Source: Liolophura sinensis (Eukaryota > Mollusca > Polyplacophora > Chitonida > Chitonidae). Taken from it: a DNA stretch of 64,000 nucleotides. Below the pieces are notes generated by a model, which worked only from the letters and a program-made list of their open reading frames with translations, was not told the origin of the DNA and made no database searches. Positions 1 through 64,000 of the stretch are shown here, in pieces; the stretch's first letter is position 1; the number at the start of each line of letters is the position of its first letter. Made by a program: the position numbers and the translations under genes. The stretch spans positions 26,423,704-26,487,703 of the forward strand of contig NC_088304.1 of the NCBI RefSeq assembly GCF_032854445.1. The letters are read 5' to 3'.

Positions 1-2730
1 AGAGCATTGATGGGCAGAATGTAGCCCAAAAGTATATCAGTAAATGCCAAGAAACTACGTGCACTGAGTTCTTTATTACCAACCGTTACACTCATCGTTG
101 ACCTTCCCCGGAGTTCGGAGCCCGAAGTGAACTGTGTCGCGACAGTGTGGGAAAGTTGAAACAACTTAGCCCCGATTTCCGCTCCTACATGACCCCATCC
201 CCCCCCCCCCCACCCCCAATCATTAATTTTCCATAAGCAACAATGTTAACCTTTAGCACTGTAGCTCAACCCCAAACATTACAACTCCCGCCACATGAAA
301 CCAGTTGGAAGCAGTCTTCCACTCCCTTGGCAGAACCAGAATCCCCATCATTGGTCCTGTACTACGCCATGACACATATGAACTGTTTGTGGACACAGAC
401 CCCCATTACAACTTCCGTTGTTGAGTGGGTGTTCTTTTAAAGGGTTTTATCATGTGAATCACTTTGTAAAAGGGATACTAGTCTGTTCTTAAGCCCTATC
501 CATGGAGACAGTGCCTATGAGCATTTCTATATCAATTTGGATACATATGTTTACTTTGATGTGATCAAAGTGGACTTTTCTGGAATTTTGAAAATCAGCT
601 TTGGTACCCCCCTGTATCACTGTAAGTCAAATTTTGCACAAATTTGCTAAAAGGCATGTCTTATATTTTGTAAATGAATTCTCAAATAAATAAATTACCT
701 AACTTTTGATATATATTTACCCCAAGTTAACTAGGTACCCCATGTTAAATTCCTCCTACTACAAAGTTTTTGCATGTATCAAGCCCTAACTATGTGGTGC
801 AAAAATCATTGACTTTGAAAAAAGTTGGCTGGTGTGATAGGACACAGACCCCCATTACAACCTCCGTTTTTCGGGAGGGACGAATGTAATTCTGTATATT
901 TTAGGGTGTAAAGTCTTTTTTTGCTGCCAGCCTGCCGTTTTTGGTGCACAGGTGCATGCTTGGTATCAGAATGCTGGAAATTGTCTGAGCTTTGGGCAGG
1001 TATGAGCTCTAATGATGACAACGATCACATAAATAAATAATAAGTTCTAATGATGAAAGTTTGAAATTTTGGGCGACAGAACACAAGGAGATATGTGGTG
1101 ATGACGCTGCGAGTGACGTCCCCTTGGCGTTGCTAGGCACCCCTCCCAGCTGCCGGCATAGAAAGGTCCAGATTTTGACGGTCAACCTACGTCAAGATTT
1201 TAATGGCTTCTTTCTCACAGGCTGGGTCAGGTATGCACCAAAGCTTATTGGCCACAGAATGTTGGGGCTGAGCTACAGGGCTAAACGTTAACATTGTCGC
1301 TTATAGAAAATTAATGGGGGTTTGTGGCCACATCCCCTCCCCCATTTGCAGCTGCTCGGTCTGTCCCCAGTTGAGTTCTTTTTAAACAGGAATCATCGTT
1401 GATGTCACCACTGTAAGCTACTTAATTTTGGGACTGAGCGCTGGGGCCTTAAGAAAACTGTATTTTGAAGCAAGTATTTTGTACTTGTACTGTTATATGT
1501 TATTACACATCATAATCTGCACATTAAGAACTAAAACCAAAGCGTTTCATCTATCCTTTGCGCCAGAATTTGGTTCTGTACTTTCAACGGGGAATTATTA
1601 AGGAGGGTGCCTTGTTCATCCAGAGACTGACTGCTCTGTTCGACTTGGGGTTTATATCTACACTCCAACAATCCAAGGCCGTCCAGGTGGTATACGTCGC
1701 TCCGTCAACAACCACGGGAAACCCTCTTCATGTATCTACTTGAACCGGTCCCACGAGACTCGGTGTTAGGTGTACCCGGTAGGTGGTTCGCACGTGAACG
1801 GGTTTGTCCACAGATGTCAACCGACTCTCGCAATAATTAGGTGTCATGGTTGACTGACGAGAGAAAGGTGTCAGACACACCTGGTTGGATATAGTACTCA
1901 TTAACGTTAACACCTTTGTACAACAAGAACATAAACATGAATTCGTATAACAAATTTATATACATAAAAAGCAATGTCAGTTTACACAATTTGTATTGGT
2001 TGCACTTGATATAAAATGAACAAGGCATCCTCCTTAATAGAAGACATCCATTTTTAACCACTCGATCCCTGAAAATGTAATAAATGTAACACAGGATGTG
2101 TTTATCTTTAGATGAACACCCTACAAAATATGTCACGTTGCTTTCATCGTAAAAGTTGGAGTAAAAATTGCTCCAAACAAGGACCAGGTACACAGTTATT
2201 TATTATTGTTCCGCCGACACAAGCTCCTTCACCACGAGCGGCGATAACAGCAGTAAAAGCAGCGATCACTAGCAGCTACTGGTGGTGCCCCAAAGCACCT
2301 ATTATGTGCTGAAGAAATGAAAACCCAGACGTCTCTGAAGCAATTAAATGACATTCATTTCCACTTGTTGCGGGGGCTGTATGTATAATATGGTGGTGTT
2401 CTGTGTGAGCTCGCGCCGACTTTTATGCCAGTGGGAACGTTGTTTTCTCTGCCTGGCTGTCACCAGAGCTGTAGGGGTAGCCTTTACACTGACAGGAAAA
2501 CAGTTAATTCTTTCAACAGTGGGTAAAAGGGCGCAAGAGAGCAAACGCATTATTTTACTCCGTTTTCTTCACTCCCTTTCGCTTACAAGCTTTTGATGAA
2601 AAAAAAAACTATCTTTACTGCATCATTTGTCAAGTAAATAAGAACACAGGTGTACTTTGTGTGGCACACTGTTGTCGGTGCTCTGGTTTTTCTCCGTATG
2701 CTGTACGTCTTAATTATATTCCTACATAGA
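1..2730. other. noncoding, no gene recognised
   Basis: No open frame here looks like a conserved protein or carries convincing splice sites. A short imperfect direct repeat, starting CACAGACCCCCATTACAAC, lies near 393-428 and 842-877. Bases 2665-2725 carry the end of an interspersed repeat (motif TGTACGTCTTAATTATAT) that recurs near 3430-3500, 7925-7985 and 26065-26120. The content beyond these repeats is unknown. Confidence 0.5.
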
Positions 2731-2743
2731 ACAAGATTCGGCT

Positions 2744-3230
2744 GGTGGACTAAGCATCCCCGAGGCCTGTTCCCTGATGGTGGACTAAGCATCCCCGAGG
2801 CCTGGTCCCTGATGGTGGACTAAGAATCCCCGAGGCCTGGTCCCTGATGGTGGACTAAGCATCCCCGAGGCCTGGTCCCTGATGGTGGACTAAGCATTCA
2901 CGAGGCCTGGCCCCTGATGGTGGACTAAGTATCCCCGAGGCCTGGTCCCTGATGGTGGACTAAGCATCCCCGAGGCCTGGTCCCTGATGGTGGACTAAGC
3001 ATCCCCGAGGCCTGGTCCCTGATGGTGGGCTAAGCATCCCCGAGGCCTGGTCCCTGATGGTGGACTAAGCATCCCCGAGGCCTGGTCCCTGATGGTGGAC
3101 TAAGCATCCCCGAGGCCTGGTCCCTGATGGTGGGCTAAGAATCCCCGAGGCCTGTTCCCTGATGGTGGACTAAGCATCCCCGAGGCCTGGTCCTTGATGG
3201 TGGACTAAGTATCCCCGAGGCCTGGTCCCT
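2744..3230. repeat. 35-bp minisatellite, about 14 units
   Basis: The unit GGTGGACTAAGCATCCCCGAGG plus CCTGGTCCCTGAT is repeated at exact 35-bp spacing from 2744 to the last unit at about 3199, with few substitutions. A single diverged unit (GGTGAACTAAGCATCGCTGAGGC) lies at about 19360. There it directly precedes the same interspersed sequence that follows this array, so the array looks like local amplification of one segment of a dispersed element. Confidence 0.9.
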
Positions 3231-3500
3231 TTGTATTGTTTTAATGTGATTGTATGTTAAATGTGATGACAACACATCATTTTGAGTAATTCTACACCAT
3301 TGACGTCTAATAAATTGCACTTAACATCGCTGCATTTTTTTTAACTAATCCTACTGAAGCCATGTCGCTAGGGAGCGTGTAATTTGCTACTATTTAGGCA
3401 TTTACATGAACAGTTAGAATGACCGTTAGCCAGCTAGCACAGTGTCGTCGCTGCTCTGGTTTTCTGTCTATGCTCTACGTCTTAATTATATCGTAACACG
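3231..3500 (+). mobile_element. interspersed repeat family E (copy 1)
   Basis: This block follows the 35-bp minisatellite. It shares ordered motifs with about 10190-10530 and 19380-19700: GTGATGACAACACA, TTTTGAGTAATTCTA, GCATTTACATGAACAG and CACTGTCGTCGCTGCTCTGG. Partial copies occur near 7860-7990 and 25975-26125. No coding capacity or terminal structure is visible, so it is an unclassified short element. Confidence 0.6.
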
Positions 3501-4550
3501 TCTGACTCGGTATACAATGTAAAATATGTCAGCATGAGGAGTAAATCCAAACCATAGAAGGCAGTGTGGTAATTGACAAAGTTTCATATATAACCGGTGA
3601 AATGTAGCATCTTGTCAGTTAGGATCTCATTCTAACTCTTCATATAATCGCCATATACGTAGCAACTTATATATAGCAAGCAAAATTTGGTAAACACAAC
3701 AGAGAGTTATGTTAATGGTAAATTTGTACACGTCACTAATCCAGAATTACTTTGATTGCTGTTTTGTGATGACATAAAAGCAGTGACATGGGAGGAATGC
3801 ACAGGGATTCATGTATGTACTCAGCTCACCAATATAAATGGCACTTCGTATTTTTTTCACCATTCATGCTCAACTACAAACTCAAGGTTAGAACTTGTCT
3901 GGGATATGCTTGGTAAACCCGTACGTCAAAAGCCATCAACCGCTCACCAGACACACATGGTTTGTTTGCTCGGGAGTATTCCTCGCCTGTTCCGTGAATA
4001 GCTAGCGAATGTGGCAGGACTCAGACCAAACTGATGTTATCAACTGTTCAGAGTAGCCTAATTGTTGTCATGGAAAGTAGGTTTCATTTTCCAGTCGTCA
4101 GATCTAAAACACATGTATGGTCGACTGGCGTTAAAATAGCTGTGTTTTGCGTTCCATGAACGTCACAAGTTATTACTGCCAAAACTAGTGTGTCAAAGCT
4201 ATTCCATCAAACGCCGTCACTCTCAGTTCCTTACGTTTCACAATAAGTATGATTCACTTTTAAGTAAAAATGCTTCATGATTGTGTCTAAATCCGGTTAA
4301 CCCCCTGTGTTTTGGGCGTATACTTATAGTGTTGAATTAGAACGCCGCTTTGGATGTATGAATAGTTGCATTCAAACCGCAACTGAGATATGTATTTTGT
4401 TATCGACAACTTATATTCTAGCATGATACACGATTTCAATTCTAACTTCACACAGTCGTCTTGAACATACCCTGTGTCTTTCTAACATCATTGAAAACTA
4501 TTGACTGCTTCTTTTGGTAGGATACCGTCCTATTTTCGTCCTGTACATAA
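3501..4550. other. noncoding, nothing recognised
   Basis: AT-rich sequence without a recognisable gene or strong repeat. Part of it (around 3580-3640) resembles the end of repeat family E (ACCGGTGAAATGTAGC, TTGTCAGTTAGG). Confidence 0.4.
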
Positions 4551-4721
4551 GGGGGCCTCCATGGCCGAGCAGTCAGTGTCCTAGCTCGGCACAAATTTGG
4601 TAAGGTCTGGCAGCAATCTGTCGTAGATTTCCCCCTGGGCTCTGTGCGGTTTTCTCCCGCAGTATAAGTGAAATATTCTTGAGTACGACGTAAAACACAA
4701 ATCAAATAAATAAATCAATCA
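4551..4721 (+). mobile_element. SINE-A (degraded copy)
   Basis: The block begins GGGGGCCTCCATGGCCGAGCAG, a decayed tRNA-like head. It ends with the family tail TATAAGTGAAATATTCTTGAG, a CGACGTAAAACAC-like segment and an AATCAAATAAATAAAT tail. The middle is shortened relative to the full copies at 11759 and 58637. Confidence 0.8.
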
Positions 4722-5538
4722 AATTAATTGCATTGCTTTTCAAAGTTTGTATGCAAAAAGGTTGAGGTTACCCCTTATGTAAAACTTTATTTTAAAGCAG
4801 TCTGAATCCACATACTCTACATAGTTTTCGTATAGCGTTCGATGACAGTTTTCTTTTGCAAAGCATGGCGTAATTACCAATGGAAGCAAGTGAGTAAGTG
4901 TAATCGCCAACATTATACCTATACGTTTCGCATTTAACATTTTCACATGTAACACCTCTCAACACGGAAGCCAATGGTGCTATCTGAAGGGGAAAAAATG
5001 TATATCGAGATATATTTATGTCCACTTAATGCCGAGTCCACAGTATTTTGTATATATATCGAGTGCCTAAGATATACGTGGACTTACACATATACATTTT
5101 TACACTTGTATGGACCTCGCACGTCCACACAGTTCATACGTGGCCTCATATTGTGTTAGGTTATAAATATTATAGTACCAGCACATATTCAGAGAACAAG
5201 CGAACAGCTTGTCCCACACAAGTTAAAACTTATTGTGAAATAACTTTAAAGGATGGATATCACCACGGTTTGAGGAAACCGGAAACAGTCTAGCCTTTCA
5301 GAAGAACAGCAGCGCCTTGTGATGTAAATGAACTAAGCATGGGGATGAAGAAAACCTATACATCAGTGACGGATCAAAACAGAGACGCCCCAAGAGCTGT
5401 TCCGGACAGTGTTATAACAACCAGGACCCACGAGTGCAAACCTGAAGTATCAAAACACGTCATAAATTATCTCACTCGTTTTTTTTTTCTCAGCAGTTCA
5501 GTAAGATCTTCCCTCAACTGCATTCTATTGGTCTGAAG

Positions 5539-5608
<70 letters not shown>

Positions 5609-6159
5609 GGCAAATATATAGCCACAACATAGCTCTGTGTTAACGGATAGCGTATGCTGATACTAGTATGATGCTATCGTTTTAGATGTACAATTTTCAT
5701 CACTATGTTTGACAAAAACCTCTTCAACTTTAGTTCAAAGCAACAATGCGTAATCAATATAAACTTGTTCATTTTTGATGTATCTGCGACAGCAAATTTT
5801 CACATTGCATTTTTCTTTCTTGCTTGGTTTCCCATCGTGCATGTCGTTAGTTTTCCCTTTTAGCTTTCTCATTTTCGAGATTTCGTGTTTATTCATGAGG
5901 GCGTTGGGAATTGTTTCTCACAGCATCTGCGTTGACATTTAGCTTAAAGTAAGAATTGGTCCCCATCGCCCAGCATAGAATTTTTGCATGACAGCATTCT
6001 CTATGTTACGACAGCCTTATCTCGGCAACCGGGTCCCCCATTCGCCTGCCGGCATTGTTTGAAGGTCACAGATATTGTATTAAAGTACACAGACCTCTGA
6101 TAAGTATGCCAGCAGGACCGTACCATAATTCTTCTAATGTTTCTTCTTGTTTACAAACC
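4722..6159. other. noncoding with (TA)n microsatellite
   Basis: No recognisable gene. A long uninterrupted (TA)n tract lies at about 5550-5606. Several weak open frames (4740-5290) have no family resemblance and no supporting splice context. Confidence 0.5.
5550..5606. repeat. (TA)n microsatellite
   Basis: Nearly pure alternating TA over roughly 55 bases. Confidence 0.95.
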
Positions 6160-6530
6160 GGCCCGGATAGCACAGTTGGTAGAGCGTCCGCTTCGGGACC
6201 GGTAGATCCAGGATCAATCCTTGGTCGAGTCACACCTAAGACTTTAAAAGAGGAAGTTGTAACTTCCTCGCTTGGCGTTCAGCATGAAGGGGATAGTGCA
6301 ACGACTGGTTGACCCGTATCAGTATAATGGCTCGGGCGGGGCAGCTTACTTGCCTTCGGTAAGTCGTCTCAGTGATGCAGCACTAAATAAAAGAGCGGTG
6401 GAAATCCGTCCTGCAACAAGGAGGCACATTACACGTACATGCACCCTAATGATTCCTTCGTCGTCATATGACTGAAAAATTGTTTTCGTACGACGTTAAA
6501 CCCCAAGCACTCACGCACTCACTCTTGTTT
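6160..6530 (+). mobile_element. SINE-B (near full length)
   Basis: The head GCCCGGATAGCACAGTTGG, followed by TAGAGCGTCCGCTTCGGGACC, is tRNA-like, with an A-box-like and a weak B-box-like segment. The body continues through GAGGAAGTTGTAACTTCCTC, itself a palindrome. The tail is ACGACGTTAAACCCCAAGCACTCACGCACTCACTC. Opposite-strand copies lie at 47104-47450 and 54898-55253. Open frames inside it are incidental. Confidence 0.85.
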
Positions 6531-6895
6531 ACAACCTCAAAATAAGAAAAGTGTTTATTTCAAGAAATGTGAAAATAGAGCTGAGATTTGTAGCCCGTTG
6601 AAGAATAACATGTGATACAGTAATCATCCAGTTCAGTGCGGAACACAACTCTCCTGAATGAAGTGGGACAGGCCTAATTCTCCATTTTCTTGGTGTAATA
6701 CACGCCACTGTTTCTATATGGTTATGCCCATATGGCGAGGACAAAGTTCACATGCACTGCAGTGTAACAACAAAGTACAGTGTTCTGACACAGTGTGGAA
6801 CGGACCTTCCAGTTTTGACGTCAAATTGTCCTCGAACATTACACATTTATTTTTTCTTCTGTTGATCACAAAGGATCAGGTCAAAAGTTGAAAAC

Positions 6896-9599
6896 ATGGC
6901 GAACTTAGGAGAAGTAACTTACAGATTCTCTACAGAGACGGATTATGACGCCATCCGGAACATCGACACGGGATTGGGCTCGCAAATGGAATACATCATA
7001 GAGAAATACACCAGCTTTTTAAAGAAACCAAGCTTCTTTGGGGCTGTAGCAGAGTTGAACGGCGAAGTGGTAAGACAAGCAAACATGTTTCTTTGCCAAT
7101 GCATGCCTAGCTGTGGTGATTGTACCTCTTTTGACACATTTTGACTAGCTGTTTTTTTCTTTTCCAGTTTTGGCTATAAGCCTACCTGCTTTTGAATATA
7201 ACTGTTTTTTCTGTTTTCGCTATAGGCCTACCTGTTTTAACTACATGTTTGACTGTATCTGTTTTTTCTTTTCCTGTTTTGGCTATAAGCCTACCTGTTT
7301 TTACGCCACATGTTTTGACTATAACTGTTTTTTCTTTTCCTGTTTTGGCTATAGGCCAACCTGTTTTCAGTAACTTTTTTTCTCTTCCTGTTTTGGCTAT
7401 AGCCCTGCCGATTTTGACTGTTAATGTACATAAACAGTTTTATCTGTACCCGTTGTGACAGTGCCTGTTTTGGCTTTAGGCCTACCTGTTTATGACTATA
7501 CTGCTTTGGACTGAACATGTTTGTGACTTTACCTGTTTCGACTGTTGGTATGCGTGGATGGGATGGAGTTAGACGTTGTACACTCAGTATGAGTTTATTT
7601 ATTTACTTATTTGATCGATGTTTTGTGCCGTACTCAAGAATACTTCACTTGTGCGGCATTAGGTTGACAGGATAGCGGGAAACCCAGGGAGAACCCACGA
7701 CCATCCGCAGGTTGCTGGCAGATCTTCCCACGTACTACCAGAAACCTCTAATTTTATACTAGGCTAATAGCTGATGGCGTCAGCCCTTGCACAGATCCAC
7801 TACTAATGTTCATGTTCGTGACACTGTAGACATTCTTAATCACGGGTAAATGGGCAAATAGACAAGAGGACGTATTTCACCGGGCTACGTGTGATCATTT
7901 GTCACCTATCACACTGTTGTCAGCTATCACAATGTCGTTGCTGATTTGGTCTTACTCTTGATGCTGTACGTCTATAATTATCGTTTCTGGCGGTTACTAT
8001 TTCTGCCAGTATCCTCTTCCTCCCGTAACTATATCTGCCTGTATCTACTTCAGGACGTAGCTGTTTCTGACTGTATCTACTTCAGGACGTAACCACGTTC
8101 TACCCGTGTCCTTTTCTGGTCGTAATTTTTGTCTGCATCCAGTTTGGCTGGAGCTGTTTTTTGACTGAAGCTATTTCTGAGTGAAACTGCTTGTGTGTAT
8201 AGCTCCTTTACAATTGCAGATTGCCTTTGGAGCAGTCACTCTTCAGATGGAAGGCACCAAGCTGTACTGCAGATCCGGGCGAGTGAAGGAACGTTTCCGA
8301 AATAACGGAATATACGGACAGATAGGGGCGTTTTTCCGGAGGGCTGTAAGAACATCCGGCTATCCGGATATCAAGGTTGAGGAGTTCACAACTCACGACA
8401 CTAATCCGTCCCTGCATAAGCTACAGCGAAGTCCGGATTATCGCCAGGTTTTTGAACGGGTAAAAAGTAGATAAAAAGTATATATATATATATAATCATA
8501 ACATCATAACATATAATCAAATATTTACTTTCCACCAAATTTGAGTTTCTATTTTCTCGATTAAAATCCTTAATTAGTCTTATAATACGAGGACCGTCAG
8601 ACAGTTGATCGCTGAAATGCTTTCGTGATATTCCTCATGAATCCAGTGTAGGAAAATCGTACAAATGGTTCAAACAAAACACTTACGTTTATGGTCGTTG
8701 TGAGATGTGGAAGCTGCTGGCAAGTTATATAAGCACAGTCTAAAATGTTCCAGTTTGGAACAACGTGGAAATAAGGTGAAAACCTGCCCTCGTGATAAGA
8801 TTTAACAAAAAAGTAAAGTAAGTACACACATTAAAAAATACCTTATATTTTCCTCGAAAATTCCGAAGCACAAGGTATTCATGAATTACAAAACATATTT
8901 TGCATCTTTTAAATTGTTGTTAATACGACCAGATTACCCTGTTGGGAGAAAATTAGTTCCAATGCCTTGTCGTTTGATATTTTAATTCCCTGGTGTTACT
9001 TCGATCTGCAAACGTCGTATTTATGAAATAATCGTTTTTGTTCTGTTTGTTGTTGTATTTTTCAGCCATTCTTGACCTTTGAGCTGACTCCAAAATCACA
9101 GGCCATTATCAAAAATACTGAACATCGCCCTGAGAATGTGCGCGAGATTGGACTTGAAGGACTCAAAACTATACTTGAAAACAAATCCCTGCGTCAGTCG
9201 CTTTTCCCTGTAAGGGTGTTTGTAGGTTTCGTCACATTTGAACCGGTGCTGAGTGAGCTGGAACTGATTGCTGATTACCATCCGTACATAGTAGCCTCCC
9301 TTGGGGAGCGCGAGACGGATGTGTTGCAAATGACGATTGGTGTTGCTGTAACAACCAAGTGTTACGTGATTCAGTGGATTGTGCCCTCTGATAGTGACGT
9401 CACACGCGTTGCTCGGGGATTCGGTGAAAACTTAAACACACAGCTAAGGCGCATGCGCGAGATGAACAGTGGCGGGTGGTGCATGATTGTATGTGATAGA
9501 CCTTACAAACACGTAGTAGAGAAAACTGCAGACATGTATGGATTCGTAACAGTGGAGCCTTGGTCTGAATGCTTTGTGGGGTTTAGAAGAGACTTTTGA
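6896..9599 (+). CDS. NAT16/HISAT-like GNAT N-acetyltransferase, copy 1 (3 exons)
   Basis: Coding exons are 6896-7069, 8220-8459 and 9066-9599. Both introns are phase 0 with GT-AG ends (GTAAGA / TTGCAG and GTAAAA / TTTCAG), giving 315 residues. The ATG has a good context (AAAACATGG). Exon 1 aligns with the N-terminal part of vertebrate NAT16/HISAT-type proteins. Exon 2 carries the GNAT core, with the acetyl-CoA loop segment RVKERFRNNGIYG at residues 79-91. The canonical pattern there is R/Q-x-x-G-x-G/A; here the last position is Tyr90. Exon 3 (177 residues) is the long C-terminal half typical of this family and unusual for short GNATs. The family acetylates histidine in vertebrates; the substrate here is an inference and other small amines are possible. 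It shares exon structure with the gene at 17403. Intron 1 holds a degenerate repeat (7140-7500) and a SINE fragment. Confidence 0.8.
7140..7510. repeat. degenerate intronic tandem repeat (TGTTTTGGCTATA...)
   Basis: Phrases such as CTGTTTTGGCTATAGGCCTACC and TTTTTTCTTTTCCTG recur six or more times with variable spacing inside intron 1 of the NAT16-like gene. Units are diverged and not regular in length. Confidence 0.7.
7593..7740 (-). mobile_element. SINE-A (truncated, antisense)
   Basis: Reads TTATTTGATCGATGTTTTG, then GTGCCGTACTCAAGAATACTTC, through GGTTGCTGGCAGATCTTCCC. This is the 3' half of SINE-A on the minus strand; the tRNA-like head is missing. Confidence 0.8.
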
Positions 9600-9767
9600 C
9601 TCGATTTTGTTTACTTTGTGAGTAACCCGTCAACGAGATACGAGTACGACTTGTGCGCGTGACCTAAACGAACTCGTGTTGCTGTGACGGAAAACTGTTA
9701 AGCTATGCGAATTGCACCCACCAAGTAACTAAGACCAGTGCTATATTTTCATGACGTCACGGGTGAC

Positions 9768-9817
9768 TTAATATTCTTCAGCACGACGTAAAACACCAGT
9801 CAAACAAATAAATAAAT
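9768..9817 (+). mobile_element. SINE-A tail fragment
   Basis: Only the tail survives: TAATATTCTTCAGCACGACG followed by the AAATAAATAAAT run. It lies about 170 bases past the stop of the first NAT16-like gene, so its AATAAA motifs could serve as the poly(A) signal. Confidence 0.65.
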
Positions 9818-10189
9818 CTCGGCTGACGTGTAAGAATGACAAACAGCAGAACGCTGTGTACGTATTTAGAGCACAGAAGGATACCAGAAATCTGTGCTAC
9901 GTGCGCTGGTAATCCGGAGTAATCGAGAAAACGAACACTAAACGAAGATTACAGATTTAATAAAACGACAAAAATTATGCCAAAGAAGAGAAAGAATCAT
10001 TCTTGAAGCATATTTTATACCTCTTAATAGACCCTGGGTTTTAAGCATATTTCCGTCAATGGTCGGAAATTTTCGGAAGAGACGTCATCGATGAACTTAC
10101 TGGAAACCAAACACCTTACATCGAATGGGTTGCTCTCTACTTTTTGCTAAGACAAAGCAATTTTCAACTTTGTCTTGAACCAAATCAAA
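9818..10189. other. noncoding; pair of a short interspersed repeat
   Basis: Bases 9985-10110 match 47645-47775 in order (TTCTTGAAGCATATTTTATA, TTTCCGTCAATGGTCGGAAA, GACGTCATCGA versus TTTTTGAAGCGTATTTTATA, TTTCCGTCAGTGGTCGGAAA, GACGTCGTCAA). No gene recognised. Confidence 0.5.
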
Positions 10190-10530
10190 AGACCTTGGCA
10201 TATTTTAATGTTTTGTGTTAAATTTAATGACACCACAGCAATTCGAGTAATTCTGGTTCAGTGACGTCTATTAAACTGCAATCATCACTGCATTGTTTTA
10301 CCTTATTCAGTTTTAGCCATGGTACTGCAGGGAAAGTGGGAAGGGGAGGTGGGTTTTCTACTTATTAAAGCATTTGACAGCTGTTCTACTTACTTATGCA
10401 TTTACATGAACAGCTGGAATAAAATCCCTAACTGAGGTGAACTGACAAAAGGCCGTGTTACACCGCTATCACACTGTCGTCGCTGCTCTGGTTTTACCCT
10501 ATGCGCTCTATGCGTCTTTTACATCATATC
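10190..10530 (+). mobile_element. interspersed repeat family E (copy 2)
   Basis: Matches copy 1 in order: TAATGACACCACAGCAATTC, GAGTAATTCTGGTTCAGTG, GCATTTACATGAACAGCTGG, AAAGGCCGTGTTACACCGC, CACTGTCGTCGCTGCTCTGG. Confidence 0.6.
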
Positions 10531-10905
10531 CAGTTAGACCAGGCGCTCAGTGGTTTCTGGCCGGTGCATGTTCTTAATATATGGGGTAGCACGTACGTAC
10601 TGTGCAGTGTACGGACACGGGAACGTCCCGTCTGATTATGGCGCCTGCCTGGGCATACATTCATAGTGAAATAAATATGTAAAATACTTAACTTAAATAC
10701 TTTTTAAAAAATCGTTTAAGACTTCGAAATGAATCTGATTATTTGAATTCTATTTTGGGCTTTATCAACCAGATAGCTGGTTAACATCGCAAGAAATGTT
10801 CCTACTCTTGAACACGGCTTAAATTTTACAATTATTCTCTTGTAAGCATGTAATATTCCTTACACAGATTTAATAGATAGAATTTCATCCCTAATTGTCT
10901 CGGTG

Positions 10906-11165
10906 TTAATTTATTTATTTATTTATTTATTTGATTGGCGTCGTATTCAAGAATATTTCATTTATACGACGGCGGCCAGCTTTATGGTAGGGAGGAAACC
11001 GGGCAGAGTCCCGGGGGGAAACCCACGACCCATCCGCAGTTTGTTGACAGACCTTCCCCAGTACGGCCGGGAGAGGAAACCAACATGAACTGAACTTGAA
11101 TTCACAGCGACCACATTGATGAGAGACGCTAACCAACGCGCTAACCAACTGAGCCATGGAGGACC
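10906..11165 (-). mobile_element. SINE-A (near full length, antisense)
   Basis: Runs from an ATTTATTTATTTATTTGATTG tail through GTCGTATTCAAGAATATTTC and CTAACCAACTGAGCCATGGA, the complement of the tRNA-like head. The open frames here are inside the SINE. Confidence 0.9.
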
Positions 11166-11758
11166 AACCCCCACCCCACCTCACCAGGGCTGGTCTTTCT
11201 CATTCACTAAGCGGTATATTGATGACCTGCGAGGTTTAAGCAATCCAATATATAGCAAGGGGCTATGAAAGATATTTACCCACCTTCCTTGGATTTAAAG
11301 GAAACCACAGACTTTCCGGGTGGTACATCCTATCTGGAGTTATATTTGCACAAGGACCAAAACAGGTTGTTCTCGCCCAGACTTTACGACTAAAGGGATA
11401 GTTTCAGTTTGACGTTGTAAATTACCCCTTACTTGGTTAGCAATATACCAAAGGGCCCTGCACATGGCGTGTGCGTATCTCACCTTGTAGCATGTATTTG
11501 ATCCCGCGCGTTGTGTGATGATTTCAGTCAACGTCACAAGCCATTACTACAAAACTAGTGTGTCAAGGTTGTTCCATCAGACCCAATCACTCCAAATAAG
11601 TTTCTTAAGTTTTACGATAAGTATAATTCTCTTTTAAGTTGAAGTAAATATGGACAGAGAGCGCAGAATCTTTCTGATTATGTCTACTCCCGCTTAACCC
11701 CTGGGCTAGGTATTCGTCGTGTTCAATCATATAGCCACGTTGGATACATATATGAACA

Positions 11759-12024
11759 GGGGGCCTCCGTGGTTTAGTTGGTTAGCGCGCTAGCGCAGCG
11801 TAGTGACCCAGGCGCCTCTCAACCAATGTCGTCTCTGTGAATTCAAGTCCAGCTCATAGCTGGCTTCCTCTCCGACCGTAAGTGGGAAGATCTGCCAGAA
11901 ATCTGATGGTCGTGGTTTCCCCCCGGGCTCTGCCGGTTCCACCCCACCATAATGCTGGCCGCCGTCGTATAAGTGAAATATTTTTGAGTACGGCGTAAAA
12001 CACCAATCAAATAAATAAATAAAT
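11759..12024 (+). mobile_element. SINE-A (full length)
   Basis: Starts GGGGGCCTCCGTGGTTTAGT and continues TGGTTAGCGCGCTAGCGCAG, a tRNA-like head with an A-box-like segment. A B-box-like GAATTCAAGTCC follows. It ends in TATAAGTGAAATATTTTTGAG, CGGCGTAAAACACCAATCAA and AATAAATAAATAAAT. Confidence 0.92.
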
Positions 12025-14880
12025 ATGAACAGTTGCAATCAAAGTGCAGCTGGAGATACATACATGATATTCTAGCATGGTAGGATAGAGGAGGGCAAGA
12101 CGCCCACTTTAAGGGAAACGTGCTGTAACATCCAGCGTAAAACTTGGAACGAACAGATGATAGGTTAAATCGATGACGTAACAGTTGCTTTATTTACCAA
12201 CAACAGCTAAACATTCTGGCAATCAGCCATAAGTGAGAATTATGAAAAATAGAACATTTCCGGCGTTTTTCCCCTTGATCTAAGCGAAACGCCTACGGCA
12301 ACAGGTAAAATGCTTTCCGGGGCGTTTTGCCCCATATCCCCAGGCACTTTGCCCCTCAAAATTACAGGAGAGACCCAACGTCTTCATTTTCACACTAAAT
12401 GTGCCCTAAACCCTGGTAACTATTTTCATTTAAAAAAAAAAAAAAAAAACCACCTTTAAAGTTGAACCTTCTACCTATGTTGTCGACCGCGAGCCCTGGC
12501 CAAGTGACGTCATGCCCGGATTGCGCATTGACAAGCCCCTGCCAAAGCATAGCTGAATCCATTCGTTAAGTTGCTGACTGTGTGCTTTTCAGAAGCTATC
12601 AAGTGACTTTATCTATAATTACCCGTTCATGTACATCTCTTAATTAGCACCCTGAAAATAATATAAATAGAACAGTTTTACAACAAATATTTTGAGACAT
12701 AGGCTACCGGAGTTATATTAGACTCGGGGTTGGGGGGGGGGGAGTATGTACAGTATAGCAACTGGGCGACATGACGACCGATTTTCGGTCACGTCGATAA
12801 CACAAATGCGCTCCTGTCTGGTTTGCCTGACATCCACTGATTTATGGCAGTACCTGTGGAGAATTTAGTACGATTTTCGCAGTTAACAGACAATATTTTT
12901 TTTTTAATTTAACAGACAAGCGCTTAGAGGCAAGGCGCGAACTGAGCGGATGATTGAACGTCCTGTAGCGTCGTGGCCGTTGAGGATAAAGACTAGCGGC
13001 TCCCTTCTGTTCGAGTCACAGCCCGCTGTTTTAAACAAGCAAGTAGCTAAACAACTTTTGCATTCATGGAATGAAAACCAGGACGTCTTTTCCGTTTGGC
13101 TTTTGGGGGGGAATATTATAAGAAGGCTCGTCCTTCGGCCTTTTCTTTTAGCAGTTATGGCTGAATTAGCAAGTCTGATTCAACTACTATCAAGTCCCCT
13201 GTAATCAAACAGCGTCTTTGATGAGATCTGGTCCATATTTTGTGAATCAGTGCCATTTTAGGCCACGTGTGTAACTTTACAGTATTCTGCGTTTCGTTAA
13301 TGCAGTCGCAAGTCACACATGGGCATGAAATAACCTCGAAATTATCGGTAAAAGTGTAGCGATGGTTCCCTGCTGTCTGTGAGGAACACATGGAGAACCT
13401 TCGGATGCTTGCAGTGTATGTACCGCTGTGACGTCACAAGTTCAACGGTGGCTCGATCGTAGCGGAGTAGATTTGCTGATGTTTGATGAACAAATTCTGC
13501 CGTGTTTCTTCCCTTTTCTACGTTTTAAACATCGAAATGGATTCAGGGGACATCAAACTATCTGTCTGCAGTTTGGGAGACTCAGCGATGGGGATTTACT
13601 TTAAGATTTTTTCATTAATTTGACATATCATAATGTGTCATATCATTATTCGAAATACAGTCGCCATTGTGACATTAAATAGCTTTCCATTCCTTTCTCC
13701 AAACCGCGATTAAAAGGTGAAATAACTTGTTGACTTCGGCATGGATTTACATATTTATTTAGCTGTTGTTTACCACCATATAATTTTCACTACACGATGG
13801 CGGTCAGTTCCGTGGGTAAAGGAAGACGTAGATCCCGAAATAAAACGTCGACATCTGGTAAATTGCTGACGAACTTTCCCACATGTGACATACACATCTG
13901 CATAGCACATTGATCCAGGACAAGTGGCTTTCAACGGATGTTAGACTGCACAAACATTAATGCGAGCATCGTCAATCGGTCAGTGTCAGCAAGATACCTC
14001 AACCAGTGACATCTGGATAGTGACTAATAAATGGATAATAAACCCAGGAAATTGGTAAATGGTCACACGTAACCGGTGAAACCCGGCGTTTTGTCAGTTT
14101 AGCTCTATTACGTTTTTTTTTCTAATTGTTGGTGTAAATTTTTAAGTGGCAGCAAATTAATGCACCCCACTCCCAGCACCAAGGGTTAAAATGAGTTTTT
14201 GCCAACACGTATCTTCAACCTCGTGCAAAACGTATCTCGTTCTGAATTTGAATCAAGTTCCTGTCGAGAGGAGATGGCTATAGCAAAGATCTAATTACGA
14301 AAACACCATACATCCAAATTACACTTGCACTAGTGCGCTATTTGAGCAATTTTTCAAACAATTTATAGTCCAACGAACGCTTCAGTCGGGAATGCATGCT
14401 TCCTTCCGGTGTTGTTGAGAACGTATACATGTATACATCTTTGGTAATGATACCATATTTGAGGACACTTTTGTGTAGGGTATTACATTTAGCGTTGCTT
14501 ACGTAGTTATTTGTTTATTTTTGGCATATTTTGTGATACCTAATAGTTGTTAGCCCACTGGTTACTCACGTGTGACCATTATTAGTGGTCATACATTGAT
14601 TGTGTTCAGTGGATTGCCTTCTTGTCGCCCCGGGCGAGCCACAAAATCATGCCCAATCAGCGTACCTTCCCTGTAAACCTCTTGACTGCAGGAGAAGGTC
14701 CCTCGGTTAACCCCTGATAGTGTAGATACCATCATTAAGCTCCTACAGTCCTACATTAGGCTCCACGAGCCTACAGTCCGTGCATTTTCGTTTTAATGGA
14801 TTTACAGGATGAGGGATGGATAGCGCCACTGCTCAGATTAGGGAGTGTGTGTGGGAAAGGGGGGTTGGGGGGCGGGAGGG
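12025..14880. other. noncoding, nothing recognised
   Basis: No gene with family resemblance. Contains homopolymers (A-run near 12432, G-run near 12732). Around 13865-13910, TGACGAACTTTCCCACATG resembles 33663-33710, a dispersed repeat shared with the SINE-C-like copy. Confidence 0.45.
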
Positions 14881-14899
14881 TAGTAACGTCGAAACAGGC

Positions 14900-16180
14900 T
14901 GCTTGTGCCTCTCCTTACAGATTTATGTGGACAGATAAAGGAACTGCTGCACACGACTCTGCCTGAGCAATCAATACAACCAGGTCAACCTGACACCCGC
15001 CCGTCACCAGTGACCCGCGACAGTGGGTTCACGGTGTTATCACCTGTTGGCGCCAATATGGCCTCGACACCCACTGGAGACCCTAGCTCATCGGAGTGTT
15101 AGCAAGGGTAACAGCTGGGGAGGCAGGTGAAGCCAGGGACCACCATGAGCGGCTTCAGGGCAAGAGGCCTACCGTGAGGGGGAAAGTCTACCAATCCACT
15201 GGTCATAAGCTCCGTGTAAAGCACCCGACGGGTGCAGGCAAGGGTGAGGCTAGTGATCCATTGGGTCGTCTTCAGATCCCATCCCTAAGTGCAGGAGAAA
15301 CGGCCAGTAAGCTCAATCTTATGGGTCGTGGGTGTGTGTGTGGGGGGGGGGGGGGGAGGGGGAGGCATGAAGAATTCAGAAGTAATCGCATAATTTTTCT
15401 GACTCACATGGTAATTTAGGTGACCAGCAGTTCAAGCTGTGTAAAGGCCACCCTACCCTAGTCGACGGGCACAGACCTTGCCGAGCTGACACACTCTCAC
15501 GTCCTAGGTTTTATTGTCGTACTGATAGCCCACCGGCGTTAAAACTAGCTACTTTTTCCGGAGATACTTTAGAGGCGACAGCATTTGCGTTCCAGTTCCA
15601 GGCAGCCCGAGAACGGTTTCACTGGTAACGTGAAAAGGCGCTAGGCCCTGTAGCACTTACAGAGTTGGGCTATCGAATTTTATCAAACCAGACCAAGGCA
15701 CACCCATACTAATCTTAGGGGGCTATTTAGAGAGTTAGAGCAGCGATATGGGCAGCAAGAGCCAAAACCGGACGTGGCCCATTGTTGTCAACGGAGATCC
15801 ACGAAGGTCTATGGGTCCAATGAGTCTATGGAGGACTACGCTAATAGGTGCCTGTGGCCGGCAGTACAAGGGTTCCGCAAGGTGGGAGAGAAGTTATGGT
15901 GACCATTGTTTGGTTGGAGGGACAGCACTCCCTGCGGTCATTTTTAAGGGCCTTGCAGGGCTGACTGTGCAAGCGTGGGCTAACCCAAATAGGGGAGTTG
16001 GAAACCCATCCGCCAGAGGTAGGTCGCTCAGCCCAAACCAGCACAGCTTGTGTTTCACTTGCCAGATCTACCACCTAACTACTTCCACAGGAAGTTCCCA
16101 CATCGAGCTGCCTCACCCATGGTGGGCTGAAATGAGGCCAAAGGGTCTAAACCGTCACTTTTCGCGCTCTGTCTTATGAA
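14900..16180 (+). pseudogene. decayed LTR-retrotransposon gag-like remnant
   Basis: About 1.3 kb of GC-richer sequence. Near 15531-15626 one frame reads a proline-rich lead into LATFSGDTLEATAF and on to an ARERFHW stop. This resembles the start of the capsid region in Ty3/gypsy-type Gag proteins. Frame changes follow. From about 15737 another frame reads LEQRYGQQ and, further on, SMEDYANR and GEKLW, ending in a stop near 15899, in the order expected for a capsid-like domain. Stops and shifts make it inactive. No LTRs, protease or reverse transcriptase were seen. The assignment rests on pattern recognition only. Confidence 0.45.
15341..15363. repeat. poly-G tract
   Basis: A run of G broken once, next to GTGTGTGTG. 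Similar G-runs occur near 12732 and 26176. Confidence 0.8.
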
Positions 16181-16643
16181 TGTATTTTTATGTTTTCTAC
16201 ACCTACAAAACTGAATTGTTCCTGTCTTATTTTCCGAAGCTCCCTATGATCCTGTGATCGTATTGCCACTCATGATCACGCCTGAGCTGTCATTCTTAAA
16301 CTTCATTATAGAGGTCATACTGCCCTACGATCCTTTAGCTTGAACGTTTATCTGACCTTATCTGACGGGCAAGTGCCCCTGGTGTACTAAGGGTGGTGAC
16401 GAGGGAGAAAGAGGTCCTCACCTGTGTTCACCTTAGCGTGGGGATAATTAAACAGGAGGGAATCACAATCTGAAGGTATAGATGTATTAGAACTGATTCG
16501 TATTTCCAATCAACTTAGCGGGTATACACAAACTGAAATTGTGAATACGTAGTAAAAGTGGTTCAAAGGTATGAATGGTCTACTTATAGCTGGATTTCGG
16601 GGTTATGAAATCATTGTTTTGTAATCCAGTTTACATGGTAAGT

Positions 16644-16826
16644 ATACTCTCTAAAAGCGACTGTGTTGCATAGGTACACACGGCTGTGACAAAATTGAAC
16701 ATTCTACACTTTTGTGAACTAGATGTACACAGTAATGTAATACTCAAGTTGCCTACCTCTGGTACACAAAAGTGTAGAAGTTCAGTTTTGTTATAGTTAT
16801 GTTTACTTGTCGTTTATAGAGAGTAT
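16644..16826. mobile_element. imperfect hairpin (MITE-like) element
   Basis: The left arm begins ATACTCTCTAAAAGCGAC and ends near ACATTCTACACTTTTGTG. The right arm begins CACAAAAGTGTAGAAGTTC and ends GTCGTTTATAGAGAGTAT. The arms are imperfect reverse complements of about 70-80 bases with a short loop (about 16720-16765). No coding sequence. It fits a foldback MITE. Confidence 0.6.
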
Positions 16827-17402
16827 GAATTACCTACAGTCCATGCAGTTACCACACCCTGATGACAACATGGCGACATGTTGAACACGTGCTCAATGCG
16901 CAAGACGACTGCGTTAGCGTGTGAAGTTTTTTGCGTATATTTGTCAAGTTTTCTGCGAAATGCATGGTTCTATATGGCATAATATAAACACCAGAATTAG
17001 CGCACACATGGGCGACAATGATGACTTTGATGCTGGAAAGAACGAGGCAAGGAATTCTCAATTTGAATAAAATAAATCTGTATACAAATAGAATAACATA
17101 CTAATTCATAAGATATCGTTATTCGAAATGTGTACATATATTTAATGGCGTCAACCTCATGATTATGTTAAAGAAAAGTGTTCATTTATTCAAATAGAAG
17201 AGAGGAAGATGGACACATTGTTTTATTTATAAGGTCAACACCGAGAAAAGTGAATTGTAAACTAAACGAAATTTTTCGTCGACTATTTGTTTAAAATTTC
17301 CATTATTCAACTTATTGCCTTTATGGACTTCCTTCGCCTCCAAGATCAGGGTTTTCATAGAATACAACTGGAGTATAACGGTGGAAATCTTTTGTGGAGT
17401 TA
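16827..17402. other. noncoding upstream of NAT16-like copy 2
   Basis: AT-rich sequence with no recognisable gene or clear core promoter. The copy 2 promoter presumably lies here. Confidence 0.35.
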
Positions 17403-20400
17403 ATGGAGACTCTGAACTTCCGGTGGGCCACTCCTGACGACCATGATGGAGTCGCGGCTATTTCTGGTGCGATCTACAGCGGTATAGATTATCTGATAGA
17501 GGCATTTCCAGCTATCATCCAAAACCCACGCTTTTACGGACTAATTGGCGAAATCCAAGGAGAGACGGTAAGCAGATTCGCCTTTGCAATGTGCTCAAAC
17601 AGACAAAGATTTTTGCTATCAGATTGTAGTAATTTTTTAAAGCTATTTACCACTGGTCGCGCTAATTTACTGTGCATGCTCTGGTTTGATTATCAGGTTC
17701 ATTGTAAAAAGGTGTGATATATGATAGATAACGGGTGTCTTTGAATGGATATATTCTTAGTAAAAACCATCTGATGCGTTCGATATTATTCCGCCAATAG
17801 CTCAAGACAGTTTAGTTTAAACTTTACTGACCAGAAAAGGCGTGGCTGAAGGGTAAGACTAGAGAGTCAAACAATAACAGCAGCACGACATAAAGTTCGA
17901 ACTAACCACCGAAAAAAAGACCGTGGTCTCCATTTTGGTGGCAGGATGTCCTCGAAAGTAACCACGACCCGCACGATTTTTCTCCAGCTTTCAAATCCCA
18001 CTCGCATTTCTTGCATTCTGACATGGTGTAACCAACTCCTCCTACACTGGTATTCCTACACTTTGTCACGTGATATCATACGTTATTTAATCGATCTGTT
18101 CCATTGAAAAAATGTACCGGTATAGCAAACACGCTCGAAAGAAGCTTCTGAATTTGGATCAAATTATGAAATGGAAAAATGGAGTAGATCTGATTTGATT
18201 CACGGTCCTATTTCGGATTTGGAGCTAAATGTAATATAATTTAATTGGCACTCTCAAACCTGTAATACTGGGCCTACAGATTATATAATAAAAAATCTGA
18301 TTAAGTTTCCTGATAAAGAACAACTGAGGGGAAATGACCATTTTAATAATCTATTGTTGTTTTACAGGTAGCTTTCGGTGGAGCCTACGTCCATCACAGC
18401 GGAGAAAAGATCATCACCAAAGGTGGAAGAGTCAAGGACAAATGGAGAGGCAAAGGGATTTACGGTCGCCTGCAGGCACGGCTCCAGGCGGAAGTGACGT
18501 CAGTGTACCCTAATGTTAAAACAAGGGAGTTTTTCACAGGTTCTCAAAACCCAGCCATTCAGAATCTGATCTACAACAAGAAATACAAAGAGATCTTCCG
18601 TCAGGTGCTGTAATCAAGCTCGTATTCCATTAAAAAAGTCCCCTTGCAACTAGATAAGAAATCGCCCCACTCCGGTGCAGCAGTGAGGTGTATTTTTTTT
18701 CATACACAAAAACAAGTAAAGTTACTTGAATATGAAGTACAATTACTGCAGAACATGTGTGTGAAATTTATTATTATTGTTTTATTAGAAGACAAAAATA
18801 GGGTCAAAAGCAGATTTTGTTTCCTGCAGGAATTCTCTTCATAATATAAAGATGATTACGTTAATCAAAATCATTTTCACGTATTTGACGTCTAGTTAGG
18901 GAATAGTAAGCTTTAACAAAGTATTGTGTTGGTTCACGCAATCATACTTTCATAAATCGTAAAAAAAGAAATAATTTGGAAGTTCAGAGGAACTCTACAT
19001 TCACGCACTCTCCAAACACTCTCCATGTTATCACTGGTCCGCATTGGTCCAGTGATAACATGCCTGCCTTAAAACCATTGTGTCGAATAGGAGAACGACT
19101 TTGATTCCTGTAACTGTAGACTTCTTTTTAGCGATTAAAAGAGTGAGATAATGGACGGGGATTAATCTTGACCACACAATAAATTGTTTTTTTCTATTTC
19201 TTCATACATTGTCAAGCTAGATGTTAGATAGTTTTAATATATTTTTATAAATCTATACATGTTATATACAGTATTCTTCCCATGAAAGCTGAACGCTATT
19301 TACTTCAGCTAGCAGCATATAGTACAATCAGCTTGAGAGTATAAACCAGGATTCTGCCGGTGAACTAAGCATCGCTGAGGCCTAGTCCTTTGGGGTTGTT
19401 TCATGTTATTGTATATTGAATGTGATGACAACACAGCATTTTGAGTAATTCTAGATCAGTGGCGTCTGATATATTTCACTGACATTTTCGCATTTTTTTA
19501 CTTAATTCTGCTTAAGCCTTCTTGCCAGGTGGTGTGTATTTAGCTATTGTTTAAGCATTTACATGAACAGTTATAATAAAACCCTGACTGAGGTACACTA
19601 ACAAGAGGCCGTATTTCACCGGTTACTGGTGACCATTTGGTAGCTTTCACACTGTTGTCGCTGTTGTGGTTGTACTCACTATGTTGTAAGTCTTATATTT
19701 ACAGTGTCTCATGACAAATCTGACCAACCATATTTTTTGTCCTACCCGTCGTGGACAATTTAAGTGTATCCCTTTTCAAAAGTCGTTTTAACATTTTAAA
19801 GTCGTCGTTTCCAGATATATGAACGCGATCTGAAATATTCCACTTTTATTTTTGGAAAAATATATTTCAGAATTTGCGTAATGAATGGCAGATAAACGGA
19901 CAAAATGTTTAATATCTAGCATGAACTATTTGTGCATATCTTACAGGCGATTGTTCTATTTCGACCCGGAAGCGAATTGAAACATCCCAACGCCACTGCT
20001 ACTGATATAGGTGTGCATGGACTGGCCGAGATTCTCAAGGATCCGAGCAGGCGCACCAGCATATTTCCGGACAAAATTTTCGTTGTCTGGGAGATGTACG
20101 ACCCGGATGTGAATGAGATTGAGGACATCGTAAAAATACGTCCATGTGTGCTGCTTTCTACAATTCGCAGTATCGATATAGTCACTGTTGGTGGGTATTA
20201 CGAATCTGCCAATGGTGGCTTGATATACGTAATGCAATGTCACGCACCGTACGATGCTGACGTCACAGGCGTGATAGAGGCCCTGTTGGCTCACATTCCA
20301 CATCATGTGACTATTGCCACCAGTTGTCTGGCCAATCAGTGTACCTTGGTTTTCGTTTGTCCGCACATACATCGCCAAGCTCTTCAGCAAGCTGCACTTG

Positions 20401-20468
20401 ATTTGGGACTGGAGAAAATTCCATTTTTCGAAGATACGTTAATTGGATACTCTTGTGATTTAAACTAA
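17403..20468 (+). CDS. NAT16/HISAT-like GNAT N-acetyltransferase, copy 2 (3 exons)
   Basis: Coding exons are 17403-17567, 18368-18604 and 19947-20468; both introns are phase 0, giving 307 residues. The start is the ATG at 17403. Residues 20-31, AISGAIYSGIDY, closely match the N-terminal motif of vertebrate NAT16. Exon 2 holds the GNAT core (GGRVKDKWRGKGIYG, residues 74-88), with Tyr87 where Gly/Ala is usual, as in copy 1. Exon 3 carries the long C-terminal half. Exon borders fall at the same places as copy 1, so the two are tandem paralogues. The weak point is the intron 2 donor: CAG then GTGCTG, poor for a 5' splice site. Without splicing, translation stops four codons after the donor point. 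AATAAA at 20472, immediately after the stop, and again at 20783 and 20796, can supply poly(A) signals. The expected reaction is acetyl-CoA-dependent N-acetylation of a small amine; histidine is inferred. Confidence 0.78.
18614..19349. other. intron 2 of NAT16-like copy 2, no repeat recognised
   Basis: AT-rich intron sequence. A short inverted repeat occurs near 19022-19064 (TGTTATCACTGGTCC and CCAGTGATAACATG). Confidence 0.4.
19350..19700 (+). mobile_element. interspersed repeat family E (copy 3) with single 35-bp unit
   Basis: Starts with one diverged unit of the 35-bp minisatellite, then TGTGATGACAACACAGCATT, TTTTGAGTAATTCTAGATC, GCATTTACATGAACAG, GAGGCCGTATTTCACC and CACTGTTGTCGCTGTTGTGG. 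It lies in intron 2 of the second NAT16-like gene. Confidence 0.65.
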
Positions 20469-20801
20469 TCCAATAAAGTGAAAATTTTTAATGATACTGG
20501 AAATTTAGAGGGCATCACCAGGGTGGTGAAGACGGGGACATTTTTGACCATGCATTATACATATGTGTTCTACGTCACTGATTTGTGGACAAAATTAACA
20601 CAGAAAGTATGACGTGTCACAAGGAAGATAATAAGTTTGTCTTCCGGAAGTTCCCCGCTGATGAGCAAAGACGTAAATTACGTCAGAAGGTGTCAAATGT
20701 GTAGCTCAAATGGCTGATAATCGAGCCAATTGCACAAAAGTATTGCCAATTTATTGTTAGAAATTTGATCCGAACGACAAACAATAAATTGTTTGAATAA
20801 A

Positions 20802-21518
20802 ACAAGATTTGTATAGACAAATATATGCTGTGTGCTTGTTAACATAAAGAGTCACCCTTTCTGTGCAATCGATTGTCTATTATTTCCGTCTAGTATTCAT
20901 TGTTTTTCACTGCATTTATAAAAAAAAATGATAATTTTGATGACGGAAACGATACACGATATAGGAATGATCTCTGAGGAAATGCGTCAAGTAACAGTTG
21001 TAAAAATTGCAAAGAGTGTCAAAAAGACTTCCATGAAGCCTTATTACCATATAGCTTTACTGATGTTGACTGCTTAGTAGGGTTTTAAATTTAAGCTCAC
21101 TGAAATTTATTGTCTTCGGTTATAAGTTTGTCATCGGGATTAATTAAAAACCTTTTTTGAAAATACGAAAAAATCAGGTTATTTGAACTTTTAAATGATA
21201 TTTTTATGTATGCAGACGCTTGGTTGACGCAAATCTCCGCGCCTTTTCCCATTTTGTATGTTAAAAAATAATGATAAATGATGTGATAAATGTACATACT
21301 TCATAATGACATTTCCTGTTACACAATTTGTATCAAGTTGTCCCAGAACAACCTGTTGTAAGGTAATTACAATTACATGCAAAATGTTTGAAAAATGGAA
21401 AAAGGAAATTTGAGGAAAAGTCTTATGATTGTAATCCTGTGGAATTCTGAATTGTATATCCTGTGATAGAAAATTTGTACTTTGAACATTATAATACTCA
21501 GTGACTATTATACTTATT
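20802..21518. other. noncoding, nothing recognised
   Basis: AT-rich intergenic sequence between NAT16-like copy 2 and the minus-strand SGSH gene. Confidence 0.4.
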
Positions 21519-21702
21519 TGTGTGACCCAGGCGTTTCTCACGAATGCGATGGCTGTGAGTCCCAGTCCAGCTCATGCTGGTTTCCTTTCCGGGCATAAGT
21601 GGAAAGGTCTTTCAGCAACCTGCGGATGGTCCTGTGTTTCCCCCGGCCTATGCCCGGGTTCCTCCCACCATAATGCTGGCCGCAGTCGTAGAAGTGAAAT
21701 AT
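21519..21702 (+). mobile_element. SINE-A (5' truncated)
   Basis: Begins within the head-proximal part (GTGACCCAGGCGTTTCTC), includes CATAATGCTGGCCGCAGTCG and stops at GAAGTGAAATATTTC without the A-rich tail. Confidence 0.8.
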
Positions 21703-21875
21703 TTCACTTATTTCTGCTTGTGAACAAATGTATAGGCCATTGCTTTGCCTTCCGGTCGTGGTCGTTAGAGCTGATTGATTCATGCTATAATCATCAACCA
21801 TCATTCCTAACATAACATTAACCCAGTTATGTGGATTCGCGTACTGATATTTGAGTTCCACCACGATCTTGATCT

Positions 21876-22034
21876 GGGGCCTCCCTACATTATTCGTTTT
21901 TTTTTCACTCAAGTCTGAGTTACTCCACAATTGTTCACGTTCTATTTTACCAGCAACCTGTTCTGCACGGTTTCTGTCGTATAAATGAAATATTCTTGTC
22001 AAGAGCATAAAGCTACAATCAAATAAATAAATCA
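21876..22034 (+). mobile_element. SINE-A (heavily decayed)
   Basis: The start GGGGCCTCCCTACATT and the end GTCGTATAAATGAAATATTC with CAATCAAATAAATAAAT bound a degraded copy. Confidence 0.6.
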
Positions 22035-22449
22035 AAAATTAATTTTATTGTTTCCGCCTTTTAACTTGCAATTCAAGGTACTTTCCGCAAACATGCATAA
22101 CAGACAATTTACCTCAGAGAAAAGGTGAAATGATTTATAAAAACACGAAGAAAACGGTTTGTCAGTTTTATAAGCGAAAAACGATTCAAATGTTAATAGC
22201 TTTTTTATCTTCAGTTGTTTAGATGTGCCCTTGAACATAGATCGAAAAGTAACATTAAGACGTCTTCAGCATTCAGTACTACTAATGAGGCTAATACTAA
22301 TAATTCGTCCAGGTATTCCATCTGCCACTATAAAATATTTCATCCTGAGTCAGTTAATTTCGTATGAATGTATTTTTTTTAATTGTTTACATGAATGATC
22401 TAAAAAGAAGCCAACCGTCACTGTAACATTTTGGTCCACTCTCGTGTAG

Positions 22450-25400
22450 TCACGGCTTTGAGTACATATTGACTTTATTATGCTGGTCGTAGCAGCGGTT
22501 GTCGGTTTCTAGAACACCCGATGGAAAACATCGCCAGGCATCCTGGGTGACTTCCCGCCATTCCATCAGGCGTTTCTGAAGACTCTGCAGAACCTGGGCG
22601 TACCCAGGCATGTAGGCCAGGTTTGTCAGTTCCATCGGGTCCTGTTCCAGATCGTACAGCTCCCATTCGTCCCTGTAGTAATACTGATCCAGTGTCTTGA
22701 ACCAGTTCGTCGGCAGTCCGTGAGCCGTCCGGTTCATAGTGTCCATCCAGGTCGGTGAGCCGAACAAGTCCGTGGCCGCTGGGAAAGGCATTTTGTAGTT
22801 CAGGTTTTGTAGCAATCTGTACTTCCCGGATTTGATGACTCTCATTGGATAGTACATGGTGATCTCGTGGAAGTCATGGCTGCCGAATGCTGTGTCCGAG
22901 TGCATCTGTGCGGGTGATGACGTCACCGGAAGTAGTGACGTTCCCGTCAGAGTTACGGTGGGCAGTCCGGTCCGTATCTTGTATTCGGGAAAGGAGACAT
23001 TGAACCAATCCAGAACCGTTGGCACCACGTCAAGGAGACTGGCATGGGACTCAGTTCTCTGTGAATAAATCAAGAAAATTTTACTAATTACCTTACTTTA
23101 AAGGTCAGGAATATCTCACGAGAAAACTGTTTCAAAATCAATGGAACTGGCATTTAGAGGCTACTTTTTGAGGGTCCGAACCTTTGAAAGGTGGCAAAAG
23201 TCTATAATAAAAAATTCTTAATGACGTATTTAGAAGGTTGGTTTCTATTACTGTTTGCAAATTCTTGATTAAAAGTGGTCAATGTGCGACAGATATTATG
23301 TATTTATAATCAACACGAAACTATACACAAATAAGAAAATACAACGGAATAAATATTTATTCATAATTTCAATTTTTAGCAACTGCAATCAAGAAATCAT
23401 GAAGCTCTGTCCACATTACCATTCCGTGACTAGATTTTGGGTAAAATTACCACCTCTACCATCGCCCCTAATGTCTTATGAAACGTCAGTTATAGAAGAA
23501 TACTTCAGTTTCGTCAGACAAAACCGTATACGGGTGATGTTCCTTAACTAAGTTTTGCGCCCTGTGTCCTTATCTAGTATTTTTGGTGTAGTGGCCAGGA
23601 TACCATAATTGGTTTCGCAACATGACACTTCAATTTCTTTTCATAAAAAGGTTGGTCGCTTTCTGACTGGAATATAACCCAGCCTAGCACTTGCTTACCT
23701 GTTTCCAGTACTTATCGTTTAGCGGTGAGTAGACCATCATGTATTCAGATACGTCAGGCCATCTCTCGGCCAGGGGTTGCTCTGTGAACTGCTTATCGTG
23801 CTTTCCGTTGAGGATATGACAAGCTCTGTTACTTACGTGTCCTCGGTATTTATTGTCGAGCAGTGAGGAGACCATCATAGATTCAGATACATGTAAGTCA
23901 GGCCATCTCTCGATCAGGAGTTGCCGTATGGAAATGCTTACCTTTCTCCTGAGCATATGACAAGCTCTATTGTTTACCAGCCCCCAGTGTTCCTTGTGTA
24001 GCGGCGAGGAGGACATCGTGGATTCAGATATGTCAAGTCGTCTCTTGGTCAGGTGTTGTCGTATGTAATGCTTACCTTTCTGGTGAGCATATGACAAGCT
24101 CTGTTGTTTACCAGCCCCCAGTGTTCCTTGTGTAGCGGCGAGGAAGACATCGTGGATTCAGATATGTCAGGTCGTCTCTTGGTCAGGTGTTGTCGTATGT
24201 AATGCTTACCTTTCTCCTGAGCATATGACAAGCTCTGTTGTTTACCAGCCCCCAGTATTCCTTGTGTAGCGGCGAGGAGGACATCGTGGATTCAGATATG
24301 TCAAGTCGTCTCTTGGTCAGGTGTTGTCGTATGTAATGCTTACCTTTCTGGTGAGCATATGACAAGCTCTGTTGTTTACCAGCCCCCAGTGTTCCTTGTG
24401 TAGCGGCGAGGAGGACATCGTGGATTCGGATATGTCAAGTCGTCTCTTGGTCAGGTGTTGTCGTATGTAATGCTTACCTTTCTGGTGAGCATATGACAAG
24501 CTCTGTTGTTTACCAGCCCCCAGTGTTCCTTGTGTAGCGGCGAGGAGGACATCGTGGATTCAGATATGTCAAGTCGTCTCTTGGTCAGGTGTTGTCGTAT
24601 GTAATGCTTACCTTTCTGGTGAGCATATGACAAGCTCTGTTGTTTACCAGCCCCCAGTGTTCCTTGTGTAGCGGCGAGGAGGACATCGTGGATTCGGATA
24701 TGTCAAGTCGTCTCTTGGTCAGGTGTTGTCGTATGTAATGCTTACCTTTCTGGTGAGCATATGACAAGCTCTGTTGTTTACCAGCCCCCAGTATTCCTTG
24801 TGTAGCGGCGAGGAGGACATCGTGGATTCAGATATGTCAGGTCGTCTCTTGGTCAGGTGTTGTCGTATGTAATGCTTACCTTTCTGGTGAGCATATGACA
24901 AGCTCTGTTGTTTACCAGCCCCCAGTATTCCTTGTGTAGCGGCGAGGAGGACATCGTGGATTCAGATATGTCAGGTCGTCTCTTGGTCAGGTGTTGTCGT
25001 ATGTAATGCTTACATTTCTGGTGAGCATATGACAGCTCTGTTGTATACCTGCCCCCAGTATTCCTTGTGTAGCGGTGAGGAGACCATGCCAGGCTTGTAC
25101 AGGTCAGTTTTGGCGTTTGGCCAGGGATTTTCATGGCTCAAATGACATTCCTTCTTGACTCGATTTCTACAACAGAAAAGACTCTATATTGCTTACCTGT
25201 CCCCAGTATTCTTTGTGCAACGGTGAGGAGACCATCATTGGTTCTGACATGCCAGGTTTGTACAGGTTAGTCTTGGCGTTTGGCCAGGGGATGCCGTTGT
25301 CGGACGTGTAAATGACGAGAGTGTCGTCCATGTGGCCAATTTTCTCTAACTCTGCCATGAAAAGTCCAATACCTAGTGGCAGAAGAACGACAACAAATCA

Positions 25401-28400
25401 CTCATCATTGAAGTCATTAAGTTATAGTTATACTTTGTGATAGGGTTGTAAACACAATATCTCTTAACCTTTTTTGACCTTTTTTTCATCAAATTTGTAC
25501 TATATGTGTACCTTGTGATATACAAGATCCACGTACGACGTTAAACCCCAAGGATACATACATACGTATAGAAGATCCCCATTGGGTAACTAGTACAGTG
25601 CAGCGTATATGTTATCTGCAGATGTAGTCATAAAGCCGTATACAAGCCGTCAACCAATAAGGACGCTCTAGGTCAATTATCGGAAGGCCAATTCTCAAAA
25701 CGACGTACAACATAAACCACTAAAGAACTAAGAAAGCAGTTGTCGATAATAAAGTATGTATCTCAGTTGCGCTCTGATTGCAACTGTTCAGATATCCAAC
25801 ATGGCGATCTAATTCAACACGATGAATATACAATGCCTATAAGTGTGCGTACTTCTCAGTTCACGCCTCAAACCCCACCCCCTACCTTACCGACAACCAC
25901 AAAAAGGGCCATGCTGCCAGTGCTGCCATTCAATACAACATGAACAACTGCTCGCAGTTCTACCACATAGCCGTGATGCAGACTGAGTTAGAATAAAACC
26001 CTGACTGATGTGGATTAACAAAAGGCCGTCTTTCACTGGTTACGTGTGATCATTTTTCACCTATAATACCGTCGTCGCTGCTCTGGTTTTACACTCTGTG
26101 CTGTACGTCTTTAATTATATTAAGTAATTATATTAGTTTATGGTGAAGCTTGAATCGCTCTAGGTCATACGAGACGGGGGGTTGGGGGGGGGGGGGGAGG
26201 GAGGGCGCCATTCTCACATCAGGGATTGTCAAGATTACCCCGATTGCCTGGTGGTTAAAGTTACCTACCCTGATCCATACGACTCATGGTTGTGTACTGA
26301 GCGGCGATGTCTGCCCGGGCGGCGGGGGTGTCGGGGATGAAGTACGGTACGATGACATCCTCTGGGTCGTAATGGACGGGCTTCCAGTCTGGGATGACCC
26401 CCATGCCGGGCTCTCCATTGCCGAACTTATTGGCAAATGGACCATTTTTACTCTCAAAAGCATCTCGATGAGGGTCGTGGATTCCGATGTACAGGAAAAA
26501 CGGTCTGTGATACAGAAAAGTGCGATTTTATATTCTGGGCCTTGTCTAATTTCTGTCTCCCCTCAGTAGATGAATTTAGATCGGTATGCATGGGAGCTTT
26601 GGACTTTACCCGTCTCAGCACTTGTGTATGCGAAATATCTACACAACTCCACTGGGCCTAAATTCATTTAAATATTTGAATTCTAAAGTTTGAGTTATGG
26701 TCCCTACTTACCTTATAGATACTGCAAGCAGTATTATAGTTGGCCAGTCAAATTTTATACCCTATTACTTAACATGGGCCATTCACTAAATATGCTCGGT
26801 TTTTCGTATCGACTCGTCGTATTTGAGACGCCGTATCTCAAAATTTCTGCTATATCGTGCGTGTTTACCTGATTTGTGTCAGATGTCGATTATTTACAGG
26901 CTGTAGTCTATTTCTTTTACAGAGACGCCTGTATTCAGCTGTCTGCAAAGTCATTCATACTCGCTACCAAAATTGCCTTTAGTCAATGTTACATAACTAC
27001 CCAAACTCTTCACATTGATACACTGGACGTCCATGTTGTTACAAAGAAATTGCGGTAAGAATACTTTTTCATAATATTAAACTTCGTGGGCTTAGTTTCG
27101 ACACCAAGAACTCATTGTCTAAGGGACGCCATTATTATTCAAAAACAAGTTGCATGCTGGACAGAGGGCGTGGAGAGTAATTAGTCCATCTCTAAAACAA
27201 TATTGCAGTGAGGTCATATACTACAAGAGATAAAGTAATATTCATTTAATAAGGTCATATTATATTAAAACGTGCGAACGATTTCAAATATGGCAGAAAC
27301 AGGGTTTACAATAAAGTCGACAGCAGTTCAGCTAACTGGTGTCACCCTCCTTCAAAAACATGATGAACCCCACCCAATACCCAGCATGCCACTGACATTT
27401 TTGAATAATTATGATGGCATATGGGTTCTTGCCGTCGAAACCGAGCTTATGGACTTTAACATTATGAATTAGAAATTGTTGTAACTTTATTTTCCAAGCA
27501 AGAATATGAACTTTAAACATAGGCCGTATGCAGACGTTGAGCTTGTGTTGTTACGTGTCACTCACTCAAGGCAATTTATGACTGGTTTTGCAGACAGCTG
27601 AATATAGGCGACTCTCTAAGGAAATAGACTATAACCCTGTTTTGGTTTCACTCCCTTAGGAAAGACGATTCAACTAAATGAAAAGAAAGGAGAGAAAAAT
27701 ATACTAAAAATGGTGCCAAAATCAGGCGAAGGTGCCTGAAAAGGTATTTACAAATATGGCCTGCCTTTTTGTATGGTGGATATTTGGGGCCACCTCTTGG
27801 TATTTATCCTCTTCGTATAACAATGTTCCAAATAAGGATGTGTTGGATGGGTATTCGTGTCTAATAAATTTATCTGAATGTAAATCTGTTGCTAATATCG
27901 AAACACATGCATTTAATCTGCATTATGATAACATTTCTGAATATGTTTGAAATATGAATAGTATCAAAATCCACGTTGAATACATTTGTTAACTGAAGAC
28001 CCCAGTTGCTGTGCAAATATGTTATTAAAAATGTTAAGAGTCCTAATTTACGCAAAGACAGTATTCAGCAGAAGGTGGTCCAAAATACCCACCGTATAAA
28101 ATTATTTTTAAGTGTCTCTTTAAAGAAACAAATATTGATGACCACATTTACAACTGCACCCTCAATATAGCAGCCTGCTGTCGGCAACTGTGCCTATCGT
28201 AATCCCACCTGGTGTCGTCAGACTCCAAGAACGGCCGAATCTTCTCCATCATGTACGTGATATTCCGGCCCACCTGCTCTAGGCTGTTATTCTCCTCCGT
28301 CTCTTCGTAATCGAATTTGTATACCGTGTCTGGGCCGACATGCTTTTTGCCCACAATACCTGCAACAAAAAGAAATTGACATCCACTCCTGATCTTTCCT

Positions 28401-31400
28401 TTTCCATGGGGTATCAGTTTTCGAGGATACATTAATGATGTAGAACAAATAATAGAACAATAACGAAGAATTTCTTAGTTACCAAAGTCCCTCACGGTAA
28501 GGTGACGACAGTCTAGCTGCCAATACATCCTAAATGTTTTCTTAATTTATTGATTTTTATTTTATTAATGTTATGTTCGATGCAATTTTTATGAATATTT
28601 TACTTTTTTGAAAAGGGTCAGGATAATAAAACCTCATTGGTAATGGATCAGTGACAGGAACGGAGATTTTTCAAACAGCTCTGCACAAGTCAATCTTAAT
28701 CCCATTCCAAACGTATAAGTCCAAATCATACTTCCGACAGTTAGCGGGTTGTATTTTGCCATGGCGATTTTTTTTCTGGCCGTTCGCCTTTTCAGTAATA
28801 TCCGTACTACAACTCCAGTTTTGCATTTGCAGTTCTAATTTTTTGTGGATGGCTCTGACCATCAGGACACCAAAGCGATAACGATTTCCATTGTAATCCG
28901 AAGGTCAATATATAGCTAGGAATGGCTTCCTGTCCGAGCCGCAGTTTAAATTCTTTTGCACTTACCATTTTAATATGTGATGGATGACTAGGACGATTGA
29001 TGTGTATCTGCGGTTGACACAGCTTCAATTGTTTTGCACCGTTTAAATGCATGTATGTGATGGATACATAGGAGGTTTGTGTCTGTTGTCATCTGTGTCT
29101 ATCGCCGTCTGTGTCTATCGCCGTCATGTTTATCGACGTCTGTGTCTATCGACATTTGTGTCTATCTGCGTCTGTGCCTAGCAGCGTTTGTATCCATCGG
29201 CGTCTGTGTCTATCAGCATCTGTGTTTATCGGCGTCTATGTTTATCGATGTCTGTGTCTATCGACATCAGTGCCAATCAGCGTCTGTGTCTATCGGCGTC
29301 TGTGTCAATCAGCATCTGTGTCTATCGGCGTTTGTGTCTATCGCCGTGTGTGTCTATCGGCGTTTGTGTCCATCGGCGTCTGTGTCAATCGGCGTCTGTG
29401 TCTATATTCAACAATGCACACAGTCTAGCGAATTAAAACCAAAGGTGAAGGAATAAATCGATGTCGGACTGCCATCTGATGGTTTTTTCTTCACCTACTG
29501 ATAAATATCGTCAGAGCGCAAGTCAGCGGCAGCAATGTAATCAGTGTGGACAGATGTCATTTCCTTGGAGCGTCTTCGTTGTATTACAAACGCTTATAGC
29601 TGTCAGCTGAATACCAGGTCACGCGAGAAAGCGAGATATTTTGCGATAATAAGACGTTTTGCAAGAGTTAACATTTCCAGTGAAAGCATCACAATAATTT
29701 TGAACCAATGAAAATCTTTTTACAACTTTGTCTTACCTGTTCGGATGCCATGTTCCCCCAGGATGACGGGTAAACTCCTGACGCCATCAAAAGAGTTGAA
29801 ATGATGGGGATCGTTATGGAGTCCATACATGCCGTTTTGATGCTGAGGCAAGCCCGACATCAGAGTCGACCTTTTGTGGATTAGAAAGCGTAAGCAGATT
29901 TAGACAAATCACCCATAACGTTTTCTTGAAAAACCATCAACGATTAATTTACAGAAATGACGATTTACGTACAAGCATTAGTATATGTTTTATTTTTATT
30001 CCCAGTTACACCTCAACAATAACTTATAAAATAAATCATGGATTTTCAAAATCGATGTTTTCACAAATGTTGCACAAACGAACTAACCAATCAGTAAATC
30101 AATATCCATCAACTGATCAATCGGCAATCAAAACGCAAAGAAAAAAGAACACCGAATGAAACAACTGATCAATCTCTTAGTATATGTAAAGTATACGGTG
30201 TCCGAACAACCTTTAGTGAATAAATGGTTGTTTTGTTTCGTTGGTAATGAATTGACAAGAGGCCGGATTTTAGCCGTTACATGTAGCCAACTGACAACTA
30301 TCAGATTATCGTCGCTCCTTTGGCTTTGCTCTAAGTGCTGTAGAATTTTACATTGAATTTAACTCCTTGCTCAAGAGCGTTGCAGGTTAAAATAGTAAGA
30401 CTAAGGTGTAAAAAATTGGAGCAGAAAACTGAACCGAGGAAACCTGTACGTTTTGCCTGTTTCTAGCATCTAACAGACCGTGCTACAATCAAGCCAGTGA
30501 CAAGTGGATTCGAACTAGTGACCTTATCGCTGAAGGGCTATAGTGTTCTGCACTGCGGCATTGACAGACCGCTCTACAAATGAATGAATGGAAACTGGTA
30601 ACTATATAGACTTTGCTGACCTGCTTGGAGAACAGCTGCTGACAGTCGTAAAGGCTCTATCGAAAACAACACTTCTCTGAGCCAGCTTGTCGAAGTTGGG
30701 CGTCTTACAGACGCTGTTGTTGTAAAGCCCCATCTGGAAACCGGCATCGTCCCCTGCAGTGACGTGTGCATATGCTATTGGTAAATACTTAGAGAACATT
30801 ATCATGGACTGATAAAAATTTATTTATTTATTTGATTGGTGTTGCACGCCGTACTCAAGAATATTTCACTTACACGACGGCGGCCAGCATTATGGTGAGA
30901 GGAAACCGGGCAGAGCCCGGAAGAAACCCACGAATATCCGCAGGTTGATGACAGACCTTCTCACGTAGGGCCGGAGAGGAGGCCAGCATGAGCTGGACTT
31001 GAATTCACAGCGGCCGCATTGGTGAGAGGCTCCTGGGTCATTACGCTGCGCTACCGCGCTAACCAACTGAGCCACGGAGGCCCCTAACTGATAAAAGAAA
31101 GGCATTTGAGCGGAGAATACAAAATACTGTAACTCATTATTTCAACCGAAATATAGCCTTCTCCGGGAATGGGAAGTATTTGTAAACATAATAAAGACAT
31201 TGATACAACTGAGTATGAATATGACTGAACCTTCCCATATTGACACCATGCAGCATTTGAGTTCAACCCTGCGTGCATATTTTTATTATATGTTCACTGC
31301 CTCTTTACGCAGTTCCCAAAAATATAACATCATGACGTGCAGGTATGGGAGTGAAGGGAACGTATCAATGGCTGGATGGAACCTGGTTAACATTCTGAGC

Positions 31401-32531
31401 TGAAGTAGTCTGGAGATGAATTAGCAAAACGTCACTTCTCAAGTCAAGGACAAGCTGTATGAAGTCTGTGTCAATGTACCAGCAACGTTATTGTTGCAAC
31501 TAGATTATGTGACACCAGACCTCACATATCTATATGGGAGCCAGATGCGGCCATGCTCTCTTTCACATACTTACTATAAAAAGGTAAGAAAGATATTCAA
31601 ACGACACTGCCTGATTTAGTCGAGATAAGGGCGACAAGCGACTCCGAAACGAGATTCCAACGAGACTCCAAGGATATTCAGTCGAGAATGTTGCGCCTGC
31701 GCCTGAATCTCGCGTTGTGGACTCGAGCCTGCGTTCGAATCTCGCCTGTTCACACATTTCCCGACCAAATATCACACAGTAAGATGATAATCATATCATG
31801 TAAGATTATTTCCTTTCTAATGCATTTGTTCGTTGGTTAATTGACTGTGCGGCCGTTAAAGAAAGGGGCTACAGTATACAATTAATGCTTACAGGTCGGC
31901 TATAACATGTAACGCCTTGCTATGTTTAGTAGTATTTTTGTTTGCCTTATGAGGTTGCTCTCTCTTTCCCTTTGCTTGTGTGGTATCAGTTCGTAGAAGT
32001 TTCAAAATGTTATTCCAGGTAGAGCTTTTTGTGTCTTTTAGAAGTGGAGGCGGATACACAAAAGCCAAATGTAGAGATAAGTTCGTTTCACTGCATGGCC
32101 TCTGGCGGTTTTGACCGCTATCACTTAATTGTCAGTTTTTTGAAAAATTATATCTGTCAACCCCGTCAGGAATTGAAGTGGTGCTGTCTCAGGGGGCAAT
32201 TATTATCAGGCCAAGAGCGCTCGGTACTCACAGATTTGGAGACATCGCGGGGAGGTCAAACGTTAATATGTAAGTAAATGGAAAACTAGGTATGAATTGT
32301 GACAATACTTGCACGTGAGACCTTTAACTCTGTGGCCTACACTGGAACTGCACAACCCCTAATAAATCAGCCACACCCAGAACAGACTCCAAATGATGTT
32401 CATATAAACTTACCTATTATAACTAGTGCATTTCTACGGCCAGGCGCTACGGTATTCAAACCACCAAACCCGGGCAGTGTTAGAGCAGATAGGCACAACC
32501 CCACAATCAGCAGCCGTTGTGTTGTATCCAT
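22450..32531 (-). CDS. SGSH: N-sulfoglucosamine sulfohydrolase (sulfamidase), copy A (7 exons)
   Basis: Minus-strand coding exons, 5' to 3': 32531-32414, 30753-30621, 29870-29737, 28359-28209, 26504-26269, 25372-25197 and 23058-22450. They total 518 residues without stops; all exon lengths equal those of copy B. The product removes N-sulfate from terminal glucosamine of heparan sulfate in lysosomes. Exon 1 encodes a hydrophobic signal peptide. Visible sulfatase features: Asp41-Asp42 metal ligands; Cys80 in C-S-P-S-R, the site converted to formylglycine; GKKH (132-135); HDPHR with His191; DNG at 282-284; and Lys291 where human has Arg282. Sequons are retained (NNS, NNS, NIT, NRT). The exon 4 donor is GTGGGA. 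Intron 6 carries the exon-6-derived 134-bp array, intron 3 a 16-bp array and intron 4 a foldback element. Transcribed divergently from copy B. Confidence 0.93.
23690..25130 (-). repeat. 134-bp tandem array derived from SGSH exon 6
   Basis: About eight near-identical 134-bp units, marked by CCTTTCTGGTGAGCATATGA at 23941, 24075 and onward at 134-base steps to 25012. More diverged units flank both ends (23690-23940, 25030-25130). On the minus strand each unit reads a frame ending SPLHKEYWG, the 3' end of exon 6, followed by CTG/GTAAAC where exon 6 has CAG/GTAAGC. A second donor-like site, AAAG/GTAAGCAT, lies in each unit. The outermost unit (25040-25130) also keeps a TDLYKPGM-like stretch. 134 is not a multiple of three, so the overlapping 60-residue frames are not one protein. 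It lies wholly in intron 6 of SGSH copy A. Confidence 0.92.
25625..25742 (+). repeat. interspersed repeat family D
   Basis: GCCGTCAACCAATAAGGACG, AGGTCAATTATCGGAAG, AACGACGTACAACATAAACC and AAAGAACTAAGAAAG recur in order near 35788-35900 and 46355-46440, and in part near 34338-34375. Lies in intron 5 of SGSH copy A. No coding capacity. Confidence 0.5.
25975..26125 (+). mobile_element. interspersed repeat family E (partial)
   Basis: AATAAAACCCTGACTGATG, AAAAGGCCGTCTTTCACTGG and CGTCGTCGCTGCTCTGG match the 3' half of family E copies at 10420 and 19560. Lies in intron 5 of SGSH copy A. Confidence 0.55.
27405..27640 (+). repeat. interspersed repeat family G (copy 1)
   Basis: Matches 46718-46945 over about 220 bases in the same orientation (GGGTTCTTGCCGTCGAAACC, GACTTTAACATTAT, GCTTGTGTTGTTACGTGTCA, TGAATATAGGCGACT). 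It lies in intron 4 of SGSH copy A, while the partner lies outside copy B, so it is dispersed and not part of the inverted duplication. Confidence 0.65.
27690..28140. mobile_element. foldback/MITE-like element F (copy 1)
   Basis: The left arm (TGTATGGTGGATATTTGGGG, CTCTTGGTATTTAT) is roughly the reverse complement of the right arm (CCAAAATACCCACCGTATAA near 28080). The inner sequence matches the copy at 60225-60750 (AATAAGGATGTG, TAATAAATTTAT, TGAATGTAAAT, GATAACAT). Inserted in intron 4 of SGSH copy A. Confidence 0.65.
29090..29410. repeat. 16-bp minisatellite, about 20 units
   Basis: The unit CTGTGTCTATCGGCGT repeats at 16-base spacing with scattered substitutions. 16 is not a multiple of 3, so all forward frames stay open with the same 16-residue period. 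It lies in intron 3 of SGSH copy A and has no counterpart in copy B intron 3. Confidence 0.9.
30818..31084 (-). mobile_element. SINE-A (full length, antisense), intron 1 of SGSH copy A
   Basis: Runs from TTTATTTATTTATTTGATTGG through GCCGTACTCAAGAATATTTC and CGGCCAGCATTATGGTGAG to AACTGAGCCACGGAGGCCCC. Confidence 0.92.
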
Positions 32532-33261
32532 GTTTGTATAATGACTAAAATACGTCCGGGTGCTAAAGGACTGTGGTCATCCGAGCCAGACAAACTGTGT
32601 TTAGCGACGTGGGACAATGTAATCGAAGATTGTCATATCCCGGTGTATGTACATTATCATTCAATTTAGACGCAGGTAAAAAAGCAATCAATGAACTTAG
32701 ATTTTAGGTCATCAGAGATTGGCATGTTATATATGCTGCAATTTTTAGGTCATCGTTTTGAGGTTGCTATTGTGTGAGCACTACATAATACGCAGGTTTC
32801 AACAGAGTGGCCTAATAATACAACGAAGATAAAGCGCTATCGTCACAAAAAAATTTCTGCTTTCTTGCTTCGTTTAATTTTGTTAATGGGAAAGTAGTCA
32901 TCTGTTTCCCCCGGGCTCTTCCTTCCGTTGCACTGAGTTCTTCGGTGTGCAAACACTTTCTATGCAGGACTAAAGCGAATCGTCTCTGGCCTCCAGTGTA
33001 CTTTTGGCACTGATGATTCTTTTCGGCCCACACCATCAGAGCGACGTTAAGGTTGAACCAGGGCCATCTAACGACTGAGAAGGTAGCAACTCTATAGCCA
33101 ACGCTAACGGTTAGATTTCACATCTTTTCCAGAGACAATGTTGACTGCCTACCCAGCAGCGATCAAATGTTTTGGATTATATTACATACCAACAGGTTTC
33201 ACAAGAACAAATTATGGGAACGCGGTTCTCAAAAGAATCCTGAAGAACCAAGATTTCACCA

Positions 33262-33317
33262 AGTGAAATAATCTTGAATACGGCGTAAAACACCAATCAA
33301 ATAAATTAATAAATTTA
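33262..33317 (+). mobile_element. SINE-A tail fragment
   Basis: AAGTGAAATAATCTTGAATAC, GGCGTAAAACACCAATCAAA and AAATTAATAAAT: the last 55 bases of SINE-A only. Confidence 0.75.
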
Positions 33318-33629
33318 AGGTGAAACATTATGGTGGATGCTTGCAAAGTCTAACCTTCGTTGTTGACCTCCTCGTTTTTTTTAACGATACGATTTGTGCC
33401 CGCAGAGGCAGCGAGTTGGCGAGATGACGGGATGAATCACCTCGTCAGGCCAAGCCATGTATTACACAGGTCCAGGTAAGGAAAGGTTATTTCTTGGTCT
33501 CCATACATAACTGTACGTCACACGTTCGTGAAAATTTTACCAAAAGTCAATGGATTATACTTCGCCCACTGCGGCTCATATTAATAAATCCATGTAACTA
33601 AGTCAGTTTTATGGGTGGAGAAAACCAGA

Positions 33630-33890
33630 GTGGCTAGGATAAATTGCCGACCTTTGGGAATTTACTGACGAACTTTCCCTCGTGTGAGGTACAGATATGC
33701 AAATTACAATAGTGAAAAACATGTGTTCTTTGACAAGGGTTATACTTTACAACCAGACACACTAGCATAGTTATCCGCTTACCGTCAACGAGGTCCACAA
33801 AACAGTGTGAGCGGAGGAATCTGAAAAATCCGTGTCCGAAGCCAGGGTTGAACCCGCGCCTCGTGTGTCTTGGCACTTGAAGGGTAACCG
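33630..33890 (-). mobile_element. SINE-C-like tRNA-derived element
   Basis: AACAGTGTGAGCGGAGGAATC and GCCAGGGTTGAACCCGCGCC match in order with 50135-50350 and 61965-62125. GGGTTGAACCC reads as a tRNA B-box-like segment on the minus strand. Boundaries are uncertain. Confidence 0.45.
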
Positions 33891-34017
33891 AACAACGGAA
33901 ATACTTTTTTGTTTGTTAAAAATTTCTGTGAAAAAGAGCTTTATTAAGGGCTTTGTTTATTTTTGTATATATTTTTTTGTATATCCATGTTGTATTTTCA
34001 CTGTGAATTTATTTTCC

Positions 34018-34155
34018 TACCTGTCATTTCGACCCCGAATCGACTTGAATCCTCCCAACTGTCTTGCTATTGATAGAGGTGTGCAAGGGCTGGCCGATAT
34101 ACTCAAGGTTCCGAGCAGGCGCACAAACATATTTCCGGACAAACTTTTCGAAGGA
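34018..34155 (+). pseudogene. NAT16/HISAT-like exon 3 fragment
   Basis: One frame reads the beginning of the third exon of the NAT16-like genes: a FRPRIDLNPPNCLAIDRG stretch, then QGLADILK and SRRTNIFPDKLF. It is much closer to copy 2 (GLAEILKDPSRRTSIFPDK) than to copy 1. Similarity ends abruptly after KLF. No other exon of the gene is seen nearby, so it is a displaced exon remnant between the two SGSH genes. Confidence 0.8.
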
Positions 34156-34867
34156 GCTGTAGGATCAGGGTAAGAATGACATGGAGAACATTTATGGATG
34201 GGGATGTCTGCCAAAAGACCGTTATGTTGTGTTATGCTCTGTGGTACAATGCTTCGTGACTTGTGCGTTGTGTCAAACTGTATGCTAGTTTCTTCTATAT
34301 CTACATATGGTTCGAAACCAACATTCCTATACCAGCCGTCAACCAATATGGACGTTCCAGGTCAATATGCTTTATTCTTTGTGGAGAAACGCATTTGACC
34401 TTGCGCTGTCTAGATCGTAAATTATGTTTTTTGATGCATGCTTGCCGCCAAGTTCCAAAATATTTCCCTTTTGCTGATCTGAGCGTGAGTATTTCGGTTC
34501 CGGACTATCATAATACGACGGAGACCTGATGTGTTCGTCCTATCTGGGCATTTGTTTCCCTGGTTGTCCTTTCGATCGTTATGGTTCATTTTACTTGCTC
34601 TTTATTTCTTCGTTGGTCAAATCACAAATACAACGCTTTAGTATGATGTGTTTTATCCAGTTTACCAAGTAGAGAACTGGAAAATACGTGTTTAAGCTAA
34701 CATGCGGATTACTGAAATGGAGAAATCTACCCACCTAAGCAAGTAGGCTCTAATCTGTGTAAAACGCGTGACTTACCACTATACAAACACAGTGACGTGT
34801 TTCAGGAAAAAAAAAAACAAAGAGTACACCTCTTAAACTGACTTGTTAATGGCGAAAACTGTTTATG

Positions 34868-35142
34868 ATTAAAGGATTGATTGATAGATTTGATTGGTGT
34901 TTACGCCGTAGTGAAGAATATTTCACTTATGCGACGGCGGTCAGCATTATGGTGGGAGGAAACCCAGCAGAGCCCGGGGAAACCCACAACCATCCGCAGG
35001 TTGCTGTCAGACCTTCCCACGTACGGCCGAAGAGGAAGCCAGCATGAGTTGGAATTGAGCTCACAGTGACCGCATTGGTGAGAGGTTCCTGGGTCATTAC
35101 GCTGCGCTAGCGCGCTAAGCGACTGAGCCACGGAGGTCCCCT
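34868..35142 (-). mobile_element. SINE-A (full length, antisense)
   Basis: GATTTGATTGGTGTTTACGCC through GTGAAGAATATTTCACTTATG to GACTGAGCCACGGAGGTCCCC. It lies about 400 bases upstream of SGSH copy B. Confidence 0.9.
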
Positions 35143-35558
35143 CCCACCCTAAATGAAACGGAGGACGAAAGCAGACATTTATATCTTTACACAAATACTT
35201 TATCATCATTATTTTACTAGGTCACTGTCAATATTTAGTGCTATCACAATAACCCAGTCAAACGATGACCTAGAAATCGCAGCATGTATATAATGTATTC
35301 TGATGACCTAAAAACAAAGGGTATCGACTGTACTGTAGTCAGCATCCTATTGAAATGACAAGTACTTGCACGTGGTTATGACAACCTTCGATCACCTCAG
35401 CTGACGTAGGTATAGACAGTTTGCCTGACGTTTACGATCATATACCTAGGGAACAAAACGCAGGCTACACATGTTATCAGCCCACTGAGTAAGTTTCACT
35501 GTAGACGACACATTTTGTTTCTCTTTACACACAGAGGTAGCTTTATCATTGCTCAAAC

Positions 35559-38500
35559 ATGGGTGTAACGCTATGGCTGTTGACCGTGGGGTTGTGCCTA
35601 TCTGCTCTAATACTGCCCGGGTTTGACGGTCTGAATACCGTAGCACCTGGCCGTAGAAATGTACTCGTTATAATAGGTAAGTTCATTTGATCGTCATTTG
35701 GAGTCTGTTCTGAGGATGTGATTGATTTATTAAAGAATTGTGCAGTTCCAATGTAGGCTACAGAGTTAAAATATAAGAGTCATGTCCGGCATTCATATAC
35801 CATTCCTAGTCCGTGAAGGGCGTTCCAAGTCGATAATCGCAAGATCCATGCCCAAAACAACGTTTAACACTAGCTCCCAAAGACAAAGGTATGTAAGAAA
35901 TTATACAAATAAGAAATAAAGCCGGTAACACACAAGAGAGAAGCGGTCATCAGTTTTCAATGATGCCGGGCAGACAGTGGATATTCCAGTCGTGAATTCC
36001 ATATCAAAGTTCAAATTCGTAGTCCATGAATGAGTTCCAGGTCAAATAATAATTAAATAAGTATCTCAAGAAGCTCACGTGTAAGTATATACCTACAAAG
36101 CTTGATTTCACGTTGTCGGATAAACTCAATGCGTTACAAAAGAAAGGCACCAATACCTAATGCCAGGGCGAGTTTAACTGCGCATGACCAAAGTGGAAAT
36201 GGAATTGTGTGCAACGGTGCAAATAGGTCAGGGTTTACTCAGGGGCAGTTGCAATCAAAGCACAACTGAGATAGATTTTTGGGTTATTGAGAGCTTACAA
36301 ACTAGCATTAGCACACGATTTTGATGCTGGTTTCTTTCATTCACCTAAAGTGTTCCTTGCATCTTTCCCAAACCACTGAAAACTGTTCCTTTTTGTACGA
36401 CTCCGTCTTAATTTCGTAATTTATATACCTTTTTTATTTCTTTTGTGTTAAACGTTGTTTTAGGAATTGGCCTTGCGATTATTGACTTGGAATGCCCGTT
36501 TTCGTTGACGACTGGTGTACGAATGTCTGTTTGAACGCCTTGATCAATCTCCATTAGTACCCTATAGCCGAACTAGTCATATACATTAGATACCACTGAG
36601 GTGGCGTGTTCCAATTCATCTCGCCAAGGTTCCTCTGCAACTTCAAGTAGAATGTTGATGAGGAACCTGCATAAAGAAGTGCCAAGTTTCATCGGGCCTA
36701 TAGTACGTTTCAGCCTGGCACTGCTGGGTTTCCTTCACTTCCCTTCCTGTCCGTTTGGGCAATGCATGCGTAAAAAGCAGTGAAGGTATAATAAATATGC
36801 ACCCATCATTGAACTCTAATGTCAAATGGGGTTAACGTGAAAGGGTTCAGTCACATTATAATATGTAAAATTTGTCCTTGTCTTTATTGTGTATACTTCG
36901 CAATACTTGGCATAGGCTATCTTTCGAAAAAAAATAATGAACTACATCATATTGTATTGAGACTCTCCTTTCCAATGCGTTTCCTCCGTATCCAAGCAGG
37001 ACAATGTTCTGTATTTTTTGCAAAGAGCATGCGCATATTCATTGCAGGGGACGATGCCGGCTTCCAGATGGGATTATACAACAACAGCGTCTGTAAGACG
37101 CCCAACTTTGACAAGCTGGCTCAGAGAAGTGTGGTTTTCGATAGAGCCTTTACGACTGTCAGTAGCTGTTCTCCAAGCAGGTCAGCAAAGGCTATAGTTA
37201 CTAGGTTTCAGTCATTCACTTGCCGAACTGTCTAAAACTGTCTCGGTTCAAAACACTTCAATTCTTCACCTATAAGGTCGCTAGTTCGAATGCAGTTGAC
37301 GTTAAACAGAAAGTCTTTTGTTTAAGTGATGCCAAGATGTATTCTGTTATTGTGGCAAATTATTCTGTTAACTATAGCACACGCATTCTGTTATCTCAGC
37401 GTAAGGATTATATTGAATTAACGAGATACCGTGTCGAATATAACAAAGTATTATGCTACAATAACATACTGACTTTCTGTAAAAATTAACAGAATATTTT
37501 TTTAGTGTAGCAATTTTGTAAGATAACTGACAAAGTGCTTTTGTTTCCACGGTCCATGTTTCCTGCTCCAAATGTCTGTTCCAGCAAATCTTGCCATTAA
37601 GTCATTCGTCAGTGGATTCCCTGAGCGGTTTCTTCCTCATCGTTAAACCAGTTAATAGATTTAAATTGATTTACTGATTGGTTGGTTTTTTCTCAATACT
37701 AAACACTTTTCAAGGCGTCAACTTTGAAAACTCGTTAAAAACTCGCTTTGCCAAACCATATGCAGATGAGTACATTCAAAACTTGTTGCTGTCATAAACC
37801 ACGCGTTGACGGATTAAAACAAAATGCTATGGTCAATTTGTCTTTATCTGCTTATGGTTTCTATTCCACCAAAAGGTCGACTCTTATGTCAGGATTACCT
37901 CACTGGCTTGTTTGTAGCACGGTCTGTTAGATACTAGAAACAGGCAAAACGTACAGGTTTCCTCGTTTCAGTTTTCTGCTCCAATTTTTTACACCTTAGT
38001 CTTACTATTTTAACCTGCAACGCTCTTGAGCAAGGAGTTAAATTCCATGTAAAATTCTACAGCACATAGAGCAAAGTCAAAGGAGCGACGATAATCTGAT
38101 AGTTGTCAGTTGGCTACACGTAACCGCTAAAATCCGGCCTCTTGTCAATTCACTACCAACGAAACAAAACAACCATATATTCACCAAAGGTTGTTCGGAC
38201 ACCGTATACTTTACATATACTAAGAGATTGATCAGTTGTTTCATTCGGTGCTCTTTTTTCTTTGCGTTTTGATTGCCGATTGATCAGTTGATGGATATTG
38301 ATTTACTGATTGGTTAGTTCGTTTGTGCAACATTTGTCAAAACATCGATTTTGAAAATCCATGATTTTATAAGTTATTGGTGAGGTGTAACTGGCAATAA
38401 AAATAAAACATATACTAATGCTTGTACGTAAATCGTCATTTCTGTAAATTAATCGTTGATGGTTTTTCAAGAAAACGCTATGGGCGATTTGTCTAAATCT

Positions 38501-41500
38501 GCTTACGCTTTCTAATCCACAAAAAGGTCGACTCTGATGTCGGGCTTGCCTCAGCATCAAAACGGCATGTATGGACTTCATCACGACCCTCATCATTTCA
38601 ACTCTTTCGATGGCGTTAGGAGTTTACCCGTCATTCTGGGGGAACACGGCATCCGGACAGGTAAGACAGATTTAAAATGGTTTGATACTTGTTGCAGTGT
38701 CTTAACCCGAAACGTTAACGTCACTATTACTCTCTCTTAGCTTGTTCTCACAAAGCATCTTGCTCTCTCAAAATATCTCGCTTGACCCGGGGACCTGCAA
38801 TGAAATAGATGCGTTCAGGAGAGGACATCGGTGCACTATGATTGGATACAAATCGTTGAGAAAGCCTCGAGACGGATTGTGCCCAAATCCAAATTTACAC
38901 CGAATTCCAATTCATTTTCAAAGCACTGGGCGATGTTGTATATTGATCATCACATGACGTTACATCATGACTCAATGTGTGGAAGGCCCTAACCGAAGCG
39001 CCTGTGCGGCAGGATAAAAGACAAACCAAACAACTCTTATATAAAAACGTAAATTCTCATATTGAAAAAAAAATACTTAGGCCTGCGAAACGTGTTACAT
39101 TTAACAACTGATCCCAATATAAAACAGGAGTTTATGGCAGATGTCCGTGTTCATTCACTAATATGTGCTAAGTGGAGTCATGCTCTGTATTAATACATTG
39201 TCTGGCTACAAGTCATTATATGTAATCTTAGTATTTACTTAGTGTCAAGCATGTTTGCACTTGCGTTTGAAATAAAACCTAGTAATAATACCCAGATCAT
39301 TGTCACTATTTTTGTTTAGTATCAATGATTGGCAGCCTTTGCAACACCTGCACTTTGTTCAGTAGACAACAGTACGGGCAGACCCCTGTATCTGCGACCT
39401 TCCGAGATACCTATCAATACATGAAAAAAAATATGAAAAATGTAAATGCAACAGATGCCGGATCTATCTAGGTTTATTTATTCATCTATGGTTTTGAAAG
39501 TCTGCGTCTCATGTAGAATGTGACAGTTAAGGCCAACAATTCGTCATTTCAGAACATTAATTTATGTGAACTTATGTATATCCCAACATATATACCTCTG
39601 TCTACACAGTAGGCTGACAGCTGATCTTGGGAAACTGGCAATTAAGGAAAGGAGCGAAACCTGATATGTATCAGCCAAGAATGGAAAGTAAAAATGGCTG
39701 TCTATATATTAGATGAGGACATTGGCAATCAGAAAATCACCACCGTAATTGACACATCGTCAATTCTGTGTCTAGCTATCCCACAAAAAATTAAGATTGC
39801 AAATGTAGTCCGGATATGACCGGCAAAACTGGCTCGCTTAGAGCGCTCTGGACAATTTAAAATCATACCACTGATCCATTACCAGTTACTAATATAGTGT
39901 TTTATAACCCTGACCCTTGTGATAAAAGTGAAACATTATTGAAAACTGAGTATAACGTTATTCAAATAAAAGAAAGGAATAAACTGAAAAATCAACCTAA
40001 TCTTCGATCAATAGAGGATGTATTGGCACACAGACGTTGTATTATTATTATTATTATAATGACTTTGGTAGGGAATTCAATGGATAACCATACAGCCTCC
40101 CAAAACTGATGCCTTAAATAAAATGAATGATCAAGGATTAAAGTAATTTTGCTTGTGTTCGCAGGTATTGTGGGCAAAAAGCATGTCGGTCCAGACACGG
40201 TATACAAATACGATTACGAAGAGACGGAGGAGAATAACAGCCTAGATCAGGTGGGCCGGAATATCACGTACATGATGGAGAAGATTCGCCCGTTTTTGGA
40301 GTCCGACGACACCAGGTAGGTTGTTCTGTTCTTGTAACACAATACCTTTCTAACTTCTTAATCTTAATGTCCGTATGTAGCTTCCTTCTTCAGGTTTATG
40401 ACCAAAACTTGTCCGTCTGGGGCTTCCTTCTTCAGGTTTATGACCAAAACTTGTCCGTCTGTAGCTTCCTTCTTCAGGTTTATGACCAAAACTTGTCCGT
40501 CTGGGGCTTCCTTCTTCAGGTTTATGACCAAAACTTGTCCGTCTGGGGCTTCCTTCTTCAGGTTTATGACCAAAACTTGTCCGTCTGGGGCTTCCTTCTT
40601 CAGGTTTATGACCGAAACTTGTCCGTCTGGGGCTTCCTTCTTCAGGCTTATGACCAAAACTCGTCCGTATGTAGCTTCCCCCCATCAGGTTCACGACCAA
40701 AACTTGTCCGTATTTAGCTTTCTTCATCCAGTTCACGAGCAAAACTTGTCCGTATTTAGCTTCCTCCATCAGATTCACGACCAAAACTTGTCCGTATTTA
40801 TCTTCCTTCATCCAGTTCACGAGCAAAACTCGTCCTTATGTAGCTTCCCCCATCAGGTTCACGACCAAAACTTGTCCGTATTTAGCTTTCTTCATCCAGT
40901 TCACGAGCAAAACTTGTCCGTATTTAGCTTCCCCCATCAGATTCACGACCAAAACTTGTCCGTATTTGGCTTCCCCCATCAGGTTCACGACCAAAACTTG
41001 TTCGTCTTTAGCTTCCTCCATCAGATTCACGACCAAAACTTGTCCGTATTTATCTTCCTTCATCCAGTTCACGAGCAAAACTCGTCCGTATGTAGCTTCC
41101 CCCATCAGGTTCACGACCAAAACTTGTCCGTATTTAGCTTTCTTCATCCAGTTCACGAGCAAAACTTGTCCGTATTTAGCTTCCCCCATCAGGTTCACGA
41201 CCAAAACTTGTCCGTATTTGGCTTCCCCCATCAGGTTCACGACCAAAACTTATCCCTATTTATCTTCCTTCATCAGGTTCACGACCAAAACTTGTCCCTA
41301 TTTAGCTTTCTTCATCCAGTTCACGAGCAAAACTTGTTCGTATTTAGCTTCCTCCATCAGGTTCTCGATCGAAGCTTGTCCTTGTTTCGCTTCCCTCATC
41401 AGCTTGGGACACGACCAAAACATATCCATATTTAGCTTTCTTCATCAGCTTCACGACCAAAACGTTTGGGGAACCCTTTTTCATCAGGTTTCTGAGCGTC

Positions 41501-44500
41501 ATTGATAAAATCTTAATCCAGTTAAAGAGAATTGATACTCATTATTGTGGCTCATTTATACTGATATAGATTTAATACTGTCCATTGTTGTGGCGGCAGA
41601 TCCTTAACTTTCATTACATGCATCGTTGACTGTTTGACGCATTAGGATATTTTCAAGCCTTGAATTTAATACGACGCAAAACTTTGCGGCGTTATTCACT
41701 TCCAATATGGTGTATTAAGACGACTGTAGAATTCGAACACTTTATTCACTCAAAACAAATATGAAAAAAAATAACAATTGGTATGAAAATAATATTCTAC
41801 CCTGAATCAGTATTGACTCATTTTCTCCACTTACACATACGCCTTTTTTTCGGTATCTTTCGCGCACGTGAAATGCATCCGAGGTCGAGAAAATATATTT
41901 AGCAAATGAACAACATCCAAGCTTTTCTTTATTGTAGACCCTTTTTCCTGTACGTCGGATTCTTTGACCCTCATCGAGATGCTTTTGAGAGTAAACATGG
42001 TCCATTCGCCAATAAGTTCGGCAATGGAGAACCCGGCATGGGGGTCATCCCAGACTGGAAGCCCGTCCATTACGACCCAGATGATGTCATCGTACCGTAC
42101 TTTATCCCAGACACCCCCGCCGCCCGGGCAGACATCGCAGCTCAGTACACAACCATGAGTCGTATCGATCAGGGTAGGTATTGAGCAGATATCAATCAAG
42201 TTATCCATCAAGGTAGATGGCTGTTTATTTGCCCTTTTGTTGGCAATTCATTTTTATACAACTGAGTACAAGAGGAAAATCGGCTAAAGAACTGTATCCA
42301 AACGTGATGAGTGTCTAGTTGTTCAGGTTTTCGCTTAATAAATACGCGAGTCTTCTGTTTTAGAGTATTTCAGAATTAAAACGACAGTAAGTCAGTAAGT
42401 AAAATCTGTATAGCCTGCAATGTTTAGATTCCAAAGTGGGAGAACCTTTAAAAAGGATGACTGATCAACACTCCCCAGTTTCACTGAGAATGTGCGTGAA
42501 TATCTGTGCTAGGACGGTGTTGTTGTTGTAGAGTTCTTGTTTTTGATCGCCAGGTTAATTATTAAAGGAGAAGAAAACTTTATAACATGGCACTATAGGC
42601 TGAAAAGAGCACATTTTTTCTATCTGGTGGTTCCTGCTGCATAGTTTTGCCATTTTTCCTCGCCATACACGCAAAGCCTGACAACGGCAAAGCTGGCATA
42701 AATCGCTGAATCCAGGACGTCCTCCATATTTAACACCCTGTAATTTATGCTGGGGTGTGTTGCCTCTCAGCCAATGACAGTCGTTAAAACTGCCGGCTTA
42801 TTCGTGTAAACTTGGGACCTATATCCAACATTTCGGCTTCCCCATCGTCAAGTGGAAAACGAACTGTACTGTCCGTTACCTTCTGGGAAGAAGAGTTCTA
42901 CCGGAAATGTACGAACTGCACTTCGACGGTTTCCGACGGCAATTCTCCTCCTAACACAGAAGACTTCAGGACTAGTTCTTAGGCAAAATGGAGTCACCCA
43001 CAGCGGATTTTGGCTCTGACTTTATTTATAATTTATCAACTTGAGGCACATATTAGAATTTTTTATGGCATTCACCTGCGAGGAAAGGCATACTCTTTTC
43101 AATGGTATTTGATTGATATTTAAATTTTCTTCTCCTTTAAATACTTGCATCGCAGCTTGTGATCGCACAGAGGTTATTTTTCATTCCTATTATGTTGTGT
43201 TGGGCCACTGTCTTTGTGCATTATATATATATATATGGCCTACATATATGTGGCCTACAGGATTTATAGGCCGAGCGTCTCAATACCTCGCAGTTACATG
43301 TAATTTTATGACAACATCCGCAAAAAAACATAATGCAGGAAATAGTCCTCTGCCATATAAGCAGACTTGCGAGATAGACATATGTAATGTTTACAATGAA
43401 GATATTGGAGGCACAGACCTATCGACCTTGACAAATATGTGAGGGTCACTGAACAGCAATGGAGTTCTCCTACACGAATCAATACGTTTAATGAAAATTG
43501 CTTAAAGAGTTTAAAAGATGCCGAGTGAAGCCTGTCACAAAACATAACTTAAATCCTCCCAATGACCAAGAAAATGAATAAGTTTTTCCAACTGTTTAAC
43601 TTCACCAGTAATACACACTGTCGTCACTGCGTTGGTTTTACTCTCTGACCGGTAGTCTTTTATGTAGACCTAAGTTATGTTTTGATCATGTACATGTGGT
43701 ATAAGTTTTCAAACCTTAGCTACAAATTTCCAAAAGATGTTGTGTTTACAAGCAAGTGGGCAGAGGGTTTGACCACAAAAGTTAACAAATTCGCCAAGAC
43801 GCCTAGGCCATTTTTGGCCTATAGTTTAAAAAAAAAAAAAAAAAAAGCAAATTGTGATATCTTGTCGTTCTTCTTTCACTAGGCATTGGACTTATCATGG
43901 CAGAGTTAGAGAAAATTGGCCACATGGACGACACGCTCATTATTTACACGGCCGATAACGGCATCCCCTGGCCAAACGCCAAGACTAACCTGTACAAGCC
44001 TGGCATGTCAGAACCCATGATGGTCTCCTCACCGTTACACAAGGAATCCTGGGGACAGGTAAGCAATATAGTCTATTCTGTTATAGAAATCGAACCAAGA
44101 AGGCATGTTATAGAGCCATGAAAACTCCCTGGCCAAACACAAAGACTAGCCTGTACCGGCCTGCAGTGTATGAACGCACCGTTGTGTTCTTACAGCAAGG
44201 CATATTTATTTATTTTATTTATTGGCGTAATAAATATTTCACTTATACGATGGCCATCAGCATTATGATGTGAGGAAACCGGGCAGAGAACCGGGGAAAC
44301 ACACGACTATCAGCAGGTTGCGGACAGACTTTCCCACATACGACTAGACTGCAAGGAATACTGGAGGCCGGTGAGCACTATAGAGTATTGGGATAGGACT
44401 GGTCATGTGTACCAACCATCTACCCAACGCCATGAATTCTGAATGGATAAACACAAGAGCCTGTGGCTCAGGTATGCCTGTATGAGACAGGATTTTTTTC

Positions 44501-45586
44501 AGCTGTCACAAAACTGAACTATTAATATACATGTTTTTTAAGACAATATCCTGTATGGCAGAAGTGACCATTGCAATTCCACAAAGGGAGTTTCCAGAAT
44601 TCCAGAATGACCAGAACGGACACTCATTATTTGGTTACAGCTAGGAAGAACAATAAGTGGACGGGATGAAACAGTATTGCTCCTTTCTTTTCCTTATGTG
44701 TGGCTTTTTCTTTAGCCATTACTTGGGTTAAGTTGACCGGTTTTTATCAAAAAGAGACAACCAATTATCGTCTCCTTGTCTCCTCCTTTTTTCTCCTAAA
44801 TATGGATAGTCAGGGTTGTAGGTTTTTGGAAATGGGTAAAATCATGCGCAAACACACGTAGCCTATATATAACTATCAATTCCATTGATCTGAAAATAGT
44901 AATCCAATGGTTTCTCGTGAGATGTTCCTGGCCTTGTCATGAATTTAATTCGTATAACCATCTTGTTCTACCTACAGAGAACTGAGTCCCATGCCAGTCT
45001 CCTTGACGTAGTGCCAACGGTTCTGGATTGGTTCAATGTCTCCTTTCCCGAATACAAGATTCGGGCCGGACTGCCCACAGTAACTCTGACGGGAACGTCA
45101 CTTCTTCCGGTGACGTCATCACCCTCACAGATGCACTCGGACACAGCATTCGGTAGCCATGACTTCCACGAGATCACCATGTACTATCCAATGAGAGTCA
45201 TCAAATCCGGCAAATACAGATTGCTACAAAACCTAAACTACAAAATGCCTTTCCCAGCGGCCTCGGACTTGTTCGGCTCACCGACCTGGATGGACACGAT
45301 GAACCGGACGGCTCACGGACTGCCGACGAACTGGTTCAAGACACTGGATCAGTATTACTACAGGGACGAATGGGAGCTGTACGATCTGGAACAGGACCCG
45401 ATGGAACTGACAAACCTGGCCTACATGCCTGGGTACGCCCAGGTTCTGCAGAGTCTTCAAAAACGCCTGATGGAATGGCGGGAAGTCACCCAGGATACCT
45501 GGCGATGTTTTCCATCAGGTGTTCTGGAAACCGACAACCGCTGCTACGACCAGCATAATAACGTCAATATGTACTCAAAGCCGTGA
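35559..45586 (+). CDS. SGSH: N-sulfoglucosamine sulfohydrolase (sulfamidase), copy B (7 exons)
   Basis: Coding exons: 35559-35676, 37048-37180, 38527-38660, 40165-40315, 41938-42173, 43883-44058 and 44978-45586. Splice sites are GT-AG and the phases join into 518 residues (human about 502). Function as for copy A: lysosomal removal of N-sulfate from heparan sulfate. Seen: signal peptide in exon 1; Asp41/Asp42; Cys80 in CSPSRSTLMSG, the sulfatase maturation motif, split by intron 2 within Arg84; GKKH; DPHR with His191; DNG (282-284); Lys291. Compared with copy A, about 26 of 518 residues differ by eye, 8 of them in exon 1. Residue 188 is Phe here but His in copy A and human; the neighbouring His191 is kept. 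Introns 2, 4, 5 and 6 carry a pseudo-exon, a 42-bp array, a MITE and exon-6 remnants plus a SINE. The terminal exon of 202 residues includes the C-terminal SGSH domain and a conserved NRT sequon. Confidence 0.94.
37660..37930 (+). pseudogene. duplicated intron 2/exon 3 junction (pseudo-exon) in SGSH copy B
   Basis: The block from TTGATTTACTGATTGGTTGG through GCTATGGTCAATTTGTCTTT to the acceptor-like AAAAG and GTCGACTCTTATGTCAGG resembles the true junction at 38297-38560 in the same order. The copied exon begins at 37876 and reads STLMSGLP, then leaves the exon sequence and stops 10 codons later. If spliced in, the product would end soon after the Cys80 motif. Confidence 0.75.
40370..41480. 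repeat. 42-bp minisatellite in SGSH copy B intron 4, about 26 units
   Basis: Units alternate around CTTCCTTCTTCAGGTTTATG, ACCAAAACTTGTCCGTCTGG and the variant CTTCCCCCATCAGGTTCACG. 42 is a multiple of three, so a 14-residue periodic frame stays open for 345 codons on the plus strand (40398-41435), and long frames are open on the minus strand too. Each unit contains a pyrimidine run followed by CAG/G, resembling a 3' splice site on the sense strand. Copy A has no matching array in its intron 4. Confidence 0.92.
42562..43140. mobile_element. MITE-like element with TTAAAGGAGAAGAAAA ends
   Basis: TTAAAGGAGAAGAAAA at 42562-42577 is exactly the reverse complement of TTTTCTTCTCCTTTAA at 43125-43140. 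The interior has no coding capacity. The same terminal sequence begins a block at 60217. Located in intron 5 of SGSH copy B; not seen in copy A intron 5. Confidence 0.7.
44100..44385 (+). pseudogene. exon 6 remnants in SGSH copy B intron 6, split by a SINE-A
   Basis: 44107-44160 (CTCCCTGGCCAAACACAAAG, ACTAGCCTGTACC) matches the [10 protein letters not shown] part of exon 6. 44348-44380 (TGCAAGGAATACTGGAGGCC, GGTGAGCAC) matches the HKEYWGQ end plus donor. A minus-strand SINE-A (44198-44346) sits between them. The same kind of partial exon-6 copy borders the 134-bp array in copy A, so the first partial duplication probably predates the inverted duplication. Confidence 0.75.
44198..44346 (-). 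mobile_element. SINE-A (truncated, antisense)
   Basis: TTTATTTATTTTATTTATTGG, AATATTTCACTTATACGATGG, CATCAGCATTATGATGTGAGG, CAGCAGGTTGCGGACAGACTT; the head is absent. Confidence 0.8.
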
Positions 45587-47103
45587 CTACACGAGAGTGG
45601 GCCAAATTGTTACAGTGACGTCTATTCGTGGATTAAAACTATAATGTATAGACTTACAACGTGGTCGGCTTCTTTTCGGCCAATGGTGTAAGTATAGAAA
45701 ATGACTACGTTTATACATGCATACAATCACATGACAGACACAACTGATCAATTTCAGCATTGTTACAGTGGTCTCTTCCGCCAACATGGCAAACCTTTAA
45801 TGCTCATTTTCGCGATTGAAAATGTAAGCGTTACAAATGCGCATGCGTGGCTTACACTGGGCAATTCTGGCCTTCCACCCATGACACCTGCCACTGCGAT
45901 AAAATAAGTAAAATATACCGAATCTATCCACACTAATGATTTAAGTCAAATAAATCTGTTTTGTTACGTTTCACTAATAAACTGACCACGTCCCTGCCTT
46001 TCCAATACTTTTCCCACTGCGGCAATCATGGATGTACATGCATTTTTCAAAGGGGCACAGGTATGTGCCTTCAGTTTAATCTTTTTCTGTCAAATATAAC
46101 ACACATATTCTATTAAATCAACGAGAAGTTTGCATTAGACTAAGACGATATTATGTTTGAATAAAAATGTTCTGGACAAAATTGTAGGTAATTAAACAAG
46201 AGTAAGTTTCGACAAGCTTTTAATTCACCTGCAAGTGTTATTATCTTTTTCCTTGGTAAGCGTGCTTTCGTAAATCATTTCACCTTTACTGTTTACATGT
46301 TCACAGAAATATTCATTTCATATGCTAATTATACTCATGAATCTGACATTTTTATACCAGCCGTCATCCAATAAGGTCAAATATCCAACACGACGTATAA
46401 CACAAACCACCAAAGAACTAAGAAAGTATATAAAGTACGAAATTAGAACGGAATCGTGCAAAGAGAAGCCGTCAACAGACTTCAGTGATGTTGGAGAGAT
46501 GCTAGGCATGTTCTAGGCGACTGACAAACAAGCAAAATATTATATATCACTAAATGCCGGAAAATGATTCGTGTCCGAAAATACACAAACTGACCGGGAA
46601 CGACCCTCGTACTCTTGCAATTCGCATTTACGGGAAAGTAGCTAAGGCCTAGTCAACACTATGGTCTACTTCTGTTAGCGAGTCGCGTATAGTCAGCAAC
46701 TGTTTTTTTTTTTTAAATAATTATGACGACACCCGAGGCAATGGGTTCTTGCCGTCGAAACCGAACTGATTGACTTTAACATTATACATTAGAAAAAGTG
46801 TTATAATTTCATTTCCCTTGCAAGAATATGAACTTCAAACCTATCGATGTGTAGAGCTTGTGTTGTTACGTGTCACTGACTGAAGGCAATTTTCGTAGCG
46901 AGTATGCCTGATTTACAGACCACTGAATATAGGCGACTGGCTCAAAGAATTACACTATTGCACACACTTGATTACAAACAATAGCAAAAACTGTGTTGAG
47001 TCTTGTCTACCCATATTAGCAGATGCAGGTCTGGCTCCCTGACCACCCAGCTGTCTTAGACTTGACAAAGACTATAGTCTTAATATCAGTATTATTTTTC
47101 TTT
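45587..47103. other. noncoding downstream of SGSH copy B
   Basis: The first about 35 bases past the stop still match copy A (ACTACACGAGAGTGG, GTTACAGTGACG), then similarity is lost. No canonical AATAAA is seen close to the stop. Contains repeat family D (46355-46440) and the second copy of repeat family G (46718-46945). Confidence 0.5.
46718..46945 (+). repeat. interspersed repeat family G (copy 2)
   Basis: Same ordered motifs as 27405-27640 (GGGTTCTTGCCGTCGAAACC, GACTTTAACATTAT, GCTTGTGTTGTTACGTGTCA, TGAATATAGGCGACT). Confidence 0.65.
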
Positions 47104-47450
47104 ATAAGTGAGTGAGTGCTTGGGGTTTAACGTCGTGCTCAACAATTTTTCAGTCACATGAGGACAAAGGAATCCCTAGGGTGTATGTAATCTACGTCCT
47201 TATTGCAGGACGGATTTTCACCGCTCTTTTATCTAGTGCTGCTTCACTGAGACGTAAGTAAGGCGCCCCGCCCGAGCCATTATACTGATTCGGGTCAACC
47301 GGTCGTTGCAATATCCGCTTGATGCTCAACGCCAAGCGAGGAAGTTACAACTTACTCTTTTAAACTTCTAGGTGTGACTCGACCCAGATTGATCCTGGAT
47401 ATGCCGCTCCGGAAGCGGACGCTCTACCCAACTGTGCTATCCGGGCTGAT
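47104..47450 (-). mobile_element. SINE-B (near full length, antisense)
   Basis: AAGTGAGTGAGTGCTTGGGG and TTTAACGTCGTGCTCAAC through GAGGAAGTTACAACTTACTC to CAACTGTGCTATCCGGGC; the complement of the copy at 6160. Confidence 0.88.
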
Positions 47451-48070
47451 TTATTCTTTATGTTTTACTGCACTAAAATGGTTACTAACGTTAGAGAATA
47501 TATATTTTACTACTAACAGTTGTTTAAGACTTTCATGACAAGTTTAGAAATAGTACCATGAGTTAAGCCTATGTTTGACTTGCAGAATACATGAAAAAGC
47601 ATTATAAAACGTATAGTATATGGTTTTGAGGATGCTGAAGAAAGATATGCAAAGAAAAAAAAAGAGAAAAAGATATTTCATTTTTGAAGCGTATTTTATA
47701 TTTCTTCATAACTTCTCTATTTTCCGTCAGTGGTCGGAAATATTCGGAAATGACGTCGTCAAAGAACAGACTGGGAGCGCGGAACTTAATTTCGGCTCTC
47801 TCCTCAAGCAAGTTGTTTTGACAGCTATTACCCTTGACGTCTCCAATTCAGGATATTTAATATCCGGAATCCGTGGCTTTTCCTCGGCATTCGAACCAAA
47901 AATCGCAAAGATGTGACATTCGCTTAACTCTCAAAGAGACGAGCTCAACTGTTTCATCTAGGGTTGCATTCCAAATAAAGGAAAACGATTAAAAAATATG
48001 CTACAATCGAAAAACCCAATAATGAACGAACCAAAACAATGACGGAATGACGGAAAAACTCACTAGTAGA
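47451..48070. other. noncoding
   Basis: Contains 47645-47775, the partner of the short repeat at 9985-10110. No gene recognised. Confidence 0.45.
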
Positions 48071-48074
48071 GTAA

Positions 48075-48925
48075 CCCAGATAACGGTGGGAAAACCTAAA
48101 GATAATGGAGGAACCCACATATTGGTGGGAAAACTAAAGAATAATGGAGGAACCCAGATGACGGTGGAAAACCTACAGAATAATGGAGGAACACAGATAA
48201 TGGTGGGAAACTAAAGAATAATGGAGAGACCCAGATAATGGTGGAAAACCTAAAGAGTAATGTGGCAACCAAGATAATGCTGGAACACCTAAAGAGTAGT
48301 GCGGGAACCGAGATAATGGTGGAAAACCTAAAAAATTATGGCAGAATCCAGATAATAGTGGGAAACTTTCGTTGAAAATAAAATGTGTTGTTGTGAACCA
48401 AAAGCTTATTATAAATAATGTATATTGAAAGCAAAAAAAAAGAATAATGAACGAACCAAAACAATGACGGAAAAACTCAGTGGTAGAGTAACCTAGATAA
48501 TGGTGAGAAAACCTAAAGATAATGGAGGAACCCACATAATGGTGGGAAAACTAAAGAATAATGGAGGAACCCAGATTATGGTGGGAAAACCTAAAGATAA
48601 TGGAAGAAACCAGATAATGGTGGAAAACCTACAGAGCAATGGAGGAACCCAGATAATGGTGGGAAAACCTAAGGACAATGGAGGAAACCAGATAATGGTG
48701 GAAAACCTACAGAGCAATGGAGGAACCCAGATAATGATGAGTAAACCTAAAAAATATTGGAAGAACCTAGATAATGGTGGGAAAACCTAAAGATAATGGA
48801 CGAACCCAGATAATGGTGGAAAACCTAAAGAATAATGGAGGAACCCAGGTAATGGTGGGAAACTTAAAGAATAATGGAGGAACCCAGGTAATGGTTGGAA
48901 ACTAAAGAATAATTGAGGAACCTAG
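48075..48925. repeat. ~39-bp minisatellite, two blocks
   Basis: The unit AACCCAGATAATGGTGGGAA plus AACCTAAAGATAATGGAGG recurs about twenty times with small indels in 48075-48370 and 48480-48925. The two blocks share a leading sequence (AATGAACGAACCAAAACAATG at about 48021 and 48447), suggesting that a larger segment was itself duplicated. Open frames inside are by-products. Confidence 0.88.
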
Positions 48926-49593
48926 GAAAACATACATATTTATCAAATACAAATAAGGACAAAAATCACAACAGTAATCTAAAGTAAAAAGTACTAGTAT
49001 AATATCATCACAGAATATACAATTACAAATTCCAGAATTCCAAATGATTACAATTATAGGCACAGTTTAAGTTTCTCGGGCTTATTGCACCATAAAACAT
49101 AATAATCTAAAAACATTTTCATGTAAATATCATTACCCTAGGTTGATCTGAGACACACTGATATATTTGATAAAAATTATTCATATAATTTCATGATCTA
49201 TAATATCATATCTAACATTTACAATTATTTTTACACATAATATGGTCAAAATACACATATTTTCTATTCTTTAAAGCCATTTGATTAGTCCCAAGTACAA
49301 ATGATTTACTTATTTATTTATTTACTTATTTGATTGGTGTTTACGTCATACCTGAGGATAAAGTGCAAACGAAGATGGTAAATCTGAGGGAGCTTCAGAT
49401 TTAAAACCTTAATGGGTAATAGGGTTTTCCTGGAAATCTTCCCGACACTGATCATAAATCTCAGAACTGTTGCTCTCACCAATCTCCCACTGATCACTGT
49501 TTACAAGCACAGGTAAAGCAGAAATTAGCAGGATCGATTAACAGTACAAGAACCCATGCACATACCCTGATCACCTTAAAACACACACCAATT
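48926..49593. other. noncoding, AT-rich
   Basis: No gene recognised. A short SINE-A tail-like piece (TTATTTGATTGGTGTTTACG) lies at about 49323-49345. Confidence 0.4.
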
Positions 49594-49802
49594 GTTAATG
49601 CCTCTCCCCAGTGCAGTCGCTGTAAGTTCAAATCCAGCACATGCTGGCTTCCTTTCCGCCGTAAGTGGGAAGGTCTGCAGATGGTTGCAGGTTTCCCCCC
49701 GGCTATGCCCGGTTTCCTCCCACCATAATGCTGGCTGCCGTCATATAAGTGAAGTATTCTTGAGTATGGCGTAAAACACCAATCAAATAAATAAATGAAT
49801 AC
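49594..49802 (+). mobile_element. SINE-A (5' truncated)
   Basis: CCTCTCCCCAGTGCAGTCGC, AATCCAGCACATGCTGGC, CATAATGCTGGCTGCCGTC, GGCGTAAAACACCAATCAAA and a TAAATAAATGAAT tail. Confidence 0.85.
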
Positions 49803-51075
49803 ATTAATGGCCATTGTTTACTTAATGCATTGACACTGTCGAAGTGAATAATGCTACTACAATGCTTTGAAACTTTACCATGTCAATCTGACCAGCATCT
49901 AATTATGAAGAATAAGCAGATTTTGACAAAATATAAACCTCTAAACATATACACTTTTCCTCCATCACAATATAATTAAAGACGTTCAGCATACGGAGTA
50001 AAACCAGAGGCTTTCTTCTGCTTTATTATTGAGCTCCATTCAGGGGTGGTGAGTGTAATAGTATCTGGGCTTGTACGGTTTCTTTCATTATTATTATTAT
50101 TATTTAATGTCATACTTGAAAGTGTTCTTACTTATAAGTTGGCGATGGAAAAAACCACCAGCCCCCGTCAAGTTACTGACAAACTGCTGATAAGCACACT
50201 GGATTGGTGGATGATATATTGTCTTCATCTAAATGGCGATGCGAGCGTGGGTGACCTCACCAAGGCCCCATGAACAGTGACAGTGTGAGAATCTTTACAC
50301 TCCCTGTGCTAAGGCCGGGATTGAACTTGTGCCTTGAGCCAACAGGCAGAATGTTAATGTCAGTAAAATAATTCCAATTAATGTATTCATAACCATTCTT
50401 TGAGGACAAAAATCAATGAATCATTTGACATGTTTGAAGAATGTACAGAAGAATGTACAGAAGCATGCTGCAAAAACTTGGTGCAAAAACTTGGTGGAGA
50501 AGTTGAGGGACTCATTTGTGACTACCCTGTATTGAAATAGTTGTATTAAATGAGGACAGGTCCCTACATGTCCATCTGAGCTAGGGCTATAAACTTGACA
50601 GAAATAAAAAATGAACCTTACAAAATTTTAATCCCTGAAAATGTAAACATATTTCTGTATGTGACTTTGGCTTTTAAATCAGCTACCCTTTTTCCTGGAT
50701 TTTCACAAAATCTTCAAGCACAATTTCTCACAACATTTTTTTTTTTCAGAACAAAGACCACACAAATTTGAACTGTTGTCTTAAGGAGCAGAATAAATCT
50801 TTTTCCAATGTCTGAGGAGGTACCAAAAATAAAAAAGCAATTACTTAAATGTTGAAGACATATTTACATGATCAGAAAGCACAGGAAAAACAGGAAAATC
50901 ATAAAAATATCTAGATTGAACGAAATAAAAAGATGGAATTTCAATTTTATGCCAGTTCAAGATTTTTTAGTGTCTGCTCGCCCACACAAAATAAAATTTG
51001 TGTTGCACAAGGTTCTGAAAAAAAAAGTTGAAAAACTGATCTGTAAAATTTTGTGAAAGTGTTTCTGTGTGAGTG
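49803..51075. other. noncoding downstream of NUDT6-like gene
   Basis: AT-rich. Contains a SINE-C-like copy (50135-50350: CCATGAACAGTGACAGTGTG, AAGGCCGGGATTGAACTTG). The 3'UTR of the NUDT6-like gene should lie just left of 51076. Confidence 0.4.
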
Positions 51076-54000
51076 TTAATCCAAGGTTTGTATGCCATAT
51101 ATATTGTTGTATTTCTTCTTGTCCAAAGACAGCACACTGGAAGGTACAAGCTGATGTTTGCCTGCAGCTTGTCTCTGCTTCAGATACTGCTCTGTGAAGA
51201 AACGAAGGGCTTCTGATAGGTTCTCCTGCTGATGGAATTCTCTTAACTGTGAGGAAAGAAAAGACATACATGTACTTAAGTCATATGACCAACAACTAGC
51301 CAGGATCCATGTCTATTTTCCCTAAACCAATGGCTGCTCCAACTCTAAAACTAAAACCAGGAATTACCAAATAATTTTTGAAAACTACTACAACCTGTGT
51401 CCTTTAACAGAAACATGTTGATCAGATCATGTGTGTTCTGTATATGCTTTTGTATCAAGTAAGTACAAAAACATGACACCTAATTTACATATTTTAAAAA
51501 TCAATATTCATGCAAGTTATTAGATCACTGAAAGACTACAAATATGATACGTTCCATCCTCAAGGTCATCCTCAAGGTCAGTGCACATTCTCATGTATAT
51601 TCTGAACTTTTGCCTGAACACGTAAGGCTGTTCGAACAGCCATTAAGATGCAGAGGTCAGCATTCAAATAGACAACTCCATAGGTCAGGGATACTAATTC
51701 TGAATAAACAGCTTAATCACTGATTAAGAATTCATCACAGAGGGTATGAAGGGAGTAAAATATCCAAGTACAAAGTTAATTTTGACCCACTTCAACTGTT
51801 GCCCTAGATTCCAGTGAAAACACCAAATGGTTACACTCAAAATGGCTACACTTGATGTCTTCCATTCTACAAAATAGCAGAAAATTCTTTCTAATTTTTC
51901 AACTTCCTGACAACAAAAATGAGAATTCCCATTCATTTCTCATCCTGGAAAGAGATTACTACATTAGATCTAAAGTTTTATGAGTTACTCACTTTGCCGG
52001 ATTCTGAGAGTTCTATGGATCTTATAAAGATGTATTCTTAGAAAGATATATCCCACTTTGTGATGAAAAAGTTTCAGCAGCAACAGTAATATTTTATGAC
52101 CTTTTATTGGTTTTTTCGGGGTAAATGCAGTAGCACATCCAAACAAAAGTAAACAACATGGATCGGTTCCCCAAAGCCATTTCTGACCATTTTTTCAAGG
52201 CAATCTTTGAACTCATTTTTCGGCTTCAGAAATTAAGATTTTGTCCACCTCATCAATATTATCTCAAAACAAATGTGTCCAAATTTCATTATTCCACTAC
52301 AAAAAACTAAGAATTGTCAAGAGGTTTTAAATTTTGACATAGAATGGCCTTGTGGAGTCAGCCGCTGATAACTATACTTTTCCACTGCTGCTACAGCAAC
52401 ACAACTTCTATTTCCTAGGAATTAATTCTTCAACATATACAAAGCTTACATTCATCCACTGGCAATCTGCAATTTCCTTCTCACAGGCGTTTATCTCTTC
52501 ACTGATTGGCCGCATCAGGCAAACAAAGTACACGTCGGAGCAGCCGAACCTGTAGCCGTGCTGATGTCGGAAGCTCAGTATTGACACAAACTGGCAGGGA
52601 ACGCCCGTCTCTTCTAGAACCTCTCTCTGACAGGCCTCTGTGATATCCTCACCTGTGAAATCACCATGACAACCAATATTTATACCTGGCATCACCATGA
52701 CAACTGATATTGCCTCTCATCACCATGACCTGGCATTACCATGCCGACTGATGTTACCATGACATGACATTACCATGACAACTGATGGAACATGACATCA
52801 CCATGACAACTAATGTTTCCTGGCATCACCAAGACAAATTATATTACCTGACATCACCATGACAGCTAATATTACCTGGCATCACCATGACAGCTAATAT
52901 TACCTGGCATCACCATGACAGCTAATATTACCTGGCATCACCATGACAACTAATATTACCTGGCATCACCATGACAGCTAATATTACCTGGCATCACCAT
53001 GACAGCTAATATTACCTGGCATCACCATGACACCTAATATAACCTGGCATCACCATGACAGCTAATATTACCTGGCATCACCATGACAACTAATATTACC
53101 TGGCATCACCATGACAACTAATATTACCTGGCATCACCATGACAGCTAATATTACCTGGCATCACCATGACAGCTAATATTACCTGGCATCACCATGACA
53201 ACTAATATTACCTGGCATCACCATGACAGCTAATATTACCTGGCATCACCATGACAGCTAATCTTACCTGGCATCACCATGACAGCTAATATTACCTGGC
53301 ATCACCATGACAGCTAATATTACCTGGCATCACCATGACAGCTAATATTTCCTGGCATCACCATGACAGCAAATATAACCTGGCATCACCATAGCAGCTA
53401 ATATTCCCTGGCATCACCATGACAGCTAATATTACCTGGCATCACCATGACAGCGAATATAACCTGGCATCACCATAGCAGCTAATATTCCCTGGCATCA
53501 CCATGACAGCTAATATAACCTGGCATCACCATAGCAGCTAATATTCCCTGGCATCACCATGACAGCTAATATAACCTGGCATCACCATAGCAGCTAATAT
53601 TCCCTGGCATCACCTCCAATACAAATCCAACAGGCGTCCTGATGCCACTAAAAAATGATGATTCCACAAACCAAAGGATGTTATTTCTAATATGTCTGAG
53701 TGCTTGTTTGTTCTTAGACGAATCGTTGCCCTTACGGCTTATTTAATTCATGGAGGCTTTCCCAACTTGACAATTAGAATAACGCAAGCCGTGTTTAATT
53801 TTGTGTTAGAATATGTAAACAGTGTTGTTCTATAAGATATGATGAAAAGGATTACTGTACCCAGTGTTGTTCTATAAGATATGATGTAAAGGATTACTGT
53901 ACCCAGTGTTGTTCCATAAGATATGATGTAAAGGATTACTGTACCCAGTGTTGTTCTATAAGATACGTTGTAATGGATTATTGTACACAGTGTTGTTCTA

Positions 54001-57000
54001 TAAGATATGATGTAAAGGATTACTGTACCCAGTGTTGTTCTATATGATGTACAGGATTACTGTACCCAGTGTTGTTCTATCAGATATGATGTAAAGGATT
54101 ACTGTACCCAATGTTGTTCTTTAAGACATGATATAAAGGATTACTGTACCCAGTGCTGTTCTATAACATATGATGTAAAGGATTACTGTACCTAGTGTTG
54201 TTCTATAACATATGATGTAAAGGATTACTGTACCTAGTGTTGTTCTATAAAATATGATGTAAAGGAAAACTGTACATAGTGTTGTTCTATAAAATATGAT
54301 GTAAAGGATTACTGTACCTAGTGTTGTTCTATATGATGTAAAGGACTACTGTACCCAGTGTTGTTCTATAAAATATGATGTAAAGGATTACTGTACCTAG
54401 TGTTGTTCTATATGATGTAAAGGATTACTGTACCCAGTGTTGTTCTATAAAATATGATGTAAAGGGTTACTGTACCTAGTGTTGTTCTATATGATGTAAG
54501 GATTACTGTACCCAGTGTTGTTCTATAAAATATGATGTAAAGGATTACTGTACCTAGTGTTGTTCTATAAGATATCATGGATTACTGTACCTTTATTAAC
54601 ATGACCACCTGGTAACTTCCAGTGAGGGTTTTTGGTAAATTTCTCCTTCACAACCAACAACTGCTGCCTGTCATTCACCACAAACCCACCAGCACCTTCA
54701 AACAAAAAGAACAAATAGTATTTATTTTGTTATTTATTTCACTGAAGCTCTATGCTGTAGCTCTATGCTTCACTTATGGAACACCAGTCAGCAATACGGT
54801 GAGAAGACACATGGCAGCACCTGGGGGAAACCCATGACCATTCCCAGGTTGCTGACAGACCTTCCCAAGTACCGTACAACATTATAACAGTCACTAGAGT
54901 AAGTGAGTGAGTGAGTGCTTGGGGTTTAACGTCGTACTCAACAATTTTTCAGTCATATGACGACGAAGGGATCATTAGGGTGCATATACGTGTAATGTGC
55001 CTCCTTGTTGCAGGACGGATTTCCACCGCTCTTTTATTTAGTGCTGCTTCACTGAGACGACTTACCGAAGGCAAGTAAGCCGCCCCGCCCGAGCCATTAT
55101 ACTGATACGGGTCAACCAGTCGTTGCACTATCCCCTTCATGCTCAACGCCAAGCGAGGAAGTTACAACTTCCTCTTTTAAAATCTTAGGTGTGCCTCGAT
55201 CAAGGATTGATCCTGGATCTACCGGTCCCGAAGCGGACGCTCTACCAACTGTGGTCACTAGAATAAAGTTCCAGTCTATGCATACAGACACTGTGCTTGA
55301 CCTACCGCTATTCCTTTACTCTAAGGACAGTTTGGTAAAAAATGTCTCACTGTACCATTGTTCTGAATATACATATATATGAACACAATAACATGGCCAT
55401 TTCACAGCGTTATTTTGAGCACACAACTGATACAGAAAATTGAGGAGTTGAGCTTTCCTGAAGGAAAAAAGGTGTCATTCGTGCCTGGAACACAGAGACA
55501 GGTAATAGATAAGTCTGTAGGCTTTTCATTACCTTTAACAACAAAAGGGTTCGATCTCAAAACTCCCCTATTATATATTTATAAGTTTTTATAGGCAAGA
55601 CTGAAAATACACTGTAGATGTCCGGTGTGGAAAGCAGGTGTCCTACGTTCGCGGACTACACAAAGGAGTAAAATATAACTACACATGTGGAAGTACAGAT
55701 ATCTTACCCATATACTGATTGGCATACTCTGGTAGCTGGCTAGGTTCATCCTCAAGAAGCCAGCGATTCATCATCACATAGCCTGGCTGAGCATGGTGGA
55801 ACTCAAAGTCAAACTGAAACCACAACAACATGTCAGCAAATGATAAACTTTGTGAACTATTAATTAAATATTGTAGCTGTTCACTGCCCTCAGGTTTTAA
55901 ACTGGAGATTATTTATGTGTTATGCTTCACATACATTTTCTGTTTGTTTCCATGATGTAATGTTGTTTTCAACATTATTTTGTGTATATCAGACACTGTT
56001 CGTGCATACATAGTTGAGTGGGCTTGTCTCAATGTTATCAAATAATTACCTCTGCACAAACACTAACAACTGAGCACTGCTTTGTTGGAATCTTAACTGA
56101 AACCCCACGAATTCCTGATGACTTCCACGCATCCAGAGATCCTGAAATACAAGTATATTAGAGTACAAAGATTATACATGTTACAAGTTACAAGCGTACC
56201 GATATACAGACATGCAGACAAATATGCATCCTTTTGGTTCTTCATTTTCACTACTGATCACCTGTCCATGACAAGTAGACATAGGTTGTGTTCAAGCCAA
56301 CAGGTTGTTGTTGATGGCATCCAGGAATTGATCACCTCAACTTTAACTAAAAAAAGGCAGGTTAACTTGACCGAGACCTAAACATCAGCCTGTAAAATTT
56401 TACAAAGCAAATACCTCAATGTACTTGTTAATTTTCAACCATACTATTTTTTTTTTTTTTTTTTTCGGTGTTGATCGGTGTTTTATGCCGTACTCAAGAA
56501 TATTTCACTTATACGACGGCGGCCAGCATTATGGTGGGTGAAAACCAGGCAGAGCCCGGGGGAAACCCACGACCATCTGCAGGTTGCTGGCAGACCTTCC
56601 CACGTACGGCCCGAGAGGAAGCCAGCATGAGCTGTTCTTGAATATTGCCTGGACTGACAAATTCACACACTCATTTGCATTTTTTTTTTGTTTTTTTGTT
56701 TTTGTTAAAGTGAGTTAATAACTTCTATTTTGACACATCACAGACACTATATGTTTTACCTTTTAATTTGTATTGGAAATCTTCTGTGTCTGCAAAGGTC
56801 TGTTTCCCAACATCTAGTGTAATGCACTGGAACCTGGAGGAAAAAAGGACAAGAAACATGGCTAAGTCAAGGTTAAGTCAATGCTTAAGACATACTGACA
56901 AAATGCCAACTCAGACTTGCTGGCAGAGGACATACAGGCTTAAAGTGACTGGTGGCACACCATTAGCTCTCCACAAGCACCATAACAGCTCACCAAAAGC

Positions 57001-57759
57001 ACCATACTAGCGCACCATACTAGCTCACTACAAGGTGTCTACTAGGTCACAAGCACCATGCAAGCACACCAATAGCTCACCACAAGCACTCCATTAGCTC
57101 TCTGCTAGCTCGCCATTATTAGCACATAACAAGTAAAATGCTAAAAGCAAACCTTTATCACACCACAAGCACATCACTAATTCACCACCAGAAGACATAA
57201 GAAACTCGCCACTAGCACACCACTAGTACACTACTAGCTCATCCATAGTTCACTACAAGCATACCACTGTCATATCACACCATATCACTAGCACACTTCT
57301 ATAATTTCTCCATCAGCCTTGATGGTTTAAGACTGCAATGCTTAACCGGTCATGCCAGTTAACAATAAACAGGTAAGCTAGGACCAGTGCACTACAGGCA
57401 AATCTCTGACAAACTAGAGGCATGCTTCTCCCATACGCCTGGACAATTTTTACTCTTGTACATGACAATATTCTTCAGAGTATATTTTACTTTGCATGAC
57501 CCAGTATCTACATGTATTACTGTTACACTATAATATTTGTTACTTACAAATTATGTTAATATTAGTTTAAAGGTTTACAAATCATCAGTCTTATCCTACT
57601 GCAGGTATCAGGACACACAGACACAGACACACACACACACACACAGACACACACACACACACACACACATACATATATACATACATGAATATTCTGTTTC
57701 AACTACAGACTGGCTACAGCTTACCTGTCAGGTTTTACATCAACGAATTTAGCAGCCAT
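51076..57759 (-). CDS. NUDT6-like Nudix hydrolase (7 exons)
   Basis: Minus-strand coding exons, 5' to 3': 57759-57725, 56833-56760, 56141-56050, 55813-55708, 54695-54591, 52652-52450 and 51246-51076. Phases agree and give 261 residues (human NUDT6 about 316; this N-terminus is shorter). ATG context GCCATGGCT. Residues 38-103 (SLDAWKSSGIRG, FDFEFHHAQPG) match the N-terminal region of NUDT6. The Nudix box G-x5-E-x7-R-E-V-L-E-E-T-G-V runs from Gly133 to Val155 with all key acidic residues, and is split by intron 5 within Gly138. A QHGYRFGCSDVYFVC stretch matches the family after the box. The C-terminal 56 residues are less like vertebrate NUDT6, and the last exon could be wrong. Expected activity is hydrolysis of a nucleoside diphosphate-linked compound using Mg2+; the substrate is unknown. 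Intron 5 is almost entirely minisatellite. Confidence 0.85.
52680..53620. repeat. 28-bp minisatellite at the 3' end of NUDT6-like intron 5
   Basis: The unit ACCTGGCATCACCATGACAG plus CTAATATT recurs about 30 times. On the sense (minus) strand each unit reads GTCATGGTGATGCCAG/GTAATATTAG. The final unit next to exon 6 reads TTGTCATGGTGATTTCACAG and forms the real acceptor. The left part (52700-52850) is irregular, the rest regular. Confidence 0.93.
53812..54592. repeat. 42-bp minisatellite beginning at the NUDT6-like exon 5 donor
   Basis: The unit GTGTTGTTCTATAAGATATG plus ATGTAAAGGATTACTGTACCCA recurs about 19 times; some units lack six bases. On the sense strand each starts GTACAGTAATCC. Exon 5 ends AAAG and its intron begins GTACAGTAATCC, so the real donor lies within the first unit. 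Confidence 0.93.
54720..54882 (-). mobile_element. SINE-A (decayed, antisense)
   Basis: TATTTATTTTGTTATTTATTTC, GGGGGAAACCCATGACCATT and CCCAGGTTGCTGACAGACC. Heavily diverged; lies in intron 4 of the NUDT6-like gene. Confidence 0.6.
54898..55253 (-). mobile_element. SINE-B (near full length, antisense)
   Basis: TAAGTGAGTGAGTGAGTGC, GGGGTTTAACGTCGTACTC through GAGGAAGTTACAACTTCCTC to GAAGCGGACGCTCTACCAAC; the complement of the copy at 6160, with highly similar internal sequence. Confidence 0.9.
56466..56640 (-). mobile_element. SINE-A (truncated, antisense)
   Basis: TGTTTTATGCCGTACTCAAG, CGGCGGCCAGCATTATGGTG, CCATCTGCAGGTTGCTGGC, GAGAGGAAGCCAGCATGAGC. Preceded by a long T-run where the A-rich tail would be; lies in intron 2 of the NUDT6-like gene. 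Confidence 0.85.
56950..57320. repeat. degenerate CACCA/TAGCTC-rich repeats, NUDT6-like intron 1
   Basis: Phrases such as CACCATACTAGC, CACCACAAGCAC, ACACCACTAG and TAGCTCACCA recur irregularly over about 350 bases. No fixed period. Confidence 0.55.
57617..57680. repeat. (CA)n microsatellite
   Basis: ACACAC tract interrupted by AGAC and followed by ATACATATATACATACAT. Intron 1 of the NUDT6-like gene, about 45 bases from its donor. Confidence 0.9.
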
Positions 57760-57809
57760 GGCTGATACACAGTGCAATACAATAGCTGTCCGTCACTAGC
57801 AAACTGCCA

Positions 57810-57950
57810 ACAGTAAACATGGGAGACAACCTAAAATCATTACTCCCACAAATAGGGGAGACAATCCCATATAGTTACACTCATGTAAACAGGGGAGACA
57901 ATCCCAAATGATTATTCTCAAGTTAACTGGGGGACAACTCCCTCTTGCAA
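57810..57950. repeat. short direct repeats upstream of NUDT6-like start
   Basis: Four imperfect copies built on GGGAGACAACC / GGGGAGACAATCCCA spaced about 42-50 bases. They lie within 200 bases upstream of the ATG on the minus strand, so in the presumed 5'UTR/promoter. Confidence 0.6.
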
Positions 57951-58636
57951 AAAAATGAAACACTAGGTTATTACAGTTATGAAGAAAAATGAAAATATAT
58001 CACCTAGAAATACAAAGATCTTTGGATTTAAAATTGTGAAATATAAATATCTGTAATGTTTAAACAAATTTGTTTCTGCTGGAACTTCTGCATCCCAAAA
58101 ACATAAGTTTTAAAATTTCAACCCCTGTTAAAGGAAACTGGAGGGTTAGTCTTGTATAACTTGATCAAATTATCTCATCCAAATTTATAAGGTGTCAAAT
58201 ACTAGTACAACAAGTACATGCAGTTCCACAAGACAATGTGTTCGTTATTTAATGTTGTTTCAGTTGTAGCAGGGTTAAACACCTGAGGTGTTTCAAAACC
58301 TTAAAAGAAAGAAATCGACTTTTAATCAGGAGTTCTTAATATGCCATGGGAGGCACCGTGTTTGAGAAACCTGAAACATGATGTCAAATAATAGAACAAT
58401 GTCCACCTGAAAACAGTGGAAACAGGTACGTTCTCGGATAACAGAAACAACTCACGCTTGGTTGGTTGAAACTAAAAACATGGCAGCACGTTCGCTTTTC
58501 CAAAAGTATGTGCTTACGGTGAATCACGATATCTCAGTAATGCATCACAAACATAAAATTGTATGCTATTTAAACTTCATCCTGCATACTTTACCAATGC
58601 ATATATACATTTATTCTACAGATGTCTTATCCTTTA

Positions 58637-58900
58637 GGGTGCCTCCATGGCTCAGTTGGTTATCGCGCTATTACAGCGTAATGACCCAGCAACGTCTCAC
58701 CAATGCAGTCGCTGTGAGTTCAAGTCCAGCACATGCTGGCTTCCTCTCCGGCAGTAAGTGGGAAGGTCTGCCAACAACCTGCGGATGGTCGTGGGCTTCC
58801 CATGCCTCTGCCCGGTTTCCTGCCACCATAATGCTGGTCACCATCGTATAAGTGAAATATTCTTAAGTACGGCATAAAACACCAATCAAATGAACCAATC
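58637..58900 (+). mobile_element. SINE-A (full length)
   Basis: GGTGCCTCCATGGCTCAGTT, GGTTATCGCGC, GAGTTCAAGTCCAGCACATG, CATAATGCTGGTCACCATCG, GCATAAAACACCAATCAAAT. Confidence 0.92.
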
Positions 58901-59705
58901 ACAATACATTGACGTCTCTGCCTTTCAATCTATTTGTTGATGTTGCATTTTAAACCCATGAATGAAAATTACTAGGCTCTCTGCTAGAAGCCTGGTAGTG
59001 TGAGGAAGTATGAGGTTTGGAAAGACTATGACTGGGTGTTCTCAGTGAAGGCACAATGATTACCAGCAAACCTGGACTGGCAAGTTCCTCACCACCTCAC
59101 TGACTCTACCGCAGAGTGCACTGTGTCACATCACGAAAGATTTCAGTTTTTTTCAGGATACAGTACTTCATTGCAATCATTTAATTATGGCTCATAAATA
59201 ACATAGGCTTCATTTATAGTCAATGACAAAGCTTCTCCTTGTGTTTAATTTAATGTTGAATGAGGACATCACATCCAAAGGCTGTAACTCTGGACAAATA
59301 GCTGGTACAAGGGAGATAATCACGTTATATCTCAATCTACCAGCTGTGCAGCCCAGCAATGTCACAGCATACATATCTATACTGGAAGGGAGGTAAATCC
59401 CATGACCATTACATACACATTCAGTTGGGCTTGGTGCTTTGGTAGCTCCTGTAAACAAAGCTGTGTGTGTTTAATTCATTACTTTGTCATTCACTAAGCT
59501 TGCTTTTGAGAGCATTTCACCAAAACTGGCCTACATATAAATTCTGTCACCACTACCAATGAAGCTTTTAATATTCATGTGTTTTATGACTCTCCAGTCT
59601 ACTTCTCGAATGAGTCAATATGCCTCAATATACACATTTCCTAAAACCTAAAAACAGAAAATCTAAAGTCTCTTCTAGCAAAGGTTCTCCTCTGTTTATC
59701 GGAAG
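58901..59705. other. intergenic between NUDT6-like and MTRFR-like genes
   Basis: An 82-residue minus frame at 59458-59210 is preceded by an acceptor-like TTTGTTTACAG but resembles no family I know. It could be an alternative last exon or chance. CAAGGGAGATAA at about 59310 is a word common in molluscan DNA. Confidence 0.4.
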
Positions 59706-61386
59706 TCAGTCAAGTCCTTCTCTCTCTTTGAAAGCTAGCTTCCGTTCCAAATTTTTCTTGGCTCGTATTTTCTTGGTTTTCCTGCTAATGGAATCCTCCC
59801 TCCTCTGTTGCTCTGTAAAGCTCTTCTCTCTGTTCATCTCCACGTCAAGCAGTTCACGTAGTTTTTGGCGGGCAATTTTTCTGTTAGTGTCCAATGACCT
59901 TGTTTCATGACACTGAAAAACCCAAACAAACAATCATTCTGTTAGCATCCAATAACCTCGTTTGACCTCGTTTCTAGGAAAATGAAAACAGCATACACCA
60001 TTTAAAATATTAAAAACCAAGACATAATATACTTCAAAATCAGACATGAGACCCTCTTACTCACAATATACTGACAACGAATCAACCAGTGGTTCCCCCA
60101 ATTTTCTCTTACTGTGAAGCTACACTTAAGACGTGTTAATACCACATCAATTTAGCATGCATTAACAGTATTTAGTATGAAATTTACAACTACTGTTATT
60201 ATTTCTTTTCTTTTTTAAAGGAGAAGAAAACATAAAAGTGATGCTGAAATCTGATGAAAGAGCATCAAAACTTATTTCCAAATATGATATAATATTTTTT
60301 TGAATTTTTTTTTTTCAAGAGAAAAGGGTATTTGAAAATATTTTTATATGGTGGGTAGTTTGGACCAGCTTTTGGTATTTATCGTTGTTGCATAATAATG
60401 TTCTAAATAAGGATGTGATGCTTGTTTAATAAATTTATTTGAATGTAAATTTGTTGTTTATATTGAAACATAAACATTTAACCTAAATTATGATAATATT
60501 TATGAACATATTACAATATAAATGTGATCCAAATTGAGGTTTAATACATTTGCTAGCTGAAAAGAACAAATTTTAGTGCAAAAATATTTATTAAACCTGT
60601 GTTACATCCTCATTTATGACATTATTTAATAAAGACTATAAATACCAAAACGTGTTCCCAAATAACCACCATACAAAAATTATTTTCAAGTAACTTTTTT
60701 TCCTTAAGGAAAAATAAGAAAAACATTGAAGACCACATTTAGGAAGAGCTTTTGGCACTCTTTCATCTGAACTTTATGTCATTTTTATGTTTTCTCCACC
60801 CTTAAATTAATATAACAACACAACCAAAAGTACTGAACAAGATTAACACTGCTGTGCTCACTTTCACCATGAGTCCTGAGGGCCGATGTTTCAACACAAC
60901 ACAGTTGGATGTCTTATTGACTGACTGACCCCCTGGGCCACTTCCTCTCACAAACTGTTCTTCCAAATCTGACTCCAGAAGTTCCGGAAACTCGTAGTGT
61001 TTCTTGGAAATGTACCTCAGTGATATCCCACAGCCTGCCGAATCCTTGTTTGATGGCACCTCTTTAATACCTCTGGAAGTTTTACTCAACCAATGGCAGT
61101 TCACAGATTGGTGATATTGTCGACACATTTGACCAATCACTGTAAAAGAAGGCTGGCCAATCACAGTAAAAGAAGGCTGATCAATCACACTGAAAGAAGG
61201 CTGACCAATCACAGTTAAAATAGCCATTTTCTTCACTGACAGGATATGGCTTGTTTTTTCTGGATCTGATAAAAAGTCTTCCCAATATTGTGGTAGCTGA
61301 CTTGCACTTCTCCATGCCTGGTGGAAGTACTGACACATTTGATGAAAGCTGATAAGTGCTTTTCTTTGTGATGAGATAGTTGCCAT
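59706..61386 (-). CDS. MTRFR: MTRFR/C12orf65-like mitochondrial release (rescue) factor
   Basis: Two coding exons: 61386-60862 (175 residues) and 59912-59706 (68 residues plus stop), phase 0, donor GTGAGC, acceptor TTTCAG; 243 residues (human 166). Exon 1 ends with the class I release-factor GGQ domain: [20 protein letters not shown] with GGQ at 152-154, then [13 protein letters not shown]. Exon 2 begins [15 protein letters not shown] and ends in a Lys/Arg-rich helical tail ([15 protein letters not shown]), as in MTRFR. The protein rescues stalled mitochondrial ribosomes by peptidyl-tRNA hydrolysis and lacks codon-recognition domains. The long N-terminus should hold a mitochondrial import signal, and contains an 8-residue repeat (QPSFTVIG-like, about residues 58-86). 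CAG/GTGAATA just upstream of the ATG suggests a 5'UTR intron. The coding intron holds a foldback element (60225-60750). Confidence 0.9.
60217..60750. mobile_element. foldback/MITE-like element F (copy 2)
   Basis: The left arm (TTTTTATATGGTGGGTAGTT, TTTTGGTATTTAT) mirrors the right arm (ATAAATACCAAAACGTG, TAACCACCATACAAAAA) over more than 50 bases. The interior matches 27690-28140. The block starts TTTAAAGGAGAAGAAAAC, the same terminus as the MITE at 42562. Lies in the MTRFR-like intron. Confidence 0.65.
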
Positions 61387-62301
61387 TATTCACCTGAAAA
61401 AGCAATCACTGCTTCAACAAAATAATAATATAACACATGAAATTTGTGTTCATATCAGCCATATTGGATTGATCACTTACTTTAATTTGCCTGGAGAGAG
61501 CACTACAGTTCTAGAATGTTAGAAAATCCACTGTCTTCCTCAGCTGAGCTGTAGTAGGGCCTCCGTATCTGCAATGACCAACCTTCAACACATTAACAGA
61601 TATGTTACTCTGAATATCATTTAGTAACATTAAATGTCTTCTGCTTCAGAAGATGATCAGAGTTAAAATGAATTAGCTGAATTTACTTCAAATGGATCTA
61701 CAAAACATCACTTAATGTATGTTCATCTATAAATGTGCATGCATCTGAATATAACCAGGTCATTTTATTTTATTTCACGATGTCGATGTTGTTGTTTACT
61801 AGCATAATTTTTCAATTATACTATACTCGTTTTGGGGAGAAAAGCAGAGTGCCTCATGCAAACCACCAACACTTGCCAAAGTACTAAAAAGCTTTTCCAC
61901 AAGTGATGTACCTACAGGTACAGGTATGTACAACAGGTTACAGTGGTGGTAGATAACTGGTCTTCAGTCAGTGTTCAACTGTACCAACGACTACTTGAGT
62001 CGACAGCTTGTTGTAAGCATTGCCCCATGAAAAGTGTGAGCAACAGATTCCGTAACACAAAAAAAAAAAAGTCTGAGGCCGGAACTGAACCCACACCTCA
62101 TGAATATTGAATGCTTGTAAAGGTATGTGTCTGAACAACAGAATGTATACATGTACAGCACACATAACTGCCCACGTGTCTACCATGCCAGCTCAAAGTT
62201 TCCACAAGTTACATGTGTTTCCAAGTTTTTTTATTGCCATCCCATTGCAGAAGTCACAGCAGGAGTGAAAGAGAGTAGGTCTTTTTTGTGATTTTCTGGC
62301 G
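61387..62301. other. upstream of MTRFR-like gene; SINE-C-like copy
   Basis: The MTRFR-like 5'UTR exon(s) and promoter should be here but cannot be placed. 61965-62125 (GCCCCATGAAAAGTGTGAGC, GAGGCCGGAACTGAACCCAC) is a SINE-C-like copy. Confidence 0.4.
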
Positions 62302-62522
62302 TATTTATTTGATTGGTGTTTTATGCCATACTCAAGAATATTTCACTTATATGACAGCGTCCAGCAATATGGTTGGAGGAAACCAGACTGGGGAAACCCA
62401 CGGCCATCCCCAGGTTGCTGACAGAACTTGCGACATACAGCTGGAGAGGAAGCCATAATGAGCCGAACTTGAACTCACAGCAGCCACATTGGTGAGCGGC
62501 TCCTTGGTCCTTGTGCTGTGTG
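62302..62522 (-). mobile_element. SINE-A (5' truncated, antisense)
   Basis: GTATTTATTTGATTGGTGTT, TATGCCATACTCAAGAATA, CAGCAATATGGTTGGAGG, CAGGTTGCTGACAGAACTTG through GCGGCTCCTTGGTCC. Confidence 0.85.
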
Positions 62523-62726
62523 TTACAATTTAATGTATGTGTTTGCTGGGTTTATTCCGATGGTCAATCTGAAAAGACAGGTTCATATGTCAGTAACTGA
62601 CGGTATCTTTAAAATATTTGCATTTCCTGTAAATTATATAAATCAACTATAAATCATAAAGTCAATTTTACATGTTTTCACCACACGAGCGATTTCTGTT
62701 TTCTGTTTTCTACCTATTCTCCACAG

Positions 62727-62777
62727 ATCTCACAGGTACGAGATCACGATGTGGCCATTGCTATCAGTCTGGAGGCG
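62727..62777 (+). CDS. candidate 51-nt internal exon
   Basis: A long pyrimidine tract ending TTCTCCACAG precedes an open 51-base segment, which ends GCG before GTATGT, a strong donor. One frame reads ISQVRDHDVAIAISLEA. No family recognised and no neighbouring exon identified, so the strand and reality are uncertain. Confidence 0.25.
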
Positions 62778-62929
62778 GTATGTCACTTGACTGACTAATA
62801 AAGGTCATGTATCAAGCAGCTATAAGCAATCATTACAGATGTACAAACGATTGCTTCAAGTCATGTTATATCCAAATCAATACTGTTAATAAATGCATGA
62901 CGAGAGTTTCTACTGTCAGAGCCTACTCA

Positions 62930-63351
62930 CACATTTCCAGTTCCGGATATAGACGACAATAGGCGCGAGCAGACGAAATTCTTGCTAGAGTTATCTCCCT
63001 TGGAAGGTAAAACCGTCAATTTTCACAAGAAAATTAAAGAATTGAAAGGAAATAAACTGGCGCGGAAGATCTAGTAATCATATACGTTTCAAAAAAGTTG
63101 CAAATCTTACGCAGATTTGCGTCGTGTCAATCACAAAAACCAATCTTCCGCATTTAATCCGAAAGCCTTTTTCATTCATCGCGCGGCTAACAGCACAACG
63201 CGCGTATTGCGCGCAAGTTCGTACAAGAAAATTTAGGAAATTTCCTTGATTGGACAAGTCCGAAATGTCAGCGATTAGCAGCGTTAGCAGTTGCTTGAAG
63301 ATGCGGTTTTAATCACTTTATCCTTTTGAACATACCGAGACATTGCAATAG
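62930..63351 (+). promoter_or_regulatory. CpG-richer promoter-like region and noncoding first exon
   Basis: GCGCGGCTAACAGC and ACGCGCGTATTGCGCGCAAG stand out from the AT-rich surroundings. The segment ends in AATAG/GTAAGGG at 63351/63352, a strong 5' splice site, as expected for a noncoding first exon of a plus-strand gene. TTATCTCCCTTGG at about 62993 is a common molluscan word. Confidence 0.35.
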
Positions 63352-63967
63352 GTAAGGGTTATGCGGATCTTGAGCGTACGACTTTGTAAACAATTACTTT
63401 TTTTATCAGGAAGTTTATGGGGGCGGATTACGGTTTAGGGTTTGTTGTGTTGTTGCTGTTTTAGCTGAAGTCTTCTTATGCACTGAGGTAATCGTTATTT
63501 TTTGAGGGACACATCTATCGGAGCGACACACGTGCACTCTGATGGTAATATTTTATCCGTGGTAATAAGTTTCTATGGCCTATGACAAAAGGTTCTGCAG
63601 AAAAAGTGTACAGAATATAAAAAAAAATTAAAGTCGTAGTCTGTGATTGTCAATTTTAGTTCACATCCATCAGACTCGTTTACATTCTGACAAACTTCTA
63701 CGTATAAATGATAATAAACTCAGTCATTTGTTTCCATTCTCCAGATTAACTGAAATCATTTGTATTCAGAAGATTTCATGGTTTAACATAAACCTCGGGG
63801 TAGATTTACTGAGCAATTTTCTGACAGTGCTTAGTTCATTCTGTATGTATAGGTCACTGAGTCATGCTTATTACTATATATGTGAATATTTTCACATATG
63901 GTGCTCAGTAAAATGGAATAGATCCTGTATCAATGTATTATGAGTGGGTGATATGTCTTGTGTTTAG
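63352..63967. other. putative first intron, nothing recognised
   Basis: Between the donor at 63352 and the acceptor TTGTGTTTAG at 63967 the sequence is AT-rich and free of recognisable repeats. Confidence 0.35.
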
Positions 63968-63975
63968 GGATTGAC

Positions 63976-64000
63976 ATGGAGTCCGGTATGATAGCTCTTT
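63976..64000 (+). CDS. possible start of a gene leaving the window
   Basis: After the acceptor-like GTGTTTAG (ends 63967) an ATG at 63976 in good context (GACATGG) opens MESGMIAL before the window ends. Eight codons are too few to identify a family. Confidence 0.35.

What the first reader, a model, noticed from the sequence alone, without database searches (positions are those of the whole stretch)
52450..54695. NUDT6-like intron 5 is two minisatellites, each seeded at a splice site
The real donor sequence GTACAGTAATCC is the start of the 42-bp unit repeated about 19 times downstream. The real acceptor TTGTCATGGTGATTTCACAG is a variant of the 28-bp unit (TGTCATGGTGATGCCAG/GTAATATT) repeated about 30 times upstream. 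So both ends of one intron have been amplified inward, and only about 200 bases in the middle are unique. The intron interrupts the Nudix box, so accurate splicing is essential. With the SGSH arrays this is at least four arrays in the window that contain splice signals, suggesting a shared mechanism such as replication slippage at splice junctions, or tolerance of splice-site-bearing repeats.
Basis: partly seen in the sequence, partly recalled or inferred. Interest (0 to 1): 0.8.

Follow-up and report, generated by a model that had tools for sequence, protein, structure and literature searches.

The report
Splice-site minisatellites in a chiton intron
One intron of a chiton gene is almost wholly made of two short repeated sequences, one carrying the intron's start signal and one its end signal; similar introns are common in this genome, about as common as random duplication would make them, so it is a striking case of a known oddity rather than a special mechanism.

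Summary
The NUDT6-like intron (52653-54590, minus strand, 1938 bp) consists of a 42-bp array that starts on the donor (18.6 copies) and a 28-bp array that ends on the acceptor (30.2 copies), with 204 other bases between. The genome matches the Liolophura sinensis assembly (chiton, first published as L. japonica). I tested the idea on 156 introns from six gene families of this genome. Arrays fill 22.1% of intron DNA; 12 of 59 arrays, in 11 introns, touch or cross a splice site. A finished array dropped at random into today's introns gives 2.35. A seed unit dropped at random on the intron as it was before the array grew, exon overlap allowed, gives 10.89 (P=0.40; P=0.16 if two near cases are added). 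So preferential seeding at junctions is not shown, and splice-site-bearing duplications are tolerated. The closest known structures are amphioxus 'mirages' (PMC3087553, PMC3902484). SGSH-A in the same window is a boundary-spanning mirage. NUDT6 is a flush-edged variant whose repeats take in no exon sequence detectably. Splicing itself was not observed.

The parts
54591..54695 (-). NUDT6-like exon before the intron; encodes the start of the Nudix box (WKLPGGHVNK)
52653..54590 (-). the intron, 1938 bp, GT...AG, splitting a codon after its first base
53820..54590 (-). 42-bp minisatellite, about 18.6 copies; its first unit begins at the donor (GTACAGTAATCC)
53616..53819 (-). 204 bp outside the two minisatellites
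52653..53615 (-). 28-bp minisatellite, about 30 copies; its last unit ends in the acceptor (TGTCATGGTGATTTCACAG). Units from 52861 to 52668 are degenerate, the core is uniform
52450..52652 (-). NUDT6-like exon after the intron; rest of the Nudix box (GEDITEACQREVLEETG)
23720..25196 (-). SGSH-A, 5' part of an intron: a partial copy and an array (134-bp unit x 8.8 at 23906-25082, further diverged copies to 23720) that carry the exon end ([17 protein letters not shown]) plus donor; used donor at 25196. Boundary-spanning (mirage)
43998..44163 (+). same boundary in the inverted paralog SGSH-B: exon end plus a remnant copy, not expanded

Best explanation
Two independent local tandem duplications arose in a short ancestral intron (about 270 bp by subtraction). 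One began flush at the donor and one ended flush at the acceptor. Ordinary minisatellite turnover (slippage or unequal exchange) then expanded them to about 19 and 30 copies, which made up nearly all of today's intron. Splicing survives because the outermost copy at each end lies next to its exon, while inner copies lie inside the intron. Nothing need favour splice junctions as seeds: the genome is rich in minisatellites, many introns were short, and duplications that carry splice sites are tolerated. Shown: the arrays, their coincidence with the homology-supported splice sites, the frequency in a sample of the genome and its fit to random seeding. Inferred: the order of events, the expansion mechanism and faithful use of the outermost sites.
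For: Both intron ends match the array units far above all 156 control introns. Each array was found at one place in the genome, the 42-bp one with a single 69% relative on C1; that search skips very common words, so it is no proof of rarity. In 156 introns 12 of 59 arrays touch a splice site against 10.89 expected from random seeds (P=0.40), 2.35 for random placement of finished arrays and 2.62 for seeds kept out of exons. Eight of the 12 cross 15 bp or more into the exon. Without using array edges: 16 of 312 junctions have a copy of themselves (75% identity or more) in their own intron, against 0.1 for junctions of other introns. For NUDT6 the seed model gives 0.33 and 0.25 for the two arrays and 0.041 for both ends of one intron; L154 is a second two-ended case. 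The SGSH paralogs show the process: a boundary duplication seen in both copies, expanded in A only. Units next to the NUDT6 acceptor are degenerate, as reported at cluster boundaries of an amphioxus globin mirage. The array fraction is 10.3% in 60 kb of random sequence and 9.9% in the window.
Against: The random-seed expectation depends on subtracting the array from the intron; with today's lengths it falls to 4.75 (P=0.0014). By subset the fit is uneven: set 1 has 4 against 2.72, set 2 has 3 against 5.03, set 3 has 5 against 3.13. The 10-bp rule undercounts: L141 and L153 carry junction copies without touching; with them 14 of 59, P=0.16. NUDT6 differs from most sampled cases: its repeats stop at the junction, and the exon side matches the unit no better than other exon ends do (donor P 0.71-0.87, acceptor P 0.13-0.31). 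Flush edges at both ends are not what a blind seed would most often give.
Confidence: 0.7

Rival explanations
1. Splice junctions are preferred seeds: something about donors and acceptors (paused replication, R-loops, short AG/GT microhomology) provokes tandem duplication there.
For: Junction arrays exceed random placement of finished arrays (12 against 2.35) and the seed model with today's intron length (4.75, P=0.0014). NUDT6 edges are flush with both splice sites. Counting two near cases gives 14 against 10.89.
Against: The seed model with ancestral intron length gives 10.89, P=0.40, and 8.90-10.89 under unit-length caps. Junctions are often well inside the repeated segment (8 of 12 cross 15 bp or more into the exon), not at its edge.
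Confidence: 0.17
2. The arrays are kept because they help splicing: repeated splice signals, or RNA pairing between the two arrays, bring the ends of the intron together.
For: NUDT6 has a weak used donor (5.3; only 7.4% of 148 sampled donors score as low), so help would make sense. Many 28-bp units carry average-strength donor motifs (cag|GTAATA, 8.4) and many 42-bp units acceptor-like motifs (up to 10.8).
Against: Predicted pairing between the two units is no better than between shuffled units (-23.6 against a mean of -26.4, P=0.65). Those strong motifs lie at the wrong ends of the intron and would act as decoys. The random-seed fit leaves nothing that needs a benefit.
Confidence: 0.06
3. The intron is removed in steps (recursive splicing) through the AG|GT points of the 28-bp units.
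For: Many units hold CCAG|GTAATA, an acceptor end fused to a donor of average strength.
Against: The typical acceptor copy scores 3.9, and only 1.4% of 148 sampled acceptors score as low; it lacks a pyrimidine tract. No RNA evidence.
Confidence: 0.03
4. The intron itself was born from a tandem array, as in the AGGT-duplication model of intron gain.
For: The intron ends lie in repeats, and the acceptor junction CAG|GTGAGG also reads as a donor, score 11.0.
Against: Donor and acceptor lie in two different units (42 and 28 bp), not two copies of one unit. The age of the intron position could not be tested here.
Confidence: 0.04

Closest known systems
'Mirages' of amphioxus (Adh, troponin C, globins BflGb6 and BflGb9, PGBD5); PMC3087553 and PMC3902484, passages read
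   Same: Minisatellite-like tandem repeats at an exon-intron boundary, at 5' or 3' boundaries, many with copies of AG/GT signals; in BflGb6 cluster boundaries escape homogenisation; reported not to disturb regular splicing.
   Different: There the repeat spans the boundary and contains exon sequence; the NUDT6 repeats end at the junction. Copy numbers here are higher than the copies described in the passages I read (30 in NUDT6; up to 88 by TRF in the sample), the host is a mollusc, and both ends of one intron are affected.
Tandem repeats at exon-intron boundaries and intron gain: human variable repeats (PMC2812944, passages read) and intron gain by AGGT duplication (potato RdRp, PMC4974935, start of abstract seen in a listing)
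   Same: Tandem duplication that carries splice signals changes gene structure; the human study notes variable repeats at the exon-intron boundary.
   Different: There a new intron forms through activated or duplicated splice sites. Here one intron carries two unrelated arrays, one at each end, and nothing shows that it is new.
Intronic minisatellites of molluscs, e.g. the 27-bp unit in abalone TSSK1-like intron 3 (PMC6905558, passages read)
   Same: Intronic minisatellite of similar unit length; repeat number differs among individuals.
   Different: The passages read do not place that array at a splice site.

Membership tests
mirage (NUDT6 arrays) | tandem repeat located at an exon-intron boundary | tested here: met
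   Both arrays run to the junctions
mirage (NUDT6 arrays) | repeat spans the boundary, i.e. contains exon sequence | tested here: not met
   Exon side matches the unit no better than other exon ends: donor P 0.71-0.87; the acceptor is weaker evidence, P 0.13-0.31
mirage (NUDT6 arrays) | copies carry AG/GT splice signals | tested here: met
   Many 28-bp units carry CCAG|GTAATA, most 42-bp units GGTACAG
mirage (NUDT6 arrays) | boundary units excluded from homogenisation | tested here: met
   Acceptor-side units from 52861 to 52668 have alignment scores of 6-21 (some are shorter units) against up to 28 in the core; not examined for the 42-bp array
mirage (NUDT6 arrays) | normal mRNA splicing undisturbed | not testable with these tools
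   No RNA data; only protein homology
mirage (SGSH-A array) | repeat spans the boundary, i.e. contains exon sequence | tested here: met
   Units repeat the exon end [17 protein letters not shown] and its donor; 18 intact donor-like copies by a 60%-identity scan
intron gain by AGGT tandem duplication | 5' and 3' splice sites derive from two copies of one unit | tested here: not met
   Donor in the 42-bp unit, acceptor in the 28-bp unit
intron gain by AGGT tandem duplication | intron position is new | not testable with these tools
   No other mollusc genome is held

The most novel reading that the evidence does not exclude
Splice-site minisatellites are a bulk feature of this genome. If the sampled rate (11 of 156 introns) holds, thousands of introns carry from a few to dozens of copies of their own donor or acceptor, often as strong as the site in use. 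Site choice in such introns would then have to rest on position next to the exon rather than on sequence, a natural experiment on exon definition, and their expansion would be a main source of intron length in this lineage.
Probability: 0.5. Interest if true: 0.68.

Novelty: new variant of a known kind. Interest (0 to 1): 0.45.

Why it matters
In the papers I saw, boundary-spanning repeats are described gene by gene in lancelets, with a set of human cases. Here 11 of 156 sampled introns (7%) of a chiton have a splice site touched by a minisatellite, in step with blind seeding. That suggests that a genome with many minisatellites and short introns will produce such introns by itself, and that selection does little to remove them. 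In several introns the used site is no stronger than its inner copies: in L055, 42 of 47 intact acceptor copies score at least as high as the used one, and in L133 all 10 intact donor copies do. RNA data from this species could therefore show how far position alone decides splice-site choice.

Tried and rejected
Mobile element: not supported; each array was found at one place, with one weak relative of the 42-bp array. That relative (L061) holds a degenerate 38-bp x 41 array; I did not find out what it sits in. RNA pairing between the arrays: no signal. Recursive splicing: acceptor copies too weak. PF00501 and PF00083 gave too few multi-exon hits to use. Literature searches (open-access library only, of which 42 returned nothing): in the listings I saw mirages in amphioxus and none in a mollusc. 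The original amphioxus Adh report was not read; it is known to me.

Sample, with what was left out. Rows of the family listings were typed into scripts by hand. By recount against the listings: 101 of 109 SNF and 75 of 81 myosin rows; 127 of 132 kinesin and 38 of 99 p450 rows. I meant to leave out rows that ran through an intron or had no neighbour; at least one dropped SNF row (C8:39266847) could have formed a pair. Set 1: the 62 pairs that the typed rows formed, all fetched. Set 2: 56 of 69 pairs (52 with a gap of 350-3500 bases plus four of 3702-5065; my note had said 400-3500; 11 shorter and 2 longer pairs left out). Set 3: 39 pairs picked by hand from coordinates, before any of that sequence was seen: 18 TCP1 and 21 tyrosine phosphatase pairs, with one or few per gene cluster; the phosphatase listing was itself cut. 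L069 was dropped as a near copy of L068, leaving 156 introns. Eight introns with poor splice calls stay in the main count; without them 12 of 58 arrays touch against 10.86 expected. With a 20-bp rule the count is 13 of 59 against 12.54. The edge-free scan (75% identity) misses L118, whose array crosses the acceptor by TRF but differs by an indel, and its single-copy hits include L048, which has a poor splice call. The 60 kb of random sequence is six stretches of 10 kb.
Full report
What is there. The gene is on the minus strand and is NUDT6-like: the joined exons match the NUDT6 entry 3h95 (E=1.8e-23) and Nudix hydrolase 7, 4zb3 (E=1e-33). The intron lies at 52653-54590 and splits the Nudix box after K in GGHVNK|GEDI. 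Its first base begins GTACAGTAATCC of a 42-bp unit repeated 18.6 times, and its last bases are a variant of a 28-bp unit repeated 30.2 times; 204 bp lie between. Against 156 other introns of the same genome these end matches stand far out (scores 32 and 23; best controls 12 and 10).

Which genome. The window is G000:C10:26423704-26487703 in an assembly of 632 contigs and 609,464,459 bases. The published Liolophura assembly has 632 scaffolds, 609,495,693 bases, longest 96,433,062, N50 37,343,639; contigs C1 and C9 have exactly those two lengths, while C6 and C10 are a few thousand bases shorter than scaffolds 2 and 6 of the paper, so the held copy is not letter for letter the published one. A correction names the species L. 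sinensis instead of L. japonica. The paper's repeat table gives 0.08% for simple repeats, microsatellites and RNA together, while TRF arrays cover 10.3% of 60 kb of random sequence. Most minisatellites are therefore probably under 'unclassified' or not counted; that is inference.

The genome test. I took neighbouring exon hits of six Pfam families (SNF, myosin head, kinesin, p450, TCP1, tyrosine phosphatase), called the splice sites with frame and profile continuity plus a weight matrix, and ran TRF. In 156 introns (186,822 bp) arrays of 60 bp or more make up 22.1%; 59 arrays lie in 37 introns; 12 of them, in 11 introns, come within 10 bp of a splice site or cross it (7 donor, 5 acceptor). In 19 of 156 introns the arrays are half or more of the intron; in L118 they are 97% of 4.7 kb. 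A second test ignores array edges: at 75% identity 16 of 312 junctions have a copy of themselves in their own intron, against a mean of 0.1 when junctions of other introns are used.

Three null models. A finished array dropped anywhere in today's intron: 2.35 expected. A seed that must stay out of the exon: 2.62. A seed unit dropped at random on the intron as it was before the array grew, exon overlap allowed: 10.89, P=0.40. I hold the third to be the fair model, because arrays grow from inside after seeding. It stays close under caps on unit length (8.90-10.89), but with today's intron lengths it gives 4.75 (P=0.0014). By set the counts are 4 against 2.72, 3 against 5.03 and 5 against 3.13. 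Two further arrays carry junction copies without touching (L141, L153); with them 14 of 59, P=0.16. So random seeding in short introns is enough to explain the number; a bias of up to about two-fold would not be seen here.

How the process looks. SGSH-A and SGSH-B are inverted duplicates in the window. Both hold a duplicate of an exon end near its donor; in A there is an array of 8.8 units of 134 bp, in B no array. In the NUDT6 28-bp array the acceptor-side units are degenerate and the core is uniform, which fits an old edge and a younger, homogenised core.

How splicing could cope. The used NUDT6 donor is weak (5.3) but stronger than the copies found (at most 3.6). The used acceptor (9.2) is stronger than the 28-bp copies (2.3-6.6, most 3.4-4.3), through a TTTCACAG end. 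Yet the intron holds 53 donor-like sites at least as strong as the used one, in the 28-bp array. In the sample, intact copies at least as strong as the used site number 42 of 47 in L055, 10 of 10 in L133, 6 of 6 in L086, 2 of 2 in L035, 1 of 1 in L037, 7 of 14 in L153, 5 of 10 in L143, 3 of 6 in L125, 2 of 4 at the L154 donor, but only 4 of 39 in L116, 1 of 17 in L038, 1 of 18 in SGSH-A and 0 of 49 at the L154 acceptor; in L118 the ungapped scan found no copy. Reading on past the NUDT6 donor meets a stop after eight codons, while use of the next inner acceptor would add eleven residues in frame; homology speaks against that insert. I infer that the outermost copies are used because they bound the shortest exon; RNA would be needed to show it.

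Relation to known things. The structure is close to the mirages of amphioxus (passages of PMC3087553; PMC3902484). SGSH-A meets the boundary-spanning definition; the NUDT6 arrays do not, since no exon sequence is detectably repeated. I therefore call NUDT6 a flush-edged variant. In the searches named under Tried and rejected I saw no report of mirages in a mollusc.

Judgement. The preference half is not needed, though not excluded. The lasting interest is the frequency and the stock of natural decoy-site introns.

Noticed in passing
22416-30823 (-) and 36997-45620 (+): Two SGSH-like genes in inverted orientation with 83-95% identical blocks; they differ in their arrays (134-bp units in A, 42-bp x 26 in B), so arrays arose or grew after the gene duplication.
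   Followed up: partly
61130-61220: 24-bp x 3.8 array in a 195-codon open frame upstream of a GGQ (release-factor-like, MTRFR by recall) motif; whether it is coding or ends at an acceptor is open.
   Followed up: partly
L154 (G000:C7:1346619-1350254): A tyrosine phosphatase intron with arrays at both ends, donor 68 bp x 1.9 and acceptor 50 bp x 56 that includes 30 bp of the exon; 88% of the intron is array.
   Followed up: partly
L141 (G000:C3:24430228-24432683): Six acceptor-like copies lie 458-1186 bp upstream of the used acceptor, spaced 91-182 bp, in an array that does not reach the junction.
   Followed up: partly
6171-6523, 47107-47452, 54902-55253: A dispersed repeat about 350 bp long in three copies, 84-97% identical.
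   Followed up: no
6866-9599 and 17379-20468: Two similar open-frame groups that look like paralogous acetyltransferase genes; name recalled, not searched.
   Followed up: no
L061 (G000:C1:81301588-81305920), 1907-3457: 38-bp x 41 degenerate array, the only other place that the search showed as resembling the 42-bp array (69%).
   Followed up: partly
whole genome (sample): Minisatellites cover 10.3% of 60 kb random sequence and 22.1% of sampled intron DNA, yet the genome paper lists only 0.08% for simple repeats, microsatellites and RNA.
   Followed up: partly
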